Shown here piece by piece: positions 1 to 64,000 of a stretch of DNA of 64,000 nucleotides. How positions within the stretch are numbered: the first letter of the stretch is position 1; the number at the start of each line of letters is the position of its first letter. The translations under genes and the position numbers were made by a program. This DNA comes from Helicobacter sp. 11-8110. Its GTDB lineage: Bacteria > Campylobacterota > Campylobacteria > Campylobacterales > Helicobacteraceae. Under the pieces are notes generated by a model. The model was not told where the DNA came from. It saw only the letters and a program-made list of their open reading frames with translations, and did no database searches. The stretch lies in assembly GCF_003288905.1 (NCBI RefSeq), contig NZ_NHYL01000003.1, forward strand, positions 1 through 64,000, given 5' to 3'.

Positions 1-1
1 T

Positions 2-181
2 CCTAATCTTAAACTCCCTAATTTAGAATCTTATCCTGATTACAAAGAATCTTTAAAAGAAAAAGAATGTCTTACTTATAAACTAGGAGAAGCTTTTATA
101 AAAGCAAGTAAAACTTGGTATAAGGGTGGATATGTTAAGTTGTGGTTTGAAATTAGGAAGTTGAAGGGGGAGAGAAAGTAA
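2..181 (+). CDS. 3' end of a surface polysaccharide transferase-like gene (partial)
   Basis: Only the last 59 codons are in the window; the frame is open from base 2 to a TAA at 179-181. The tail is basic and aromatic, with the segment YKLGEAFIKASKTWYKGG followed by a Lys/Arg-rich end. I associate this kind of C-terminus with glycosyl- or sugar-transferases of capsule, LOS and LPS loci in Campylobacter and Helicobacter; that family link is from memory. The catalytic part lies outside the window, so no reaction can be assigned. The last ~46 codons are nearly duplicated on the other strand at 44481-44619. Confidence 0.55.
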   Translation, partial: PNLKLPNLESYPDYKESLKEKECLTYKLGEAFIKASKTWYKGGYVKLWFEIRKLKGERK

Positions 182-188
182 CCCTCTA

Positions 189-965
189 TCACCCAAATAG
201 CATTTTATCAAACATAATAGCTAAAACAAACAAATACATCGCCAAAAGCGCGTATTTGTGTTTCTTAGAATCCACTTTACTTAAAGTCCAAATCCCAATC
301 CTAACCCCAACCAAAGAAGCAATACCGACAATACAGCCTTGGATATAATCCACATAGCCATGCAATGCTAAAGAAGTAAATCCTGATACTGATGAGAAAA
401 TCACAAAAAATAGCGAAATAGGGACAATTTGCTTTGAGTTATATCCAAGGTAATACGCCAAAAGCGGTGCTAACATCATTCCTCCGCCAATTCCTAGCGA
501 AATTGCGAAAACTCCAACCACACACCCACAACCCATTAAAAACAAAATTGACTTCCAACCTTCGCCCACTTTACGTTCGCCACCATAAGCGTTAGTAAAG
601 AAAAATCGCACAATACTATAAACAATAAAAAGGCTAAATATAATTTCTAGAATACCAGAGGACACACTAGAAATAACTAGCCCACTAAAAGACGCCCCTA
701 TAAGCCCACCAATCCCCACATAAACACCATCTCTAAAATCTAAATTTTTCTTTTTATAATTCACATAAGAGCCATAAACAGAAGAAAAAATCATTTGCAT
801 AATGGAGATTCCAATGGCAATTTTAATATCATTTCCAAGTAAAATCATCATTGGAACAATAATCGCCCCACCGCCAATTCCAAAAAGCCCTGCTAGAATC
901 CCTGCTAAAAGCCCCACTGCAAGCAATCCACCTATACTCCAAAAGTCCAGTGTCAAAACTTCCAT
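189..965 (-). CDS. TSUP (TauE/SafE) family membrane permease
   Basis: This is a polytopic inner-membrane protein of 258 residues, almost entirely hydrophobic. It shows the internal duplication typical of the TauE/SafE (TSUP) family: a GIGGG motif near residue 30 and a second GIGGG in the C-terminal half. Members move sulfite, sulfonates or other organic anions; the substrate cannot be read from sequence. I chose ATG 965 because an AAAGG box lies about 7 bases upstream. An in-frame ATG at 989 would add eight residues but has no clear ribosome site. The gene is divergent from selD. Confidence 0.85.
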   Translation of the reverse strand: MEVLTLDFWSIGGLLAVGLLAGILAGLFGIGGGAIIVPMMILLGNDIKIAIGISIMQMIFSSVYGSYVNYKKKNLDFRDGVYVGIGGLIGASFSGLVISSVSSGILEIIFSLFIVYSIVRFFFTNAYGGERKVGEGWKSILFLMGCGCVVGVFAISLGIGGGMMLAPLLAYYLGYNSKQIVPISLFFVIFSSVSGFTSLALHGYVDYIQGCIVGIASLVGVRIGIWTLSKVDSKKHKYALLAMYLFVLAIMFDKMLFG

Positions 966-1020
966 ACTCAAACCTTTATTTAAAAACAATATTTTATTAT
1001 AAAAATAAGCTAAAAATTGC

Positions 1021-1026
1021 TAAAAT
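1021..1026 (+). promoter_or_regulatory. candidate selD -10 box
   Basis: TAAAAT is preceded by TGC, an extended -10 pattern common in Helicobacter. It would start transcription near 1033, just upstream of the GGAG ribosome site at 1039-1042. That excludes the out-of-frame ATG at 1025 as the selD start. No good -35 box is visible, which is usual in these bacteria. Confidence 0.4.
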
Positions 1027-1050
1027 GGCAAAAAATTTGGAGAACTTAAA

Positions 1051-2100
1051 ATCAAAGACGATATTAAAATTACACATTTCGTTCAGTCTGCTGGTTGAGC
1101 TGCAAAAGTGGGTCTGGAAGACCTTTCACATCTCTCTTGCAATCTCAAAAATAACAAGGATTCAAATATCCTTGTGGGTTTTAGCGGAAACGAAGATGCC
1201 GGAATCTATAAAATTAGCGATGAACTTGCGCTTGTGCAGAGTGCGGATTTTATCACACCACTTGTCAATGATCCCTATACTTATGGGCAGATTGCAGCGG
1301 CAAATTCACTTAGCGATATTTATGCTATGGGTGGAGAGGTGAAAACTGCGCTAAATCTACTAATGTGGGATAGTTGCCACCTTGATTCACAAATGATTAG
1401 CGAAGTGCTTGAGGGTGGATTATCCAAAATCAAAGAAGCTGGAGGTGTGCTACTTGGCGGACATACGATAGGAGACAAGGAGCAAAAGTATGGGTTAAGC
1501 GTAACAGGAATCATTCATCCACAAAAAATATGGCGCAACAACACAGGACAAATTGGGGATTGCTTAATCCTTACCAAACCCATTGGAATGGGGATTTTAA
1601 CAACAGCGCTTAAGGCAGATATGCTTGATTCTAAAGTGGAGCTAAAAATCTCTCAAATTATGGCAACACTTAACCAAAAAGCCACTAAAATAGCTTCTAA
1701 ATACACCATTCATGCCTGCACAGATATTACAGGTTATGGGCTTTTGGGGCATTTATATGAGATGACAAATCCCAAAATCTCGATTAAGCTTTATTCAAAC
1801 CAAATTCCACTTTTACAAGAAGCCATAGAATTTGCCAAAATGGGAATTATTCCCGGAGGTAGCCACTCTAATCAAAAGGCAATCAATCCTTATTGCCATT
1901 TTGCACTTCCTTTGGATTCTTTGTATTTGGGATTGGAAATTTTACTTTTTGATGCGCAAACTTCTGGTGGATTAGTCTTTGCCACCCCTTATAATCAAGC
2001 TCAAAGTTTGCTAAATGAATTAAAAAACGAAGGAATAGATTCAGCTCAAATTATTGGAGAAATCATACCTGCAAATGATTCTCCTATAAATATTATCTAA
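1051..2100 (+). CDS. selD: selenide, water dikinase SelD, selenocysteine-containing
   Basis: SelD makes selenophosphate from selenide and ATP for selenocysteine and selenouridine synthesis. The open frame downstream (DDAG-type ATP site, GGHTIGDKE, CTDITGYGLLGHL, DAQTSGG) matches the whole family. Reading upstream through the in-frame TGA at 1096-1098 gives SAG-U-AAK, which aligns with E. coli AGCGCK (Cys17, Lys20), so the TGA is read as selenocysteine at residue 16. With a start at 1051 the protein has 349 residues, the expected length. No ATG, GTG or TTG lies in frame between the stop at 1021 and the TGA. The best-placed codon is ATC at 1051, eight bases after GGAG (1039-1042). The product is certain; the start is not. 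Confidence 0.9.
1111..1123 (+). promoter_or_regulatory. bacterial SECIS-like hairpin in selD
   Basis: GGTCT-GGA-AGACC forms a perfect 5-bp stem with a GGA loop, extendable by a G-U pair. The loop G at 1116 lies 17 bases after the TGA at 1096-1098. A short stem with a G at the start of its apical loop, about this far downstream of the UGA, is what SelB recognises in bacterial selenoprotein mRNAs. It supports selenocysteine insertion rather than a nonsense mutation. Confidence 0.7.
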
Positions 2101-2251
2101 GGCAGTTTTTTCATATTTCTGCCTGTTGCTTAAATCTACAAGCAGAAATCCCAAGTCTTGTATCTGCAAAACTACAAAGATAAATTTTTCTATCCATTTT
2201 TTGGATTATCTCCTTCAACTTTTTTGCTTTCCAAAATCTACCCAACAATCC

Positions 2252-3718
2252 CTAAAACAACGCTTCATCCATTTCTTGTGGTATCTCTAGCTCCATAAGC
2301 CTCAAAACACTTGGGGCGATATTATTTAATCCGCCATTTTTGACTTCTTTTACACTTGGAGCAGAGACAAAACACCAAACTTCTCCTATGGTATGGTTTG
2401 TTAGAATCTCACCCTTATCATTTTGCATTTCTTCACAATTCCCATGATCACTTGTCATCACAAAGGCATAATCTTTCTCTTTGGATTTTTCATAGATTCT
2501 ACCGATCTCTCTATCCACTGCTTCAACCGCCCTAACTGCCGCTTCAAAAACCCCTGTGTGTCCCACCATATCACCATTTGCAAAATTCACCACAATAAAA
2601 TCATAATCCTCTTCCATCGCCTTTAATACCATATCGCCAACTTCTCTAGCACTCATTTCAGGCTTTTGATCATAAGTCTTTACCTTAGGAGAAGGGACTA
2701 AAACTCTCGTTTCATTAGGATATGGTTCTTCTATCCCACCATTGAAAAAGAAAGTTACATGAGCGTATTTTTCGGTTTCAGCTGTGTGAAATTGTCTTAA
2801 ATTATGGTTTGAAATCACTTCGGCAAGAGTGTTTGGAATGCTTTCTTTGGGGAATAAAATAGGAAAATTAAAGTTTTTATCATAAGGCGTCATAGTTACA
2901 AGCGGGATTGGTATCCATTTTTTACGCTCAAATCCGCTAAATTCTTCATTTCCAAGCGCACTGACAATCTCCCTTGCTCTATCGCTTCTGAAATTCACAA
3001 ATATCAAGCCATCTCCCTTTTTGATTCCACTTGCATCAAAACTAGCAGGCTTGATAAATTCATCAAAAACTCCTTGATTATAGTGTTCTTGAATGTATTG
3101 CTTAGGCGATATGGTTTGCAGATTCTCCGCACAAACAATCACATTATACGCCTCTTCCACACGCTCCCAGCGATTATCCCTATCCATAGCATAGAATCGA
3201 CCACTAATGGAAGCGATTTTAATATTTTTATTTTGGATTCTACGCTCCACTTCTTCTAAAAATTTCAAAGCAGTTTGTGGCAAGACATCCCGCCCATCTG
3301 TGATTAGATGCAACAAAATCTCAAATCTCTCTTGCAATCCTTCAGCTAGGGTAAGAATATGCTCTAAATGCGAATGCACTCCACCATCACTCATTAATCC
3401 CACTAAATGAATCCGCTTACATTCCTTTAAAACTTCCAAAGCAGGATTGCCTAAAAGGCGACCCTCTTGAATAGCTTGGTTAATTTTCACCAAATCTTGA
3501 TACAAGATTCTCCCACTTCCCATACACATATGCCCCACTTCAGAGTTTCCCATTTGCCCCTCTGGCAATCCCACAGAAAGCCCATAAGTTTTTATCATTC
3601 CATAAGGAACTTCCTTAAATAAGCGATCATAATTAGGCTTCTTAGCCTCAAAAAATGCATTAAACTTCTCTTGCTTACTATAACCAATCCCATCTGTAAT
3701 AACCAAAATTGTTTTCAT
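2252..3718 (-). CDS. gpmI: 2,3-bisphosphoglycerate-independent phosphoglycerate mutase
   Basis: This enzyme interconverts 3- and 2-phosphoglycerate in glycolysis and gluconeogenesis in the cytoplasm, using two Mn ions and a phosphoserine intermediate. The alkaline-phosphatase-like metal site begins at Asp9 (ITDGIG). The catalytic serine is Ser59 in [21 protein letters not shown], and SDHGNCEE with a following TNHT complete the substrate and metal sites. The 488-residue length is normal for epsilonproteobacteria. It is convergent with selD and divergent from mraY. Confidence 0.96.
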
Positions 3719-3798
3719 AATTCATTCCATTCTTTTTAAAGTTTATTTAGATAGAATCCTATCCAATTTTTTTATAATTTTTAATTGAAGTTTGATGA

Positions 3799-4857
3799 AT
3801 GTTGTATTATTTTTATGAATTTCTAAACATTAACCTGTTTCAATATATCACATTTCGCGCTGCCATTGCCTTTTTTGTTGCATTTTTGATGACTATTTTT
3901 TTAATGCCCTATTATATTTTATGGGCAAGTAGCAAAAAGGCTAATCAGCCCATCTCACAATTTGCACCCAAAAACCACCAACAAAAAGTCAATATTCCAA
4001 CAATGGGCGGAATCGTTTTTATTTTTTCTACCTTAATTGCAGCCTTGCTTTGTGCTAAACTCAATAATTCTTATGTGATTCTTGGAATCTTAAGTCTTAT
4101 TTTATTTTCTAGCATTGGTATTTATGATGATTTCTCCAAAGTAATGCAAAAGAAAAATGCAGGAATGAGCGCACGGACAAAGTTTGCATTACAAGGATTA
4201 AGCGGACTTTTTATCGCATTGGGGCTTTATTTTTATGGAATGAATAGCCACCTTTATCTCCCTTTTTTAAAAAATCCCATTTGGGATTGGGGGATATTAA
4301 GCCTTTTATTTTGGGTGCTAGTTTTTGTTGCTACTAGCAACGCAGTCAATCTCACTGATGGCTTAGATGGATTAGTGGCAATTCCCTCCATTTATGCGCT
4401 TGTTTCTTTAGGAGTTTTTGTTTATGTTGCAGGTCATTCAGGGCTTAGTGCTTATCTTTTGTATCCTAAGATTCAAGAGAGTGGAGAAGTTGTGATTCTC
4501 TCTGCAGCACTCATTGGTGCTCTTATTGGATTTTTGTGGTATAACTGCCACCCTGCACAAGTTTTTATGGGCGATAGTGGAAGTCTTGCTATCGGTGGAT
4601 TCATTGCTTATATGGCAATTATTTCAAAAAATGAAATTTTACTTTTTGTGATAGGATTTATCTTTGTTGTTGAAGCCCTATCCGTGCTCTTGCAAATTGG
4701 TAGCTACAAAACAAGGGGCAAAAAGCTCTTTTTAATGGCACCACTCCACCACCATTTTGAAGAAAAGGGCTTAAAAGAGAGTAAAATTATCGTGCGGTTT
4801 TGGATTGTAGCTCTAATGAGTAACCTCATCGCACTTTTAACCCTCAAACTTCGCTAA
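3799..4857 (+). CDS. mraY: phospho-N-acetylmuramoyl-pentapeptide transferase MraY
   Basis: MraY transfers phospho-MurNAc-pentapeptide from UDP to undecaprenyl phosphate, making lipid I at the inner membrane. The 352-residue protein has about ten membrane segments. Family hallmarks are all present: GIYDDFSK with the paired aspartates, [10 protein letters not shown]-like, [11 protein letters not shown] and the APLHHHFE histidine motif. Only nine bases separate it from murD, so the two cell-wall genes form an operon. Confidence 0.97.
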
Positions 4858-4866
4858 AGGATATGA

Positions 4867-6081
4867 ATGCTTTTTTTACTCGGATATGGCAAAACCAATC
4901 AAGCAATTGCTGATAAATTTAGCCCTTGCTACATTTTTGATGATAACTTTAAGGAAGTCTCTAAAGATTCTAAAGGCAACACGCTTTTGCCCTCAAACCA
5001 ACTAAAAGATTATTTAGAAAAATACCCTAACGCACAAATTATCACAAGCCCAGGTATCCCTCCACAAAATCCGATGATAAAGCTTAGCCAACCCATTAGT
5101 GAATATGATTTTTTTGCCTCCACAATGCCCTTTAGCGTGTGGATTAGTGGAACCAATGGAAAAACCACTACCACGCAAATGCTAACCCACCTCCTCCAAA
5201 ACAAAGGTGCTCTTAGTGGCGGAAATATTGGCACTCCCTTAGCTAATCTTAACCCAAAAGCTCCCCTTTGGATTTTAGAAACTAGCTCTTTTACAATCCA
5301 TTACACCAATATAGCTAGACCCAATCTATACCTACTTTTACCCATAACCCAAGATCACATTAGCTGGCATGGCAATTATGAATCTTATATCGCAGACAAA
5401 CTCAAACCTCTTTTGTCGATGAAAGACAAAGAAATAGCCATCATCCCCCAATCTTTGCAGTCTCATTCTTTTTGTCAAAAAACCCTAGCTAAACTTTTTT
5501 TCTACTCTGATTCTCAATCTTTAGCAAAGCAGTTCTTCCTAGATCTAAACAAAATTACCTTTAAAGAACCCTTTTTACTCGATGCCATTCTTGCTCTTAG
5601 TGCTACACGGATTCTCTTTAATGAGGTGGATTATGATTTGCTTAATAGTTTTAAAATCGGCGCTCATAAAATTGAAGAATTTTTTGATAGCCAAAATCGC
5701 CTTTGGGTTGATGATAGCAAAGGCACTAATCTTGATGCCACAATGGAGGCTATCAAACGCTATCAAAATAAAGCACTCCATTTGATTCTGGGAGGAGATG
5801 ACAAAGGTGCAGATTTAACGCCACTTTTTAAATTGATAGAAAAATGTCAAATCACCCTTTATGCCATCGGATCAAATACCCAAAAAATAACTCTTTTGGC
5901 TAAAGATCACCATATCCCTTGTTTTCCTTGCCATACCCTAGAAACTGCGGTGCAAGAAATCCACAAACACCACACACAACAAAGCATCGCAATGCTTTCA
6001 CCTGCTGCAGCAAGTTTAGATCAATTTAGCTCTTATAAAGAAAGGGGTGATAAATTTAAAGTCTATGTCCAATCTCTCTAA
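4867..6081 (+). CDS. murD: UDP-N-acetylmuramoyl-L-alanine--D-glutamate ligase MurD
   Basis: MurD adds D-glutamate to UDP-MurNAc-L-Ala in the cytoplasm. The Mur-ligase ATP loop GTNGKTTTT is at residues 95-103 and the C-terminal DDSKGTN motif follows near residue 280. At 404 residues it is shorter than the E. coli enzyme (about 440) because the N-terminal UMP-binding domain is compact, a trait I recall from Helicobacter. ATG 4867 follows AAAGG at the end of mraY. An overlapping ATG at 4863 is in another frame. Confidence 0.95.
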   Translation: MLFLLGYGKTNQAIADKFSPCYIFDDNFKEVSKDSKGNTLLPSNQLKDYLEKYPNAQIITSPGIPPQNPMIKLSQPISEYDFFASTMPFSVWISGTNGKTTTTQMLTHLLQNKGALSGGNIGTPLANLNPKAPLWILETSSFTIHYTNIARPNLYLLLPITQDHISWHGNYESYIADKLKPLLSMKDKEIAIIPQSLQSHSFCQKTLAKLFFYSDSQSLAKQFFLDLNKITFKEPFLLDAILALSATRILFNEVDYDLLNSFKIGAHKIEEFFDSQNRLWVDDSKGTNLDATMEAIKRYQNKALHLILGGDDKGADLTPLFKLIEKCQITLYAIGSNTQKITLLAKDHHIPCFPCHTLETAVQEIHKHHTQQSIAMLSPAAASLDQFSSYKERGDKFKVYVQSL

Positions 6082-6084
6082 ATT

Positions 6085-6990
6085 TTAATATTTGTTTTGC
6101 AAGCTTTCATTAATAAACTCTTCAAAACGCATTAAAATAGTATTGATAGGATGACTTTTTCGCTTCAAACTATAAAAATGTCTCTCTAAATTAAGATTAA
6201 CAATTTCAATAGAAAATAAAATGCCATTTTTCAGCTCTTGCTCTATAGCTACTTCAGAAAAAACCGCAATAGCTCCTTTATTTACCACCAAATCTTTAAT
6301 AGCCGTTGTCCTATCTAATTCTAAAAAAATTGGAACTTCTTTTTTTAATTCTCCCAAAGCATTTAAAAAGCTATCCCTTAATCCCGAACCATATTCCCTA
6401 AAAATCCACTTTTTATCTAATAATTCATCAATATAACGCGGTTTTGAAGCCAAAATAAAATCATTACTTGCTACAATCAAACGATCTTCACACAAAACTT
6501 CACGAATTAACCCCTCACTTTGTGCATATTCTAGCCCAATTTCACCCTCCACTAATGCCAATTCTACGCTACCATTTTTTAAGAGATTTAAGCATTCTTG
6601 AGTGTTATAAATCTTTAAATTAACCTTGACTTTTGGATATACCTTTGCAAAATCAAATAAGATTCTAGGCAAAAAATACTCCCCTATAGTGTGTGTGGCT
6701 ACAAGATTAATTTCTCCTATCAAAACACCCTCTTCTCCCAAAGCTTCCAAGCTCGAATAATAACTCTGCACTACTTCCACCCACAAACTCCCAAGATATA
6801 AAGCTCTTGTTGTAGGGACAAGCCTTTTCCCCAATCTCTCAAAAAGAGTGATTCCAAGCATTTTTTCTATATTTCTAATAAGCACCGAAACATTTGGCTG
6901 TGTAATTTTAAAATTTTGTGCGGTTAAAGTCGGACTTTTGGTATGCAATAAATCTAAGAAAATCTCCAAATCTCTAATTTTCAATTTCAC
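6085..6990 (-). CDS. LysR-family transcriptional regulator
   Basis: A 301-residue regulator with the standard LysR plan: an N-terminal winged helix-turn-helix at residues 1-65 (FKITQPNVSVLIRNIEKMLG is the recognition region) and a periplasmic-binding-protein-like effector domain after about residue 90. It is transcribed divergently from the YeiH-family transporter 150 bases away, the classical arrangement for a LysR protein that controls its neighbour. The inducer is unknown. Confidence 0.9.
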   Translation of the reverse strand: MKLKIRDLEIFLDLLHTKSPTLTAQNFKITQPNVSVLIRNIEKMLGITLFERLGKRLVPTTRALYLGSLWVEVVQSYYSSLEALGEEGVLIGEINLVATHTIGEYFLPRILFDFAKVYPKVKVNLKIYNTQECLNLLKNGSVELALVEGEIGLEYAQSEGLIREVLCEDRLIVASNDFILASKPRYIDELLDKKWIFREYGSGLRDSFLNALGELKKEVPIFLELDRTTAIKDLVVNKGAIAVFSEVAIEQELKNGILFSIEIVNLNLERHFYSLKRKSHPINTILMRFEEFINESLQNKY

Positions 6991-7064
6991 CCCTTTTTTA
7001 TTTAAAAAATCTTAGAATCCGATATAAAAGCCATTTTATTTTTGTTGTTAAGTATTCCATATTT

Positions 7065-7077
7065 TTAATTAAATTAA
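7065..7077. promoter_or_regulatory. candidate LysR operator (inverted repeat)
   Basis: TTAATT-A-AATTAA is a perfect inverted repeat in the region shared by the divergent LysR and YeiH genes, about 47 bases before the inferred start of transcription of the latter. LysR boxes are short AT-rich dyads of the T-N11-A kind. The surroundings are so AT-rich that chance is a real alternative. Confidence 0.3.
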
Positions 7078-7105
7078 TATATTTTTATTATGATACATTT
7101 GGTGC

Positions 7106-7111
7106 TATAAT
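7106..7111 (+). promoter_or_regulatory. -10 box for the YeiH-family gene
   Basis: A consensus TATAAT preceded by TGC sits 30 bases before the ATG at 7142, giving a short leader that contains the AGGGG ribosome site at 7131-7135. Confidence 0.6.
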
Positions 7112-7141
7112 CCCACAAAAATTCTCAAATAGGGGTTGGAA

Positions 7142-8254
7142 ATGTTAAGAAATAAACATTTATTTCAAATGATTTCTTCAAATTTCAAAGGACTTTTATT
7201 AGTTAGCTTAATTGTTGCCTTTGCCTTTTATCTCTCTGGAATCCAAGCTATTCAAGACACCACCCATTTAGCTGCTACTGCTTTTGCAATTATCATTGGA
7301 GCAGCCCTCTCACCTTGGTTTTTTAGATTCCAACACACACTCCAAGCAGGTGTGCATTTTAGCGCTAAAAAACTTTTGCGACTAGGAATCGTGCTTTATG
7401 GATTTAATATTACTTTTAGTGAGCTATACAGCATCGGTTTTTACGGATTTTTGATTGCTTTTATTGTGATTGTAAGTATTTTTTTAATTGCCTTATTTGC
7501 AGGGACAAAAATCTTTAAGCTTGATAGGGAAACTTCTATGCTTGTGGGTGCTGGAAGCGCTATTTGCGGTGCTGCTGCAGTTTTAGCTCTTGAATCAAGC
7601 CTAAAATCCGATTCTTTTAAAGGCGTTGTTGCCGTTGGTAGCGTGGTAATTTTTGGCTTGATTGCGATGTTTTTATACCCCATTGCCTTTAGCACTGGAA
7701 TCATACCCTTATTAGATAGCGATGGAATGGGGCTTTTTATGGGAGCCACTTTGCATGAAGTTGCCAATGTTGCTGGTGCTGCTGAAATGGCAAAAGAGAT
7801 GACAAATGGAATCTTCACTCAAAGTGCTGCTAATCTTGCAGTCATCATTAAAATGATGCGCGTGATTTTACTCGTGCCTTTTTTATTGATTGTTGCTTAT
7901 TTTATCGCTAGGGATAACAATGCGCAAAGCACCGCCCAAAAAACTAGCAAGAGAATTGACATTCCTTATTTTGCTTTTATGTTTTTAGGGGTTATTGTGC
8001 TTAATACTTTTTTAAGCGCCCATAAAGACACACTTATTTTAAATGTCTTTAGCATTCAATCTATTGTTGAAAGCGGTCGATTCCTTTGCACACTTTGTAT
8101 TGTTTATGCTATGGCTGCTTTAGGGCTTCAAATTGATTTTAAAAAATTTATCAAATTAGGTGGTAAAGCCTTTGGTTTAGCCTTTTTGCTCTTTCTCATC
8201 TTAATCTTTGGGGGATATTTACTAACCCTCTGCTTCCAAGGAATCCTTTGGTGA
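7142..8254 (+). CDS. YeiH/UPF0324 family putative anion exporter
   Basis: A polytopic inner-membrane protein of 370 residues, with roughly ten hydrophobic segments and the family features VGAGSAICGAAAV and GATLHEVANVAGAA. It belongs to the UPF0324/YeiH family, often annotated as putative sulfate exporter; the substrate has not, to my knowledge, been firmly shown. ATG 7142 is preferred over TTG 7136 because AGGGG lies six bases before the ATG. The divergent LysR gene suggests inducible expression. Confidence 0.85.
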   Translation: MLRNKHLFQMISSNFKGLLLVSLIVAFAFYLSGIQAIQDTTHLAATAFAIIIGAALSPWFFRFQHTLQAGVHFSAKKLLRLGIVLYGFNITFSELYSIGFYGFLIAFIVIVSIFLIALFAGTKIFKLDRETSMLVGAGSAICGAAAVLALESSLKSDSFKGVVAVGSVVIFGLIAMFLYPIAFSTGIIPLLDSDGMGLFMGATLHEVANVAGAAEMAKEMTNGIFTQSAANLAVIIKMMRVILLVPFLLIVAYFIARDNNAQSTAQKTSKRIDIPYFAFMFLGVIVLNTFLSAHKDTLILNVFSIQSIVESGRFLCTLCIVYAMAALGLQIDFKKFIKLGGKAFGLAFLLFLILIFGGYLLTLCFQGILW

Positions 8255-8265
8255 TTTTGCCCACT

Positions 8266-8577
8266 TTAGAGGCAATTTGCCACTGCCTCATCTAAATAAT
8301 AGATATTTAAATACCCTGCTTCTACCAAATCAGTTCCAAGTAAAGATGCAGAATGCCCCAAATAGCAATTAATTAGAATCTTTTTATCTTGATTTAAAAC
8401 TTCTTGCAATTCTTCTTTGGTTGTAATATTTCTAGCACCCCTTAAATGCCCTCTTCTAAAATCCTCTGGCATTCGGATATCCACACAAATCCACTCTTCA
8501 TTTTCTAAAATATCTTTTAAATCTTCTTTATAAATCGCCTTTGCAAGACTTTTATAATTTTTTCCGTAATACTGCAT
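8266..8577 (-). CDS. single-domain rhodanese-like protein
   Basis: A 103-residue cytoplasmic protein with one rhodanese domain. Visible are the VDIRMPEDFRRGHLRGARNI segment, typical of the domain's entry, and Cys71 in NCYLGHSAS, the position of the sulfur-carrying or phosphate-binding active loop. Sulfur donor and acceptor are unknown. I start it at ATG 8577, two bases after the rsmD stop and with AAGGA upstream. A longer frame from 8637 would overlap rsmD by 58 bases for no gain in homology. Confidence 0.8.
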   Translation of the reverse strand: MQYYGKNYKSLAKAIYKEDLKDILENEEWICVDIRMPEDFRRGHLRGARNITTKEELQEVLNQDKKILINCYLGHSASLLGTDLVEAGYLNIYYLDEAVANCL

Positions 8578-8579
8578 TC

Positions 8580-9173
8580 TTATCCTTTTACAAAATAACT
8601 TAAAGCACTTTTGCCAAACTTTCTTGTTTTTACACATTCAAAATCACCTAGTTTTTGAGGGATTTTAAGGCTAGAAATATGCTCTAATACCACAATGCCA
8701 AAAACATTAGAATCCAAACTCTTAACCACCTTAAAGCATTTTTCATAAATTCCCCCCATTCCCTCGCGCATATCAAAAGGTGGATCAAAATAGCCAATAC
8801 TAAAATCCTTAATTCCCTTTAGTGTTTCTTTGTAATTTTCAAAAGTATCGCCAAAAATAACTTGACAATCACAATCTTTACAGACCTTTTGAATATTGCT
8901 TTTTAAAACTTCATAAGATTCTCTATTTTGCTCAAAAAATATAGCACTTTTAGCTCCCCTGCTTAACGCTTCAATGCCAACACTTCCACTCCCTGCAAAA
9001 AACTCTACAAAATTAGCTCCTACTACATCATAATTTAATGTATTAAAAAACGACTCTTTTAAGATTGCTTTAGAAGAACGAGTGATTTCCAAAGGAGCCA
9101 TTTGAAGATTCCTGCCTTTAAAAACTCCGCCAATAACCTTTAGAGTTGCTTTTTTAAAATTGTCTGTTTGCAT
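8580..9173 (-). CDS. rsmD: 16S rRNA (guanine966-N2)-methyltransferase RsmD
   Basis: RsmD methylates G966 of 16S rRNA using S-adenosylmethionine. The SAM-binding motif FFAGSGSVGIEALSRGA covers residues 58-74 and the catalytic DPPF motif is at 130-133, fitting an N2-guanine methylase. The N-terminal VIGGVFKGRNL is also typical. Its start overlaps the end of the upstream gene by 20 bases and the rhodanese gene follows two bases after its stop. Confidence 0.92.
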   Translation of the reverse strand: MQTDNFKKATLKVIGGVFKGRNLQMAPLEITRSSKAILKESFFNTLNYDVVGANFVEFFAGSGSVGIEALSRGAKSAIFFEQNRESYEVLKSNIQKVCKDCDCQVIFGDTFENYKETLKGIKDFSIGYFDPPFDMREGMGGIYEKCFKVVKSLDSNVFGIVVLEHISSLKIPQKLGDFECVKTRKFGKSALSYFVKG

Positions 9174-9621
9174 CTTTATCCTTCCAATGCTCTAAAATAA
9201 TGCCCTCAATCTCTCTTGCATATCGCTCCAAAACATCACGAATCTTCTCATGCAAAACATCATCTTTTTTCTCTTGCTTGTAAAACTCTACATCACTTAA
9301 CACTTCATTCCAATTCACACTCTCCACATTGGTTTGTTTAATCTCTTCCTCACTCTCTCCCTTATATTCCTCTTTGATTTTTTTTTCATTCTTAATTGAT
9401 TCATAAAATATCCGCAATCTCTCCAATAAAACCTCCTTGGTAAAAGGCTTATTTAAGTTAGCATTTTCATATTCACCAATCAAAAAAACGGGCTTTTGAG
9501 AATCAATAGGCTGAGTAGCAACTACAAAATCACACGCCTTGCAGCTTGTCAAATAATCTTTTAAATACATTTCCAAAGTTTTACCCAATAAAAGAGAATC
9601 GCTAATAAGAGCTATTTTCAT
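9154..9621 (-). CDS. receiver-like protein with charged C-terminal tail, function unknown
   Basis: A 155-residue protein. Residues 1-75 look like a degenerate response-regulator receiver: a hydrophobic first strand (MKIALISDSLLLG), a second strand, and NKPFTKEVLLERL, where Lys-Pro-Phe is the C-terminal receiver signature. No aspartate obviously fits the phosphorylation site. Residues 75-155 are acidic and helical with no motif I recognise. It overlaps rsmD and is probably co-translated with it. I cannot assign a function. Confidence 0.65.
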   Translation of the reverse strand: MKIALISDSLLLGKTLEMYLKDYLTSCKACDFVVATQPIDSQKPVFLIGEYENANLNKPFTKEVLLERLRIFYESIKNEKKIKEEYKGESEEEIKQTNVESVNWNEVLSDVEFYKQEKKDDVLHEKIRDVLERYAREIEGIILEHWKDKDANRQF

Positions 9622-9807
9622 GCTTTTCCTTAAAATTTGTAAAGAAAAATTTTAAACATTATATTAAAAAAAATACAAAAAAGTAAGGGAAAAAGAATTC
9701 AAATAAAGCAAAAAATCAAAATCACACCACTGCACTTCATAATCAAATTGCAAAAACTCAAATCCACTAAAATCTTTAGCTTTAATAAGCTTTATATATT
9801 TTTTTGC

Positions 9808-9813
9808 TATAAT
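9808..9813 (+). promoter_or_regulatory. -10 box for the aroQ operon
   Basis: A TATAAT preceded by TTGC, with a T-rich stretch upstream, lies 27 bases before aroQ. The leader carries a strong AAGGAG ribosome site. It probably also serves the downstream pepQ-folK-flagellar genes, since no other clear promoter is seen before them. Confidence 0.6.
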
Positions 9814-9840
9814 CCACCTAATTTATTTCAAGGAGTTTTT

Positions 9841-10326
9841 ATGAAAGTGATTGTTATCCAAGGTCCAAATCTTAATATGTTAGGTATTAGAGATCCTAGA
9901 ATCTATGGACCTGCAAAACTTGAAACAATTCACCAAAATATTCAAAACCACGCTGAACAAATTGGCTTAGAAGTGGATTTTTTTCAAAGTAATTTTGAAG
10001 GAGAAATTGTCGATAAAATCCAAGAAGCACTCGGACAATACGATGGCATTGTCATCAATCCAGCTGCTTATTCTCACACTTCTATTGCTATTCGTGATGC
10101 TATTAGCGCGGTTAATCTCCCAACTATTGAAGTGCATATCAGCAATATCCATGCAAGAGAAGATTTTCGCCACAAAAGTATAACCGCAGGAGTTTGCGCA
10201 GGAGTTGTCGCAGGGTTTGGTCCTATGGGCTATCATTTAGCATTGCAGGGGCTTTCACAGATTCTTAATGAGATTCAAGCTATCAAACAAGCTAGAGAAC
10301 AACAAGCTCAAGCCACAAATTCATAG
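9841..10326 (+). CDS. aroQ: type II 3-dehydroquinate dehydratase
   Basis: The enzyme dehydrates 3-dehydroquinate to 3-dehydroshikimate in the shikimate pathway. The 161-residue protein has the N-terminal QGPNLNMLG motif, the catalytic Tyr22 in RIYG, the NPAAYSHTS substrate loop and the [11 protein letters not shown] histidine motif. I start at ATG 9841 with AAGGAG just upstream. A longer in-frame opening from 9748 crosses the promoter and is rejected. Confidence 0.96.
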
Positions 10327-10342
10327 TCTAAGTTTATAAAAT

Positions 10343-11386
10343 ATGGAAAATTTCATTATCAGAGATGAAAATGCCCTTTATTTTGAAACACACTATAGTT
10401 GTGATAATGCCATTTTTTTAGCCATTGGTCAAAAAGGATATTTCATTACCGATGGTCGTTATGAGACAGAGGCAAAAGAGCATATTAAAAGCACTCAATA
10501 TGAGATTGAAATTCTAATTAGCCACGATCTCATACGCACTGCAAAAAATATTTTAAAAAAATATGAAAAGGCTACTTTTATTTTTAATCCACAAGAATTT
10601 TCACTCTATTTTTACGAGAAACTCACCAGTGGTTTAAAAATCAACTTTGTGCCCAAGCCAAATTTCCATCAAGAAAAACGAATCTGTAAAACCAAAGAAG
10701 AAATTGCACTTATTGAGCATTCTCAAAAGCTAAATATTAAAGCCTTTGACAAGTTTGCAGCGTGGATTTCTAAAAATGCTAAAGACAAAAATGAGGCTTT
10801 TTTGCATTTTAAATCCCAAGCCTTTTTAACCAAAAAAGGCAAATATGATTTAAGCTTTAATCCTATTGTTGGAATCAATGCAAATGCCGCAAAGCCACAT
10901 GCTCTGCCCTCTAATGATCAGCTCTTAAAAGGCGATTTGTTGCTTTTTGATGCAGGAATAAAATACCAAAGGTATTGCTCAGATAGGACAAGGACAGGGT
11001 ATTTTGGCAAAAACGGCTTTAACTTCAAAAAAGAGCAACATTTCAAAGATTCAACACTACAAAAAATCTATGATATTGTTTTAAAAGCACAAGAAAATGC
11101 TATCAAACACGCCAAAGCTGGAATGTTAGCTTGTGAAATTGATGCTCTAGCGCGCAATGTTATTGAAAAAGCGGGTTATGGTAAATATTTTGTGCATTCT
11201 ACAGGTCACGGCATAGGCTTAGACATTCACGAACTTCCCATTATTTCAGCACGCTCCAAAACTCGCATTGAAGAGGGAATGGTTTTTTCTATTGAACCTG
11301 GCATTTATATTCCCAATAAATATGGCGTTAGAATCGAAGATTTAGTGGTGATAGAAAGCAATGGAGCAAGAATTCTTGGAGAATAA
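10343..11386 (+). CDS. M24 family aminopeptidase (Xaa-Pro aminopeptidase/prolidase-like)
   Basis: A cytoplasmic dinuclear metallopeptidase of the pita-bread fold that removes residues next to proline. Residues 1-120 form a creatinase-like N-domain. The C-domain shows the metal ligands in order: Asp in FDAGIKYQRYCSD, the next Asp in the same strand, His in HSTGHGIGLDIHE, Glu in FSIEPGIYIP and Glu in VRIEDLVVI. The same position in H. pylori, between aroQ and folK, holds pepQ. At 347 residues it is short but complete. Confidence 0.88.
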   Translation: MENFIIRDENALYFETHYSCDNAIFLAIGQKGYFITDGRYETEAKEHIKSTQYEIEILISHDLIRTAKNILKKYEKATFIFNPQEFSLYFYEKLTSGLKINFVPKPNFHQEKRICKTKEEIALIEHSQKLNIKAFDKFAAWISKNAKDKNEAFLHFKSQAFLTKKGKYDLSFNPIVGINANAAKPHALPSNDQLLKGDLLLFDAGIKYQRYCSDRTRTGYFGKNGFNFKKEQHFKDSTLQKIYDIVLKAQENAIKHAKAGMLACEIDALARNVIEKAGYGKYFVHSTGHGIGLDIHELPIISARSKTRIEEGMVFSIEPGIYIPNKYGVRIEDLVVIESNGARILGE

Positions 11387-11972
11387 ACCTTGCTTGAATT
11401 CTTATTTTGGAAGCAAATCTTACAAAATTACTTCACTCAAAAAAGACTTTTTGCTCTACACCCCTAAACACTTCCCCAAAAACAATGCCTTTTCTCTTAC
11501 AAGAAAAATCCCAAAATCTCGATTCATACGCCCACCAAGCCCTTATGATTTGTTTAAAAATAATTCAAAGCTAAAATCTTACACACTTTTAGGTATAGGT
11601 AGCAATCAAGGAGATTCTTTGACAATTTTTTGGAAACTTTTTTTAAGGCTCAAAAAGAAAAATGCTATAATTGCTTATTCACCTTTTTTAAAAAATCCAG
11701 CCTTTGGATACACCCAACAAGCTGATTTTTATAATGGTATAGTTTGGATTAAAACACAACTTTGTTGTGCTGATTTTTTTAGTTTTTGTTTTTACTTGGA
11801 AAGAATTTTTGGGCGAAAAAGAAAAAGAGAATTTAAAAATGCGCCAAGGACTCTAGATCTTGATATTTTAGGATTCAAAAACAAAACTATTCGCTTCAAA
11901 CATTTGTGTATTCCACACAAAGAATGGGCAAATAGACCAAGTGTAACTATCCCTCTTAAAGGATTTTTATGA
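11361..11972 (+). CDS. folK: 6-hydroxymethyl-7,8-dihydropterin pyrophosphokinase FolK with N-terminal extension
   Basis: FolK transfers pyrophosphate from ATP to hydroxymethyl-dihydropterin in folate synthesis. Residues 73-203 carry the family: LLGIGSNQGD, the FYNGIVWI strand, and the RKRKREFKNAPRTLDLDIL signature with the two Mg-binding aspartates. About 70 residues precede this domain, basic and poor in recognised motifs. The frame starts inside the previous gene (ATG 11361), or possibly at TTG 11394. The stop overlaps the flhF start (ATGA). Confidence 0.85.
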   Translation: MEQEFLENKPCLNSYFGSKSYKITSLKKDFLLYTPKHFPKNNAFSLTRKIPKSRFIRPPSPYDLFKNNSKLKSYTLLGIGSNQGDSLTIFWKLFLRLKKKNAIIAYSPFLKNPAFGYTQQADFYNGIVWIKTQLCCADFFSFCFYLERIFGRKRKREFKNAPRTLDLDILGFKNKTIRFKHLCIPHKEWANRPSVTIPLKGFL

Positions 11973-13363
11973 AATTATTTACTTATAATGCTGAAACTTC
12001 TGCCCTTGCTTTAGCGGAAGCCAAGAAAGAACTCGGCGATGAATTTTCCATCATCTCACAAAAAAAACTTGCCGATGGTAACTATGAAATCTCTGTTGCC
12101 ATTAGCGAAGAAGATTTAAAACAGCTCAAAACCAAGCAAGAGCAAACTAAAAAAGAGCAGCCACTTCCTATTAGAAACAACAATATCGCAGAGCGTCTAG
12201 AGCTCATTGCCCAAAAAGAGTTAGAAAGAAAACGCGCCGCCCAAAGTCTGCAGAATCTACCCGAAGATGTTTCCTTGCAACTCTCTGATGCGGTGCGCCA
12301 AATCTCTCAAATCGCTGGAGTTAATACTAAGATTCCGCCAAAATCCACTTATCCAAAAGAGTTACCATCACCCCAAATTAAAGATGATTCCACTCCCCAA
12401 AAACCCAAAGAAACCGCTAAAGTAAAGAAACAAGAAGAAATCCAAGATCTATCAAATTTAAGAATTATTCGCAGTGAAATTGATAAACTTAATGATAAAA
12501 TCAAACTTATACAAAATATGTTTTGGGAAGAAAGGGGACCTAAAAAAGAAGGCTTGATTATCCCTCACGAATTTGCAGAAATCTATCGTATTGCCAAAGC
12601 AAGCGGAATGGCAAAGGAGCATTTAGAAAAAATTATGCAGCTTACTTTGGAGTTAATGCCTATTAAAATGCGCGAAAATTCTGTGCTAATTAAGCGTTAT
12701 TTCCGTGAAGTTTTGAGAAAAATGGTCTATGCAAGAACAGAAAATCTAAATAATAATGTCAAAAACATTATGATGCTTGTAGGTCCAACTGGGGTGGGTA
12801 AAACCACGACTTTAGCCAAACTTGCTGCGCGCTATTCTAGAATGCTTAATAAAAACTACAAAGTAGGAATCATCACCCTTGATACTTACAGGATTGGTGC
12901 AGTAGATCAACTTATGTTTTATGCTAAGAAAATGAAACTAAGCATTGACACTGTTGTGGATACAGAAGAATTTGTTGGCGCACTTGATTCGCTTAAATAT
13001 TGCGATTATATCTTAATTGACACGGTCGGAAGCTCCCAGCACGATAGAGCCAAACTTGAATCTCTTAAAAGTTTTGTCAATGCTGATCCTAACACCAAAA
13101 TTGATGTAAGTCTTGTAATGAGTGCAACCACAAAATATGAGGATTTAAAAGATATTTATCACACCTTTTCTACACTAGGGATTGACACGCTTATTTTTAC
13201 TAAACTAGATGAAACTCACAGCTATGGAAATATTTTCTCTCTTATTTATGATACAAAAAAAGCAACTAGTTATTTTTCAATCGGACAAGAAGTGCCCAAT
13301 GATTTAATGGTCGCTACTAGCGATTTTTTAATTGATTGCTTGTTAGATGGATTAATTCGATAA
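11969..13363 (+). CDS. flhF: flagellar biosynthesis GTPase FlhF
   Basis: FlhF is an SRP-type GTPase that fixes where and how many polar flagella form, and in Helicobacter it is needed for class 2 flagellar gene expression. The N-terminal B domain (1-170) is low-complexity and Lys/Gln-rich. The NG domain follows, with the P-loop GPTGVGKTTTLAKLA, DTYRIGAVDQL and TKLDETHSYG. Start and stop overlap the neighbours by four and one bases, so folK-flhF-flhG are translationally coupled. Confidence 0.96.
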   Translation: MKLFTYNAETSALALAEAKKELGDEFSIISQKKLADGNYEISVAISEEDLKQLKTKQEQTKKEQPLPIRNNNIAERLELIAQKELERKRAAQSLQNLPEDVSLQLSDAVRQISQIAGVNTKIPPKSTYPKELPSPQIKDDSTPQKPKETAKVKKQEEIQDLSNLRIIRSEIDKLNDKIKLIQNMFWEERGPKKEGLIIPHEFAEIYRIAKASGMAKEHLEKIMQLTLELMPIKMRENSVLIKRYFREVLRKMVYARTENLNNNVKNIMMLVGPTGVGKTTTLAKLAARYSRMLNKNYKVGIITLDTYRIGAVDQLMFYAKKMKLSIDTVVDTEEFVGALDSLKYCDYILIDTVGSSQHDRAKLESLKSFVNADPNTKIDVSLVMSATTKYEDLKDIYHTFSTLGIDTLIFTKLDETHSYGNIFSLIYDTKKATSYFSIGQEVPNDLMVATSDFLIDCLLDGLIR

Positions 13364-14220
13364 TGAAAAATCAAGCTGCAAATTTAGAACTTCTCCTTGA
13401 CACAACAAAAAAAACTAATACCAAATTTATCACCATTACAAGCGGAAAAGGTGGAGTTGGAAAATCTACCTTTAGCGCAAATCTTGCTTATAAACTTTGG
13501 CAACTTGGCTTTAAAGTTGGGATTTTTGATGCAGATATTGGACTTGCAAACTTAGATATTCTCTTTGGAGTCCGATGCGAAAAGAATCTCTTGCATGTGC
13601 TAAAAAATCAAGTTAAACTAAAAGACATTATTATCCCTATTGAACACAATCTTTATTTAATTCCAGGTGATTCAGGCACAGATATTTTTCGCTACAAGAG
13701 CGAATTTATGTTTGAAGCACTCATTGAAGATTCTAGCTTTTTAGATTCTTTGGATTTTATCTTAATTGACACAGGAGCAGGAATTGGAGAATACACCCAA
13801 ACTTTTTTAAAAAATAGTGATGATTCCATTGTGATTACAATCCCAGATCCAGCAGCTATCACTGATGCATATGCCACTATCAAACTTACTGCTACTTTCA
13901 AAGATAGAATCTTTATGCTCATTAATATGACAAAAAATCAAGAAGAAGCCGAAATGATCTTTAACAAAATCCAAAAAATTGCACAAAATAATATTGAAAA
14001 TATTCGTTTAGAATACCTCGGAAAACTTACTAAAACACCACTCATTAGTCGCTACAGCAAAAATCGCGCTCTTTTTGTCAAAGAGGAGCCAAACTGCAAC
14101 GCTTCAATGGAAATTGAAAAAATTGCAAGATCCTTAGCAGCAAAATTGGAACAAAATGTGCTAGTGCAGGAAGATAAAAAGTTTGGGAAATTTCTCAAAA
14201 AAATTTTAGGACATTTTTAA
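13363..14220 (+). CDS. flhG: flagellar number regulator FlhG (MinD-like ATPase)
   Basis: A MinD/ParA-type ATPase (also YlxH or FleN) that works against FlhF to limit flagellar number and, in epsilonproteobacteria, influences division-site choice. The deviant Walker A motif TSGKGGVGKST is at about residues 26-36, followed by FDADIGLANLD and the switch region DTGAGIGEYT. I start at ATG 13363, which overlaps the flhF stop (TAATG). A longer frame from 13336 lies inside flhF. Confidence 0.95.
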   Translation: MKNQAANLELLLDTTKKTNTKFITITSGKGGVGKSTFSANLAYKLWQLGFKVGIFDADIGLANLDILFGVRCEKNLLHVLKNQVKLKDIIIPIEHNLYLIPGDSGTDIFRYKSEFMFEALIEDSSFLDSLDFILIDTGAGIGEYTQTFLKNSDDSIVITIPDPAAITDAYATIKLTATFKDRIFMLINMTKNQEEAEMIFNKIQKIAQNNIENIRLEYLGKLTKTPLISRYSKNRALFVKEEPNCNASMEIEKIARSLAAKLEQNVLVQEDKKFGKFLKKILGHF

Positions 14221-14238
14221 AATTTTAAGGATGAATTT

Positions 14239-14628
14239 ATGGCATTAAAAATGGATAATTTTTTAAGTTTTGCGATTGTAAATGGATTTTTTATCGGACT
14301 TTTATTATCCTTTTTGAAGTTTGATGAACCAGAAATGATTGTTGCTTGGACGCTTATTTCAACCATAGGATTTTATTTAATCACTTTAGTAAGTGTTTCT
14401 CTTTTTGTGCATTTTATCAATGATCAAGAAACAAGCGATAGACGCGCTTCTTATAATGCAACATTAGAAGAATATATTCAAGAATTTGACAAACGCGAAA
14501 AAGTTGCAAACAAAATTCGAGGTTTCTTACGCGCTATGGAAAAAACTATGCACGAAGAAGAGCAAGAGGACAAAGTCGCTCAAACTAGCAAATCAAAGAA
14601 AGAAAAAGCTAATGTTGAAAACTTCTAG
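14239..14628 (+). CDS. small conserved membrane protein of the flhG-fliA block
   Basis: A 129-residue protein with two hydrophobic helices (about residues 12-27 and 34-60) and a charged, Lys/Glu-rich cytoplasmic tail. I find no catalytic motif. A small gene stands at the same place between ylxH and fliA in H. pylori, so it is a conserved part of the flagellar locus, function unknown to me. AAGGAT precedes the ATG. Its end overlaps fliA by 17 bases. Confidence 0.75.
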   Translation: MALKMDNFLSFAIVNGFFIGLLLSFLKFDEPEMIVAWTLISTIGFYLITLVSVSLFVHFINDQETSDRRASYNATLEEYIQEFDKREKVANKIRGFLRAMEKTMHEEEQEDKVAQTSKSKKEKANVENF

Positions 14629-15319
14629 GGGATATGAAAATATCATCAAACAAAATCAAGATAATCTAGCATTAGCCTATTTACCTGCTCTCAAAGCACT
14701 TGCAGCAAGGCTTAAAGAAAGATTACCTGCAAGTGTAGAATTTTCTGATTTAGTGTCCATAGGCACAGAAGAACTTATCAAACTTGCACGCAAATACGAT
14801 CAAAACCTTAATGATTCTTTTTGGGGTTATGCAAAATCAAGAGTTTATGGCGCTATGCTTGATTATTTAAGGGGGCTTGATTGTATGAGTCGCCAAACAA
14901 GAACACTCGTAAAAAGCATTGATAAAGAAATTGCAAAATACTATAACGAACACCAAGAAGAACCAGATAATGCCTATCTTAGCAAGATTTTAAATGAAGA
15001 TATTGAAAAAATCAAAGAAGCAAGAAATGCTAGTGAAATCTATGGAATCTTGCCACTAGATGAAGAATTAAGTGCAATACAAGAAGATAAAACTTTTAAT
15101 AAAATAGAAAAGCAAGAACTAGTTGAAATTATTCAAAATATCTTGGAATCTGCATCGCAAAATGAACAACTTGTAATACAGCTTTACTATTATGAAGAAT
15201 TAAACTTTAAAGAAATTTCAGAAATTTTAGAAATTAGCGAATCAAGGATTTCACAAATCCACAAGGCTGTGATTCGTAAAATCAGAGCATACCTTGAAGA
15301 AAGGGGGATAGATGGCTGA
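14612..15319 (+). CDS. fliA: flagellar sigma factor FliA (sigma-28)
   Basis: FliA directs RNA polymerase to late flagellar promoters such as flagellin. Region 2 is seen in LVSIGTEELIKLARKYD and FWGYAKSRVYGAMLDYLRG, and region 4 in the C-terminal helix-turn-helix ELNFKEISEILEISESRISQ. About 235 residues, normal for the family. I start at ATG 14612; an extended frame from 14486 overlaps the previous gene and adds only basic sequence. Its stop overlaps the fliM start. Confidence 0.94.
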   Translation: MLKTSRGYENIIKQNQDNLALAYLPALKALAARLKERLPASVEFSDLVSIGTEELIKLARKYDQNLNDSFWGYAKSRVYGAMLDYLRGLDCMSRQTRTLVKSIDKEIAKYYNEHQEEPDNAYLSKILNEDIEKIKEARNASEIYGILPLDEELSAIQEDKTFNKIEKQELVEIIQNILESASQNEQLVIQLYYYEELNFKEISEILEISESRISQIHKAVIRKIRAYLEERGIDG

Positions 15320-16370
15320 TATATTAAGTCAAGAAGAAATTGACGCGCTATTAGAAGTCGTGGATGATGGGGGAGCAGAACCCGAAACCTTTGAAAAACC
15401 AGCCACCATTCATCAAAGACAAATCACTCTCTATGACTTCAAGCGTCCCAATCGCGTTAGCAAGGAACAATTAAGGGCTTTTAGGGGGATTCACGATAAA
15501 ATGGCGCGTTCTCTCTCTAGTCAAATTTCAGCTATTATGCGCTCCATTGTTGAGATTCAACTCCATAGCGTGGATCAAATGACTTATGGAGAATTTCTAA
15601 TGAGTTTGCCAAGTCCAACAAGCTTTAATGTCTTTTCTATGAAACCCCTTGATGGAACTGGTGTTTTAGAAATTAACCCAAGCATTGCATTTCCTATGAT
15701 TGATAGGCTTTTAGGGGGTAAAGGCGATCCTTATGAATCAACGCGCGAATTTAGCGATATTGAGCTTAATTTATTAGATACTATTTTGCGTCAAATGATG
15801 CAAAACCTAAAAGAAGCATGGGCGCCTATTACAGAGATTTTCCCCAATGTAGATGTTAAAGAATCAAGTCCCAATGTTGTGCAAATTGTTGCACAAAATG
15901 AAATTGTCATCATGGTAGTTATGGAGATTATCATAGGACATAGTAGTGGAATGATGAATCTTTGCTACCCTGTTATTTCTCTAGAATCCGTCCTTTCTCG
16001 CCTTGCTAGTCGTGATATTATGCTTAGTGAAACTAGCTCTAAAAAATCTCGCAATAAAGAGCTTCAAGCCCTTTTGGGTGGAGCCAAAGTCAATGTTGCT
16101 GCTATCCTTGGTGAAACCAAACTCACACTAAGGGAAGTTTTGGATTTGGAAGTAGGCGATATTATGCGACTTGATCGACCTGCTGATGACACCGTGATTA
16201 TTAATGTAGATGGTAGGGAAAAATTCCTAGCTGGTATTGGGCTACACCGATACCGCAAAACCATTGAAATCAAAGAAATGATTAAAACCGAAAAAGATCA
16301 AGTCAAAGAAATCTTAGAAATGCTTGAATCACAACGAAAATCAAGAGCGAATGAAATTGAAGATGAATAG
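15312..16370 (+). CDS. fliM: flagellar motor switch protein FliM
   Basis: FliM forms the C-ring, binds phospho-CheY and switches rotation. The N-terminal LSQEEIDALL is the CheY-P binding peptide (residues 4-13). The middle domain follows, with DPYESTREFSDIE and EIIIGHSSGMMNLCYP, and then the C-terminal SpoA domain with the GDIMRLD turn. At 352 residues it is complete. An AAGGGGG ribosome site lies in the end of fliA and fliY starts nine bases after its stop. Confidence 0.96.
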   Translation: MADILSQEEIDALLEVVDDGGAEPETFEKPATIHQRQITLYDFKRPNRVSKEQLRAFRGIHDKMARSLSSQISAIMRSIVEIQLHSVDQMTYGEFLMSLPSPTSFNVFSMKPLDGTGVLEINPSIAFPMIDRLLGGKGDPYESTREFSDIELNLLDTILRQMMQNLKEAWAPITEIFPNVDVKESSPNVVQIVAQNEIVIMVVMEIIIGHSSGMMNLCYPVISLESVLSRLASRDIMLSETSSKKSRNKELQALLGGAKVNVAAILGETKLTLREVLDLEVGDIMRLDRPADDTVIINVDGREKFLAGIGLHRYRKTIEIKEMIKTEKDQVKEILEMLESQRKSRANEIEDE

Positions 16371-16378
16371 GAGAAAAT

Positions 16379-17236
16379 ATGCTTAATAATTTTTTAAACC
16401 TCATCACACAAGAAAGTATCTCCACTATTGAAGGTTTATTAGGTCAAGCCCCAGATGTTAGCTATTTGCAAGAAAAAGATAATGACAAATCTGCCATTGA
16501 AGCTCCTATGGCTAGAGTGGATATTGAAGCAGACAATGGTGCTAAACTTGCTTTTTTTATTTCTCCAAAAGTCGCGACTGCCCTTGCTGATATGATGTTA
16601 GGTGGAGAAGGAAGCGCAAAAGAAACAATGGATGATGATGATTTAGATGCAACCAAAGAGATTGTGTCTAATATTTTTGGCGCAGTTTCTACTTCTCTTG
16701 GCGCACAAAAAGAATTGCCAAAGCTTAGCTTTAATCTCAAAAATATTCAATTTATCAGCGAAACCTCTGATTTAGAAATCGATCATTTTGCAAGTTTTTA
16801 TACTTTTTCTTTTAACTTAGGTGATATCCAAGATTCTTTATTTTTGGCTTTTTCAGAAACTTTTGAGAATCTTTTCAAAGAAAATCCCCAAGAAACCTCC
16901 CAGGAATCACCCCAACCTTCACCCCAAAATACAAGTCATCAAGATGACACCGCCTTAGAATTCAACAATGCAGAAATGAAAAATATGGCAATGTTGCTTG
17001 ATGTGCGTTTGCAAGTCAAGGTGCGAATCGGACAGAAAAAAATGCTTTTAAAAGATGTTATTGCTATGGATATTGGAAGTGTTGTGGAATTAAACCAACT
17101 TGCCAATGATCCTTTGGAAGTCTTGGTAGATGATAAGGTGATTGCTAAAGGAGAAGTTGTGATTGTAGATGGAAACTTTGGAATCCAAATCACAGAAATA
17201 GCTCCTAAAAAAGATAGAATCGAACAACTTATGTAA
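16379..17236 (+). CDS. fliY: flagellar motor switch protein FliY (FliN-type C-terminus)
   Basis: FliY is the long FliN-related C-ring protein of epsilonproteobacteria. Residues 1-180 resemble the FliM/CheC-like domain (DLDATKEIVSNIFGAVSTSLG). A Pro/Gln/Ser-rich linker spans about 170-190. The C-terminal SpoA domain (200-285) has DVRLQVKVRIGQKKM and the conserved VVELNQLANDPLEV and KGEVVIVDGNFGIQI stretches, as in FliN. It ends the flagellar operon and is convergent with radA. Confidence 0.93.
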   Translation: MLNNFLNLITQESISTIEGLLGQAPDVSYLQEKDNDKSAIEAPMARVDIEADNGAKLAFFISPKVATALADMMLGGEGSAKETMDDDDLDATKEIVSNIFGAVSTSLGAQKELPKLSFNLKNIQFISETSDLEIDHFASFYTFSFNLGDIQDSLFLAFSETFENLFKENPQETSQESPQPSPQNTSHQDDTALEFNNAEMKNMAMLLDVRLQVKVRIGQKKMLLKDVIAMDIGSVVELNQLANDPLEVLVDDKVIAKGEVVIVDGNFGIQITEIAPKKDRIEQLM

Positions 17237-17263
17237 AACCTAATAACCTAAAAGTTTTACAAA

Positions 17264-18607
17264 TCACATCCAATCAATAATCTTTGTAACCTCTTGGACC
17301 TCAAAGCATTTAATGCCTAGGTTTTGCGAAGGTTTTTTAGGCAGAATTGCCTTATCAATCCCTAAAGATAACGCTTCTTTAAGTCTTTGTTCTACATTAG
17401 AAACTTCTCTAATATCTCCTACCAAACTCACCTCACCAATAAATACACTTTGTGGTGATAACACGCGATTACGAAAGCTTGAAAGAATCGCTGCAACAAT
17501 GGCTAAATCCGCTGCTGTTTCCAAAATTTTAATTCCGCCTGTTACATTAATGAAAACATCATAGCGGTTAAGCGGAATCTCAAGCTTTCTCTCCAATAGA
17601 GCTAAAATCATATTTAAACGATTTGTATCAAAACCTGTGCTAGATCGTTTTGGCATACCATAAGCACAATCACTCACTAAGGCTTGAACTTCTAAAACTA
17701 GCGCCCTACTTCCTTCCAAAACCACGCTTAAGGCACTTCCTGGACTTGAAGTCTTTTGGGAAAAAAATATTCTTGATGCTTCTTTAGCCCCCACAAGCCC
17801 ATTACTTCTCATCTCAAAAATCCCAACTTCACTAGTATTTCCAAAACGATTCTTAAAACCCCTTAAGAATCTTAATTCACGACTAGAATCTCCTTCAAAA
17901 TACAACACGCAATCTACCATATGCTCTAAGATTCTAGGACCAGCAATTGATCCTTCTTTGGTGATATGACCGATAATAAAAACACAGATTCCCCATTCCT
18001 TAGCCAATCGCATTAATTCAAAAGTAACCTCACGCACTTGCGAAACACTTCCAGGACTTGAAGCAATTTTCTCACTATAAAGTGTCTGAATACTATCAAT
18101 GACTAGCATTGTATAATTGCGCTCTTTACTTTTAATAGATGCAATAATTTCTTCTAATTGAATTGCATTTAAAAGATATAAATTTGGATTCATTGCTTCT
18201 AATCGCTCCGCACGCAAAGCGATTTGTGAGCTACTCTCCTCGCCACTTACATAAAGGACATTTTTACCCATTTTGGCAAGATTACTAGAAATCTTAAGCA
18301 ATAAAGTTGATTTTCCAACTCCAGGACTTCCGCCTACAAGATACATTCCCCCAAGCACAATCCCGCCACCAAGCACAATATCAAGCTCACTCTCTCCAGA
18401 ACTAAAACGGATAAATTCTTCTTCTTTAACCTCTGTAATAGGTGTAACTTTTGAAGTTTGATTTAGGGGATTAAAGGCTTCTATATGCTCTTCTTTTAAT
18501 TCTAAAAAACTCTCCCAAGCGCCGCAATTAGAGCATTTTCCAAGCCATTTAGAACTTTGAAATCCACAATGCTGACATTCAAAGATTTGCGCCTTTTTCT
18601 TAGCCAT
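17264..18607 (-). CDS. radA: DNA repair protein RadA
   Basis: RadA is a RecA-related helicase that helps branch migration during recombination. It has an N-terminal zinc finger (CQHCG at 11-15 and CSNCG at 27-31), the Walker A GGSPGVGKSTLL at about residues 90-101, the family-specific KNRFGNTSEVGIF motif, and a C-terminal Lon-like domain. At 447 residues it is full length. It lies eight bases after ftsY; I recall the same ftsY-radA order in Campylobacter. Confidence 0.95.
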   Translation of the reverse strand: MAKKKAQIFECQHCGFQSSKWLGKCSNCGAWESFLELKEEHIEAFNPLNQTSKVTPITEVKEEEFIRFSSGESELDIVLGGGIVLGGMYLVGGSPGVGKSTLLLKISSNLAKMGKNVLYVSGEESSSQIALRAERLEAMNPNLYLLNAIQLEEIIASIKSKERNYTMLVIDSIQTLYSEKIASSPGSVSQVREVTFELMRLAKEWGICVFIIGHITKEGSIAGPRILEHMVDCVLYFEGDSSRELRFLRGFKNRFGNTSEVGIFEMRSNGLVGAKEASRIFFSQKTSSPGSALSVVLEGSRALVLEVQALVSDCAYGMPKRSSTGFDTNRLNMILALLERKLEIPLNRYDVFINVTGGIKILETAADLAIVAAILSSFRNRVLSPQSVFIGEVSLVGDIREVSNVEQRLKEALSLGIDKAILPKKPSQNLGIKCFEVQEVTKIIDWM

Positions 18608-18615
18608 CTAGCCCC

Positions 18616-19503
18616 TTAAGAATCAAAAATAGAATCCAAGATTGTCTGAATGTATTTAGCCTCATCAAACTCAATCAAATCTTCTGCACCCTCTCCCACT
18701 CCAATATAAAGAATTGGCACACGCAAAGTATGAATAATGCTAAAAATAGCCCCACCCTTACTTGTCCCATCAAGCTTGGTGATAATCACTCCATCAACAC
18801 CACCCAAAGTTTGACTAAAAACCTTTGCTTGATCTAGGCTAGAAGTACCCTGTGTGCCATCTAAAATCAAAATTTTTCTATGAGGCGCACCCTCTTTTGC
18901 TTTGTTGCAGATTCGCAAAATTTTTTGCAATTCATTTTGCAAATTACTTTGATTATGCAATCTCCCTGCCGTATCAATAATCACACAATCTATTCCTTTT
19001 GCCACCGCTGAAGTAATCGTATCAAAAGCTACTGCTGATGGATCGTGTCCTTGTTTAGAAGCAACTACTGGGAGACCAAGGCGATTCCCCCAAAGCGTTA
19101 GCTGCTCAATAGCCGCTGCTCTAAAAGTATCTCCTGCGCCCAAAATAACACTTTTTCCTTGCTTTTTGTAACGATTAGCCAACTTTGCAATTGTGGTGGT
19201 TTTACCCGCTCCATTTACCCCAACAATCAAATCCACACAAGGCTTAGCTTCTACTTGTTTAACTTGCACTTTATCATAATAACTCTCTCCCCTAAAAAGC
19301 CTAAGCAATGCAACTTCAAGCTCATTTTTGCTAATCTCATCTCCTAGTGGAGAAAGGATTAACTCAATTAAATCATAATCCATATCTGTTGCAATTAGCA
19401 CTTCCTCTAGTTCTTCTTTGGTGAGCTTTTTATTGGCTTTTGGAAGTATTTCCCTAATACTTTGCGCTGTTTTTTGTAAAGTTTTTTTGAGAATATCAAA
19501 CAT
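18616..19503 (-). CDS. ftsY: signal recognition particle receptor FtsY
   Basis: FtsY docks ribosome-SRP complexes at the membrane. The NG domain is complete: N-terminal helical bundle (1-95), [16 protein letters not shown]-loop, [20 protein letters not shown] and [10 protein letters not shown]. It lacks the long acidic A domain of E. coli FtsY, which is usual in this phylum. Its ATG shares a base with the stop of the upstream thioredoxin lipoprotein. Confidence 0.96.
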
Positions 19504-20132
19504 TATTTTGCCCTCATCTTTGCTACACTTTGTGATAAATCAAATTCCATCATTTCTTCTGGAATCGCCCCTAAATAATGAATAATATACTCCCCTTTTT
19601 CATCATACAAAACAATCAAAGGGATTCCCTCAATTCCTTCTAATGCTTCAAAAAGCTTATCTCTATTTTCTCCATAAGCCAAAGGCAATGAGTATTGATT
19701 TTCTTGGATAAAAACTTCAATGCTTTGTTGCAAATTCTCCACTTCTCCCACTAAATCATCAATTGCGATTCCATAAATGCTAATTTCTTCGCCAAATTGC
19801 TTTTGCAAATTCTCTAAATGCGCCAAAATAGCAATGCAAGGCTCACACCAAGTCGTAAAGAAAAATAACATTTTTATATTCTTTTTATTAGTAGTAACAA
19901 GCAAATCCCGCAAAACATTTACTTTTTTAGGTTCAATATTTTTAAAATTTTGCGTCTTATCTTGCGTATTTTTTTGATTAACAATAAGCTTTTCGCCATT
20001 ATTCATTAAAATGCCTAAATTATCTAAAATTTCTTGCTTTTGAGTGGTTTCCAAAGTCTCTTTTGGTTTTTCACAAGCACTAAAAAACAATCCAATACCT
20101 AAAATCATCACTACTAAGATTACTTTTTTCAA
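19503..20132 (-). CDS. thioredoxin-fold lipoprotein (TlpA/ResA-like)
   Basis: A 209-residue lipoprotein. Starting at TTG 20132, seven bases after AGGAG, gives a textbook signal: basic LKK, a hydrophobic core, and the lipobox FSAC with the lipidated Cys at residue 20. An ATG at 20159 would add nine residues in front of the lysines and lacks a ribosome site. The thioredoxin domain has the redox pair in TTWCEPC and a cis-proline in EGIPLIVLY, so it should act as a periplasmic thiol-disulfide reductase. A client cannot be named. Confidence 0.85.
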
Positions 20133-20196
20133 ATCTACTCTCCTAAAATTAAAGAACAAAATTATACACTCCTATAAAGAAAAACCACATTAAAGC

Positions 20197-21174
20197 TTAT
20201 TTTGCAAATAAATATCCTAAGGCAGAATGACTAAAATTGCCAAATTTCTCAATTGATTCTAAGGGTAGCTTAAGCTCCACAATCCCATAAACATAAGGCA
20301 TAACTTCATAGGGCTGGTAAATAAAAACTACACCATCATAATCAATCAAAATCGCGTCAGAAACTTTAAAATTTTCAAAATCAACATAATCTTGCGCTAC
20401 ATTGTCAATTTCTGTAAGATATTTTTGGTATTCTGTCCAAAGTAGCTTTTTTAATTCCAAATTATTTAAATCAATCATTTCATTAAGTGGGACAATTCCC
20501 TCCTTTCTTGAAATTATTACGCCCCATTTTCCGTGATTCCCATGAGCACCACCTGTATAGAGATAGCTCGTTCTCTCAAGCACCAAAATCTCATCATCAA
20601 AATAATAAAGTCTATCTTTAACCATTTCTTCTAAAGGAAATTTTTTAAGATAAGCCGATGCTTCCATTCCCTCAATATTTTTTAAATATTCTTGCATTGA
20701 TACTTCTAAAGAAGGCAAAAAAGTCTCCTTAACATTTGCACAATTAAAGTCTTTTTCATACATTAATTCTAAAAGATTTTGAACTTCTAAATCACTAGAG
20801 CATAGCACCAAGGCACTCACTTGACTTAAACTATCCTTAGAATAGCGATAAACAACCTCTTGGCTTTTAAGATTAAAAGAATCTTGAAGTGCTATCTTAT
20901 TTTGAATCTCACCATTTTTAATCACGAAAACCTTTTCTCCACACTTTAGCTCACCATTTTTCAAAACCTTATTGGGCGATATTTCACAGCCTTGAAACTT
21001 TTCATTCTTTACCCCAGCAAACAAAATCCCCTGTGCATTTTGCGCAAGATACAATTTTCCTTCCTCAAAGTCATAAATCTTGTAAGAAATATCCTCACCC
21101 TGCATTCCAAAACCACTAGTAAATGCTAATATTACGCCAACAAACACCTTCAATAAAGCCACCCTAATTTGCAT
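20197..21174 (-). CDS. periplasmic protein with DUF3298/RsiV-like domain
   Basis: A 325-residue protein beginning with a likely signal peptide (MQIRVALLKVFVGVILAF, then a small-residue cleavage region). The C-terminal half contains SYLYTGGAHGNHGKWGV, and YTGGAHGN is a hallmark I associate with DUF3298 proteins such as the RsiV anti-sigma factor domain. No membrane anchor or sigma partner is seen here, so the role is open. ATG 21174 is preferred to 21216 because AAAGGG precedes it and it begins the signal peptide directly. Confidence 0.7.
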   Translation of the reverse strand: MQIRVALLKVFVGVILAFTSGFGMQGEDISYKIYDFEEGKLYLAQNAQGILFAGVKNEKFQGCEISPNKVLKNGELKCGEKVFVIKNGEIQNKIALQDSFNLKSQEVVYRYSKDSLSQVSALVLCSSDLEVQNLLELMYEKDFNCANVKETFLPSLEVSMQEYLKNIEGMEASAYLKKFPLEEMVKDRLYYFDDEILVLERTSYLYTGGAHGNHGKWGVIISRKEGIVPLNEMIDLNNLELKKLLWTEYQKYLTEIDNVAQDYVDFENFKVSDAILIDYDGVVFIYQPYEVMPYVYGIVELKLPLESIEKFGNFSHSALGYLFAK

Positions 21175-21266
21175 TCTCCACCCTTTAAAATCAAAAAGTT
21201 TTAAAGATTCTAGCATTATTTTTAATTTTTTTGCAAAAAACTATTGATTTTTTTTAAAAGCATTGC

Positions 21267-21272
21267 TATAAT
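21267..21272 (+). promoter_or_regulatory. -10 box for the tRNA cluster
   Basis: TATAAT preceded by TTGC lies 18 bases before the first tRNA, a spacing expected for a short-leader tRNA transcript covering Gly, Leu, Cys and Ser. Confidence 0.65.
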
Positions 21273-21289
21273 TTTACCCTTGCTTTTGT

Positions 21290-21364
21290 GCGGGAGTAGC
21301 TCAGTGGTAGAGCATAACCTTGCCAAGGTTGGGGCCGCGGGTTCGATCCCCGTCTCCCGCTCCA
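21290..21364 (+). tRNA. tRNA-Gly(GCC)
   Basis: A complete cloverleaf: the 7-bp acceptor GCGGGAG/CTCCCGC, anticodon loop with GCC, T-loop GGTTCGATCCC and an encoded CCA end at 21362-21364. Confidence 0.97.
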
Positions 21365-21402
21365 TTTTTAAATCATAAAAGTAATGAATTTGATAATAAT
21401 TA

Positions 21403-21489
21403 GCCCGGGTGGTGAAATGGTAGACACAAGGGACTTAAAATCCCTCGGACATTGCGTCCGTGCCGGTTCAAGTCCGGCCCCGGGCACCA
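21403..21489 (+). tRNA. tRNA-Leu(TAA)
   Basis: A class II tRNA of 87 bases with a long variable arm. The acceptor GCCCGGG pairs with CCCGGGC, the anticodon loop reads CTTAAAA (anticodon TAA), and CCA is encoded. Confidence 0.97.
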
Positions 21490-21514
21490 CTATGGTAGTA
21501 ACAATCAAAATGGT

Positions 21515-21589
21515 GGCGACATAGCCAAGCGGTAAGGCATGGGCCTGCAAAGCCTTGATTCCCCAGTTCGAATCTGGGTGTCGCCTCCA
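21515..21589 (+). tRNA. tRNA-Cys(GCA)
   Basis: The acceptor GGCGACA pairs with TGTCGCC, the anticodon is GCA, the T-loop is GTTCGAATC, and CCA is encoded at the 3' end. Confidence 0.96.
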
Positions 21590-21640
21590 ATTTATGATTT
21601 CATTTAAAATTCTAGCTTCTCTAAAAGCTCACACTTTTTT

Positions 21641-21728
21641 CGGGAGATGGCTGAGTGGTCGAAAGCGGCGGTCTTGAAAACCGTTGAGGGTCACACCTCC
21701 GGGGGTTCGAATCCCTCTCTCCCGGCCA
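21641..21728 (+). tRNA. tRNA-Ser(TGA)
   Basis: A class II tRNA with a long variable arm (GAGGGTCACACCTC). The acceptor CGGGAGA pairs with TCTCCCG, the anticodon is TGA, and CCA is encoded. It is the last tRNA before the accessory region. Confidence 0.96.
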
Positions 21729-21826
21729 CTACTTTTGATAATTCTTATCTCACAATAAATTTTCTTAATTCTTTTATTTACAAACCAAAGACTAACTTTT
21801 TTCTTATCAGGCAAACCTTAAACTTC

Positions 21827-22174
21827 TTATTTCTTTGTATAGCGTTTATATTCCTCACCCCAATTACACATTGCTTGTAAAATAGGAATAAAACTTTGTC
21901 CTTTTTTTGATAAGCTGTATTCTACTTTCGGCGGAATCTGTGGATATTCTTTGCGTATGATTAGCTCATCGCTTTCTAACTCACGCAAGACATTTGTTAG
22001 AGTTTTAAACGATATTGGAGCTAGGATTCTATTAAGCTCATTATAACGCACGATATTGTCTTTATAAAGGCAATAAAGCACACTCAATTTATATTTGCCT
22101 GAAATCACATTCAAAGTATAGTTAAATCCACATTCTTGGTAGTTGCAGTTTGAATTTTTTGTATTTTGCATCAT
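21827..22174 (-). CDS. HxlR-family transcriptional regulator
   Basis: A 115-residue winged-helix protein of the HxlR type. It shows an N-terminal Cys pair (NCNYQECGF, Cys10 and Cys15), then INxISGKYKLSVLYCL-like helix, FKTLTNVLRELESDELI recognition region and YSLSKKGQSFIPIL wing. Cysteines near the N-terminus act as redox or electrophile sensors in relatives such as YodB and HypR. The gene is divergent from mdaB, a quinone reductase gene, so quinone or oxidant sensing is a reasonable inference. Start could also be ATG 22171. Confidence 0.88.
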   Translation of the reverse strand: MMQNTKNSNCNYQECGFNYTLNVISGKYKLSVLYCLYKDNIVRYNELNRILAPISFKTLTNVLRELESDELIIRKEYPQIPPKVEYSLSKKGQSFIPILQAMCNWGEEYKRYTKK

Positions 22175-22203
22175 AACTTCCTTATTACTTACACTTTACT
22201 TTT

Positions 22204-22214
22204 GGATAGTATCC
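22204..22214. promoter_or_regulatory. candidate HxlR operator
   Basis: GGATA-G-TATCC is a perfect inverted repeat between the divergent hxlR-type gene and mdaB, 30 bases before the former and upstream of the -35 of the latter. HxlR proteins bind as dimers to such short dyads in divergent promoters. No second copy was noticed. Confidence 0.4.
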
Positions 22215-22230
22215 TACTTTATATATCGTA

Positions 22231-22259
22231 TTGACATTATAAATCATATAAACTAAAAT
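22231..22259 (+). promoter_or_regulatory. sigma-70 promoter of mdaB
   Basis: TTGACA at 22231-22236 and TAAAAT at 22254-22259 are separated by 17 bases. This is unusually close to consensus for a genome whose -35 boxes are mostly weak. An AAAGGAG ribosome site precedes the mdaB ATG. Confidence 0.6.
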
Positions 22260-22310
22260 TCTCATACAAATTTAAGACAAATACAATACTTTTCAAACAA
22301 AGGAGCGAAA

Positions 22311-22901
22311 ATGAAACATATACTTTTATTAAATGGTGGCAAGAGTTTTGGGCATTCTGCTGGTAGATTAAATGAGACTTTGCATAATGTAGCTAAAGAA
22401 ACTTTATGTAGTTTGGGATTTGACATACGCGAAACACATATAGATAAAGGCTATCAAATAGAAGAAGAATTACAAAAGATTCTAGATTCTGATGTCGTTA
22501 TTTATCAAATGCCTGGTTGGTGGATGGGTGAGCCTTGGATAGTAAAGAAATATATTGATGAGGTTTTTACTATGGGGCACGGTAAGCTCTATACAAGTGA
22601 TGGGCGATCAAGAAATGATGAAAGCAAAAAATATGGCAGTGGTGGTCTATCACAAGACAAAAAATATATGTTTTCTCTTACTTGGAATGCACCATTAGAG
22701 GCATTTGTAGAAAAAGATCAATTTTTTGAGGGTGTTGGCGTAGATGGCGTGTATTTGCACCTGCATAAAGCTCATCAGTTTTTAGGAATGCAGCCATTAC
22801 CTACCTTTATATGCAATGATGTTATCAAAAATCCACAAGTAGAAAAATACATACAAGATTACAAACTTCATCTAAACAATGTGTTTAAAGATATGCAATA
22901 A
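22311..22901 (+). CDS. mdaB: NAD(P)H-dependent quinone reductase MdaB
   Basis: A flavodoxin-fold FAD enzyme that reduces quinones by two electrons, protecting against oxidative stress. Seen are the N-terminal strand HILLLNGGKSFGHSAG with its phosphate loop, YQMPGWWMGEPWIVKKYIDEVF, and the GKLYTSDGRSR and SLTWNAPLEAF segments typical of MdaB. The 196-residue length is as expected. A YgiN-like gene follows ten bases downstream, which echoes the mdaB-ygiN pair of E. coli. Confidence 0.93.
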   Translation: MKHILLLNGGKSFGHSAGRLNETLHNVAKETLCSLGFDIRETHIDKGYQIEEELQKILDSDVVIYQMPGWWMGEPWIVKKYIDEVFTMGHGKLYTSDGRSRNDESKKYGSGGLSQDKKYMFSLTWNAPLEAFVEKDQFFEGVGVDGVYLHLHKAHQFLGMQPLPTFICNDVIKNPQVEKYIQDYKLHLNNVFKDMQ

Positions 22902-22911
22902 GGATTGTGCT

Positions 22912-23193
22912 ATGAGTATAAAGTTAATTGCTATTTGTTATCCAAAACAAGAATGTAAAGAAAAATTTTTGGAGATTGCTTCAAGCCTTGTCTTAAAAAG
23001 CAAAAAAGATGATGGTTGTATATCTTATACGCTAAATGAAGACAACAATGGGAGAATCCTATTTATAGAAGAGTGGGAAAATCAAGAAAAGCTTGATTTA
23101 CATATAGAAAATCAGTCTATCGATATAGAGTATCTAAAAAGCCTAAGTGATAGACAAAGCGAAGTTATATTTTACAAAACAATAGAATCATAA
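22912..23193 (+). CDS. YgiN-like antibiotic biosynthesis monooxygenase-fold protein
   Basis: A 93-residue ferredoxin-like (ABM) protein. The pattern KLIAICYPKQECKEKFLEI, DGCISYTLNED and LFIEEWENQEKLDLHIEN is characteristic, including the conserved E-W and H. YgiN acts with MdaB in a quinone redox cycle in E. coli, which fits the neighbourhood here. I start at ATG 22912, just after the mdaB stop. Confidence 0.8.
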   Translation: MSIKLIAICYPKQECKEKFLEIASSLVLKSKKDDGCISYTLNEDNNGRILFIEEWENQEKLDLHIENQSIDIEYLKSLSDRQSEVIFYKTIES

Positions 23194-23204
23194 GGATAAA
23201 TACA

Positions 23205-24129
23205 ATGAAAATACCAAGCAAGATTTGCGGTTTTGCCTTTAGGGGAGATGAATTAGATCCAATAGAAAAACAATTAAGAGATTTACAAGATGATGAGGTG
23301 CTTATCAAAAATACAGCAGCATCTCTCAATCCAGTAGATTGGAAAGTAAAAAAGAACAATAATATTATATCTGGTGTTGATGGTGTAGGAATTGCAATCA
23401 AAACCAAAGATACAAGAATAAAACTTCTATCTAGATACGCTTATCATTGTGATTTAAGATATGATGGTAGTTTTGCTGATTATACCATAGTAAAAGCAAG
23501 GGCTCTCATACCTGTCAATGATTTTATAAATGACAATTTAGCTGCTAGTATGCCTTGTCCTGGTTTGAATGCATATCAAGTAATCCAAAAAAATACCCAA
23601 CTTATTTGCTAAAGATGTATTGGTAAATGGTGCTGGTGGTATGCTTGGCAAAGTGCTTGTGTCTTTATTATTGTTACATGGAGCTAGGGTATCTATTGTA
23701 TCCAACAAAATGCATCACAAAGAATTCAATAACAATGGTGTGTATAGATGCTATGACTATACAGAAAAGATTAATAAAAAATTCTATGCAATATTTGACA
23801 CAACCGGCAAAGCAGAAACTTTACTTGATTGTTTAGAATACTACGGACATATAGTGGCTATATTAGGTAGAATAGATAAAAATACTATACCCGCTTTTTC
23901 AATTTATCCAAGCTTACACGAAATAGCATTGGGTGCTATACATAGCTATGGTAGCGATTTTGATTTTTCTATGCTTGTTTCAAATGCTATGAATCTATAC
24001 AGATTATCACTTGAGCAAAAAATATTATTACCAAAGATTAAAAATATAGACTTTGCTGATATACCTAAAGCCCTTAAGGAAATTGAAAATGGAATCAAAG
24101 GCATAAAATTTGTAGCTCATATTGTATGA
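23205..24129 (+). pseudogene. quinone oxidoreductase-like zinc-type dehydrogenase, frameshifted
   Basis: Two open frames together make one medium-chain dehydrogenase/reductase of about 305 residues. The first (23205-23612) is the GroES-like part, with NPVDWKVKK and the ADYTIVKA strand. The second (from about 23600 to 24129) has the dinucleotide-binding VNGAGGMLGKVLVSL and a C-terminal KALKEIENGIKGIKFV. The break is at the A7 run 23586-23592: removing one A reads VIQKIPNLFAKDVLVNGAGG without a gap. The other residues look well kept, so the lesion is recent, a switchable tract, or a sequencing error. It probably belonged to the mdaB operon. Confidence 0.75.
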
Positions 24130-24205
24130 AATCATATAAGAAATATGACTATGTTTTTGATTTGTAATAAAGCAACCTTATCTAAATTAAAGAATACAAT
24201 ATTTA

Positions 24206-25702
24206 CTACTTATGATTAATTATGCCATTTAGATCTTGCAATATCGCTTCTGCTTGTTGTTGCGTGTTTTTTAGAGATTCTAAAATCTCTCCCACTTCAC
24301 GCAAGGATTTTTCCTCTTTTGTATTTGGATTTTTGGCACTTAGGTCATAATTCCTTGCTTTTAGCTCCTCCAAACTCACAAGATAAGAATGCGGTGTGAT
24401 TTTTCGTTGTTTGTAGCACTCCAAAAATTCTTTAAAATGCGCATATTTCAAAGGCTTATTTTTGGTGAGTTTATAAGGCAGGATAAGCTCATAATAATAC
24501 ACATTGCTATCTTGCTCATCTACAATGCCCCTTAATCCTTTGGAGAAAAATAGCACATTGGTTTTTACTGCACTATATGGGAGAAACACGCCACTAGGTA
24601 GGCTTAGCACACATTCTAGGTTATAGTTTTCTATCAAATCTTGCTTGACTTTCACAAAGGCATTTGAATTTTGAAACAACACCCCTTCAGGCACGATAAT
24701 CGCACATCTACCATTGGTTTTGAGTGATTTTAGGATATGTTGCAAAAATAAAAGCTCTGTGGCGTTGGAAGGCACGATAAAATTGCCCTGAATCTGCTCT
24801 TTTTCTTTGCCGCCAAAAGGAGGATTTGCTAAGATTACTTCATATCTTTCACTTTCTATTATGTCTGTTATTCTCTTACTTAGCGTGTTTGTTTTGATGA
24901 TATTTGGGGATTTTATCCCGTGAAGTATCATATTCATAACCCCCATAGCATAGCTAAGTGGCGTTTTTTCTTTGCCAAAGAGTGCGTCTTTTTGCAAAAA
25001 CTCTAGCTCCTCTACGCTAAGATTTGCTTTTTGTCCTTTTGCCCTATCTTCATACAAAATATGTAAAAAACTCTCCACCAAAAATCCGCAACTCCCACAC
25101 GCAGGATCATAGATTCTCTCTTTTGGCTTAGGGTTGATAACTTCTACCATTACTTTAACCAACGCCCTTGGCGTATAAAACTCCCCACTATTACCGCCAT
25201 CGCTTCCCATATCTTTGAGTAGTTTCTCATACACATCACCTAGTGCAAACACATCACTTTCTTTGCTGAAGCTAAGCTCATCGATGAGGTTTATCACTTC
25301 TCTTAGCGTGTGTCCATTGGCGATTCTGTTGTCGATAAATTCAAAGATTCCACCGATTTTATACGCGATACTTTTAAAGTCCTCATTGTTTTTGAAACTT
25401 TTGAGATAAGGGAAAAGCTCATTATTGACAAACTCTAGCAAATCACTTCCACTTAGTGCATTTTTCACATCAAGTTTGCCATCTTTTTTGGGTGCTGCCC
25501 AGCTCTGCCACGCATACTTAGAATCTAAAATGCTCACATAAGGCACATCATTCAAAAACGCTTCATCTTTTAATTCTCTTTCATAATCATCTAAAAACTT
25601 CAAAAACAATATCCAGCTAATCTGCTCACTATAATGCATCGCACCACTTATGCCATCATCACGCCTTAGTATGTCTGTGATTCTATCGATTGTATTTTGC
25701 AT
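24206..25702 (-). CDS. hsdM: type I restriction-modification methyltransferase subunit HsdM
   Basis: HsdM is the N6-adenine methylase subunit of a type I system and works as HsdM2-HsdS. It has an N-terminal HsdM_N helical domain, the SAM motif DPACGSCG at residues 199-206 and the catalytic NPPFGG at 293-298. At 498 residues it is complete. It begins directly after the fic stop with no intervening base, so it depends on the fic promoter or on read-through from hsdS. It is convergent with the broken dehydrogenase gene. Confidence 0.96.
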   Translation of the reverse strand: MQNTIDRITDILRRDDGISGAMHYSEQISWILFLKFLDDYERELKDEAFLNDVPYVSILDSKYAWQSWAAPKKDGKLDVKNALSGSDLLEFVNNELFPYLKSFKNNEDFKSIAYKIGGIFEFIDNRIANGHTLREVINLIDELSFSKESDVFALGDVYEKLLKDMGSDGGNSGEFYTPRALVKVMVEVINPKPKERIYDPACGSCGFLVESFLHILYEDRAKGQKANLSVEELEFLQKDALFGKEKTPLSYAMGVMNMILHGIKSPNIIKTNTLSKRITDIIESERYEVILANPPFGGKEKEQIQGNFIVPSNATELLFLQHILKSLKTNGRCAIIVPEGVLFQNSNAFVKVKQDLIENYNLECVLSLPSGVFLPYSAVKTNVLFFSKGLRGIVDEQDSNVYYYELILPYKLTKNKPLKYAHFKEFLECYKQRKITPHSYLVSLEELKARNYDLSAKNPNTKEEKSLREVGEILESLKNTQQQAEAILQDLNGIINHK

Positions 25703-26773
25703 TTAAAACATTCCTTTTCTAAAAAGTCTCAAAAGTTCTCTATTTATATAATAATGATTTCTACCTATCTTAACACATTCTAGCACCCCTAAATTTTCAC
25801 AAATTTTAAGATATTTTGAGGCACTTTGCCTAGAAATATCTAATTTTTTTATCAAAAAATCTATCTTTGTATAAGGATGAGAAAACAAAAGTTCTACAAA
25901 ATCTTTGCTATAAAAATTTGTTTTGTTTTGCAAAATTTCACTTACATTATTCATCATTTTTTCTATTGTGGTAATAGTTTCAATCGTTTTTGTAGCGGTT
26001 TGTTCTACGCCTTTTAGTATATATTCTATCCATTCCAAAATCGCACCCTTATCACGCACTTTTTGCAAAAGACTATAATATTCTACTTTATTTTTTACAA
26101 TATAAGCACTCAAATATAAGATAGGCAAATCAAGCAAGCCTTTATAAACCAAATAAAGTATATTTATAATCCTGCCTGTTCTGCCATTGCCATCATAAAA
26201 TGGGTGAATGCTTTCAAATTGATAATGAATAATTGCCATTTTTACCAAAAAATCAAGCTCATCTAAAGCATCATCATTAATGTATCGTTCTAGATTCTCC
26301 ATAAGCCTTAATATATCATTATGATTTTGTGGGGGTATGTGTTTGATTTCTCCTGTAATAGGGTTTTTAAGCATTGTGCCACTTTGTTTTCTAAACCCTG
26401 CATTGTTTCTCTCTAGTCTTTTTTGAATCTCCAAAATATGAGCATTACGCAACAACCCCTCTTTTTTCAAAAGCTCATAACCCTTTTTTAAAGCATTTTC
26501 ATAATCTTTGACTTCTTTGGTTGCTTGTGTAAGTCTGCTTTCATCAATTTGGGACAAAAAAAGTTCATCGTGAGTTGTGATAATATTTTCTATCTCACTT
26601 GAATCTTTTGCTTCTTGCAAGATTAAGGCATTAATCAATATATCTGGATTTGGCATACTTTTGCTAAGTCCATTTAGTTCGGCTAATTTCCTTGAAGCAC
26701 TAATGATGAGATTATAAATACTTGCGTTAAGCTCTAGATTCAAGGGTAGTTTTGGCGGTATGTATTCTTTCAT
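25703..26773 (-). CDS. fic: Fic family protein with C-terminal winged helix
   Basis: Fic proteins usually transfer AMP from ATP to target hydroxyl groups. The core HPFYDGNGRTGR (190-201) is intact, with the catalytic His190. Upstream is SSEIEN (58-63), the (S/T)xxxE(G/N) inhibitory motif, placed N-terminal to the core as in class II Fic proteins, so activity is probably self-restrained through Glu62. Residues about 290-350 form a winged helix-turn-helix (FLIKKLDISRQSASKYLKIC). The target is unknown. It is wedged between hsdS and hsdM and preceded by a repeat-rich promoter it may itself bind. Confidence 0.92.
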   Translation of the reverse strand: MKEYIPPKLPLNLELNASIYNLIISASRKLAELNGLSKSMPNPDILINALILQEAKDSSEIENIITTHDELFLSQIDESRLTQATKEVKDYENALKKGYELLKKEGLLRNAHILEIQKRLERNNAGFRKQSGTMLKNPITGEIKHIPPQNHNDILRLMENLERYINDDALDELDFLVKMAIIHYQFESIHPFYDGNGRTGRIINILYLVYKGLLDLPILYLSAYIVKNKVEYYSLLQKVRDKGAILEWIEYILKGVEQTATKTIETITTIEKMMNNVSEILQNKTNFYSKDFVELLFSHPYTKIDFLIKKLDISRQSASKYLKICENLGVLECVKIGRNHYYINRELLRLFRKGMF

Positions 26774-26802
26774 AAAATTTCCATATATTAAAATTTCTAA
26801 AA

Positions 26803-26893
26803 TTTTTTAACATTATAAGAGAATATGTTAAAAAAATCCAAAATTTTTAACATATCTTGCTGTTGTGTTAAAGTTTGGCAAATTTTTTAACAT
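26803..26893. promoter_or_regulatory. fic-hsdM promoter with repeated operator half-sites
   Basis: On the minus strand a TATAAT at 26817-26812 overlaps the half-site ATGTTAAAAAA (26813-26803). Facing it is TTTTTTAACAT (minus strand, 26835-26825), giving an 11-bp perfect inverted repeat with an 11-base spacer. A second dyad, AACAT-N11-GTGTT, lies at 26849-26869 with the same spacer, its centre about 40 bases from the first. A third ATGTTAAAAAA is at 26893-26883, touching the hsdS stop. This is the pattern of a multi-site operator; the winged helix of Fic is the obvious candidate ligand. Confidence 0.6.
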
Positions 26894-28162
26894 TTATAAC
26901 TTTCCGCTAAAAGCTTGAGTAAGCAGGGATTGCTTAAGCTCCTCGTAGTCTTGTAGCTGTGCGTTATAAAGCTCTTTTAGCTTTTGTATCTTATCAAAGA
27001 CAGAATCTAAGTGCATAGCGATTTGCTCTTGCTCTTTTATGTCTTTTGGGAGGGGGATTTCAAGTTTTGAAAATTCAGTTTTATTGATGATAGGCAAAGT
27101 AGTTTGTGAGGCATTTTTTTTAAGAATGGATTGAAAATATTTGCTATGACACACAAAAAATAAATACTTTGATAAGACATTAGGGCTTGGAATAATGGCA
27201 TTAATTTGTTGATTACAACTTCCAATAATTCCACTTAAGCCAATTTTTCCAATAGAAGCCCCAATACACACAACAAGAAGTGTATTTTTGGGAAGCTTTC
27301 TTGCACTTTCAAAACCTAATTTTGAAAGATTATCACTCGCCTTAATAGTATTACCACTCCCTAAATCACTAGGTTTAAATAATGGATAGTCATTGCCATA
27401 AAACTTTGGATTATTTTTGCTAGGGGTGCTACCTGTAATAATGTCTCCAATCTCCCCCAAGGTTTTCCATTCCCAATGTTGCGGGAGGGGATAGGGAGAT
27501 TGTGCATCGTGTGTGCTAGGATTCTGTGTAGATTCTGTAGAATCTATAGAATCTCCCAAAGGATTAAAAGCTCTATCAAGCACACTTTGGGCTAACTCAT
27601 CGAGATTAGCAAGATTTGCCTTGAGCAACTCCACGCTTGTATCAATCTTTTCAAACGCCAAATCCAAAATCCCCACTATCCTCCCTTGCTCCTTGAGCGG
27701 CGGAAGTGGAATCTCAATTTGCTTAAGCTTTTGCTTATTAAGCGTTTTGCCCTTAACTGCATTATCTACATATTTATCTAGGTTTGTAAATTTTAAAGCG
27801 TAATCTAAAAAATATTTATTAACATTCTCATCTTTGATAAAAATTGCCGCAATAGCTTCATTTGTATATAAATCACAATCGGCGAAAGCAGTTTTACCTA
27901 ATGTTAATTTAAAACTCATCAACAAAGTCCCTTTTGGAACTTTTTTCATATTTGTCTTTACAATCGCTTCATCTGAAATTTTTTCATTTGAGGAAGATAT
28001 AAACTTATCCTTGAGGTCTCTAATGCTTAGCCAAATATTTTCACCTTGAAAAAAGTCAAGATTGTTTCTATTAGGCGTTTTACCTATTTGAATCTCGGCA
28101 ATATTTTCTAAGGTTTTCCATTCCCACCCCTGCGGTAAATGTGTCATTGTGTTATTTTGCAT
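26894..28162 (-). CDS. hsdS: type I restriction-modification specificity subunit HsdS
   Basis: HsdS sets the DNA target. The 422-residue protein has two target-recognition domains, each opening with nearly the same phrase (GWEWKTLENIAEIQIG near residue 11, HWEWKTLGEIGDIITG near 232). Each is followed by a helical conserved region (LPPLKEQGRIVGILD and PLPKDIKEQEQIAMHL). The two domains differ, so the site should be bipartite and asymmetric. Its ATG overlaps the stop of the DUF3037 gene. Confidence 0.95.
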   Translation of the reverse strand: MQNNTMTHLPQGWEWKTLENIAEIQIGKTPNRNNLDFFQGENIWLSIRDLKDKFISSSNEKISDEAIVKTNMKKVPKGTLLMSFKLTLGKTAFADCDLYTNEAIAAIFIKDENVNKYFLDYALKFTNLDKYVDNAVKGKTLNKQKLKQIEIPLPPLKEQGRIVGILDLAFEKIDTSVELLKANLANLDELAQSVLDRAFNPLGDSIDSTESTQNPSTHDAQSPYPLPQHWEWKTLGEIGDIITGSTPSKNNPKFYGNDYPLFKPSDLGSGNTIKASDNLSKLGFESARKLPKNTLLVVCIGASIGKIGLSGIIGSCNQQINAIIPSPNVLSKYLFFVCHSKYFQSILKKNASQTTLPIINKTEFSKLEIPLPKDIKEQEQIAMHLDSVFDKIQKLKELYNAQLQDYEELKQSLLTQAFSGKL

Positions 28163-28878
28163 TATGCTGATTGTATAATATTTGTTTCAAAATGCTCTTC
28201 TATATTGTCATCTGTAATATATGATACATAATCAATATGATTTGGCTTTAAAAAATCTTCAACTTTATTTTTAATATCTTTTTGTGAATTTTTAATAATG
28301 TCTAAAAAATACATTTTCATTGTTGTATATTTCTTATCGTTAAGACTAAAATAGATTGTTTCCATAATATCATTTTTATCCCCAATACTACCAAATCTGT
28401 TAAAAAACTGCTTGTCTTTATATAAAATTTTAAATGAATATTGATTATCACTAGACATTTGAAAGAATTTATTATATTTTTTTTCATAAATTTCTCTAGT
28501 TTTCTCGTTAATTTCTCTAAATCTGTCTTTTTTGTCTTGTTCTTTAAACTTATATCCAATGTAATCCCTATAAAGATTCTTTGTTACTTCATCTATACTG
28601 CTACTACTTGCGACGACATCAATTTCACTAAAGCGGAGGTATTCTCCATACCAAGAGTTAATATCTGTTTCTTTTTTTAAGCTCTCTAAAAAGAACATAA
28701 ATATTTTTTTGTCTAATGAAAGGAATTTAAATAAATGTTTAATATGTTCTTCTTGGCTATCTATGTAGAGCTGCCTATTCTCATTTTCCCCTACCACCCA
28801 AACACCAACATTAAAAAACTCATCACTACGCAAATAAGGATAGTATCTGACTAATCTATATTTATAAACCTGACGCAT
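28162..28878 (-). CDS. DUF3037 family protein
   Basis: A 238-residue protein whose N-terminus (YKYRLVRYYPYLRSDEFFNVGVWV) matches the DUF3037 pattern I recall: a strand-rich start with a conserved FNVGV. The rest is charged and helical. No enzyme motif is seen. DUF3037 genes are, to my knowledge, often next to HipA-like kinase genes, as here, where the start overlaps the kinase stop by 17 bases. A partner or antidote of the kinase is a reasonable inference, not shown by sequence. Confidence 0.78.
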   Translation of the reverse strand: MRQVYKYRLVRYYPYLRSDEFFNVGVWVVGENENRQLYIDSQEEHIKHLFKFLSLDKKIFMFFLESLKKETDINSWYGEYLRFSEIDVVASSSSIDEVTKNLYRDYIGYKFKEQDKKDRFREINEKTREIYEKKYNKFFQMSSDNQYSFKILYKDKQFFNRFGSIGDKNDIMETIYFSLNDKKYTTMKMYFLDIIKNSQKDIKNKVEDFLKPNHIDYVSYITDDNIEEHFETNIIQSA

Positions 28879-29659
28879 ACAAAATCTCCTTATGTGATTG
28901 TCTTTGAGATATTATTTCACATAGCATTCCTAATTCCTCTGTGTCGATTGGATACCATTCGCTAGGAATTAAACTCATAATATTTTGTATTTCTTGTTTT
29001 TGAACTTTTTTATTCAAAATTGCCGTTGTTTTTCTGTAATCATCAAATATATAATCACTAAAACAACACTTACTATAATACAACTCATTGGGCATATTTA
29101 GTTTAAGTTTATTGGGTGAGTGTAGGTTATCCAATAACTCCATACAATCAAATGCTAAACCAAAGTCAATCAGCCATTTTTTATTTTTGCAATCAACTAA
29201 TATATTTGGATTTTTTTCATCTCTATCTGTATTCATTAATCTAGCATCGTAATTTATAGTATTTTTTATAAACGCTTTATCGTTTTTATTCTTAAATTTA
29301 CTTGTATTTGGAATAAACTCTATCCCAAGATTTAAACCTTTAGAATTATGTATATTGTGATATGCTTGCTGCTCTCTTTCGCTACCATTTTGAAATTTAT
29401 TAACCATAAGCAATGTTTCATCGGTGATATTAAGTAGGCAAATTTTAGGTATATTGACTACCCTTAATAAATCTAAATATAAATAAGAAAAAATTTCTAT
29501 AAAAAGATTCTTAGCACATACGCTAGTGCCATCTAACACTTGCCTTGTTTTTAAGATATATTGTTTATCATTATTAGCCACTATTAATATGGGATATGTT
29601 ACACCATAATCCATAACTTTTATGATTCTATCAATATCCCTAGTCTCTATGTTTTCCAT
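28862..29659 (-). CDS. HipA-like protein kinase
   Basis: A 265-residue kinase-fold protein. It has an ATP-binding lysine in QYILKTRQ, a catalytic loop MNTDRDEKNPNIL (Asp base and Asn metal ligand) and the metal-binding LIDFGLAFD. This order matches the stand-alone HipA-like kinase family rather than full HipA, which has an extra N-terminal subdomain. HipA kinases phosphorylate aminoacyl-tRNA synthetases and cause growth arrest; whether this one does is unknown. ATG 29659 follows TAGGG; a start at 29674 adds five residues. Confidence 0.82.
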   Translation of the reverse strand: MENIETRDIDRIIKVMDYGVTYPILIVANNDKQYILKTRQVLDGTSVCAKNLFIEIFSYLYLDLLRVVNIPKICLLNITDETLLMVNKFQNGSEREQQAYHNIHNSKGLNLGIEFIPNTSKFKNKNDKAFIKNTINYDARLMNTDRDEKNPNILVDCKNKKWLIDFGLAFDCMELLDNLHSPNKLKLNMPNELYYSKCCFSDYIFDDYRKTTAILNKKVQKQEIQNIMSLIPSEWYPIDTEELGMLCEIISQRQSHKEILYASGL

Positions 29660-29715
29660 AAAATCCCTACGCAATCATTTATATTATTATAATATTTTTT
29701 TGATTCTCTTGATTA

Positions 29716-32040
29716 TTAAATCTCATATATCTCCCTTTGCAAATCCTCTATACTCTCTTTTAGTGCGGAGATTCCGCCAAAGTCATTAATGATTTCTTGC
29801 ATAGAGCCAAGTGAGCTAAGCTCTAGCAAAGTGCTAATGTTGTCAAAGGCGTTGATTCCGTGTTTTTCATAATATCCTAGCAAAAACTCTATAAGTCTTA
29901 TAGCTCTTTCTTTATGGAATCTTTGCAAAAAGCCACTTTTTCTCACGCTTATCACTCGCTCACTGCGTGAGACTATCTCACTGCTAAAGCTAATGTGTGC
30001 CAAAATATCATAAATATCGCAATCTTTTCGCTCAAAAATCTCTTGTAGATTCTCTAGCACTTCATCATCAATCCCCTCATTTTGGAGACTTTTTAAGAAT
30101 GCTTGTCTATTTTTTGGCTCACTCCACATCGCCTTTAGTTTCTTTTCGTCATCATAATATGCACCAAGCTTGCCGATGAGAAATTCCAAAAACTCCTTTG
30201 TGCCTAGCGGTTTGCCATCTCCTCCTACATAACGCGTTTGTATATCTAGCACTTGTAGCTTGGTGCTTTTTAGGTGAATCACTACCTTTTGGCTTGGCGT
30301 TTCATCTGTTTTGTTTGATTGTTTGTTGCTTTTGGTGCTTACAGGGAAACTAGTATCAGAATCTGTGTTACTCTCTTCATCTATGGCATTGCTTTCTCCA
30401 TCCCATTTTGGATCATAAAAAAGCTTGGTCGCACCAAAAAAATCAAGTATTGTAAAAAAGTCTTTGCCCTCATACACTCTTGTGCCTCGCCCTATGATTT
30501 GCTTAAACTCAATCATTGATCCGATATTTGCTAAAAGCACGATATTTCGGACATTTTTAGCATCGACACCTGTTGTTAGCATTTTGGAGCTTGTGAGAAT
30601 CACAGGATAGCTTTTATCATTGTCTTGAAATTCTTTAAGATAGTTTAGCCCTATAGTCCCCTCATCGCTTGTAACTCTCACACAATAATCATCTCTTTTA
30701 ACCTTTTTGTGTGTATCAATAGCGATTTTTATAGCACTTGCGTGGGCTTGATTAGCACAAAAGATAATCGTTTTATCCATAGGATTGATAAGCTCTAGAA
30801 TCTTTTTGGCGATAAATTCGTTGTATTTGGGTAGTGTGATCTCACGCTCAAACTTGATTGGCGCATAATGTCCGCTTTGTAGTTCGCCTTGCACAATGTC
30901 ATCGGGGTTGTATGTATAGCCATCGCTTAGAGTGGTGATGATACGCTTGACTTTATAAGGCGTGAGAAAGCCATCTTCTATCCCAGTTTTTAGGCTGTAT
31001 TCATACACAGCGTTACCAAAATATTTGTAAGTATCTACATTATCGCTTCGCTTTGGCGTGGCAGTAAGCCCCAAATGCACTGCACTTTCAAAATAATCTA
31101 GCACAGCCCTCCAGTTCCCCTCTTGATTGGCTCCGCCTCTATGGCATTCATCTATGATAATAAGATCAAAGAAATCTTTTGGGTATTGCAAATACAACTT
31201 GCTTTCTTCTTTGTGCCTGTCTTGTTCGGCGTCTTCTTGAATATTCTCCTCACTGCTTAGGCTTTGATAGATACCAAAAAACACATCAGCACTTGTAGGC
31301 ACTTTGTCTTGATTTTTGCGTATCTCTCCTGCACTAATCTCTTTGCAATCCTCCTCTATGGGATTAAACTCATTTAAAGCTTGATTTCGTAGGGTAATGC
31401 GATCACAAAGAAAGAGAATCTTCGGCTTTCTATTGGCATTATCAAGATTCCATTTGGATTGCAAGAGGCGATAGCAAAGTGCAAAGGCGATAGTTGTCTT
31501 GCCTGTGCCAGTGGCGAGGGTGAGCAAGATTCGCTTTTTGTTATTGATAAGGGCTTGTATCACCCTATCTAGTGCTATTTTTTGATAATAACGCAATGGC
31601 TTTTGTGGGATATGAAGTTCTTTTTGAGTTAGGAGTTTGTGTTGCCATTCCAAAAGGTTGCCAAAAATCCTATCAAAGAGAATCTGTGGGCTTGGAAACT
31701 CATCTATATAGCGACCTTGTGAATCTAGTCTATCGTATTCATAAATGTCTATGCCATTTGTAGCATACACAAAACGCACACCAAGAATCTCGCCATATTC
31801 TATGGCTTGAGATAATCCATCTAGTGAATCTTTGCCAAGCCTTTTTGCTTCGATAATAGCTAGATTGTTGTTTTGGAAGCACAGCAAATAATCAGCAAAT
31901 TTTCTAACACCCCTTTTACCTCCAAGCAGTTTTCTACCATCGGTAAAATAATATTCACGCTTGATAAAATCCTCGCTCCAGCCAGAATCTTTGAGTTTGG
32001 TATCGATAAATTTGATTCTTGTATCCGTTTCCCCTAGCAT
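29716..32040 (-). CDS. hsdR: type I restriction endonuclease subunit HsdR
   Basis: HsdR translocates and cuts unmodified DNA. The nuclease domain has D50 (KFADYLL) and E64-x-K66 (IIEAK). The helicase part has Walker A ATGTGKTT (176-183), DECH (297-300), GLTATPKR and the motif VI IGRGTRVYEGKDFF. At 774 residues, with an EcoEI-like C-terminus, it resembles the IB-type subunits. All catalytic residues are present, so it looks functional. Start ATG 32040 follows GGGGAG. The kinase gene begins about 55 bases after its stop. Confidence 0.95.
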   Translation of the reverse strand: MLGETDTRIKFIDTKLKDSGWSEDFIKREYYFTDGRKLLGGKRGVRKFADYLLCFQNNNLAIIEAKRLGKDSLDGLSQAIEYGEILGVRFVYATNGIDIYEYDRLDSQGRYIDEFPSPQILFDRIFGNLLEWQHKLLTQKELHIPQKPLRYYQKIALDRVIQALINNKKRILLTLATGTGKTTIAFALCYRLLQSKWNLDNANRKPKILFLCDRITLRNQALNEFNPIEEDCKEISAGEIRKNQDKVPTSADVFFGIYQSLSSEENIQEDAEQDRHKEESKLYLQYPKDFFDLIIIDECHRGGANQEGNWRAVLDYFESAVHLGLTATPKRSDNVDTYKYFGNAVYEYSLKTGIEDGFLTPYKVKRIITTLSDGYTYNPDDIVQGELQSGHYAPIKFEREITLPKYNEFIAKKILELINPMDKTIIFCANQAHASAIKIAIDTHKKVKRDDYCVRVTSDEGTIGLNYLKEFQDNDKSYPVILTSSKMLTTGVDAKNVRNIVLLANIGSMIEFKQIIGRGTRVYEGKDFFTILDFFGATKLFYDPKWDGESNAIDEESNTDSDTSFPVSTKSNKQSNKTDETPSQKVVIHLKSTKLQVLDIQTRYVGGDGKPLGTKEFLEFLIGKLGAYYDDEKKLKAMWSEPKNRQAFLKSLQNEGIDDEVLENLQEIFERKDCDIYDILAHISFSSEIVSRSERVISVRKSGFLQRFHKERAIRLIEFLLGYYEKHGINAFDNISTLLELSSLGSMQEIINDFGGISALKESIEDLQREIYEI

Positions 32041-32218
32041 TTAACTCCCCACAATATTTTATTGGGTTTTGATTAATTTAAATATTCAATTGTAAGCAAC
32101 CAAACCTTAAAAATATTTAACAAATAGCGCACTTATTTTATAAATATCTAAAACAGAGTAATAATACCTATAAATAGCAAAACAAAAGTAAATTAACTCT
32201 CAAAAAAACAATATTTAT
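32041..32218. other. AT-rich leader upstream of hsdR
   Basis: No gene is seen in this stretch. If the TATAAT at 32224-32219 is the promoter, this would be an untranslated leader of about 170 bases ending in the hsdR ribosome site. Direct reading shows no convincing stable RNA structure. Confidence 0.4.
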
Positions 32219-32224
32219 ATTATA
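32219..32224 (-). promoter_or_regulatory. candidate hsdR -10 box
   Basis: On the minus strand TGCTATAAT reads as an extended -10 box. Just upstream of it is the dyad at 32233-32257, which would occupy the -35 zone. Confidence 0.45.
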
Positions 32225-32232
32225 GCAGTTTC

Positions 32233-32257
32233 ACCACCGCCATAGATTCGCGGTGGT
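32233..32257. repeat. 8-bp inverted repeat (terminator or operator)
   Basis: ACCACCGC (32233-32240) and GCGGTGGT (32250-32257) pair perfectly around a 9-base loop; it is a G+C-rich island in AT-rich sequence. On the plus strand it is followed by TTTT. On the minus strand it is followed directly by the candidate hsdR -10 box. It could end transcription from the decayed propeller gene, or be an operator over the hsdR promoter. Confidence 0.5.
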
Positions 32258-32291
32258 TTTATGAAGTATAAAAGTAGATTTAAGCTATTTT

Positions 32292-33136
32292 TTAAGGCAA
32301 AGTAATTTTAAGCACTTTTCCTTCAACCATTCTTGGAATCCAAAGATTCTCTCCATCGCTCACCATATCTGCTGGTCCTTTCATAGCTGGTAAATCAAGC
32401 TTTTCTATCTTTCCATTTTTATCCAAGCGATAAATCACACCTTGCAAATTTTCTCCCCAATCACTTACTAATAAATCTCCATTTTTAGCCCACACTACAC
32501 CATCTAAAGTACCCAAAGGCTCACTTAAAATGCACTTTGCTTTTTAAATCAATGCTTATGATGCTTCCTTTAGCCTTTCCATTTGGATCATAGCCCACAG
32601 CAATTAGGCGATTATTCTTTAAATCAAGCAAGATTCCATTAGGTCCGCCAAACTTTGAATCCACAACCACAAAAGTTTCATATTGCTTATTTTTAACATT
32701 CACTTGATGAATAATCCCTGTCCCTGTGTCGCTCACAAGCAAATTCTCATCATCTAAAGCCACAATGTCATTTAAAAAGATTGCACCTTTAATGGGTAGA
32801 TTCAACACTTCTTTTTTACTTTTTAAATCAAATCCCTTAAGCGTATCAATATCCACTACATACAAAACACCATTGATTGTATTCATACCCTTTGGTGCAT
32901 TAAGATTGGATAAAAATTTCTTTTCTATAATTTTTCCACTCTTATCAAGCTTTGAAATAAAACCATCATTATCTTTATTAAATGGCTCTAACTTCTCCCC
33001 CACATTCCCCACAAAGACATCTTCACCTACGATAAAAAACACTCTCAGGATAAGAAAACCCATCAATCTCTTGGGAAAAAGCACTTGCAGCCAAAGCCCC
33101 TACCAAAGCAAAACTTACTGCGATTTTTTTAAGCGT
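32292..33136 (-). pseudogene. secreted NHL/SMP-30-type beta-propeller protein, decayed
   Basis: Three pieces make one protein. A signal peptide ([20 protein letters not shown]) sits just after AAGGAG, but the start position (33136) is ACG, not ATG. A T6 run near 33035 (minus strand) shifts the frame between the signal part and [16 protein letters not shown] second shift near 32520 separates SIDLKSK from EPLGTLDGVVW. The propeller-like repeats ([32 protein letters not shown]) resemble the Campylobacter proteins labelled putative ATP/GTP-binding. Three lesions make a true pseudogene likely. Confidence 0.8.
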
Positions 33137-33283
33137 TGTTACTCCTTTATCTTAAAATTAAAAATATAACTATAGACAAAATTTTAAAAAATAAGAATAA
33201 TTATCTAAAAATAAATTTTTTAATTTTTAAAACAAATAACAAGCAATCCCAAAGACCAACTTGATTTAAAATCATTTTGTATT

Positions 33284-33703
33284 TTATCTACTAATTTCAT
33301 AAACTAATAATCCACCATACACTGCCAAAAGACAAAGCCCAACATTGCAAAGAATATTAAGCAACAATTGCCCATATAATCCATTTTGCAAAAGAAGTAA
33401 ATTTGTATAAGAAAAAGTAGAAAAAGTCGTAAATGCTCCCAAAAGCCCCACGCCAAAAAAACTCATCAAAATATCTTTGGAAAACAATCTTAATTCTTCA
33501 TTTTGGACATAAGCAAACAAAAATCCCAAAGCAAAAGAACCTATAATATTAACAAACAATGTAGCTAACAAAGAAACAAATTGCATATTAGTTGCATTAG
33601 CTAAAAAGCTAGAAATTTTAAAAGACATTTCATAAACCAAAAAACGTAACACGGCTCCCAAAAATCCGCCTAACCCCACCAATGCAATCGTGTATAAATT
33701 CAT
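33284..33703 (-). CDS. crcB: fluoride channel CrcB/FluC
   Basis: A small inner-membrane protein of 139 residues with four hydrophobic helices that exports fluoride as a dimer. The family motifs GGFLGAVLRF and GLLGAFTTFSTFSYTN are plain. Only 38 bases separate it from the upstream hemC end and hold no fluoride riboswitch. Confidence 0.93.
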   Translation of the reverse strand: MNLYTIALVGLGGFLGAVLRFLVYEMSFKISSFLANATNMQFVSLLATLFVNIIGSFALGFLFAYVQNEELRLFSKDILMSFFGVGLLGAFTTFSTFSYTNLLLLQNGLYGQLLLNILCNVGLCLLAVYGGLLVYEISR

Positions 33704-33741
33704 TATTCACTCTATTGTTTTAGCTACTCAATTCTTTATTT

Positions 33742-34686
33742 CTAAGCTTTAATAAATTCCCACTTTTGCGCTTCTTGTAGAATCTCTTTTGCTCCCTTTT
33801 TAATAAATTCCAATGCAAAATCTCTCCCTGCTTTTTTACAATCCTCCAAGCTAGAAACAGCACATACTTTAGTATCTTTAAGAATCCTAGAGCCATCAGG
33901 AATCCCTAAAATTGCCCTAATAGTTAAATTATCTTTTTCAAATGTTGCGTTAATGCCTATAGGCACTTGACAACCGCCTTCCAAAGTTTTTACAAACTCT
34001 CTCTCAGCACTTGTCTCAAAAGAGGCTTTTGTGTCATTTAAAAATTCAAGTAATTTTGCAACTTCGCTATCTACTCTACATTCAATCCCAAGTGCTGCTT
34101 GTCCCATAGCAGGAATCATAAAATCAAGTGGCGCAATGCAATCCACTTCCCCTTTAATCCCTAAGCGATTTACTCCAGCTTGGGCTAAAATAATCGCATC
34201 AAAATCCCCTTCTTTTAGCCTTTTAAGTCGCGTTTGCACATTCCCTCTTAAACTCATACAATCCAAATCTTTTCGTAAAGTATTAATCTGCATCACACGC
34301 CTTAATGAAGTTGTCCCCACTTTTGCACCCTGTGGCAATTCTTGTAAATTCTTGTATTTAAAACTTAAAAAACTATCTCGCACATCCTCGCGTTTGGTAA
34401 TCGCAGCTAACCCAAGCCCCTCAACAAATTCCACGGGAACATCTTTTAGACTATGCACCGCTACATCAATTTCACCTTGTAGCATTAACTCTTCTAATTC
34501 TTTAGTAAAAAGCCCTTTCCCGCCAATCTTAGCTAAAGGCACATCAAGAATCTTATCCCCCTTAGTTTTAACGATTTTTAATTCTACTTGCAAATTAGGA
34601 TATTGTTTCTCTAAAGAATCCTTTACAAAATTTGCCTGCCAAAGCGCTAAAACACTTCCCCTTGTGCCTATGATAATTTTTTGCAT
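33742..34686 (-). CDS. hemC: hydroxymethylbilane synthase (porphobilinogen deaminase)
   Basis: HemC joins four porphobilinogens in haem synthesis, on a dipyrromethane cofactor bound to cysteine. The N-terminal [23 protein letters not shown] and GTTSLRR motifs are present, and the cofactor Cys is in EGGCQVPIG near residue 240. At 314 residues it is complete. hemA, the first enzyme of the C5 route, lies four kilobases upstream on the same strand. Confidence 0.96.
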
Positions 34687-34688
34687 TT

Positions 34689-35090
34689 TTAATCCTTTAT
34701 TTCTTTTTCTATAACTTCCACATCAATGATATCAGAATGTTGTTTTGCAGAATCCACTTTTACAAACGGCTTAACAAGCATTAAGCCAAAAACACTAAAT
34801 TGCATTAACAAACCCAAAATATCAGTAAAAGCACCAGGTAAAATCAATAAAATTGCCCCCAAGATTCTAAAAATATTAGATCCCACAAAAGCCTCATAAG
34901 TCATCTCTCTTGAGCGCAACTTTCCTAAAGCCTCCCCAAAAAACAATCGGAAATTTAATAAAATCCCAAATCCCAAAAAAGCACTCACAAGAATCTCTAG
35001 CACAAATCCTAAAACGCCGATTATATCAATAACTTCATAACTCACAAACACTTCAATAATCAAATACATTACAAGCAAAATAAGTCGCAT
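34689..35090 (-). CDS. FxsA family membrane protein
   Basis: A 133-residue inner-membrane protein with two or three hydrophobic helices. It has the FxsA pattern: an early helix, a central cytoplasmic loop, and [21 protein letters not shown], where LPG-x-x-TD is the hallmark. In E. coli FxsA overproduction suppresses F exclusion of phage T7; the normal role is unclear. Its stop lies two bases before the hemC start. Confidence 0.85.
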
Positions 35091-35141
35091 ACAAAACCTT
35101 TCTTTTAGGCAAATCTTAAGGCATTTTTATGAAGTTTATCT

Positions 35142-36878
35142 TCACATTTGTAAAGTCTGCTTAATATTCTCTATCAATGATTCAAAATCAGCAATTTCTA
35201 AATTAATTTTCTCTAGATTCTTTCTACATACAAGCTCAATCTTACCCTCTTCTACACCCTTGCCTACAATAAGCGCATAAGGGATTCCAATAAGCTCAAA
35301 ATCAGCCATTTTTGCTCCATAACGCTCTTTTCTATCATCTAGCAAGCACTCCAAACCACTCGCATTTAAAGTGTGATAGATTTTTTCTGCTAACTTGCTT
35401 TGATTTTCATCTTTAATATTTGAAACCACAATATCAAGCAAAAAAGGCGCAGTAGAAGTCGTCCATTTCATACCTTTTTCATCATGATTTTGCTCAATAA
35501 TAGCCGCTAATAGCCTTGAGATTCCAATCCCATAACAACCCATAACAAAAGGCTTTGCTTTGCCCTCTTCATCTAAAAAAGTCGCTTCCATTGCTTGAGA
35601 GTATTTTTCTCCTAATTGAAAAATATGCCCCACTTCAATACCTTTGGTAAAATAAAGCTTTCCTTTGTGGCATTCTTTACAATAATCTCCCTCTTTAACT
35701 TCCAACAAATCCTTAAACTCCAAACCTTCAAAAAGCCCCAAATCCACACCAACAAAGTGATAATCTTCCTCATTAGCCCCACAAATCAAGTTTTTGGCAT
35801 TTTGCAATTCTAAATCAAAATAAATATAAGGACTTTGAGTGAGATTACGCAAAGCATAAGGACCAATAAATCCAGGGAATAAGCCAAGTTTTCTTAACTC
35901 TTCTTCACTAACATCAACCATTTCATTAGCCCCACTAATCGCATTAAGCGCCTTAGTTTCATTAAGGCTATCACAACCCCTTAAAAAGAAAAATACAAAT
36001 TCACTCTTTCTACCATCAAACAAAGCCTTTTTAACCACAGCTTTCAAAGTCCAATAAGAATCGACCTTAAAAAACTCTGCTAAAGATTCAATAGTCCTAA
36101 TCTGTGGAGTATGAAATTTTGCAAAATTAGCTTCAGGGTGAGTTGATAAGGGCATTTTAGGGAGACGACTAGCTGCTTCTAGATTTGCTGCATAAGCACA
36201 AGAATCACACACACAAATCGTGTCTTCCCCACTCTCTGCTAATACCATAAATTCTTTACTACCACTTCCTCCAATAGCGCCGCTATCTGCTTCTACTGCC
36301 CTAAAATCCAAGCCAAGCTCTGAAAAAATCGCACTATAAGTTTTTTCCATCACATCAAATTCGCGCTTTAAATCCTCATAACTACTATGAAAACTATAGC
36401 CATCTTTCATAATAAATTCTCTTCCGCGCATTAGCCCAAATCTCGGTCGAATCTCATCTCGAAACTTGGTTTGAATCTGATAAAAATGCAAAGGCAATTG
36501 CTTGTAACTTTTCACATAAGTCTTTGCTAACTCTGTGATTGTTTCTTCATGCGTAGGACCAAAGACAAATTCATTTTCTTTGCGATCTTTAAATCTCAAA
36601 AGCTCTTTTCCATAGCGCTCATAGCGACCACTTGCTTGCCATAAACTCGCTGGAGTTACGCAACCTAGCAAAACTTCATTAGCTCCTGCTTCATCCATCT
36701 TGCCTTTTACGATTCTAGAAATTTTATCCAAAACCCTTTTGCCTAAAGGCAAAAAATTATAGATTCCACTCCCAATTTGCTGAATAAACCCACCCCTTAA
36801 TAAATATTCATGGCTTTTTAACACCACATCTTTTGGCATTTCTTTAAAAGTTGGGATAAAAAATTTTGAAAATCTCAT
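35142..36878 (-). CDS. proS: prolyl-tRNA synthetase
   Basis: A class II synthetase of the bacterial type, 578 residues. Class II motif 2 is seen in [18 protein letters not shown] and motif 3 in [28 protein letters not shown] and a C-terminal anticodon domain are also present. The editing INS domain lies at about 230-390. Its ATG overlaps the hemA stop by one base, as in the hemA-proS order of H. pylori. Confidence 0.97.
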
Positions 36879-38206
36879 TAGTCTTCCTTTAGCGGTTTAT
36901 TATCAGAATATTCACATTTGTATTTTTCAACCATTATTGTCTCTGTGTTTTCTTCAAACAAAAAGCGTAATGATTCAATAATACCATCGCCTTTTGAAGT
37001 ATTCGCTACAGATTTTAGATTAATCGTTAATTGATGCAAGAAAGTATTAAAGGCATTGTGTAAAGTTTTTTCAATATTTTTTTCATATTCTTTGGGCAAA
37101 TAACCCTTAGCAATCCCCTTTTGCAATTCTTTAAGACTGGAATCTTTGGCTTGTTGGCGAATTGCTTTAATTAATGGCTCCACATTCAAAGTTTGCAACC
37201 AAGCAAAAAATTCTTGAGTGCAACGCCCAACGATTCCATAAGCCACCTTAGCTTGCTCTTCTCTTAGGGCAAGATTCTTTTTGACAATGTCTTGCAAATC
37301 ATCCACTGCAAAAATATGAATCTTCTCATCATGTATCTGATCAATATCGCGTGGAACTGCTAAGTCAAACCAATAACGCGAAATTTCTTTTTTTTCTACC
37401 ATATCCTGTGTAATAATAGTATGGGGCGCACCCGTGGCGGTAAAAACAAGCGGAAGCTGATTAATCAAAACTCCCAAATCCCGAAAGCTTAATACTTCAA
37501 TGTTTGCTTTGGGACTATTTTGTAAAACTTCCTTACGCAAACGCTCTGCATTCTCAATATCGCGGTTTAGCAAAATAATTTGTGCTTCGTGATTAACTAG
37601 ATGCTTCACACACAACGAACTCATCTCTCCAGCACCTACAACAAGGACTTTTTGTCCCTTTAAATTCCCAAAAACTTCTCTTGCCTTTACCACCGCCGTG
37701 GAAGCAACTGAAACTGAATTTTGTGAGATATTTGTAGAATTACGCACACTTGCTGCGCAACGAAAAGCAAAATGGATAGCGCGAGAGAGACTAAGCGAAC
37801 AGCAACCCAAATCATAAGAAAATTTAAACGCATTTTTGAGTTGTCCTGAAATCTGCGTTTCTCCCACCACAAGACTATCAAGAGAACTCGCCACACTAAA
37901 GAGATGGTGGATTGCGGCGATATTATCATACGAATCGGCGTGTTTCTTCAAAGAATCTTCACTAATTCCTGAATAATCACATAATTTTGCAAACAAAAAT
38001 TCTTCTGCTTTTTGTGGATTATGCACACTCAAAATAAACTCAATACGATTACAGGTTGAGAGAATAACGGCTTCTTCTATAAACTTATTTTCCACCAATT
38101 CTAATAATAATTTTTTAGTGTTTTTATTTTTTGTATCTAATGCTAATTTTTCACGCAACGCAATATCAGTATTTTTGTGCGAATAGCTTAAAATATAATA
38201 ATCCAT
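36878..38206 (-). CDS. hemA: glutamyl-tRNA reductase HemA
   Basis: HemA reduces glutamyl-tRNA to glutamate semialdehyde, the first step of the C5 haem pathway. The catalytic Cys52 is in [24 protein letters not shown] and the NADPH-binding [17 protein letters not shown] follow, and a C-terminal dimerisation helix ends the protein. The N-terminal [12 protein letters not shown] is normal for Helicobacter. Confidence 0.96.
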
Positions 38207-38214
38207 TTTTTACC

Positions 38215-39135
38215 TTAAAAATCTCTATTAATCATTTCTTCCATTATTTTTACAAGTTTATCACAAGAATAATTGGAAATAGCTTCAATCCCAACTCTTC
38301 CCAAATGTCTTGCCAAATCAATGCTTTGTCGTATAGCGCCACTTTCTTTTAGATTCTGCAAGATCCACTCTTGCTCTTTTTTAGGCAACTCTTTTTTAAA
38401 GGCACTCTCCAAGCGTTTTTTATCCACTTCATTCAAACTATGATACAAATAAATATAAGGCAAGGTAACTTTTCCTTCCTTAAAATCGCTTAATATTGGC
38501 TTTCCAAGCGTTTTTTCATCAGCAGTAATATCCAAAACATCATCAATAATCTGAAAGGCAATTCCCAAATTTCTACCATATACCCTAAAGTCTTTTGCTT
38601 CCTCTTGATTTTTGCCTGATAAAAACGCTGCTGCATAGGCTGTTGCTTCTATTAAAGAAGCGGTTTTATGCTCAATCATTGTTAAATATTTAGCTTCATT
38701 AGTATTAAATTGTTTTGCCAACTCCACATCCTCCATTTCCCCTATTGCAAGCATAGTTACTGCACTAGAAATGATTCGTGGAATCATTGGAAAATTTTCT
38801 TGAAAAGCACTTAACTCACAAAAGGCTTTGGAATATAAAATATCTCCTAGCATAATTGCATTTTTATCCCCTGCAATTACGTTAATAGAAGGCTGCGACC
38901 TTCTTATTGTAGCATTATCAATCACATCATCATGCAATAAAGATGCATTTTGTATCATTTCAATAATTGCACACAACAAAATGCATTCATCGCTCTTATT
39001 AGCAATATTCAAAACAAGCTTACTACGCAACATTTTACCGCTTTGAATCCTTTGAGATAATCCCAGAACAATTGGGGATTCTAGCTCTTCTAAAAAATTT
39101 TGGATTTTTTGATTAATTTGCGCCAAAACTTCCAT
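38215..39135 (-). CDS. trans-type polyprenyl diphosphate synthase
   Basis: A 306-residue isoprenoid chain elongase. The first aspartate-rich motif is LLHDDVIDN (Asp69, Asp70, Asp73) and the second QIIDDVLDIT. Chain length cannot be fixed by eye; its position upstream of hemA matches the H. pylori octaprenyl (IspB-like) enzyme for the quinone side chain. It overlaps the end of the upstream small gene. Confidence 0.9.
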   Translation of the reverse strand: MEVLAQINQKIQNFLEELESPIVLGLSQRIQSGKMLRSKLVLNIANKSDECILLCAIIEMIQNASLLHDDVIDNATIRRSQPSINVIAGDKNAIMLGDILYSKAFCELSAFQENFPMIPRIISSAVTMLAIGEMEDVELAKQFNTNEAKYLTMIEHKTASLIEATAYAAAFLSGKNQEEAKDFRVYGRNLGIAFQIIDDVLDITADEKTLGKPILSDFKEGKVTLPYIYLYHSLNEVDKKRLESAFKKELPKKEQEWILQNLKESGAIRQSIDLARHLGRVGIEAISNYSCDKLVKIMEEMINRDF

Positions 39136-39550
39136 TAGCTACCTTCCTTTCATCGATAATATTAAAATCTCGATTGCCCTCATGAATATAATATTTTAAA
39201 GTTGCAATTTTTTCTACGCGCTTGTAATCTTTAAAACAAAGCATAAAATAAGGCTCTTCTTTGTAATAGCCATCAATTGGTTTCCACAAGGCTATCTTAT
39301 AGCAATTTCTTTGATAATCTTCATAAAGCACAAATTGATGCGGAAAAGAATCGTAATTTAAATGCACCACCAATCCATCATTCTTTAGCAAAGTCCAACG
39401 AAAATACAAAGTTTTTTGCGCTTGATTAGCTTGTAACTTTATAACATAAAATTCATCTTTTTTTAGCTCCATTGTGTTTTGTGCTTTCCACTCTATAGGA
39501 GCAAAAAGCAGAGAAACCCAACTAAGAAGCAAAAAAAAGATTTTATTCAT
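39113..39550 (-). CDS. small exported protein of unknown function
   Basis: A 145-residue protein with a cleavable-looking signal peptide (residues 1-23, FFLLLSWVSLLFAP core). The mature part is rich in aromatic residues and beta strands, with a Cys pair (RNCYKIALW and MLCFKDY) that could form a disulfide. No family is recognised. It sits between the DUF2018-like gene and the polyprenyl synthase, a block also found in H. pylori. The codons for residues 4-7 contain a T8 run (plus-strand A8 near 39532). Confidence 0.7.
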   Translation of the reverse strand: MNKIFFLLLSWVSLLFAPIEWKAQNTMELKKDEFYVIKLQANQAQKTLYFRWTLLKNDGLVVHLNYDSFPHQFVLYEDYQRNCYKIALWKPIDGYYKEEPYFMLCFKDYKRVEKIATLKYYIHEGNRDFNIIDERKVANGSFGAN

Positions 39551-39809
39551 TTTGTGTCAGAATATTCCCCATAGATTCAATGGCAAGATTCTGCGTATGC
39601 GTGTGAATCTCTTCAGAGACTTCTTCACTGCTTAAAAGATATTCCAATTCCTCTTCCCAAGTCTCACCCAAGCGCTTCTCTAGTAAAATTTCCATTGCGG
39701 CTAATTTCTCCAGAATCCTTCTAAGCTCAACACTGCTTGAAGAGTGAGAAGCATTTAAAACAATCTCTACCCATTTATCTTGTGGCAATCCTTCAAAAAT
39801 ATGATCCAT
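39543..39809 (-). CDS. small helical protein, DUF2018-like (HP0242 position)
   Basis: An 88-residue, mostly helical acidic protein. H. pylori has HP0242, a DUF2018 protein known for an entangled homodimer fold, at the same place upstream of the hemA block; length and helical pattern agree. The family call rests on synteny and size more than on motifs. ATG 39809 is preferred to the GTG three bases earlier, as AAGGA lies six bases before it. Confidence 0.65.
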   Translation of the reverse strand: MDHIFEGLPQDKWVEIVLNASHSSSSVELRRILEKLAAMEILLEKRLGETWEEELEYLLSSEEVSEEIHTHTQNLAIESMGNILTQNE

Positions 39810-39819
39810 CACACTTCCT

Positions 39820-41118
39820 TTATTTTTGATTTAATCGCACTAAAACAGAATTTTGGTGTGCATCCAAACCTTCTGTATGCGCTAATATACCGCAATCCTC
39901 ACCCAATTCTTGAATGGCTTGTTGAGAAAATGCAATAATAGAACTCTTTTTCATAAAATGCTCCACACAAAGAGGGGAGAAAAACTTCGCACTACCGCCT
40001 GTTGGGAGCGTATGATTTGGTCCTGCAATATAATCCCCAATTGGTTCTGGCGTATTCTCTCCGATAAAAATCGCCCCTGCGTGTTTGACTTTTGGCAAAA
40101 TCTCAAGGGGATTTTCTACAATTAATTCCAAATGCTCAGGTGCAATTTGATTCATTAAAAAAATCGCTTCATCAAGATTCTTGCTAACAATAATCGCTCC
40201 GCGTTGATTGATGGATTTTGCTGTAATCTCCTTGCGCGGTAATTGCTCTAAAAACTCATCTAACTTTAAAGCAACCTCTTTAGCAAGACTTTGAGCAGGG
40301 GTGATTAGAATCGAACTTGCCATCTCATCGTGTTCAGCTTGTGAGAGCAAATCCCAAGCAAGATAATCCACTTTTGCATTAGCAGTTGCAATGATTCCAA
40401 TCTCACTTGGTCCTGCAATCATATCAATATTCACTTCGCCAAACACAAGCTTTTTGGCAGTTGCCACATAAATATTTCCTGGACCACTAATCACATCTAC
40501 TTTTTGCAAACCCTCACAGCCATATGCCATTACGCCAACAGCACTTGCACCACCTATTTTATAAGCTTCTTTGATTCCACAAAGATGCATCGCCGCCAAA
40601 AGAAGTGGATTGATTTCATTATTGGGAGTTGGTGTGCAAACCACAATTTCCCTCACTCCTGCAACAATAGCTGGAATCGCATTCATTAAAAGCGAACTAG
40701 GATAAGCTGCCTTGCCTCCAGGGATATAAAGCCCTGCTCTATCCACAGCGCTAACCTTTTGCCCTAATATACTTCCATTTTCTTCAAAATCAAGCCAGGT
40801 TTTAGGTAGTTGCTTAGAATGGAAAGCATAGATTCTCTCATAAGCTTTTTGTAAGGCTTTTTTAAGCTTTGTATCTAGCTTTTCATAAGCTTCCTGCATT
40901 TGATCTTGTGAAATTTTTAAATCCAAAAAATCTTTTGGATTCCAATTATCAAACCTAGAAACTTGCTCTATGACCGCATTTTTACCTTTTTGCTTGATAG
41001 CTTCTAATAACTCTTTTACACGCCCTTCAACGCTCAAAATATCCATTGCTCCGCGCTTTAATAATTCTTCAAAACGAATCTTAAAATCGGCATCTTGTGT
41101 ATTTAATAAGGCAATCAT
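39820..41118 (-). CDS. hisD: histidinol dehydrogenase
   Basis: HisD carries out the last two oxidations of histidine synthesis, with zinc and NAD. Motifs include GLYIPGGKAAYPSS, VISGPGNIYVATAKK, DMIAGPSEIGI, and the zinc and catalytic histidines in SQAEHDE, APEHLEL and GPNHTLPTGG. At 432 residues it is complete. It is isolated from other his genes here. Confidence 0.96.
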   Translation of the reverse strand: MIALLNTQDADFKIRFEELLKRGAMDILSVEGRVKELLEAIKQKGKNAVIEQVSRFDNWNPKDFLDLKISQDQMQEAYEKLDTKLKKALQKAYERIYAFHSKQLPKTWLDFEENGSILGQKVSAVDRAGLYIPGGKAAYPSSLLMNAIPAIVAGVREIVVCTPTPNNEINPLLLAAMHLCGIKEAYKIGGASAVGVMAYGCEGLQKVDVISGPGNIYVATAKKLVFGEVNIDMIAGPSEIGIIATANAKVDYLAWDLLSQAEHDEMASSILITPAQSLAKEVALKLDEFLEQLPRKEITAKSINQRGAIIVSKNLDEAIFLMNQIAPEHLELIVENPLEILPKVKHAGAIFIGENTPEPIGDYIAGPNHTLPTGGSAKFFSPLCVEHFMKKSSIIAFSQQAIQELGEDCGILAHTEGLDAHQNSVLVRLNQK

Positions 41119-41136
41119 CGCTAATCCTTCATTAAT

Positions 41137-43146
41137 CTATACTTCCAATACTTCCTCTTTTAGTGCGACAAGCACCATAGAATAAAGCATCTTTTTTGTG
41201 CATTCTATAAAGCCACCTTTTGAATTTGGACAAGCCTCCATTCTCAAAAGATAATGTTTTTGCCCAATTTGAATAATTTGCTCTGAATCTTTAATATTTT
41301 TAAAATCAATTTTTTCATTTAATTCATATTTTTCAAAGCTAAATTCAGGATTTGTGCTTGCTAAAATATTTCTATTATTATCAAAAAGTGCTACAAAAAT
41401 TTCACTTTTTTCTGAAATAATAGGCGAATCTTGAGGGATAATGTTTTGAATTAATTCCACAATTTTTTGAATATCCAAAACAAAGGCTAATCCCCCAACA
41501 ACCCGTGCTCCATCTTTAATTCCAGTATAAAATATGATTGTAGAATTATTATTATACAGCGAAGTTTGCTCATAATTTGATGGCACAATTCCTGCATTCA
41601 AAGAACCATTTTCAAAACGCTCAATTAAATTAGTCTTTTGATTGTTATCAATCTTAACCTCATCAAGAGCATCAACAAGAATATTTCCCTCTCTATCAAA
41701 CAAGAAAATATTGTGATATTTTTTCAAGCTTTCACTAAGATTTTTTAAAAATAATTGTAAGTTTTCTTTTTTAAATGCAGAGTGTTTATTTTCATTTTTA
41801 GAAAGGATAAAATTAGAAAATTCCGGAATATTTTTAATCCAACCAATCTCATCAACACTTTCTTTTACCCAATTATTCATTAATGTCACGGCGTATTTTG
41901 AATAATAATTCACAATATTAAAAAGCGCACCATAAATACCTCTTTGCAATTCTTCAGTTGATTGAACACACAAAGTATTCATTTCTTCACTCAAGATTCT
42001 AATGTTATTTAAAATAGGATTAAGCGTATAAGAATGACTTTTAGAGGCAATAATTTCTCCATTAATTACCGCATCTCCAAGCTCTTCGTTAATGTTCTCT
42101 CCCTCTGCAATCACAGAATCTAGCTCATCTGTAATCAAAAGCGAATCTTTTAGCATTTCAGCATCTATTTTTTGTTTATTTTGTTGCTTAACATCAAAAG
42201 CCACATACAAGGGCAAAATCCGACATACTTTCCAATTCTCAACCAAGTTCCCAATAGGCATAGGTGAAATTTCATTTTGAGATAGCAAACACGCTTTTGA
42301 ACGAAATTCTGTAAAGTTATAATCACCACAAGCATTCACCTTTAAAGTCTGCCCTATAACGAAATTTTTGGGATTATTTGAAAATAAAATAACATTTCTT
42401 TGATTAACAATAACGAGACTTGCTTGTGGAAGTCGATAAGCAAAATGGCGATTTAACCATTCAAAAATACTCTGAAAATCTAGCACAAAAACCGCTGCAA
42501 ATCGCATAGGTCGCCCCTCTTCCTCACGCAAAGGCAACACAAAGAAAAACTCTTGCCTCTCTTCTTGAAAATCATTTTGGCTATAAAAATCAACTTTACT
42601 ATAAAAATCCCCAAAAGATTCAAGACTATTTGCCTCTAAGATAGCCGACAAATTAGTCTTGTTTTGCACTTTTGTTAAAAGAGATTTTAATAAATTCCCC
42701 TTATCATCAAACAAAAGTATATCTTTATAAACACTGCTGTGATTGGCAAATTCTCTTAAGTATTCAAAAATAGTTTCTTGTGCTTGTGCATTAGCACATT
42801 GCTCCAAAATATAACGACTTTTTGAAAAAGCCAGAATCTCGCCATAGCGACTTTGCAAAAAAGCACTTAACATTTCTGAAAAAATCTTTGAAGAGGTTTG
42901 CGCCTCTTCAAAGAGATTTAAAAAGCTTTGCTCAATAATCGTGTTAATTAGTTTTTCTTGGAGATTCTCAAATTTTTCTTGAGTTTGTTCCATATAATCA
43001 AACAAATTAGCCGCAATATCTAAAGAGCTGATTTTGCCCGTTAAAGTCGTCTTGCTAAGCAGGGTATTAAGAGATGAAAATTGAGATCTGTAGCGTTGCG
43101 CCATTGGCATATACGCACTTAAGAGATTGAGCGTTGATTGTTCCAT
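41137..43146 (-). CDS. large cytosolic protein with two sensor-like (Cache/PDC-type) halves
   Basis: A 669-residue protein without signal peptide or membrane helix. Two regions look alike: about 125-300 (YKDILLFDDKGNLLKSL and later AAVFVLDFQSIFEWL) and about 480-640 (YHNIFLFDREGNILVDAL and later GLAFVLDIQKIVELI). The repeated 'LFD-x-x-GN', 'vLDiq' and 'NqrNvilfSnNP' or 'NNRNILASTNPEF' phrases are what PDC/Cache ligand-binding domains show, yet these are normally periplasmic. Helical segments surround them. No output domain is seen. I do not recognise a named family. AAGGA precedes the ATG. Confidence 0.6.
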   Translation of the reverse strand: MEQSTLNLLSAYMPMAQRYRSQFSSLNTLLSKTTLTGKISSLDIAANLFDYMEQTQEKFENLQEKLINTIIEQSFLNLFEEAQTSSKIFSEMLSAFLQSRYGEILAFSKSRYILEQCANAQAQETIFEYLREFANHSSVYKDILLFDDKGNLLKSLLTKVQNKTNLSAILEANSLESFGDFYSKVDFYSQNDFQEERQEFFFVLPLREEEGRPMRFAAVFVLDFQSIFEWLNRHFAYRLPQASLVIVNQRNVILFSNNPKNFVIGQTLKVNACGDYNFTEFRSKACLLSQNEISPMPIGNLVENWKVCRILPLYVAFDVKQQNKQKIDAEMLKDSLLITDELDSVIAEGENINEELGDAVINGEIIASKSHSYTLNPILNNIRILSEEMNTLCVQSTEELQRGIYGALFNIVNYYSKYAVTLMNNWVKESVDEIGWIKNIPEFSNFILSKNENKHSAFKKENLQLFLKNLSESLKKYHNIFLFDREGNILVDALDEVKIDNNQKTNLIERFENGSLNAGIVPSNYEQTSLYNNNSTIIFYTGIKDGARVVGGLAFVLDIQKIVELIQNIIPQDSPIISEKSEIFVALFDNNRNILASTNPEFSFEKYELNEKIDFKNIKDSEQIIQIGQKHYLLRMEACPNSKGGFIECTKKMLYSMVLVALKEEVLEV

Positions 43147-43276
43147 TGCTTATTTTCCTTGGAATAAAATAATTTGGACTATTATAACAAGTTATTTTTA
43201 AACAAAAGACATAAAAAGTATAAGCTTTGGAGATTATTATTATTTTTTAAAGATTTTTTTGGAAGTATTAATGATT

Positions 43277-43822
43277 TTAAGAATCCCAACTTAGCAACAA
43301 ATCTTTTTGAAAAAGAAAATTATCAAAATGATGCGAACCGCCCTCTTCTATTACCAATTTAGAATCTTTAAACTTCTGCGCAGCCACCCTATAATCCAAA
43401 ATCCTATCACCTTTTTGTAACAATACGCAATACAAACTAGGATTAATAGCTTCCACATAGTATTTTTTAAGGCTCTCAACCAAATCAAGCGTCCAAATAA
43501 AACTCTCTCTATTATAGGAAATAGATACTTTACCAATGGCTGGAAGTAAGGTTTGATATGCGTTTATAACAGGATTGATTAACACTGCTTTAAGTTGATA
43601 TTTTTCTGCTAAAAAAGTTGCATAATAGCCACCAAGAGAGCTACCTACAAGGCAGATTTTTTGTGTTTTTTGATATTTTTTAATAAAATTTTCTATCAAT
43701 TCTATGGCCAAATCTGGAACATAAGGTAAGTTGGGAGTTAGTGCATTAGGCGCAAAACTAGCTATCAAACTACCCTTGTAACAAAGCCCAACACTTCTAA
43801 ATCCATGCAAATACAAAAGCAT
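43277..43822 (-). CDS. YqiA/YcfP-type alpha/beta-fold esterase
   Basis: A compact 181-residue hydrolase beginning MLLYLHGFRS (oxyanion loop). The nucleophile elbow is GSSLGGYYAT and the catalytic His is in GGSHHFDNF. The acid is probably Asp in KGDRILDY. This is the short YqiA-like family acting on small acyl or thio-esters; the substrate is unknown. Confidence 0.85.
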   Translation of the reverse strand: MLLYLHGFRSVGLCYKGSLIASFAPNALTPNLPYVPDLAIELIENFIKKYQKTQKICLVGSSLGGYYATFLAEKYQLKAVLINPVINAYQTLLPAIGKVSISYNRESFIWTLDLVESLKKYYVEAINPSLYCVLLQKGDRILDYRVAAQKFKDSKLVIEEGGSHHFDNFLFQKDLLLSWDS

Positions 43823-43877
43823 TTTCTTACCTTACAAATATTTTTAATTTACAGCTTCACAAATCACAAAAGCCTAA

Positions 43878-44372
43878 TTATTTAACTGCTGCTAAAGCTG
43901 CTTCATAATCTGGTTCACTTGTAATCTCACTAACAATTTCTTTATGCACGATTTTACCTTCTGGATTAACCACAAATACCGCGCGTGTAAGAAGTCCCTC
44001 AAGTGGAGAACCTGCCAAAATTACTCCATAAGCCTCACCAAATGCTTTATTCCTAAAATCACTCAATGCAACAACATTTTTAATACCTTCTGTTGAACAG
44101 AATCTTCCTTGCGCAAAAGGCAAATCAAGAGACACTACAGACACTTCAGCATTAGAAAGACTTGCGGCTTTTTCGTTGAATTTGCGTGTTTGAGTAGCAC
44201 ACACACCTGTGTCTAGTGAAGGCACAACATTGATAATTTGAAACTTACCATTAGCACCACCCACACTTTTTACGCTCAAATCTCCAGCTATAAGATCCAC
44301 TTTAGGAGCACTATCGCCAACATTTAGAGTTTTACCGCTTAAACTAACTGAATTTCCTTTAAAAGTAACCAT
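43878..44372 (-). CDS. tpx: thiol peroxidase Tpx
   Basis: An atypical two-cysteine peroxiredoxin that reduces peroxides using thioredoxin. The peroxidatic Cys58 is in PSLDTGVCATQ and the resolving Cys92 in GRFCSTEG. At 164 residues it is full length. A stretch of about 400 bases separates it from ribB. Confidence 0.96.
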   Translation of the reverse strand: MVTFKGNSVSLSGKTLNVGDSAPKVDLIAGDLSVKSVGGANGKFQIINVVPSLDTGVCATQTRKFNEKAASLSNAEVSVVSLDLPFAQGRFCSTEGIKNVVALSDFRNKAFGEAYGVILAGSPLEGLLTRAVFVVNPEGKIVHKEIVSEITSEPDYEAALAAVK

Positions 44373-44480
44373 TTTATTATCCTTTCTATTTTTAATATGG
44401 ATTATTATTTTATATTAGCTACCCTAAACTAAAAATAAATTTCTAAAAAATTAGAATTCCTATGAAACCAAAATATACAC

Positions 44481-44619
44481 TCACTTCCTCTCCCCCTTTA
44501 GCTTCCTCACTTCAAACCACAACTTAACATATCCACCCTTATACCAAGTTTTATCAGCTTTTATAAAAGCTTCTCCTAGCTTGTAAGTAAGACATTCTTT
44601 TTCTTTAGGAGATTCTTGA
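44481..44619 (-). pseudogene. remnant of a surface sugar transferase C-terminus (repeat of 45-181)
   Basis: Read on the minus strand, about 46 codons ending at TGA (44483-44481) nearly match the end of the partial gene at 2-181: both share KEKECLTYKLGEAFIKA and TWYKGGYVKLW and differ in a few positions. Upstream the frame soon meets a stop, and there is no start codon, so this is a stranded 3' end. The rest of the tpx-ribB gap (44373-44480 and 44620-44781) shows only AT-rich sequence with no gene. Confidence 0.75.
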
Positions 44620-44781
44620 TTGAATGGGATATTTAAAAATTAGCACATTTCAACAATTATTAGATTTGACAATAACCAAATTTTACATTTCTTTAAATTA
44701 CTTCCACTAAGCAAAACAATACTTCCCTTTAAAGAAGCACTATTATTTGCCCCCACCCCACCGAGCTTATCTTAGTCTCCA

Positions 44782-45813
44782 TCATATTTCAATCCTCTCA
44801 AGAATTTTTAAATCAAATCCACTTAGCATACCACAATCATTTTCATCAAATTTAGAAGTGGTAAGCAGTTTAAAATCCCGAATCTCCAAGGCTTTTAGAA
44901 TCTGTGCACCAATGCCAAGCCCCTTAATGTCCTTGTTTGCCTCTGTCGCAAGGAATATCAAATATCCACCCTCGCTCTTTAGCTTGCCTATAGCATTCAT
45001 CAACCCATTAAACTTTTCTGTATCTTCTAGCAGCATTAAATCCTGTGTGATGGTGTGGAATTTTACTAAAGGGTTTTGTAATGGATTGCTAAATTTAAAA
45101 ATCGTGTGGATTCGATTTAAGTGATCTTTGATTTTGATTTTTTCTGTTTTAGTTTGCAAAAATTGACAACTCTCTTTTGAAAGAATCGCAATAAGATTTT
45201 CAAAGCTTAAACGATATTGAATCAAATCTGAAACATACAAGATTTTTAGGTTATGTTTGATAGAAAATTCACTCAAAAACTTATCGCCTCTCCTAGCCAT
45301 CAAGCCATCTTCTCTCATAATCTCACAAATTACGCTAATAGGCTTTAATCCTGCTAATTTACAAATATCCACGCTCGCTTCTGTATGCCCTGTCCGCTCT
45401 AGCACTCCACCCTCTTTGGCAATCAAAGGAAAAATATGCCCCGGACGCACAAAATCATCAGGCTTTGCATTTGCCCTACACATAAGACTTATAGTCAAAT
45501 CACGCTCATAAGCAGAAATACCCGTTTTAGCTTCTTTAGCATCAATAGAAATAGTAAAGGCTGTTTCGTGATTAGAGCTATTATGACTAACCATTGGTGG
45601 CAAATCTAGCACATTGGCAATTTCTTTTGTAATAGAAACACAAATAAGCCCTCTTGCTTCTTGAGCCATAAAATTAATTTTCTCTGGCGTGCTAAAGATT
45701 CCCGCCATAACCAAATCGCCCTCATTTTCCCTATCTTCATCATCCATTATAATAATCATTTCACCATTTTTAATGGCTTTAATTGCTTCTTCTACTCTTA
45801 AAATCGCTTCCAT
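44782..45813 (-). CDS. ribB: 3,4-dihydroxy-2-butanone-4-phosphate synthase with degenerate GTP cyclohydrolase II half
   Basis: The N-terminal 200 residues are an intact DHBP synthase, which makes the four-carbon riboflavin precursor from ribulose 5-phosphate: DDEDRENEGDLVMAG holds the metal and acid residues and RTGHTEASVDICKLAG the substrate loop. The remaining 140 residues align loosely with GTP cyclohydrolase II (GIGAQILKALEIRDFKLLT), but the HSEC and CDC zinc cysteines and active-site residues are missing. A separate RibA must exist elsewhere. Similar fused, degenerate proteins are, as I recall, found in Helicobacter. Confidence 0.92.
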   Translation of the reverse strand: MEAILRVEEAIKAIKNGEMIIIMDDEDRENEGDLVMAGIFSTPEKINFMAQEARGLICVSITKEIANVLDLPPMVSHNSSNHETAFTISIDAKEAKTGISAYERDLTISLMCRANAKPDDFVRPGHIFPLIAKEGGVLERTGHTEASVDICKLAGLKPISVICEIMREDGLMARRGDKFLSEFSIKHNLKILYVSDLIQYRLSFENLIAILSKESCQFLQTKTEKIKIKDHLNRIHTIFKFSNPLQNPLVKFHTITQDLMLLEDTEKFNGLMNAIGKLKSEGGYLIFLATEANKDIKGLGIGAQILKALEIRDFKLLTTSKFDENDCGMLSGFDLKILERIEI

Positions 45814-45842
45814 AACTACCTAACAAATAAAAAAATAATCGC

Positions 45843-45854
45843 GCATTATAATGC
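45843..45854 (-). promoter_or_regulatory. ribB -10 box inside a perfect palindrome
   Basis: GCATTATAATGC is a 12-bp perfect palindrome whose minus strand contains TATAAT (45850-45845), about 30 bases before the ribB start. A repressor binding here would block the promoter. No FMN riboswitch is seen in the leader. Confidence 0.5.
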
Positions 45855-45967
45855 AATTAAACTTAAATACTCTAAAGTAGCCACTTCAATAAATCCCTAA
45901 AAACAAGCCCTAAAAGAGATGCTTTAATCAAATAATCAAATATTTTTAGGATATTTTCTAAAATTCC

Positions 45968-45996
45968 TTGACAAAATAATAAAATTCAAATATAAT
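45968..45996 (+). promoter_or_regulatory. consensus sigma-70 promoter of tRNA-Gln
   Basis: TTGACA (45968-45973), a 17-base spacer and TATAAT (45991-45996) match the full consensus, which is rare in this genome. It is placed 17 bases before tRNA-Gln. Confidence 0.8.
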
Positions 45997-46013
45997 TCCA
46001 TTTCACTTTTTGT

Positions 46014-46088
46014 TGGGGTATCGCCAAGCGGTAAGGCAGCTGGTTTTGGTCCAGCCATTCCGAGGTTCGAATCCTTGTACCCCAGCCA
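46014..46088 (+). tRNA. tRNA-Gln(TTG)
   Basis: The acceptor TGGGGTA pairs with TACCCCA. The anticodon stem GCTGG/CCAGC encloses TTTTGGT, so the anticodon is TTG. CCA is encoded. Confidence 0.95.
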
Positions 46089-46103
46089 CTTTCAAAAACT
46101 TTC

Positions 46104-46109
46104 TATAAT
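46104..46109 (+). promoter_or_regulatory. possible -10 box between tRNA-Gln and tRNA-fMet
   Basis: TATAAT lies 16 bases before the initiator tRNA, in the short spacer. It may give that tRNA its own transcription beyond read-through from tRNA-Gln. Confidence 0.45.
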
Positions 46110-46125
46110 TTTTACATTTTTTTAT

Positions 46126-46202
<77 letters not shown>

Positions 46203-46209
46203 AATCTTT

Positions 46210-46701
46210 TTAAAAATCCAATTCGTGAGTTAGATTCCTAAACTTAATATCTTCTAATTGCTTTTTAATTTGCTTGTTTTCTTCTACTAACGAATCAAGT
46301 TGCGTTTGAAGCTGAGTAATATTGCGACTAGTGTAGTAAATATTATTTCGGATATAGATTTTTGGAATAAAAAGCAATAGCGCAAAAAACATTATCCCAA
46401 TGGAAATACAAACCATTTTAAAAGAAATTTCTCTTTTTTCTAAATCAATTTGTAAAACTTCCTCTTTTTCCTGTGGATTTAAGCTTGTTTGCTCCATTGA
46501 AGCTAATAGCTCTTGGCTAGAAGTTTCACTAGTAGAAAAATTTGCTTGATAGGGACTTTCTTTTTGAATATTTTGTGATGATTCTCTAAGATCTTCTTGA
46601 ATTCCCAATTCTTGGCTATTTTCTTTTTTAAACCGATCCCAAAAATTTGTTTTTTGAATTTTATCAGATTCTTTTAAGCGCAAAGATTCATAAGATTCCA
46701 T
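46210..46701 (-). CDS. FtsL/DivIC-like single-pass coiled-coil protein
   Basis: A 163-residue protein: an acidic, Ser/Gln-rich cytoplasmic N-terminus (1-90), one membrane helix (about 95-117, VCISIGIMFFALLLFIP), then a coiled coil with heptads (ITQLQTQLDSLVEENKQIKKQL). The plan and its place right after rsmH are those of the division protein FtsL. Direct motif support is weak, as FtsL diverges fast. Confidence 0.7.
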   Translation of the reverse strand: MESYESLRLKESDKIQKTNFWDRFKKENSQELGIQEDLRESSQNIQKESPYQANFSTSETSSQELLASMEQTSLNPQEKEEVLQIDLEKREISFKMVCISIGIMFFALLLFIPKIYIRNNIYYTSRNITQLQTQLDSLVEENKQIKKQLEDIKFRNLTHELDF

Positions 46702-46709
46702 TGTATCTC

Positions 46710-47645
46710 TTAATGCAAAAACTCAAAAACGCGCATCTTAGAACTACGCGCTCGAGGATTATCTTTAATCTCCTCTTCTTTTGGAATAATTGGCTTTTTA
46801 TAAAGGCTTCTACCCTTTTGATGATTTCTACTACACTCACATTTTAAAGCTTGTGGCGGACAAATACAAGGATTTTCCCATTGTTTAAATTTATTTTTAA
46901 TAATCCTATCTTCCAAAGAATGAAAAGAAATAAGACAAAGTCGGCTAAAATCCTGCATTTCTTGAGAATCAAAAATTTTTAACATTGATTCTAATTCGCC
47001 TAGCTCATTATTTACTTCAATTCTTAAAGCCTGAAAAGCCAGTGTAGCGGGGTGAATTTTGGGGTGCTTAAAATGCTTGGCGATAAATTGACTAAGCATT
47101 TTTGCGCTTGTAATTTTTTCTTTTTTGCGCAATTCCACAATGCAGTGAGCAAGTTTCTTATACTCCCTAATCTCGCCAAAATCCCTAAAGATTCGCTCCA
47201 ATTCAGTTAGTGGATATGAATTAACAATATCCTTTGCAGTAAAATTTTGACTTTGATCCATTCGCATATCAAGAAACTCTGAATCAAAACAAAATCCCCT
47301 CTCCTTGCTATCAAACTGCATTGAAGAAACTCCAATGTCTGCTAAGATTCCAACAACATTGCTCTCTCTTTGTAAAATCTGTTTTAAAACTCCGCTAAAG
47401 CGTCCATATTCGATGCTAAAACGATTTAAAAAAGGTTCTAAACGTTTCTTTGCAAGAGCGATTGCTTCATCATCTTGATCAATGCCTATAATTTTTAGCT
47501 TAGGATATTTTTCTAAAAGCGCCAAGCTATGCCCCCCAAATCCCAAAGTGCAATCAATCAAGATTCCACCCTTTTGATGGATTATTTCTGTATTAAAAGC
47601 TTCTAAAACTTCTTGCTTTAAAACCGAAATATGTGGAATTCTCAT
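46710..47645 (-). CDS. rsmH: 16S rRNA (cytosine1402-N4)-methyltransferase RsmH
   Basis: RsmH methylates C1402 in the decoding site. It has [46 protein letters not shown] and the C-terminal [15 protein letters not shown]. At 311 residues it is normal. Its start overlaps the murA stop by four bases. Confidence 0.96.
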
Positions 47646-48910
47646 TCTTTTTCTCTTGAAATTTTAGCACCAAGCCCAGTGAGCTTGGCTTCAAGATTCT
47701 CATAACCTCTATCAAGATGATAGATTCGATGAATATGACTCTCTCCCTTTGCTACAAGAGCAGCCAAAACCAATGCGCTTGAAGCACGCAGATCTGTCGC
47801 CATAACATCCGCACCAAAAAGCTCACTTTTACCTTGAATTGTTACTATATTGCCTTTTAGCTTGATATTTGCACCCATTCTTTGAAGCTCACTTACATGC
47901 ATAAAGCGATTCTCAAAAAGTCTCTCTTGAATAATGCTACCCCCCTCACACTGCGTAGCTAAAGCCATAAATTGCGCTTGCATATCAGTAGGAAACCCAG
48001 GATACTCTGCTGTAGAAATCTCAAAACTTTGCCGATTCTTTGCAGGATAAATTGTAATTGAATCGCCTTTAATATCCATTGCAAAACCAATCTCCTCAAG
48101 CTTAGAGAGAACTGCTGTTAGATGAATGGGATTAAGGCGGTGCAATGTGATTTGTGAATTAGTAATGGCACCTGCGCAAAGATATGTCCCTGCCTCAATC
48201 CTATCTGGAATCACCTCAATATTAGCAGGAAAATTTAAAGGTTCTCTATTTGTGCCATAAATCTCAATTTCATCATTTCCGATGCCGCTAATCTCCACTC
48301 CACTTGCTTTTAAAACTTCACAAAGCTGAATTACTTCTGGCTCTTTTGCGGCATTGATGATTTGCGTTTTACCCTTTGCCATAGCAGCTGCCATTAAAAT
48401 ATTCTCGGTGCCTGTCACGGTGATTTTATCAAAATTTATCACACTCCCTTTTAAGCCCTCTTTTGCTTCTGCGACAATATATCCACCTTGCAACCGAATC
48501 TCAGCACCCATTTTTTGAAGCGCTTTAATGTGCAAATCTACAGGTCTTGCGCCAATAGCACAACCCCCTGGCAAGCTTACTTCGCAACAACCAAATCTCC
48601 CCAAAAGTGGTCCTAAAACAAGGATTGAAGCACGCATTTTACGCACAATATCATAATTGGCTTTTGTATTATTAAGTGTTTTTGCAACAATGCTTGTTGT
48701 GTGTTTATCTAGCTGAATAATTTCGCAACCAAGCATATTCAATAAAGAAAAAAATGTCTTAATATCCACTACATCAGGTAAATTACTTAAAGTCGCCCTT
48801 TCTTTAGAAAGCAAACTTAAGGCTATAAGTGGAAGTGCCGAATTTTTTGCTCCTGAAATTTGAATAGAACCTTGCAAACACGCTTGTCCCTCAATGCGTA
48901 AAAAGTCCAT
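47642..48910 (-). CDS. murA: UDP-N-acetylglucosamine 1-carboxyvinyltransferase MurA
   Basis: MurA moves enolpyruvate from PEP to UDP-GlcNAc, the first committed step of peptidoglycan. The active Cys117 is in [15 protein letters not shown], the fosfomycin-sensitive form. [11 protein letters not shown] at the N-terminus and [13 protein letters not shown] near the end are conserved. The gene order galU-(small gene)-murA recurs in H. pylori. Confidence 0.97.
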
Positions 48911-48919
48911 TTTTTTCCT

Positions 48920-49369
48920 TTATTTTTTATTTTTCTCGCTACTTTCTCGATTTTTCAATGCCGCACTAATGAGTGTTTCAATTTCTTTTTTAAAATTTGG
49001 ATTTGCCTTTACAAACTCTTCCCTATATCTTGCCACGCTATCAATATCAACAGCAGAACAGCACGCCAAAGCCGAAATAAAATCCATCCTATCTTTATAA
49101 TCTTTGCTTTCTTTCTTTAAGCTATCAAAATTTAAAAAGTTTTTCCTAAAAGCATCTAAAATCTCATCTAATTCTTCCCTGCTAGGGCTATTTTGCAAAA
49201 TTGAAATAAGGTATTGAATATTTTTTAGCAAATTATCCCTGCTTTTTTGTGATTCAAGATAAGCTTGAATCTTACCTAGAATCAAAAAAGCACTTGTAAG
49301 TAAAGCAAAAGGCAACATCGCAAAAAATAATGCCACCCAAATAAAAAGATAAAATTGAAAGCTATACAC
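48920..49369 (-). CDS. small membrane-anchored protein of the galU-murA block
   Basis: A 149-residue protein with one N-terminal membrane helix (residues 5-32) and a helical charged remainder. A Cys pair occurs in ALACCSAVD. No motif is recognised. It is conserved in position between galU and murA in Helicobacter; function unknown. Its ATG shares a base with the galU stop. Confidence 0.65.
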   Translation of the reverse strand: MYSFQFYLFIWVALFFAMLPFALLTSAFLILGKIQAYLESQKSRDNLLKNIQYLISILQNSPSREELDEILDAFRKNFLNFDSLKKESKDYKDRMDFISALACCSAVDIDSVARYREEFVKANPNFKKEIETLISAALKNRESSEKNKK

Positions 49370-50196
49370 TATTTGCCTTGATATTTTTCATAAAACACAT
49401 TAGTTGCCCTAACAAATCCATCAACACTTCCGCAATCATAGCGCACACCCTGAAATTTATAGGCAAGCACCATTCCCTTTTTGCATTGCTCCATTAAGGC
49501 ATCTGTAATTTGAATTTCACCATTTTTACCAGGTTTTGTGTGCTTTAAAATTTCAAAAATATCAGAAGTTAAAATATAGCGCCCAATAATAGCTAGATTA
49601 CTTGGGGCTTCTTCTATGCTTGGCTTTTCAATCATATTATCCACCATAAAAACACCATCATCCACTTCTCTACCAGAAATCACTCCATATTTACTTACCT
49701 CTTCTTTTGCTACTTCTTCGACGGCAACAATAGAACATTTGTATTTTTTATAAATTTCACACATTTGAGATAGCACTCCAACACCACCCTCATTATCACA
49801 CAAATCATCGCTTAAAATCACCCCAAATGGCTCCTTGCCAATAAGATTTTCACCCACTAAAATCGCATGCCCTAATCCTTTCATTTCCATTTGTCTTGTA
49901 TAAGAAAAAGTGCAAGTGTTTAAAAGGCGACGAATGTCTTTTAAATAGCCCTCTTTATTAGTTCCTTGTATTTGGTGTTCTAATTCATAACTAATATCAA
50001 AATGATCTTCCAAAGAGCGTTTACCCCTTCCTGTTACAATTGCCATATTAGCAACCCCTGCTTCAATAGCCTCTTCTACGCCATATTGTATTAAAGGCTT
50101 ATTAACAATGGGTAGCATTTCCTTAGGTATTGCTTTTGTAGCTGGTAAAAATCTCGTTCCATATCCTGCAGCTGGAAATAGGCATTTTTTTATCAT
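49369..50196 (-). CDS. galU: UTP--glucose-1-phosphate uridylyltransferase GalU
   Basis: GalU makes UDP-glucose for LPS and glycan synthesis. The nucleotide-binding signature FPAAGYGTRFLPATKAIPKE opens the protein, followed by LSDDLCDN (metal Asp) and EKPSIEEAPSN. About 275 residues. Of two adjacent ATGs, 50196 lies five bases from AGGAG and is preferred to 50199. Confidence 0.95.
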   Translation of the reverse strand: MIKKCLFPAAGYGTRFLPATKAIPKEMLPIVNKPLIQYGVEEAIEAGVANMAIVTGRGKRSLEDHFDISYELEHQIQGTNKEGYLKDIRRLLNTCTFSYTRQMEMKGLGHAILVGENLIGKEPFGVILSDDLCDNEGGVGVLSQMCEIYKKYKCSIVAVEEVAKEEVSKYGVISGREVDDGVFMVDNMIEKPSIEEAPSNLAIIGRYILTSDIFEILKHTKPGKNGEIQITDALMEQCKKGMVLAYKFQGVRYDCGSVDGFVRATNVFYEKYQGK

Positions 50197-50208
50197 CATC
50201 TCTCCTTT

Positions 50209-50985
50209 TTAAATCAAATCTATCAAACCACTTTCGTAAAGTTTAAAAAATTGTGTTGCGATTCTTGGATTTTTTGAACCCCTTTTAGATGCAAAAATAA
50301 GAGCTTTTTGTCGAATATTTTCCCAATTATCGGGATTTTGCAACTCTAAAGGCAACTTTTTAAAATAACCTTGCAACACTTCTAAATATTCTTGATTGCC
50401 ATGTGTATAAAATCCAATACAAAGTGGAAATCTCTCAAACAAAGCAATTTTATCTTCATTTCCCTCAAATCCAAAAATTTCATTCTCACTATGAAATTCT
50501 GGCATTAAATGGCGACGATTAGAAGTTACATAAAAGCGAATATTTTGTGGAAATCTCTCAATACTACCTTCTAAAATTGTTTTTAGATTCTTATATTCTT
50601 GATCATTTTCATCAAAACTCAACTCATCACAAAAAACAATAAACTTATAATCTTTGGTGCGTAAAAAATCTAAAATTTCAGGCAACACTTTCAAGTCTTG
50701 TTTAAAAATTTGCAAGATTCTCAAACCTGCTTTAGCGTATTTTGGCAAAAGTGCTTTGATTAATGAAGATTTTCCACAACCTCTAGCGCCCCAGAGCAAA
50801 ACATTCACACCCATTCCCTTAAACAAAAAAGATTCGGTATTGGCACATAAAAGCCCTATTTCTTTTTGTAAATTATAGAAATCTTCCCACTCATAATTTT
50901 CTAATTCATAAACTTGATGCAAATAGCCACTACTGCGATAAATGGCAGCACAATGTCGCTCACAATCCCATTCAAACTGATTCAT
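50209..50985 (-). CDS. DUF815 family P-loop ATPase
   Basis: A 258-residue AAA-like ATPase. Walker A is WGARGCGKSSLIKALL, Walker B FIVFCDELSF, and TSNRRHL is a sensor-like motif. The spacing matches DUF815, whose role is unknown. ATG 50985 overlaps the clpA stop (TGATG), so it is translationally coupled to clpA. Confidence 0.85.
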   Translation of the reverse strand: MNQFEWDCERHCAAIYRSSGYLHQVYELENYEWEDFYNLQKEIGLLCANTESFLFKGMGVNVLLWGARGCGKSSLIKALLPKYAKAGLRILQIFKQDLKVLPEILDFLRTKDYKFIVFCDELSFDENDQEYKNLKTILEGSIERFPQNIRFYVTSNRRHLMPEFHSENEIFGFEGNEDKIALFERFPLCIGFYTHGNQEYLEVLQGYFKKLPLELQNPDNWENIRQKALIFASKRGSKNPRIATQFFKLYESGLIDLI

Positions 50986-53225
50986 CAACGACTTCTTTTG
51001 ATTTTAACTTTATTGTTTAATGGTTTATTTTGTTTAGTTTTACAGCTAAAAGAATCACTTTTTTTATTGTAGCTAAAAATAACTTCACCGCCTTTTTCTA
51101 ATTTACCAAAAAGCATTAAATCACTAAGAGGATTCTTAATTTTCTCTTGAATCACAAGCCCAAGAGGTCTTGCACCAAGCTCTGGATTATATCCAAGTTT
51201 AGCAAGTTGTTCTTTAGCGCTCTTATCTAGCAAAATATGGATATTTTTAGAAACAATTTGCTCGTTTAAATCGTTGATATTCTTCTCTACAATTTTTAGA
51301 ATTTCTGCTTCACTTAAAGGATTAAAAGCCACAATAGCATCCAAACGATTTCGAAATTCAGGTGTGAAATTGTCCTTAATGGCAGAATTGAATTTTGTCG
51401 CAGAATCTTGTGCAAAACCAAGTGTTGGAGCTTCTTTGGAGCCAACATTAGAAGTCATAATCAAAATCACCGAAGAAAAATCTGCACTCTCCCCATTATT
51501 GTCTGTTAGCTTGGCATTATCCATCACTTGCAAGAAAATATTCAAAACATCAGGGTGTGCCTTTTCTATCTCATCTAAAAGCAATAAAGTATGAGGATTT
51601 TTCTTAATCATTTCTGTAAGAATCCCTCCCTTATCATAGCCCACATAACCAGCAGGTGCACCAATAAGTCCAGAGCTTGAATATTTCTCCATATATTCAC
51701 TCATATCAATACGTTCAAAATTAATCCCTAAAGCCTTAGCGATTTCCTTAGCCAACTCTGTTTTCCCCACACCACTTGGACCGCTAAACAAAAAAGAACC
51801 AATGGGCTTATTAGGCGATCCAAGTCCAGCTTTATTTCGCTTGAGCGCTGTTACAATCTCTTTGATAGCCAAATCTTGCCCAAAGATTCTATTTTGTAGG
51901 TATTTTTCTAAGTTTCTTAAGAGATTCTTGTCATCTTTAGTGGCTTCAATCTCGGGAATCTTTGCCATTTTAGCCACCATTTGTTTAATGCTAGAGAGAC
52001 TTACCTTGCCACTCTTGTTAGCTAGTTTATAAGCCGCTCCAACTTCATCAATCACATCAATTGCCTTATCAGGCAAAAAACGATCATGCAAATAACGGCT
52101 AGAGAGCTCCACTGCTAACTTAAGCGATTCTAGCGGATAGGTAACATTATGGTGTTTTTCATAGTATTTTTTAATACCCTGTAAAATCAAAACCGCTTCT
52201 TCTTGACTAGGCTCATCCACATCAATTTTAGCAAATCGCCTTGAAAATGCTTTGTCTTTATCTAAAAAATTTCGGTATTCTGCATAGGTGCTAGCACCAA
52301 TACATCTAAGTTTTCCACTGCCAAGCATAGGCTTTAAGAGATTACTAGCATCCATACTGCCGCTATTTGTAGCTCCTGCTCCAATAAGCATATGAATCTC
52401 ATCGATAAATAAAATAACATTTTTGCGCTCTAAAACTTCTTCACCTAAAGCTTTAATCCGCTTTTCAAAATCCCCTCGATACTTCGTTCCTGCAACAAGC
52501 GCCCCCATATTAAGCATAAAAATTTCATTACCAAAAAGTGGATTATTCTCTTGATTTAAAACAATTGCCAACCCCTCTGCAATAGCTGTTTTCCCAACTC
52601 CTGGCTCACCTACTAAGAGTGGATTATTCTTTTTGCGTCTTAGCAAGACTTCTAGACATCTTTCAATCTCTTTGTCTCTCCCAATAATTGGATCAATTTT
52701 GCCCTCTTTTGCTTCTTGTGTGAGATTGATGCAATATTTCTCTAATACGCTCTCTTGTTTATTTTCATCTTTTTCAAACTTTTGAGTTTGTTGTAAATCT
52801 TGATTTTCTGTAATATACTCTAAAATATTAAGGCGTGTGATTCCTTGGGCTTTAAGAAGCTGAGTGCAAAATGCTTTGTCTTCCTCTAAAATTGCGGCTA
52901 ACAAATCTCCAACTTGAGCTTCTTTGCGTTGAGCACCCTTTACATGGCTTACCATAATTTCAATAACACGCGTAACAGCTAGAGTTTCTATAGGCAACTC
53001 ACTCACATCAGGGTGAGACTGCAAAAAATGCATTAAATAGCGCTCTATTTGCGATTTGAGCGCTTTAATATTGCCTCCACATTCTTCAATAGCTTTTTTA
53101 ATTGTTTGACTATCCAAAAGAGAATGGAAAATATGCTCTAGTGTAAGGTATTCATGCCCTAAATGCTTAGCACGACTTTGTGCGGCTTGCAAAATATAAT
53201 TTAATTCTTTGCTAATCTCAATCAT
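50985..53225 (-). CDS. clpA: ATP-dependent Clp protease ATP-binding subunit ClpA
   Basis: ClpA unfolds substrates and feeds them to ClpP. It has an N-domain (1-145), a first AAA+ module (GEPGVGKTAIAEG, FIDEIHMLIGAG) and a second (GPSGVGKTELAKE, LLLDEIEKAHPDVLN). A ClpP-binding loop near residue 605 is expected but the local sequence is not conclusive. clpS lies just upstream, the usual pairing. Confidence 0.95.
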   Translation of the reverse strand: MIEISKELNYILQAAQSRAKHLGHEYLTLEHIFHSLLDSQTIKKAIEECGGNIKALKSQIERYLMHFLQSHPDVSELPIETLAVTRVIEIMVSHVKGAQRKEAQVGDLLAAILEEDKAFCTQLLKAQGITRLNILEYITENQDLQQTQKFEKDENKQESVLEKYCINLTQEAKEGKIDPIIGRDKEIERCLEVLLRRKKNNPLLVGEPGVGKTAIAEGLAIVLNQENNPLFGNEIFMLNMGALVAGTKYRGDFEKRIKALGEEVLERKNVILFIDEIHMLIGAGATNSGSMDASNLLKPMLGSGKLRCIGASTYAEYRNFLDKDKAFSRRFAKIDVDEPSQEEAVLILQGIKKYYEKHHNVTYPLESLKLAVELSSRYLHDRFLPDKAIDVIDEVGAAYKLANKSGKVSLSSIKQMVAKMAKIPEIEATKDDKNLLRNLEKYLQNRIFGQDLAIKEIVTALKRNKAGLGSPNKPIGSFLFSGPSGVGKTELAKEIAKALGINFERIDMSEYMEKYSSSGLIGAPAGYVGYDKGGILTEMIKKNPHTLLLLDEIEKAHPDVLNIFLQVMDNAKLTDNNGESADFSSVILIMTSNVGSKEAPTLGFAQDSATKFNSAIKDNFTPEFRNRLDAIVAFNPLSEAEILKIVEKNINDLNEQIVSKNIHILLDKSAKEQLAKLGYNPELGARPLGLVIQEKIKNPLSDLMLFGKLEKGGEVIFSYNKKSDSFSCKTKQNKPLNNKVKIKRSR

Positions 53226-53234
53226 CGCATTTCT

Positions 53235-53552
53235 TTACATTTTTTCTAAAATGGCTCTTAGAGGAAATTGTTTTTCTTTTGCCATTTTTCTAACCTGCAT
53301 TGCTTTAGTTTCTGCTATATCATAGGGATAGATTCCACACATTCCACGCCCATTATGATGAATTTGCAACATAAGATTGAGCGATTCTTCAAAATTTTTG
53401 TGAAAAATTTTCTGCAAAATCTCTATTACAAAATCCTGAGTGGTATAATCATCATTAAGTAAAATAACTTTGTAGCGGATAGGTTCTTGTAGCTTTTCAA
53501 GGGTTTCTGTTGCGTTTTCAATTTGATTTTGTTTGGGCAATTTTCCCTCCAA
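53235..53552 (-). CDS. clpS: ClpS adaptor
   Basis: ClpS delivers N-degron substrates to ClpA. The 105-residue protein has YKVILLNDDYTTQDFVIEIL, the NDD(Y/F)T binding pocket, and HHNGRGMCGIYPYDIAETK. It lies nine bases before clpA. Confidence 0.95.
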   Translation of the reverse strand: MEGKLPKQNQIENATETLEKLQEPIRYKVILLNDDYTTQDFVIEILQKIFHKNFEESLNLMLQIHHNGRGMCGIYPYDIAETKAMQVRKMAKEKQFPLRAILEKM

Positions 53553-53629
53553 AGTAATATTAAAATAAAGTAATGCTAAATTTATATTTTTAGTATAGCA
53601 TTTTTTGCTTAAAATTTTTACCTTTTAAT

Positions 53630-54187
53630 TTATTCTTTGACAAGTGCGCTAATAGTTTTAAAATTTTCTTCCCTAGAATGCAAAAGAAATGAAAAAAGAG
53701 CGCTCTCAGTGCTTATGATTCTTGCTCCCAAGTCTCTTAGCTCTTGCATTGCCAAGGCGTGATTATGATCATCTCTGGCACTGCAAGCATCCTCTATAAT
53801 AAACACTTCAAAATCTCTCTTTAAAGAATCCAAAGCCGTTTCTCGCACACAAATATGACTTTCAATGCCAAAGAGAATAAGAGTTTGAGCATTGCATTTT
53901 TCTAATGCTCGACAAAAAGTCTCCTCCCCAAAAGCACTAAAAGAATTTTTTTGGATAATTTGACTAGAATGGCTTACAATAGCCTTGCCCAAACCTTTTG
54001 GATACTGCTCCAAAACCAAAGCATTTTGACAAAAAGCCTCCACACATCTCAAGAGATTATTAGCATTTTTTAGAAGTTTTTCTTGGTTTTGCATAACCCC
54101 AAAAAGTTTTTCTTGAATATCAACACAGACAAAAACGCACCCCTCTTTGGCAAAACTCGCTTTTTGTTTTAGAGTATATGAAGGCAT
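53630..54187 (-). CDS. isochorismatase-like cysteine hydrolase
   Basis: A 185-residue hydrolase of the isochorismatase/YcaC superfamily. The presumed triad is Asp in VCVDIQEKLF, a central Lys and Cys in GIESHICVRETALD. Substrate unknown; relatives act on amides and ureas. It is not part of a recognisable pathway here. Confidence 0.8.
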   Translation of the reverse strand: MPSYTLKQKASFAKEGCVFVCVDIQEKLFGVMQNQEKLLKNANNLLRCVEAFCQNALVLEQYPKGLGKAIVSHSSQIIQKNSFSAFGEETFCRALEKCNAQTLILFGIESHICVRETALDSLKRDFEVFIIEDACSARDDHNHALAMQELRDLGARIISTESALFSFLLHSREENFKTISALVKE

Positions 54188-54198
54188 ATTTTCCTCTT

Positions 54199-55161
54199 TT
54201 AGTATTCAATTCCTGCTGCTCTTAACGCATCTCGAATGGCACGCATTTGGATATTTTTATCAAAACACCACTTAGGCGCAATAAGCGTATCATTTCTCAC
54301 TCCCGCACTTACACGATGAATGACTATATTTTGCGGAATCATCTTAAGCGTTTCAACTATTAATTCAATGTATTCATTGAGTGTAATAGGCTTGTATTCC
54401 CCCTTGGCATGCATTTGTGCTAAAATAGTCTTTTCAATAATATATAGTGGATGAACTTTAATCCCATCACTTCCCCACTCTAACACTTGCCTAAGGCTAT
54501 TTAACATCATCTCTTTACTTTCATTAGGTAATCCATAGATAATATGAGAACAAACCTTTAATCCCCTTTGCTTAGTCTCCTTAATCCAATACTCCATTCC
54601 CTCTGTGGTATGTCCGCGATTAATAAATTTCAAAGTTTCATCATAAACAGATTGGATTCCATATTCTATCCAAATCTCTTGCTTTCTTGCCTCTTGCAAA
54701 TTTGCTAAATAATCTAATAATTCCAAACTAACACTATCAGTTCTGGTACCAATAGACATTCCAACTACATTAGGCAAATTAAGTGCTTCTATGTAAAGTT
54801 TTTGCAAAGTATCAAATGGCGCATAAGTGTTAGTAAAAGACTGAAAATAGATTAAATATTTCCCAACACCAAACTTATTTTTATGAAAATCGGTTTGCCA
54901 TTGATATTGACTATGAAGCTGTTTGAGTTGCATTGGCAATAGTGGATTATCCTGCATTCTAGGATTAATCTTTAGAGGTACCTTTGGTTCATGTTCTAAA
55001 GTCGGAGAAAAGCTTTCATTTTTACAAAAAATACAACCTCCCCTAGCGACACTACCATCAATATTTGGACAGGTAAATCCAGCAAGAGCAATTGGAATCT
55101 TTCTTACCCTTTGCCCAAAACGGCGTTTGCAATAACGCCCAAAAGTCAACATTTGCTTCAT
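54199..55161 (-). CDS. YhcC-type radical SAM protein
   Basis: A 320-residue radical SAM enzyme of the TIGR01212/YhcC family. The cluster cysteines are Cys31, Cys43 and Cys46 in TCPNIDGS...GGCIFC, the longer-spaced Cx11Cx2C form of this family. GLPNESKEMM and IHRVSAG are also typical. Reaction unknown. AAGG precedes ATG 55161. Confidence 0.88.
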   Translation of the reverse strand: MKQMLTFGRYCKRRFGQRVRKIPIALAGFTCPNIDGSVARGGCIFCKNESFSPTLEHEPKVPLKINPRMQDNPLLPMQLKQLHSQYQWQTDFHKNKFGVGKYLIYFQSFTNTYAPFDTLQKLYIEALNLPNVVGMSIGTRTDSVSLELLDYLANLQEARKQEIWIEYGIQSVYDETLKFINRGHTTEGMEYWIKETKQRGLKVCSHIIYGLPNESKEMMLNSLRQVLEWGSDGIKVHPLYIIEKTILAQMHAKGEYKPITLNEYIELIVETLKMIPQNIVIHRVSAGVRNDTLIAPKWCFDKNIQMRAIRDALRAAGIEY

Positions 55162-55166
55162 AAAAC

Positions 55167-56537
55167 TTACCTTACAATATAATTATTATCAAAACAGGCT
55201 TGACAGAATTGATAATTTTCCACCCCTATGCTTCGCCTTAGACCCTCAAGCGAAAGAAAAGAAAGAGAATCGGCTTTAATAAACTCGCAAACTTCTTCAT
55301 TACTCATTGTAGCACTAATTAGCTCATCTTTACTTGGCGTATCCACCCCATAAAAACAAGGTGCAATAGTTGGTGGAGAAGAAATTTTCATATGAATCTC
55401 TTTGGCGCCACAATCGCGTAATATTTTAACAATTTGCTTACTAGTAGTCCCTCTAACAACCGAATCATCAATCACAATAATGCGTTTGTTTTCTATTAAT
55501 TCTCTAATTGGATTTAATTTTAACTTAACTTTTAATTCTCTAATTTGCTGGGTTGGTTCTATAAAAGTTCTCCCCACATAGTGATTCCTAATAATTCCTA
55601 ATTCAAAAGGGATTCCACTTTCTTGCGAATATCCAAGCGCAGCTGCCACGCCACTATCAGGAACAGGTATCACAATATCAGCATCAATTGGATTTTCTTT
55701 AGCAAGTTCTACGCCCATAGCCTTTCTAATATTATATACCAAACGCCCAAAAACATGGCTATCTGGGCGCGCAAAATACACATATTCAAACACACAAGGA
55801 TAAGGATTCTTAGGCATAATATGATGACTTTCAATACCATCTTTAGATAGCACAAGCATTTCACCTGGTTCCACATCGCGCAAATATCTAGCATTCACCA
55901 AATCAAAAGCACAGGTTTCGCTTGCCACAATATAACCAACACTACCATCGTTATTTTGTATCTGTCCTAAACTTAGCGGTCTAAAACCATTTCTATCGCG
56001 AATAACAAACATTTTCTTGCGACTTAAAATAATGAAGCAAAAAGCCCCCTCTAATTTTAAAACCGCCTCTTTAATCCGATCTACTAGATTTTCTTCCTTG
56101 GCTTTTGCGATCAAATGAATAAGATTTTCTGTATCCATATGACTTTGAAAAATGGCGCCATCCCTAATAAGATCATTGCGAATCTTTTCCGCATTCGTCA
56201 GATTCCCATTATGAACAATAGCAACTTCTCCCAAATCATAACGCGCAAAAATAGGTTGTGCATCACTTAGCGAATCGGCTCCTGCGGTTGCATAACGATT
56301 ATGTCCTACTGCACTGAAGCCTTTTAGTTTTTTTAAAGTTTCATCGCAAAAAACATCAGTTACTAATCCGTGATCTTTGATAGTTGTGATCTTTTCTCCA
56401 TTACTTGAAGCAATCCCAGTAGCCTCTTGACCACGATGCTGCATAGAAAAAAGAGAATAATAAGCAATACTTGCTGCATTAGGAGCGTTATAAACCCCCA
56501 CTACTGCACATTCTTCATTCCAATTTCTTTCTTCCAC
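55167..56537 (-). CDS. purF: amidophosphoribosyltransferase PurF
   Basis: PurF makes phosphoribosylamine, the first step of purine synthesis. Residues 1-9 form a short propeptide before the catalytic Cys10 (NEECAVVG), as in the Bacillus-type enzyme. Four cysteines placed as in that enzyme (PCVFEYVYF, APCFYGVD and the QFCQAC pair) should bind a 4Fe-4S cluster. The PRPP loop is IVIDDSVVRGTTS-like. dapB is ten bases upstream. Confidence 0.95.
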   Translation of the reverse strand: MEERNWNEECAVVGVYNAPNAASIAYYSLFSMQHRGQEATGIASSNGEKITTIKDHGLVTDVFCDETLKKLKGFSAVGHNRYATAGADSLSDAQPIFARYDLGEVAIVHNGNLTNAEKIRNDLIRDGAIFQSHMDTENLIHLIAKAKEENLVDRIKEAVLKLEGAFCFIILSRKKMFVIRDRNGFRPLSLGQIQNNDGSVGYIVASETCAFDLVNARYLRDVEPGEMLVLSKDGIESHHIMPKNPYPCVFEYVYFARPDSHVFGRLVYNIRKAMGVELAKENPIDADIVIPVPDSGVAAALGYSQESGIPFELGIIRNHYVGRTFIEPTQQIRELKVKLKLNPIRELIENKRIIVIDDSVVRGTTSKQIVKILRDCGAKEIHMKISSPPTIAPCFYGVDTPSKDELISATMSNEEVCEFIKADSLSFLSLEGLRRSIGVENYQFCQACFDNNYIVR

Positions 56538-56546
56538 TTTGCCTTC

Positions 56547-57314
56547 CTATAAACCCAAAGAATCTTCAATACCATAAAGATTGTTGGGTTGATTTTTTAG
56601 CCAAAGAGCAGCTTTAATAGCACCTTTTGCAAAAGTTAATCGCGAAGTTGCAGTGTGTGTGAATTCCAAATATTCTCCCTCGCCATAAAAACCAATATTA
56701 TGGATTCCTGCAACATCCCCACCACGCAACGCCATTACACCAATTTCATCTTTTGTGCGCTCTCCAATATTTCCATTTCTACCACTAATACGCACTTTAT
56801 CCAAATCAAGATTCCTTGCTTCTGCACAAGATTTTGCAAGTCTTAGTGCAGTTCCACTTGGAGAATCTTTTTTGAAATGATGATGTGTTTCAACAATTTC
56901 AATATCAAAATCTCTTAACGCACTTGCAACAAGCTTAATAGCTTTATTGAGCATCGCCACACCCAAGGACATATTACTCGCATAAAGAATAGGCATTTTT
57001 TTGGCTGCTTCTTTTATTAAATTTTCATGGTGTGATTCCAAACCAGTTGTCCCTATTACAATAGGGCGAGGATGTTTTAGAGCAACTTCTAGTAATTGTT
57101 CTGTTCCTTGTGGAGTTGTAAAGTCAATCACCACTTCACAACTCTCCAAAAAAACTTTCAAATCACTTGTGATGAGTGTTCCTGGCTCAATGGAAAAATC
57201 TAATTCTTTTCGCGCATACACGCTTTCTAACTTAATCACTTCGCTTTGTTTAGCAAGTTCTACTATTAGTTTTCCAATGCGTCCGCCTGCTCCAAAAACT
57301 CCAATTTTTAGCAT
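56547..57314 (-). CDS. dapB: 4-hydroxy-tetrahydrodipicolinate reductase
   Basis: DapB reduces the lysine and diaminopimelate precursor. It has the NAD(P) motif GAGGRIGK (8-15), GTTGL, and the catalytic ETHHHFKKDSPSGTA with His and Lys. At 255 residues it is complete. It lies between purF and trxB on the minus strand. Confidence 0.96.
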   Translation of the reverse strand: MLKIGVFGAGGRIGKLIVELAKQSEVIKLESVYARKELDFSIEPGTLITSDLKVFLESCEVVIDFTTPQGTEQLLEVALKHPRPIVIGTTGLESHHENLIKEAAKKMPILYASNMSLGVAMLNKAIKLVASALRDFDIEIVETHHHFKKDSPSGTALRLAKSCAEARNLDLDKVRISGRNGNIGERTKDEIGVMALRGGDVAGIHNIGFYGEGEYLEFTHTATSRLTFAKGAIKAALWLKNQPNNLYGIEDSLGL

Positions 57315-57325
57315 AAATGCTCCTT

Positions 57326-58264
57326 TTATTTATGATGCTCAATATACTCTATGGCTCCAAGCGCAGCCGTAGCACCATCAGCTGCTGCACAAACAACTTG
57401 CTTTGGCGCATCTTCTCTTAAATCTCCTGCAGCAAACAATCCTGGAATATTTGTCTCCATTTTAAGATTAACAACAGCTTGTCCATATTCATTTACTTCA
57501 CATAATGATGAGCCATCTTCTTGCATAAGCACAGAATTATTAACATTATAACCAATTAATACAAAGATTCCAGAAATATTAATCTCTTTTTCACTTCCAT
57601 CTTGGAGATTTTTGAGTTTTAAACCTGTAACCCCAGAATCATCACCGCAAATTTCATCAATCCCATAAGGCGTTAAAAATTCAATTTTTGGTTCGTTCTT
57701 GGCTCTTTCTAGTGTTGTAGGAGAAGCTCTAAAAGCATCGCGTCTGTGGATAAGCGTAACTTTAGAGCAAATCTTAGCCAAATAAATTGACTCTTCTACG
57801 GCAGTATCACCACCACCTAAAACCGCTACTTCCTTACCTTTATAAAAAAATCCATCACAAGTAGCACATGAGCTTACACCCTTGCCCCAAAAAACATCCT
57901 CTCCTTTAACACCAGATCGTTTAGGGCTTCCACCTGTAGCAACAATAACCGCTTTTGCTTGTTCTTCGCTACCATCACTAAAAATAATGCTAAAATGATC
58001 TCCCACTTTTTTAACACGCAAAACTTCCTTCATTTCGTGTTTCAAGCCAAAACGAAAGCATTGCTCCTGCCACGGCATCATAAAATCAAATCCACTTTTA
58101 ACTTCAGAAACACCGGGATAATTTTCCATTTCACTGCTTGAAGTAATCTGTCCTCCAGGCATTCCCTTTTCAAACATAACAACATTTTTTAATCCACCTC
58201 TAGTGGCATACAATCCAGCGCTAAGTCCTGCAGGTCCTCCACCAATAATTGCTAAATCTAACAT
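57326..58264 (-). CDS. trxB: thioredoxin reductase
   Basis: A FAD/NADPH enzyme that reduces thioredoxin. The FAD motif [13 protein letters not shown] is at 8-20, the redox pair Cys133/Cys136 in SSCATCDGF and the NADPH motif [12 protein letters not shown]. At 312 residues it is of the low-molecular-weight type. It lies two genes after trxA in the same direction. Confidence 0.97.
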
Positions 58265-58266
58265 AA

Positions 58267-58749
58267 TTATTCTCCTTGAGTTTGTTTAAAATTTAATATT
58301 TTATAGATTCCACTGCTTTTTAAATGTCTATAAAGTATTAAGTTTTCTTTATCTTGCTTTATAATAAAGCACCTAGGAATCGCCTTGAGTTCAAATTTAT
58401 GCACAAGGCTCAACATTACTTCGCTTGAAACCTTTAAATTAATCACATTACTAGCATAGCTCTCGCCTTGTTGATACAAATCCACAGCCAACACAGTAAG
58501 CTTTGTTTTTTTGCTCTCTAACTCCAAGGCTTCTTGCCATTTTGGAACATAAGAGCTAAAAAAGCATATTCTATACTCCTTATCTTTTGGTTCAAACAAA
58601 AACATTTTTTGATTGTTTGTTGCATAAAAGGAATCGTTTTTAAAATCAACCTCAGCAACCGCACTAAAAGAATAATAATAGTATAAAAATGCACCAACTA
58701 CAAAAACTACAATAAATGCAATGGGGAATCCAGGGCAACACTTTTTCAT
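58267..58749 (-). CDS. membrane-anchored thioredoxin-like protein lacking CxxC
   Basis: A 160-residue protein with an N-terminal membrane helix (9-28) following MKKCCPGF and a periplasmic thioredoxin-like domain. The pattern [20 protein letters not shown] resembles the thioredoxin active-site helix but keeps only the first Cys, and [10 protein letters not shown] gives the cis-proline strand. A canonical redox pair is therefore absent. It sits between trxA and trxB, two bases before trxB. Function unknown. Confidence 0.65.
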
Positions 58750-58777
58750 TATCCCTTAGATTCTCCCAAAATTTAAT

Positions 58778-59095
58778 TTAGAGCAAACTATCAAGCTTGT
58801 CTTTGAAACCAGCTTCAGTAGCAGCTCCAATCATTTCATCAACTTTTTCACCATTTTTATAGAAAAAGATTGTAGGAATAGAACGAATTCCAAATTTTGC
58901 TGCTAATTCTTGTTGCTCATCTGTATTAACTTTGCATATTTTTGCTTTTCCTTGATATTCTGCTGCAAGTTTATCAATTACTGGGGCAATCATTCTGCAA
59001 GGACCACACCAAGGTGCCCAAAAATCCACCATTACTACACCATCTTTGATTGTCTCATCAAAATTTTGCTCTGTTAATTCAATATAACCAGCCAT
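58778..59095 (-). CDS. trxA: thioredoxin
   Basis: The general cytoplasmic disulfide reductant, 105 residues, with active site WCGPC (Cys30, Cys33) and cis-proline in RSIPTIFFY. It is the likely electron donor for Tpx encoded at 43878-44372. Confidence 0.98.
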   Translation of the reverse strand: MAGYIELTEQNFDETIKDGVVMVDFWAPWCGPCRMIAPVIDKLAAEYQGKAKICKVNTDEQQELAAKFGIRSIPTIFFYKNGEKVDEMIGAATEAGFKDKLDSLL

Positions 59096-59130
59096 ATTTT
59101 TCTCCTTAAATAATAATTTTTATCCTTGGC

Positions 59131-59136
59131 ATTATA
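59131..59136 (-). promoter_or_regulatory. -10 box for trxA
   Basis: On the minus strand TATAAT (59136-59131) lies 35 bases before the trxA start, with AAGGAG just ahead of the ATG. Confidence 0.55.
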
Positions 59137-59207
59137 CGATAAATACCTTAAAAAAAATAAAATCTTATATAAGAATCTTTAAAATTTATTTTACTAATGT
59201 AACTTTT

Positions 59208-60506
59208 TTATTGCATAAGCTCAATAAGCCGTCTTGTGCTTTCTTGATAATCCCAAACCTCATCATAACTCTGTCGCAAATAATCCTCCATATCCACTTT
59301 TTTAGCAATAGCTTCATCCATTTCCTTATCGCTCCCTGCCTGATAAGCGCCAATTCTAATTAAAACTTCATTTTCTTTTAGAATTGAATATAGTCTGCGA
59401 AATTTTCTTGCGGCTAAAATATGCTCTTTTTGTGCAATATCATTCATAAGCCTTGAAGCAGAATTTAAAATATTAATAGGTGGGTAAATCCCAAAATCAG
59501 TCAAGCTTCTATCTAATACAATATGTCCATCTAAAATACTTCGGCTTTGATCTGCAATAGGATCACTCATATCATCACCTTCAACCAAAACGGTAAAATA
59601 TGCAGTAATAGAACCCTTGCCTTCTTCTTTTCCAGCGCGCTCCATTAATTGTGGCAAAAGCGTTAAAACAGAAGGGGGATAGCCTTTGGTTGTAGGTGGT
59701 TCGCCTAATGCTAGTCCAATTTCTCTTTGCGCCATTGCAAAACGCGTTACAGAATCCATCATAAAAAGCACATCTTCGCCTTTGGCTTTGAAGTATTCTG
59801 CCACACTCATTGCAGCAAATGCACCATATTTTCGCATAAGCGGTGAATCATCGCTTGTTGCAACAATCAAAACAGTATTAGTCAAATCTCCACCAAGATT
59901 TTTCTCCACAAACTCTGGCACTTCCCTGCCTCTCTCGCCAATTAGGGCAATGACTTTTATTTTTGCCTGTGCGCCTCTCACAATCATTCCCATTAGCGTA
60001 GATTTTCCCACTCCACTTCCTGCAAAGATTCCTAGCTTTTGTCCCTTACCACAAGTTAAAAGTCCATCAATGCTTTTCACACCAACACTAAAAATCTCAT
60101 CAATCATTCCACGCTTCATTGCAGCAATAGGCTGTCTAATAATAGGCATTAACCCTTCAACTCTAAGCTCTCCCTTGCCATCAATAGGCTCTCCTAGCGG
60201 ATTAATTACTCTACCCAAAAGCTCCAAACCCACAGGAATCTGCAAACCTTTTGTATTTAAATAAACTTTATCACCAACCTTTGTTCCCTCCACAAAAGAA
60301 AAGGGCGTGATTTTAAAACTACCACTCTCTAAAGTTGTAACCATTCCTATGGTATTTGAGTTTTCACTGACAACGCGAACAATATCGCCAAGACTAGGAG
60401 AAAGTCCATTAGCCGATAAGAATCCCTGTTCTACTTTGGTAATTAACCCAAAAGTTGGGGAAAGATTCAAGCTATTAAGGCGCTCTCTAAGATTTGCTAA
60501 AGACAT
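59208..60506 (-). CDS. fliI: flagellum-specific ATPase FliI
   Basis: FliI powers or primes flagellar type III export. The P-loop GSGVGKSTLM is near residue 165, followed by GERGREVPEF, the DSVTRFAMAQREIGL motif and GYPPSVLTLLPQL. At 432 residues it is complete. It is divergent from gpsA. Confidence 0.96.
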   Translation of the reverse strand: MSLANLRERLNSLNLSPTFGLITKVEQGFLSANGLSPSLGDIVRVVSENSNTIGMVTTLESGSFKITPFSFVEGTKVGDKVYLNTKGLQIPVGLELLGRVINPLGEPIDGKGELRVEGLMPIIRQPIAAMKRGMIDEIFSVGVKSIDGLLTCGKGQKLGIFAGSGVGKSTLMGMIVRGAQAKIKVIALIGERGREVPEFVEKNLGGDLTNTVLIVATSDDSPLMRKYGAFAAMSVAEYFKAKGEDVLFMMDSVTRFAMAQREIGLALGEPPTTKGYPPSVLTLLPQLMERAGKEEGKGSITAYFTVLVEGDDMSDPIADQSRSILDGHIVLDRSLTDFGIYPPINILNSASRLMNDIAQKEHILAARKFRRLYSILKENEVLIRIGAYQAGSDKEMDEAIAKKVDMEDYLRQSYDEVWDYQESTRRLIELMQ

Positions 60507-60547
60507 AAAACTCTCTGTATTGCAAAATAATAAATTTTGGATTTTAG

Positions 60548-60553
60548 TATAAT
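60548..60553 (+). promoter_or_regulatory. -10 box for gpsA
   Basis: A TATAAT lies 47 bases before the gpsA ATG in the 92-base gap it shares with fliI. Confidence 0.5.
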
Positions 60554-60598
60554 TTTATTAAAATAATACTTTTAAAACTCAAAGCTTGAAGGAAAAAA

Positions 60599-61489
60599 AT
60601 GGCTAAAATCAGCGTATTTGGCGGTGGTGCTTGGGGCAAGGCATTACATTTTGCTTTTGGAGAAAAAAATGATTCTTATATTATTTCAAGAAAAAGTCTT
60701 AATTCCCCCAACCAAATCTCTCAAGCACAAGCACAAAATAGCGATTTTTTTGTCGTAGCAATTTGTAGCTCAGCTCTAGAATCGTGGCTAAAAGATTCTC
60801 CCCTCCCTCAAGAATCTAAGATTCTAGTAGCTTCCAAAGGTATAGCAAATGGGCTGTTTGTAAGCGATATTTTCTCTAAATTTTATCCCAAAGCGCAGCT
60901 AAGCTTCCTTGCTGGACCTAGCTTTGCCAAAGAAGTCTCCCAATCTCTCCCTTGTGCGCTTAATGTGCATTCTAATAGTCTCCAAAGCGCCCAAGAATGG
61001 CTAGATTTATTTCCCAATTTTATCAAGCCTTATGCTAATGATGACATTATAGGTGGAGAGATTGGGGGAGCGTATAAAAATGTGATTGCCATTGCAAGTG
61101 GAATTTGCGAGGGAATGGGGCTTGGTAATAATGCAAGGGCTTCTTTAGTAGCTAGAGGGCTTGTTGAAATGACTCGATTTGGAAAATTTTTTGGCGCAAG
61201 AGAAGAAACTTTTTTGGGATTGTCAGGAGCAGGTGATTTGTTTTTAACAGCCAACTCCACACTTTCAAGGAATTTTAGAGTTGGTCTTGGATTAGCTCAA
61301 AATAAGCACTTGCAGGAGATTTTGGATAATCTAGGCGAAGTTGCTGAAGGGGTGCAAACTTCTAAAGAAATTTATGCACTAGCCCAAAAAAATGAAATTT
61401 ACACACCTATTGCTAAGGAAGTTGCCCTTATTATGGAAGGGAAGAATCCAAAAGTAAGCCTAATGGATCTAATGAAGCGAATGAATTAA
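60599..61489 (+). CDS. gpsA: glycerol-3-phosphate dehydrogenase [NAD(P)+]
   Basis: GpsA makes sn-glycerol 3-phosphate for phospholipids. The NAD motif GGGAWGKALH is at residues 8-17, LAGPSFAKEV and the catalytic Lys in GGAYKNVIAIASG follow. At 296 residues it is short but complete. Its end overlaps the convergent asparaginase gene by four bases. Confidence 0.95.
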   Translation: MAKISVFGGGAWGKALHFAFGEKNDSYIISRKSLNSPNQISQAQAQNSDFFVVAICSSALESWLKDSPLPQESKILVASKGIANGLFVSDIFSKFYPKAQLSFLAGPSFAKEVSQSLPCALNVHSNSLQSAQEWLDLFPNFIKPYANDDIIGGEIGGAYKNVIAIASGICEGMGLGNNARASLVARGLVEMTRFGKFFGAREETFLGLSGAGDLFLTANSTLSRNFRVGLGLAQNKHLQEILDNLGEVAEGVQTSKEIYALAQKNEIYTPIAKEVALIMEGKNPKVSLMDLMKRMN

Positions 61490-62493
61490 AATTTTTCAAA
61501 ATATTCTGCAATTTTTCTAGGATTATTAGTTTGTGTTAAGGAGAGCATCAAAAGAATCCTTGCTTTTTGTGGATTAAGATCATTAGCCGAAACAAACCCT
61601 TGAGTGTTTTCTTCTTCGCTTAACAATACCATTCCACAGCCTACTCTTGAGCTTTTTACCACTTGTAGTTTATTTTCTTTTAATAACTCTATTAAATATT
61701 CTTTTTGATTCTTGTGGATACTCCCAGCACCACTTCCTGCAATCACTAATCCCTTAGCACCTGCCTTCAAAAATGCTTCAATAGCTACTCTAGAGCCATC
61801 ATTAGCATAGCTATAAACAATATCTACCTTAGGCAAAGAATCTAGCCTTTCAATGTTAAATGGAGTTTGCAGGGTATGCAATTTAAGATTAATAGTCTTA
61901 AAAAAGACCTTGCCATCTACAATATAACCCATCTCTCCACCATTTGGGGATTGAAAAGATTCTACATTTAAAGTATGCATTTTAGTAGCTTCCCTTGCAG
62001 AATGGATTCTATCATTCATTACTATCATCACGCCCTTTGCTTCAGCGTTTTTATTTCCTGCAAGACTAATGGCATTATAAAGATTCCTAGGACCATCTGC
62101 ACTCATTGCAGTTGCAGGACGCATAGCACCAGTTAAAACCACCGGCTTATCACTCTTAATTACAAGACTTAAAAAATATGCCGTCTCTTCCATTGTGTCT
62201 GTTCCGTGCGTTATAACAATGCCATCAATCTCAGAATCTTTTAAAAGCACATTAATAGTTTTAGCAAGTTTAAGCCAAATCAAATCAGTCATATCAGCAC
62301 TATCAATGTTTGCAATCTGTTTAGTTTGAATATTAACTATACACTGCAATTGCGGAATTGCTTCAATCAATAACTCCACGCTTAAACTGCCTGATTTATA
62401 ATCCGTTGTTCTAAGCTTGTTTTTTGCTTCTCCAGCGATTGTCCCACCTGTTGCTAATATCATAATATTTGGTTTATATGTTTTTAAACTCAC
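61486..62493 (-). CDS. L-asparaginase
   Basis: The enzyme hydrolyses asparagine to aspartate and ammonia. The nucleophile Thr is in MILATGGTIAG, the hinge Tyr in TTDYKSGSL, the Thr-Asp pair in THGTDTMEETAY and the Lys in ATKMHT; the pattern is type II (AnsB-like). No signal peptide is seen, so it may be cytosolic unless secreted otherwise. GTG 62493 is preferred to TTG 62496, as AAGG lies six bases before it. Confidence 0.9.
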   Translation of the reverse strand: MSLKTYKPNIMILATGGTIAGEAKNKLRTTDYKSGSLSVELLIEAIPQLQCIVNIQTKQIANIDSADMTDLIWLKLAKTINVLLKDSEIDGIVITHGTDTMEETAYFLSLVIKSDKPVVLTGAMRPATAMSADGPRNLYNAISLAGNKNAEAKGVMIVMNDRIHSAREATKMHTLNVESFQSPNGGEMGYIVDGKVFFKTINLKLHTLQTPFNIERLDSLPKVDIVYSYANDGSRVAIEAFLKAGAKGLVIAGSGAGSIHKNQKEYLIELLKENKLQVVKSSRVGCGMVLLSEEENTQGFVSANDLNPQKARILLMLSLTQTNNPRKIAEYFEKF

Positions 62494-62707
62494 CAAAATC
62501 CTTTTTTGAAGCCCTTATACTTTTATTTAATGATTTTTGCTTGTAATTCTAACACTTTTTATGATTAAATTGAGCAAAAATTTATTAATCTTGAGTAATT
62601 TAGTAACAAAAAAATATATTTTTGCAATTTTATTTTATATACAATATGTATTTAAATATTTTATGCTAATATTTCACCAAAACAATAAAACTTTAAAAGG
62701 ATAAAAA

Positions 62708-64000
62708 ATGCCAAATTTAACACATAATAATTTTTCACAAGAAACTCTTGCGCTTCATGCTGGATACACTTATGATTCTCAAAGGACGCTTAGTATTCCT
62801 ATTTACCAAAATACCGCTTATAGTTTTGAGAGTTTGCAACAAGCAGCCGCACGATTTGGGCTTCAAGAGCTTGGTAATATCTATTCACGCCTTACTAACC
62901 CAACCACAGATATTTTAGGCGCTAGATTAGCTGCGATTGAGGGAGGAGCCTTTGGCGTCCCGACTTCAAGTGGAAGTGCGGCTATTTTTTATGCGCTTGT
63001 TAATCTAGCGCAAAATGGCGATAATATCGCATTTTCAAACAAAATCTATGGAGGCACACAAACCTTATTAGTGCATACACTCAAAAGATTTGGGATTGAA
63101 GCAAGAGTTTTTGATATTGATGATATTGACAACACTTTAGAAAAAGTTATTGATTCAAAAACAAAAGCTATCTTTTTTGAAAGTCTTTCCAATCCACAAA
63201 TAGCTATTGCTGATGCAGAAAAAATCACAAAAATTGCCAAAGCTCACGGGATTGTAAGCGTTTGCGATAACACTGTTGCCACTGCATTTTTACACAAACC
63301 CTTTGATTATGGTGTTGATATTGCTGTTTATAGCCTTAGCAAATATGTGAATGGGCAAGGCAGTGCATTAGGTGGAGCGGTTATTGAGCGTAATGGACTT
63401 AATGAACTCATTAAAGACAATCCTCGCTATCTACCTTTCAATACTCCAGATGAAAGTTATCACGGGCTTGTGTATGCCTCACTTCCTTTACCTATTTTCT
63501 CTATTCGCCTTATTACAGAATGGCTAAGAAATATCGGAGCAACACTCTCTCCACAAAATGCATGGATTATATTACAAGGATTAGAAACTCTTGAATTAAG
63601 AATCCAAAAACATAGCGCCAATGCACTAGAAGTGGCAAAATTCCTAGAATCTCACCCAAAAGTCAAAAGCGTTAATTATCCTGCATTAAGCAACAATCCC
63701 TATCATCACCTTGTGAATAAATATTTTACCAACAACCAATGCAGCGGACTTATTAGCTTTGAATCAGAAAGTTTTGAAGAAGCACAAAAAATCTGCAATG
63801 CTCTAGAACTTTTTGCTATTGTTGCTAATATCGGAGATTCTAAATCTCTCATTATCCATCCTGCTTCAACCACACATTCACAATTAAGCCAAAAAGAGCT
63901 TGATTTAGCAGGAATCACACCTGCTACAATCCGCTTAAGCATCGGATTAGAATCACCGCTTGATTTAATCGCTGATTTAAAACAAGCTTTAGAAAAATAA
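62708..64000 (+). CDS. metY: O-acetylhomoserine aminocarboxypropyltransferase (MetY)
   Basis: A PLP enzyme that makes homocysteine directly from O-acetylhomoserine and sulfide. It has SRLTNPTTDILGARLAAIEGG, the PLP-phosphate loop SSGSAAIFYAL and the Schiff-base Lys in YSLSKYVNGQGSALGG. At 430 residues it is of the long MetY type rather than cystathionine synthase. The frame ends on the last base of the window and is complete. AAAGGA precedes the ATG; the 214-base gap upstream is AT-rich without a gene. Confidence 0.93.
   Translation: MPNLTHNNFSQETLALHAGYTYDSQRTLSIPIYQNTAYSFESLQQAAARFGLQELGNIYSRLTNPTTDILGARLAAIEGGAFGVPTSSGSAAIFYALVNLAQNGDNIAFSNKIYGGTQTLLVHTLKRFGIEARVFDIDDIDNTLEKVIDSKTKAIFFESLSNPQIAIADAEKITKIAKAHGIVSVCDNTVATAFLHKPFDYGVDIAVYSLSKYVNGQGSALGGAVIERNGLNELIKDNPRYLPFNTPDESYHGLVYASLPLPIFSIRLITEWLRNIGATLSPQNAWIILQGLETLELRIQKHSANALEVAKFLESHPKVKSVNYPALSNNPYHHLVNKYFTNNQCSGLISFESESFEEAQKICNALELFAIVANIGDSKSLIIHPASTTHSQLSQKELDLAGITPATIRLSIGLESPLDLIADLKQALEK

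Follow-up and report, generated by a model that had tools for sequence, protein, structure and literature searches.

What are two potential growth-arrest enzymes, a kinase and an AMP-transferase, doing inside a type I restriction locus, and do they depend on the restriction enzyme that surrounds them? The question is raised by a locus in the window, the 64,000-nucleotide stretch of Helicobacter sp. 11-8110 analysed here. The locus clearly belongs, as a new example, with the known cases of stacked bacterial immunity and is not a new kind of system. The best explanation is probably an intact type I operon whose two standard cargo slots each contain a self-contained growth-arrest module, the modules being stacked as independent defences.

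All six genes lie on the minus strand in the order hsdR, HipA_2 kinase, DUF3037, hsdS, fic and hsdM, at the coordinates that a sequence-only reading had stated. That reading had also described overlapping, closely packed genes, which holds for some of the junctions. The kinase and DUF3037 genes overlap by 17 bp and DUF3037 and hsdS by 1 bp, and fic and hsdM abut, but these two are the only overlapping junctions, and gaps of 56 bp (counted from the kinase ATG) and 120 bp separate hsdR from the kinase and hsdS from fic, respectively. Homopolymers longer than 8 bp are absent from the locus, and phase variation is not claimed.

Motifs and profile matches identify the core as an intact type I system of the EcoAI/FtnUII type, its genes ordered R-S-M as in Campylobacter IAB loci. 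The restriction subunit HsdR (29716..32040, minus strand, 774 aa) matches NF046051 at 835 bits against a cut-off of 550 and REase_I PDLC03049 at 480 bits, and carries the PD...EAK and GTGKT/DECH signatures. The N6-adenine methyltransferase subunit HsdM (24206..25702, minus strand) has the DPACG and NPPF motifs and matches PF02384 (229 bits), HsdM_N and MTase_I PDLC03021 (570 bits), and the specificity subunit HsdS (26894..28162, minus strand) matches PF01420 in two stretches, its two target-recognition domains, and Specificity_I PDLC03090 at 303 bits. Motor, nuclease, methylase and both recognition domains are thus present in intact genes. In its R-S-M order, and in having variable genes in each of the two intervals, the locus agrees with the Campylobacter IAB hsd family; type I loci in Campylobacter are described as hypervariable (PMC5183652).

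Between hsdR and hsdS lies the pair that the sequence-only reading could not place. The first gene (28862..29659, minus strand, 265 aa from its ATG, with an alternative TTG start at 29674) encodes what is, on its score, a divergent HipA_2 kinase, matching PF20613 at 31.4 bits against a cut-off of 27 and PDC-M66A at E=4.6e-13. Its catalytic residues K37, D145, N150 and D165 are present, with K37, D145 and N150 conserved across all relatives. Directly downstream, the DUF3037 gene (28162..28878, minus strand) matches PF11236 at 24.7 bits against a cut-off of 22.6; it has no direct PADLOC match and is connected to PDC-M66B solely through homologues, such as L002, which is 50% identical to it and matches that profile at E=1.4e-8. 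A new kinase and DUF3037 defence system was considered and rejected, as both families match PDC-M66/HipAD. The pair is best read as a divergent form of this published toxin-antitoxin defence, also known as DS-6, with the kinase as predicted toxin and DUF3037 as predicted antitoxin. In published work, one HipA_2/DUF3037 pair provides defence by itself; the defence disappears when the kinase is missing, and toxicity appears when DUF3037 is missing (PMC12548924). DS-6/HipAD requires a kinase residue (PMC13092281). A DUF1829 domain was not found in the window pair. Predicted structures of kinase and DUF3037 were of low confidence (pLDDT 63-68) and gave no significant match in fold searches, and sequence-profile searches of the PDB with the two proteins returned nothing significant, the sole DUF3037 match having E=0.14.

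Decay among relatives also bears on the predicted roles. In L064 the DUF3037 gene is frameshifted and the DFG aspartate of the kinase has become glycine, and in L096 DUF3037 is kept and most of the kinase lost; both patterns appear consistent with toxin-antitoxin logic. A prophage copy, L101, has an intact kinase motif and a DUF3037 that is short at its C-terminus, which may mean that the antitoxin need not be full-length or that the pair has another mode of action.

Is the embedding of this pair peculiar to one strain? The presence of two potential growth-arrest enzymes inside the type I locus is supported, and the association is conserved: of 12 HipA_2-DUF3037 pairs seen on chromosomes, 10 lie inside type I loci, which represent at least three families and almost always have the pair in the hsdR/hsdS interval, against none of 25 canonical HipA kinases. 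The co-occurrence search that the sequence-only reading had proposed finds the whole R-HipAD-S-Fic-M arrangement again in L064 and L094, with an hsdM that is only about 28-30% identical to that of the window. Three changes account for the RM label on the kinase tree, and the nearest hsd relatives of the window strain are without HipAD, the window locus being the one carrier among 17 R-S-M loci. The other context of HipAD is prophage immunity regions, where the copies stand without restriction genes. A plasmid search found no DUF3037, and the plasmid match to the kinase is a free-standing Parabacteroides pair adjoining housekeeping genes. Insertion between hsdR and hsdS has a precedent in E. 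coli, where DarTG2 occupies the hsdS/hsdR interval (PMC12255303).

The case for autonomous inserts draws on the way in which they are exchanged. Two genomes, G317 and G347, share hsdR (95-98.5% identical in DNA) and hsdM (96.4%) with the window, but have Hachiman in place of HipAD and RhuM in place of Fic, both swaps falling at gene borders. Slot 1, the hsdR/hsdS interval, spans 28149..29723 (minus strand) by blastn against L041 and L027, with borders at 29724/28148, and slot 2, the hsdS/hsdM interval, spans 25704..26818 (minus strand), with blastn borders at 26819/25703. The RhuM of slot 2 is PDC-S05 (486 bits), and HamA/HamB are recognised in the Hachiman cargo family of slot 1. Homology in hsdR with G317 and G347 ends at 29724, within the conserved 3' end of the gene (GGGAGATATATG; 29716..29737, minus strand; alignment of 17 hsdR ends), which forms the upstream border of slot 1 and contains an ATG that is the start codon of the slot-1 genes in several relatives. 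Slot 1 is filled in all 17 related R-S-M loci, with cargo that includes Hachiman, RloC, Pycsar, DRT4 and AbiL; slot contents belong nearly all to defence families and differ between close relatives. By these alignments the modules move and are exchanged as cassettes, with hsdR and hsdM as shared flanks. The same-species genome G099 has lost the locus through deletion of an 8,178-bp segment (23737..31914, with window positions 23736 and 31915 joined in L071), retaining the first 126 bp of hsdR. A recent insertion unique to the window strain was rejected, as loci of other type I families contain the pairing too and the junction in G099 is the scar of a deletion rather than an unoccupied site.

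The occupant of slot 2, fic (25703..26773, minus strand), encodes a class II Fic AMP-transferase of the SoFic type. It has the Fic_N, Fic and SoFic_C domains (PF13784, PF02661, PF21248), the last a C-terminal winged helix, an HPFxxGNGRxxR active site (HPFYDGNGRTGR) and an N-terminal SxxxEN inhibitory helix (SSEIEN), and matches PADLOC SoFic at 390 bits, PDB 9vjc and the SoFic structures 3eqx/3zcn; against the NCBIfam equivalog it scores 345, short of the cut-off of 550. SoFic is an abortive-infection AMP-transferase (PMC12249575). Upstream, the hsdS-fic region (26774..26893, minus strand) contains three 29-bp inverted repeats (26893-26865, 26853-26825 and 26813-26785) and a TATAAT box (26817-26812). 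The middle repeat is unique in the genome, with 0.00 occurrences expected in shuffles, and the repeats are conserved in relatives, before fic and before RhuM. A putative fic promoter and operator are proposed here because of the conserved repeats and the TATAAT box; a consensus promoter scan did not outperform shuffled sequence (42 against 34.5 +/- 6.1) and was not used. Fic lies just upstream of hsdM in 9 of 15 related R-S-M loci. Among eight plasmid Fic neighbourhoods opened, three (L142, L145 and L149) adjoin restriction or methylase genes; a Fic-hsdM link outside Campylobacterota thus exists without being universal, and Fic as a general hsdM partner there was rejected on the same count.

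In the favoured scheme of stacked, independent modules, restriction would form the first line of defence, with HipAD and SoFic as additional independent lines. DUF3037 would restrain the HipA_2 kinase, which, once freed in infected cells, would phosphorylate a target and stop growth. SoFic would be an AMP-transferase that inhibits itself; its own promoter would be under operator control and probably drives hsdM too. What was observed here, on which the scheme draws, is the gene content, the intactness of the motifs, the swapping at gene borders, the repeated occurrence of the pair inside type I loci and the conserved putative operator; the predicted toxin and antitoxin roles, and phage defence by the window's own modules, come from published relatives. 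Autonomy is favoured because the modules swap freely with unrelated systems between flanks that stay 95-98.5% identical, and because HipAD occurs in prophages without restriction genes.

Could the type I complex instead hold the inserts in check? A guard of this kind is known from EcoprrI, where PrrC, encoded in a type IC operon, is retained by the restriction complex until T4 infection sets it free (PMC3874165). Here the complex would silence the kinase, Fic or both, and an anti-restriction protein or loss of restriction would bring about arrest. The recurrence of HipAD at the S/R interval across several type I families and the overlap of the DUF3037 stop with the hsdS start lend themselves to such an arrangement, which is nevertheless unlikely, given that the cargo is swapped against unrelated systems with hsdR and hsdM unchanged, that the published HipAD relative works alone and prophage HipAD has no hsd genes, and that a DUF3037 antitoxin would be a sufficient off-switch. 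Arrest by the kinase or Fic once restriction fails, as the sequence-only reading suggested, and a PrrC-like trigger upon such failure are possible but unsupported. A narrower form, also unlikely, would have DUF3037 itself tied to the type I complex, with the kinase released by anti-restriction proteins or by loss of HsdS/HsdR activity; if true, this tie would give the PrrC guard a HipA-type counterpart, kept in at least three type I families.

Two further explanations dispense with a defensive role for the inserts. If hsd loci are simply recombination hot spots, the genes may have hitch-hiked neutrally, as the varying slot contents of close relatives, the loss of the whole locus in G099 and the hypervariability of Campylobacter type I loci (PMC5183652) might suggest. 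This is very unlikely when the slots hold almost nothing but defence families, when HipAD and Hachiman are often in type I loci and canonical HipA never is (0/25), and when reading frames and catalytic motifs are intact and exchange is gene-bordered rather than random insertion. Addiction is an established role of toxin-antitoxin pairs, and a pair together with a Fic toxin within an RM operon would punish loss of the locus by freeing the kinase, making the inserts selfish retention modules rather than phage defence. Yet G099 lost the complete locus via one deletion, addiction is no property of most cargo found in that slot (Hachiman, Pycsar, DRT4), and published relatives defend against phage, all of which leaves this explanation very unlikely as well.

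The recently validated HipAD defence gains a definite genomic niche in type I operons, almost always in the hsdS/hsdR interval, and the near-identical flanks show the slots of one restriction locus being exchanged cassette by cassette among unrelated defence systems. A testable question follows: are stacked modules simply additive, or is the next layer set off when restriction fails? Reading the contents of the hsdR/hsdS interval is also a simple route to more cargo systems.

How does the locus compare with known systems? As in EcoprrI-PrrC, a growth-arrest enzyme is embedded in a type I operon, and prrC too occupies the S/R interval; there, however, the type I enzyme itself keeps PrrC off, whereas the window locus has a separate predicted antitoxin gene. 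The RRDM island with DarTG2 (PMC12255303) likewise combines a toxin-antitoxin pair at the S/R interval with repeated operators, but has another toxin, M-S-R order and a dedicated small repressor, RptR; no RptR-like gene was seen in the window locus, where the putative operators precede fic. Campylobacter type IAB hsd loci with rlo/mlo genes share the R-x-S-y-M order with variable middle genes, although the relatives there carry Hachiman, RloC, Pycsar and others. With HipAD/DS-6/PDC-M66 the window pair shares both families, their order, the gene overlap and the catalytic residues, and its homologues match the M66A and M66B profiles, but its identity to the Campylobacterota relatives compared reaches just 27-50%, and it is embedded in a type I operon. 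SoFic is matched over its full length, including the active-site and inhibitory motifs and the winged helix; E. coli Sofic is followed by a 47-aa antitoxin gene (AS1), whereas in the window hsdM takes that place, starting at the base that follows the fic stop, with no small gene between, and fic has a conserved three-repeat putative operator.

The type I restriction locus of the window lies on the minus strand and consists of hsdR (29716-32040; EcoAI/FtnUII-type HsdR profile, 835 bits), a HipA_2 kinase gene (28862-29659; PF20613), a DUF3037 gene (28162-28878; PF11236), hsdS (26894-28162; Methylase_S), fic (25703-26773; Fic_N/Fic/SoFic_C) and hsdM (24206-25702; N6_Mtase), and the gene coordinates and profiles thereby bear out the order that a sequence-only reading had given. 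The sequence retains every catalytic motif looked for in HsdR, HsdM, Fic and the kinase. The overlaps of 1 to 17 bases claimed in that reading hold for the kinase and DUF3037 genes (17 bp) and for the DUF3037 gene and hsdS (1 bp) only, the other junctions including gaps of 56 bp 3' of hsdR and 120 bp 5' of fic, while the claimed gapless junction is real, with fic ending at 25703 and hsdM beginning at 25702. An MdaB-type NAD(P)H oxidoreductase-like gene (22311-22901) adjoins the locus, and similar genes lie beside type I genes in the compared stretches L064 (17244-17822) and L028. The flanking genes on either side (32292-33084 and 23205-24129), for an SMP-30-like and a quinone-reductase-like protein, look frameshifted, each in two frames.

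The kinase and its partner, which the same reading could not place, correspond to HipAD, a predicted toxin and antitoxin. The window kinase matches PDC-M66A in PADLOC, as do its Campylobacterota homologues, whose DUF3037 partners match PDC-M66B. One published study reports the pair as a stand-alone defence found beside the retron Sda1, in which deletion of the kinase abolishes defence and deletion of DUF3037 is toxic (PMC12548924); another describes its independent discovery as DS-6, renamed HipAD, with a required kinase residue (PMC13092281). The window Fic is SoFic (PADLOC, 390 bits), an E. coli relative of which works through AMP transfer and abortive infection (PMC12249575).

Scanning genomes and searching with profiles yielded 12 chromosomal HipA_2-DUF3037 loci: the window, G389 (L072), G454 (L094), G469 (L095), L064 (Campylobacter sp. 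MIT 21-1684), L065 (Sulfuricurvum), L066, L068, L069, L070, G055 (L096; DUF3037 kept, only the kinase start present) and the distant G202 (L005/L075; kinase cut by the contig end), a solo DUF3037 gene (L067) being left out. Association of a HipA-like kinase and DUF3037 with hsd loci, put forward for checking in the sequence-only reading, is conserved: type I loci house the pair in 10 of the 12 cases, against 0/25 canonical HipA_C kinases and 6/15 additional HamA genes with hsd genes nearby by the same detector, counts that are small, come from non-independent genomes in which defence genes cluster anyway, and do not amount to a formal probability. Those six HamA genes have hsdS directly upstream, and hsdR downstream where the contig extends far enough. 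HipAD lies between hsdR and hsdS in nine cases, in either operon direction; in G469 mcrBC-like genes take the place of hsdR (L095 4228-7946, opposite strand, adjoining HipAD and hsdS). On the kinase tree the restriction label requires three changes and the phage label two, so embedding in type I loci probably arose more than once. HipAD and Fic in one type I locus is a rare pairing and not a unique one, since L064 and L094 also have hsdR, HipAD, hsdS, fic and hsdM in this order, interrupted on both sides of hsdS, with hsdR and hsdM of a different type I family (hsdM about 28-30% identical to that of the window). In L064 hsdR is split by three genes (5684-8567), two of them DNA methyltransferase-like, apparently a type II restriction system that inserted into the type I gene.

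Cargo intervals were mapped in type I loci sampled from the order, the set being 17 R-first loci, window included, with hsdR of at least 63% identity and cargo assigned by PADLOC or sequence similarity. The hsdR-hsdS interval is occupied in all 17, by Hachiman (six loci), RloC/PDC-S06 (two), Pycsar (two), DRT4, AbiL-like, AAA or PtuA-like ATPases, a peptidase/DUF4411 pair, one unassigned protein and, in the window, HipAD. The hsdS-hsdM interval, identified in 15 loci (the other two lack a recognisable same-family hsdS-hsdM part in the stretch compared), holds Fic in nine, which upholds the suspected co-occurrence of Fic with hsd loci, RhuM/PDC-S05 in three and nothing in three. Fic again lies immediately 5' of hsdM in several more distant R-x-M-S loci (L009, L016, L019, L020). 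A MazF/PemK-AbrB toxin-antitoxin pair between hsdS and hsdM in G389 (L072 4389-4978), and before Fic in L064, indicates that this interval takes other toxin modules too.

The exchange of such cargo can be followed at close range in G317, of the same genus and at the same chromosomal site, and G347, of another genus, where hsdR is 95-98.5% and hsdM 96.4% identical to the window at the DNA level. Homology ends at 29724 and restarts at 28148, then ends at 26819 and restarts at 25703, so that precisely the cargo has been replaced, with Hachiman in the position of HipAD and RhuM in that of Fic. Over its second half, the hsdS of the window shares 97% identity with that of G317. The conserved hsdR 3' end, GGGAGATATATG, contains an ATG that is the start codon of the cargo gene in several loci and thus provides a ready-made junction. 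The G317 hsdR (L041, approximately 8338-10700) is split between two reading frames, and both G317 and G347 have HamA in two pieces. In G099, of the same species as the window, 23736 is joined straight to 31915; the first 126 bp of hsdR remain, and the locus was therefore once present and then lost through a deletion of 8,178 bp, which makes it both dispensable and long established in the species.

Three 29-bp inverted repeats surround a TATAAT box between hsdS and fic, the middle one occurring once in the genome and never in shuffled sequence. Campylobacter relatives retain them 5' of fic, and partial versions stand 5' of fic in L064 and 5' of RhuM. As no gap separates fic from hsdM, hsdM is probably also transcribed from this promoter, and we infer that the Fic winged helix may be the regulator.

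The second context of HipAD is prophage immunity regions, with four prophage-like loci adjoining repressor genes (L097, L098, L099, L101). Genes for a HipA_2 kinase (42% identical) and a DUF3037 protein, both annotated as hypothetical, directly follow the repressor gene of Campylobacter phage PV052265 (L078 5229-6717). Decay of the module, as judged from single cases, fits a toxin that is not kept active without its partner: in L064 frameshifts break DUF3037 and the DFG aspartate of the kinase is glycine, and in L096 DUF3037 is intact and the kinase mostly missing. The prophage pair of L101 (3179-4107) is a mild exception, its DUF3037 being short of about 60 C-terminal residues with kinase motifs intact; a 135-aa gene that follows, with no Pfam match, may be part of a split antitoxin or an additional partner.

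How the embedded modules relate to restriction can be read in two ways. A guard role like that of PrrC (PMC3874165) is possible but less likely; the published relative of HipAD, however, defends alone, the pair occurs in prophages, and cargo is swapped freely. These same observations lead us to favour autonomy as the most likely reading, in which restriction would be the first line and HipAD and SoFic would be separate arrest modules carried as cargo.

No description of HipAD within type I loci was found in passages mentioning DUF3037 in open-access papers, a silence that is no proof of absence. For Campylobacter, hypervariable loci of the IAB type are on record (PMC5183652, citing Miller et al. 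2005). A precedent for a toxin-antitoxin pair inside a type I operon at the S/R interval is DarTG2, the interval being suggested as a possible recombination hot spot (PMC12255303).

What the first reader, a model, noticed from the sequence alone, without database searches (positions are those of the whole stretch)
26803..26893. Repeated ATGTTAAAAA half-sites bury the fic-hsdM promoter
Four half-sites plus a degenerate one within 91 bases form two dyads, both with an 11-base spacer and centres about 40 bases (four helical turns) apart. The -10 box lies in the first. The Fic protein next door ends in a winged helix, so autoregulation that also controls HsdM is a simple model. It would tie methylase supply to Fic level.
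Basis: partly seen in the sequence, partly recalled or inferred. Interest (0 to 1): 0.65.

Follow-up and report, generated by a model that had tools for sequence, protein, structure and literature searches.

The report
Fic toxin's own tandem DNA-binding sites
The repeats are three copies of a mirror-image DNA site at the promoter of a Fic (SoFic-type, anti-phage) gene and a DNA-methylase gene; the same arrays sit beside SoFic genes in many bacterial phyla and change in step with the Fic protein's DNA-reading helix, so Fic almost certainly binds its own gene and probably limits its own supply together with that of the methylase.

Summary
The half-sites are real, but their pairing was misread. 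The unit is a 29-bp dyad, ATGTTAAAAA-N9-TTTTTAACAT. Three copies lie at an exact 40-bp period (26785-26813, 26825-26853, 26865-26893), with the -10 box (26812-26817) in the linker between the two copies nearest fic. In the 1.65-Mb genome, perfect dyads of this type occur only here.

fic encodes a SoFic-family protein (Fic_N, Fic, C-terminal winged helix) and abuts hsdM. Equivalent dyad arrays at 40/41-bp period flank fic in 104 of 129 SoFic loci from many phyla, including 37 of 43 held-out loci. They are nearly absent elsewhere in those loci (144 units near fic against 5 in 696 kb). About half of the arrays lie 5' of fic. The rest start at its stop codon, often just before hsdM or hsdS.

Half-site bases track residues 314 and 316 of the recognition helix (98 of 102 loci; 6 of 6 phylogenetically independent switches). 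This identifies Fic as the binder.

Best reading: Fic autorepression that also limits hsdM supply here. It resembles the known Fic autorepressor CccR but has a different operator. Binding and regulation are untested at the bench, and the role of the 3' arrays is open.

The parts
26785..26813 (.). Dyad O1 (nearest fic): ATATTAAAATTTCTAAAATTTTTTAACAT, one perfect and one degenerate half-site; overlaps the predicted transcription start
26825..26853 (.). Dyad O2: ATGTTAAAAAAATCCAAAATTTTTAACAT, perfect 10-bp arms, 9-bp spacer
26865..26893 (.). Dyad O3: GTGTTAAAGTTTGGCAAATTTTTTAACAT, directly adjoins the hsdS stop codon
26812..26817 (-). Predicted -10 box TATAAT in the linker between O2 and O1, running two bases into O1; linker placement of -10/-7 elements recurs in 26 of 42 5' arrays
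25703..26773 (-). fic: SoFic-family protein, 356 aa (Fic_N + Fic + SoFic-like_C winged helix); proposed binder and autorepressor
25793..25831 (-). Codons for Fic residues 315-327, the recognition helix; residue 316 (25826-25828, Gln) and residue 314 (Ser) track half-site bases
24206..25702 (-). hsdM, type I methyltransferase subunit, 498 aa; start codon abuts the fic stop codon, so presumably co-transcribed from the fic promoter
26894..28162 (-). hsdS, specificity subunit, upstream of the array on the same strand
28162..28878 (-). DUF3037 protein (cargo between hsdR and hsdS)
28862..29674 (-). HipA_2-like kinase (cargo between hsdR and hsdS)
29716..32040 (-). hsdR, EcoAI-type restriction subunit

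Best explanation
The three tandem dyads are operators for the adjacent SoFic-type Fic protein. A Fic dimer binds each 29-bp dyad through its two C-terminal winged helices; residues 314 and 316 at the start of the recognition helix read the bases that follow ATG. Occupied dyads flank and cover the -10 box and the transcription start, so Fic represses the promoter of fic-hsdM. Fic therefore limits its own level and that of hsdM in one step. Release of Fic from the array, by a signal not identified here, would raise both. Shown here: the array, its fixed period, its linkage to SoFic, its co-variation with the helix, the -10 position and the gene order. Inferred: binding, dimer occupancy, repression, and the effect on methylase supply.
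For: Three tandem dyads at 40-bp period around the -10 box. Unique in the genome. In 59 related genomes the Helicobacter-type dyad occurs in 10, in every case beside fic, a fic remnant, or the site of a replaced fic. Conserved with SoFic across phyla: 144 units near fic against 5 in 696 kb of the same loci, and 80 against 15 in 43 held-out loci with a frozen model. Spacing is 40 or 41 bp in 105 of 108 gaps. Arrays are found with 66 fic genes without recognised hsd neighbours and with 38 that have them, so the array belongs to fic. Residue 316 is the best predictor of the half-site among 347 columns (MI 1.47 bits against 0.96 for the next column), with 0 of 20,000 permutations reaching the observed value. 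On a tree built without the winged helix, changes in the protein and in the half-site go together in every independent pair in which both differ (about 6 of 6 for K316, 5 of 5 for Q/K, 4 of 4 for H314). New plasmid loci from Bacteroidota and Alphaproteobacteria fit the rule. The model and Pfam place residues 315-327 as the recognition helix. hsdM abuts fic with no room for a promoter between them.
Against: No binding or expression data. 47 of 129 loci have the array only 3' of fic, where it cannot be the operator of fic's own promoter, and in 8 of 50 loci with a 3' array and a known next gene that gene is convergent. 25 loci have no recognised array. In the window, read-through from hsdR-hsdS could also transcribe fic-hsdM, since no terminator was found. 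The co-variation has few independent switches (5 to 11), so phylogeny is not fully removed.
Confidence: 0.82

Rival explanations
1. The array is a Fic-binding DNA element whose main job is not promoter repression: bound Fic acts as a roadblock or insulator between fic and the next gene, or the array stores Fic in an inactive state.
For: 47 loci have the array only 3' of fic, starting at its stop codon. 3' arrays rarely hold a -10 in the linkers (4 of 37). In hsd operons they sit before hsdM or hsdS. Activity of a related class II Fic changes on DNA binding (CbFic2, PMC10628234).
Against: In the window and most 5' arrays the -10 or -7 element is inside the array. Some 3' arrays precede unrelated genes such as dnaX or cobQ, or convergent genes, so a roadblock role is not general either. 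No data on activity of the bound protein.
Confidence: 0.12
2. The tandem repeats are an RNA antitoxin array (type III toxin-antitoxin-like): hairpins in the transcript bind and silence Fic.
For: Tandem repeats beside a toxin gene; the transcript folds better than shuffles (z -3.1).
Against: Arm mismatches show no excess of G-U over A-C (58 against 72). Half-sites co-vary with a DNA-recognition helix. The promoter lies within the array, so only the last unit would be transcribed. Linkers and loops are not conserved between units. No Rfam match.
Confidence: 0.03
3. The repeats are operators for a different regulator, and Fic is only a neighbour.
For: No binding data; the genome must encode other winged-helix proteins (general knowledge, not tested).
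Against: The array follows fic across phyla and gene contexts and its bases follow Fic residue 316 better than any other Fic column. A one-locus target in the genome fits a local regulator.
Confidence: 0.02
4. Chance AT-rich palindromes, an intrinsic terminator of hsdS, or a dispersed repeat element.
For: AT-rich sequence; position just after the hsdS stop codon.
Against: Unique in the genome; no terminator pattern; upstream regions of 88 loci have far more dyads than shuffles (17 loci against 0.05 expected for perfect 10-bp arms with a 9-nt spacer).
Confidence: 0.01

Closest known systems
CccR of Yersinia pseudotuberculosis (PMC9755527)
   Same: [quoted passage not shown] dimer needed for binding.
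   Different: CccR's operator is one pair of 10-bp repeats 26 bp apart (footprinted). Here there are tandem dyads with a 9-bp spacer at 40/41-bp period. CccR is a secreted effector; SoFic is an anti-phage protein and here lies inside a type I restriction-modification operon. Binding is shown for CccR, inferred here.
SoFic anti-phage protein (structures 3EQX, 3ZCN, 9TC4; E. coli Sofic, PMC12249575)
   Same: Same family by sequence, domain order and fold.
   Different: The paper assigns the C-terminal domain a role in toxicity and names an antitoxin, AS1; the passages found by keyword mention neither a DNA site nor transcriptional autoregulation.
CbFic2 of Coxiella burnetii (PMC10628234)
   Same: Class II Fic with a C-terminal winged helix-turn-helix that binds DNA, which alters its activity.
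   Different: Random DNA was used and no specific site was identified; different N-terminal domain (DUF4172).
BrxR/WYL regulators of phage-defence islands (PMC9122601)
   Same: Defence-linked winged-helix dimers that bind inverted repeats at their own promoter.
   Different: Separate regulator without toxin activity; 10-11-bp repeats with a 5-bp spacer.
PrrC or RloC in hsd operons (own knowledge)
   Same: A toxin gene carried inside a type I restriction-modification operon.
   Different: Anticodon nucleases, not AMP-transferases; PrrC is controlled by protein contact with the restriction enzyme.

Membership tests
SoFic family (class II Fic) | Domain order Fic_N, Fic, SoFic-like_C and match to the PADLOC SoFic model | tested here: met
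   Pfam PF13784, PF02661, PF21248 above cut-offs; PADLOC SoFic 390 bits over the full length
SoFic family (class II Fic) | NCBIfam ProtAdlyltaseSoFic equivalog cut-off | tested here: not met
   345 bits against a cut-off of 550: a member of the wider family, not the named equivalog
SoFic family (class II Fic) | Active-site motif HPFxxGNGRxGR and N-terminal inhibitory motif (S/T)xxxE(G/N) | tested here: met
   HPFYDGNGRTGR at 190-201 and SSEIEN at 58-63
SoFic family (class II Fic) | Fold like SoFic, with C-terminal winged helix | tested here: met
   Model hits 3zcn and 3eqx (TM 0.78-0.79); helices 304-311 and 315-327, wing strands 332-336 and 339-343; mean pLDDT only 65
SoFic family (class II Fic) | Anti-phage activity and toxicity | not testable with these tools
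   needs bench work
CccR-type Fic autorepressor | Palindromic operator at the protein's own promoter | tested here: met
   (sequence evidence)
CccR-type Fic autorepressor | Operator of two 10-bp repeats 26 bp apart | tested here: not met
   9-bp spacer and 40/41-bp tandem period
CccR-type Fic autorepressor | Specific binding and repression | not testable with these tools
   co-variation is indirect evidence
Type III toxin-antitoxin (RNA antitoxin repeats) | Repeats act as structured RNA | tested here: not met
   no G-U excess, 58 against 72 A-C; helix co-variation
Type I restriction-modification locus | hsdR, hsdS and hsdM on one strand | tested here: met

The most novel reading that the evidence does not exclude
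The array is a DNA leash for the SoFic toxin: binding to the tandem sites, wherever they lie beside the gene, holds Fic in an inactive state, and phage attack on the DNA or on the restriction-modification system releases it. This would make the locus its own antitoxin and explain why the array is found both 5' and 3' of fic.
Probability: 0.1. Interest if true: 0.85.

Novelty: new variant of a known kind. Interest (0 to 1): 0.6.

Why it matters
SoFic is a widespread anti-phage AMP-transferase whose control is poorly understood. A conserved array of sites beside the gene, with a readable link between two helix residues and the DNA bases, makes the protein a candidate sequence-specific DNA binder and gives an immediate, testable handle on how it is held in check. 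SoFic genes also recur inside type I restriction-modification operons with the array before hsdM or hsdS, which suggests that a toxin sets the supply of the methylase that protects host DNA.

Tried and rejected
Linker-spanning dyads as the unit: rejected, single-unit loci keep the inner dyad. Terminator: no pattern. RNA array: no G-U bias, no Rfam match. Dispersed repeat: unique in the genome. hsdS inversion repeats: the array also occurs with fic genes that have no hsd neighbour. Array as operator of the next gene in all 3' cases: rejected as a general rule, since 8 of 50 next genes are convergent and others are dnaX or cobQ; some of these (L191, L199, L202) look like remnants of an hsdM start, judged by eye only. 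Megablast against plasmids found no near copy of the locus. Literature searches in open papers found no report of SoFic autoregulation; subscription papers were not searchable.

Full report
What is in the window. The locus lies on the minus strand in the order hsdR, HipA_2-like kinase, DUF3037, hsdS, array, fic, hsdM. fic ends with TAA at 25705-25703 and hsdM starts with ATG at 25702, so there is no room for a separate hsdM promoter between them. The genome is Helicobacter-like: a genome with the same genus code (G017, L007) has a contig of the same length and the same Fic sequence as an uncultured Helicobacter record (L050).

The repeats. Four perfect half-sites and one degenerate half-site are present as described. 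They form three tandem dyads, each 29 bp with a 9-bp centre, at a 40-bp period. A TATAAT at 26812-26817 lies in the linker between the two dyads nearest fic. Perfect dyads of this type occur nowhere else in the 1.65-Mb genome.

Conservation. Upstream regions of SoFic orthologs hold the same type of dyad. A scan of 88 loci from Campylobacterota, Bacteroidota, Pseudomonadota and others found 144 units within 260 bp upstream or about 420 bp downstream of fic and 5 in 696 kb elsewhere in the same loci. The model was trained on the near regions, so it was frozen and applied to 43 further loci: 80 near, 15 elsewhere (several of these are further units of the same arrays just outside the near limits), and 37 of 43 loci positive. 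In 88 upstream regions, 17 loci had a perfect 10-bp-arm dyad with a 9-nt spacer against 0.05 expected from shuffles. Neighbouring units are 40 or 41 bp apart in 105 of 108 gaps. Over all 129 loci, 53 have a 5' array only, 47 a 3' array only, 4 both (one of these, L004, by a weak hit inside hsdM and better read as 3' only), and 25 none.

Who binds. The array follows fic, not hsd: 66 array loci have no recognised hsd neighbour. Half-site bases depend on the start of the recognition helix: Gln316 goes with ATG-TTA, Lys316 with ATG-(G/T/A)GTA, Leu/Ile316 with ATG-TATA or TAAAG, Pro316 with ATG-TAAA, and His314 with ATG-T(C/T/A)GAA. The rule holds in 98 of the 102 loci from which it was derived. 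Residue 316 ranks first of 347 columns. On a tree built without the winged helix, independent pairs agree in nearly every draw where both traits differ. In Sulfuricurvum-type loci with near-identical helices, a Q/K difference accompanies the TTA to GGTA switch (L195 and L203 against L063 and L075). Of eight plasmid loci fetched afterwards, five fit clearly (L210, L211, L213, L215, L216), L212 fits loosely, L214 is ambiguous, and L217, whose reading was made by eye, suggests that Lys314 acts like His314. AlphaFold places residues 315-327 as the recognition helix, with local confidence of about 80-91 although the mean is 65; the fold matches SoFic.

How it works. In 5' arrays the -10 (TATAAT) or the Bacteroidota -7 (TAnnTTTG, own knowledge) sits in a linker in 26 of 42 cases on the sense strand and in 2 on the antisense strand. 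This is the layout of an autorepressor. In the window it puts fic and hsdM under one Fic-controlled promoter. In other hsd loci the array lies directly before hsdM (hsdR-fic-array-hsdM) or hsdS (hsdM-fic-array-hsdS). So placement of the array before methylase or specificity genes recurs with different gene orders. That Fic lowers their expression is inference.

What stays open. Forty-seven loci have only a 3' array, starting at or near the fic stop codon; fic there is often coupled to the gene before it. Some 3' arrays precede unrelated or convergent genes. A roadblock or a storage role is possible. Twenty-five loci have no recognised array, some with dyads of other spacing (L060, L083).

A natural replacement. 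In G014 (L228), hsdM and most of hsdS are 96-97% identical in DNA to the window, but fic with dyad O1 and the -10 box is replaced by a RhuM-family gene, while O2 and O3 remain. In G002 (L229) a decayed fic C-terminus keeps a 3' array.

Known relatives. [quoted passage not shown]). CbFic2 binds random DNA (PMC10628234). The Sofic paper discusses the C-terminal domain without a DNA site in the passages found (PMC12249575). Open-literature searches found no report of SoFic operators, but coverage is limited to open-licence papers.

Limits. Several loci come from metagenome assemblies. Loci were chosen by similarity to the window's Fic, so distant SoFic branches are thinly sampled. The near window was set by hand. 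Related sequences are not independent; the tree-based test leaves only 5 to 11 independent switches.

Verdict. It is a new variant of a known kind: a Fic autorepressor, here extended to the SoFic family, with tandem arrays, a residue-base rule and repeated insertion into restriction-modification operons.

Noticed in passing
L228 (G014) 3769-8826 against window 25703-29674: The same hsd locus carries different cargo in a related genome: HamA-like and helicase genes (Hachiman-like) in place of HipA_2-DUF3037 between hsdR and hsdS, and a RhuM-family gene in place of fic between hsdS and hsdM. The hsd operon looks like a frame with two exchangeable defence slots.
   Followed up: partly
L229 6851-7256: A decayed fic that keeps only its C-terminal DNA-binding region, with two intact dyads 3' of it.
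   Followed up: partly
L155 upstream of fic, about -358 to -42: Expanded 5' array: five detected units at 79-bp steps, with intermediate units visible between at least some of them.
   Followed up: no
3' arrays in L180, L181, L186, L056: SoFic-type arrays lie in front of housekeeping genes (dnaX-like, cysteine-synthase-like, cobQ), which could bring them under Fic control or be leftovers of lost hsd genes.
   Followed up: partly
window 28162-29674: HipA_2-like kinase overlapping a DUF3037 gene between hsdR and hsdS; PADLOC gives a weak candidate-defence hit (PDC-M66A).
   Followed up: no
window 32292-33140: A gene upstream of hsdR appears broken into several reading frames (likely a frameshifted secreted-protein gene).
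   Followed up: no
L005, L010, L029 (same genus as the window): Three close relatives have fic interrupted by stops or frameshifts while the array is kept, which suggests repeated loss of the toxin.
   Followed up: no
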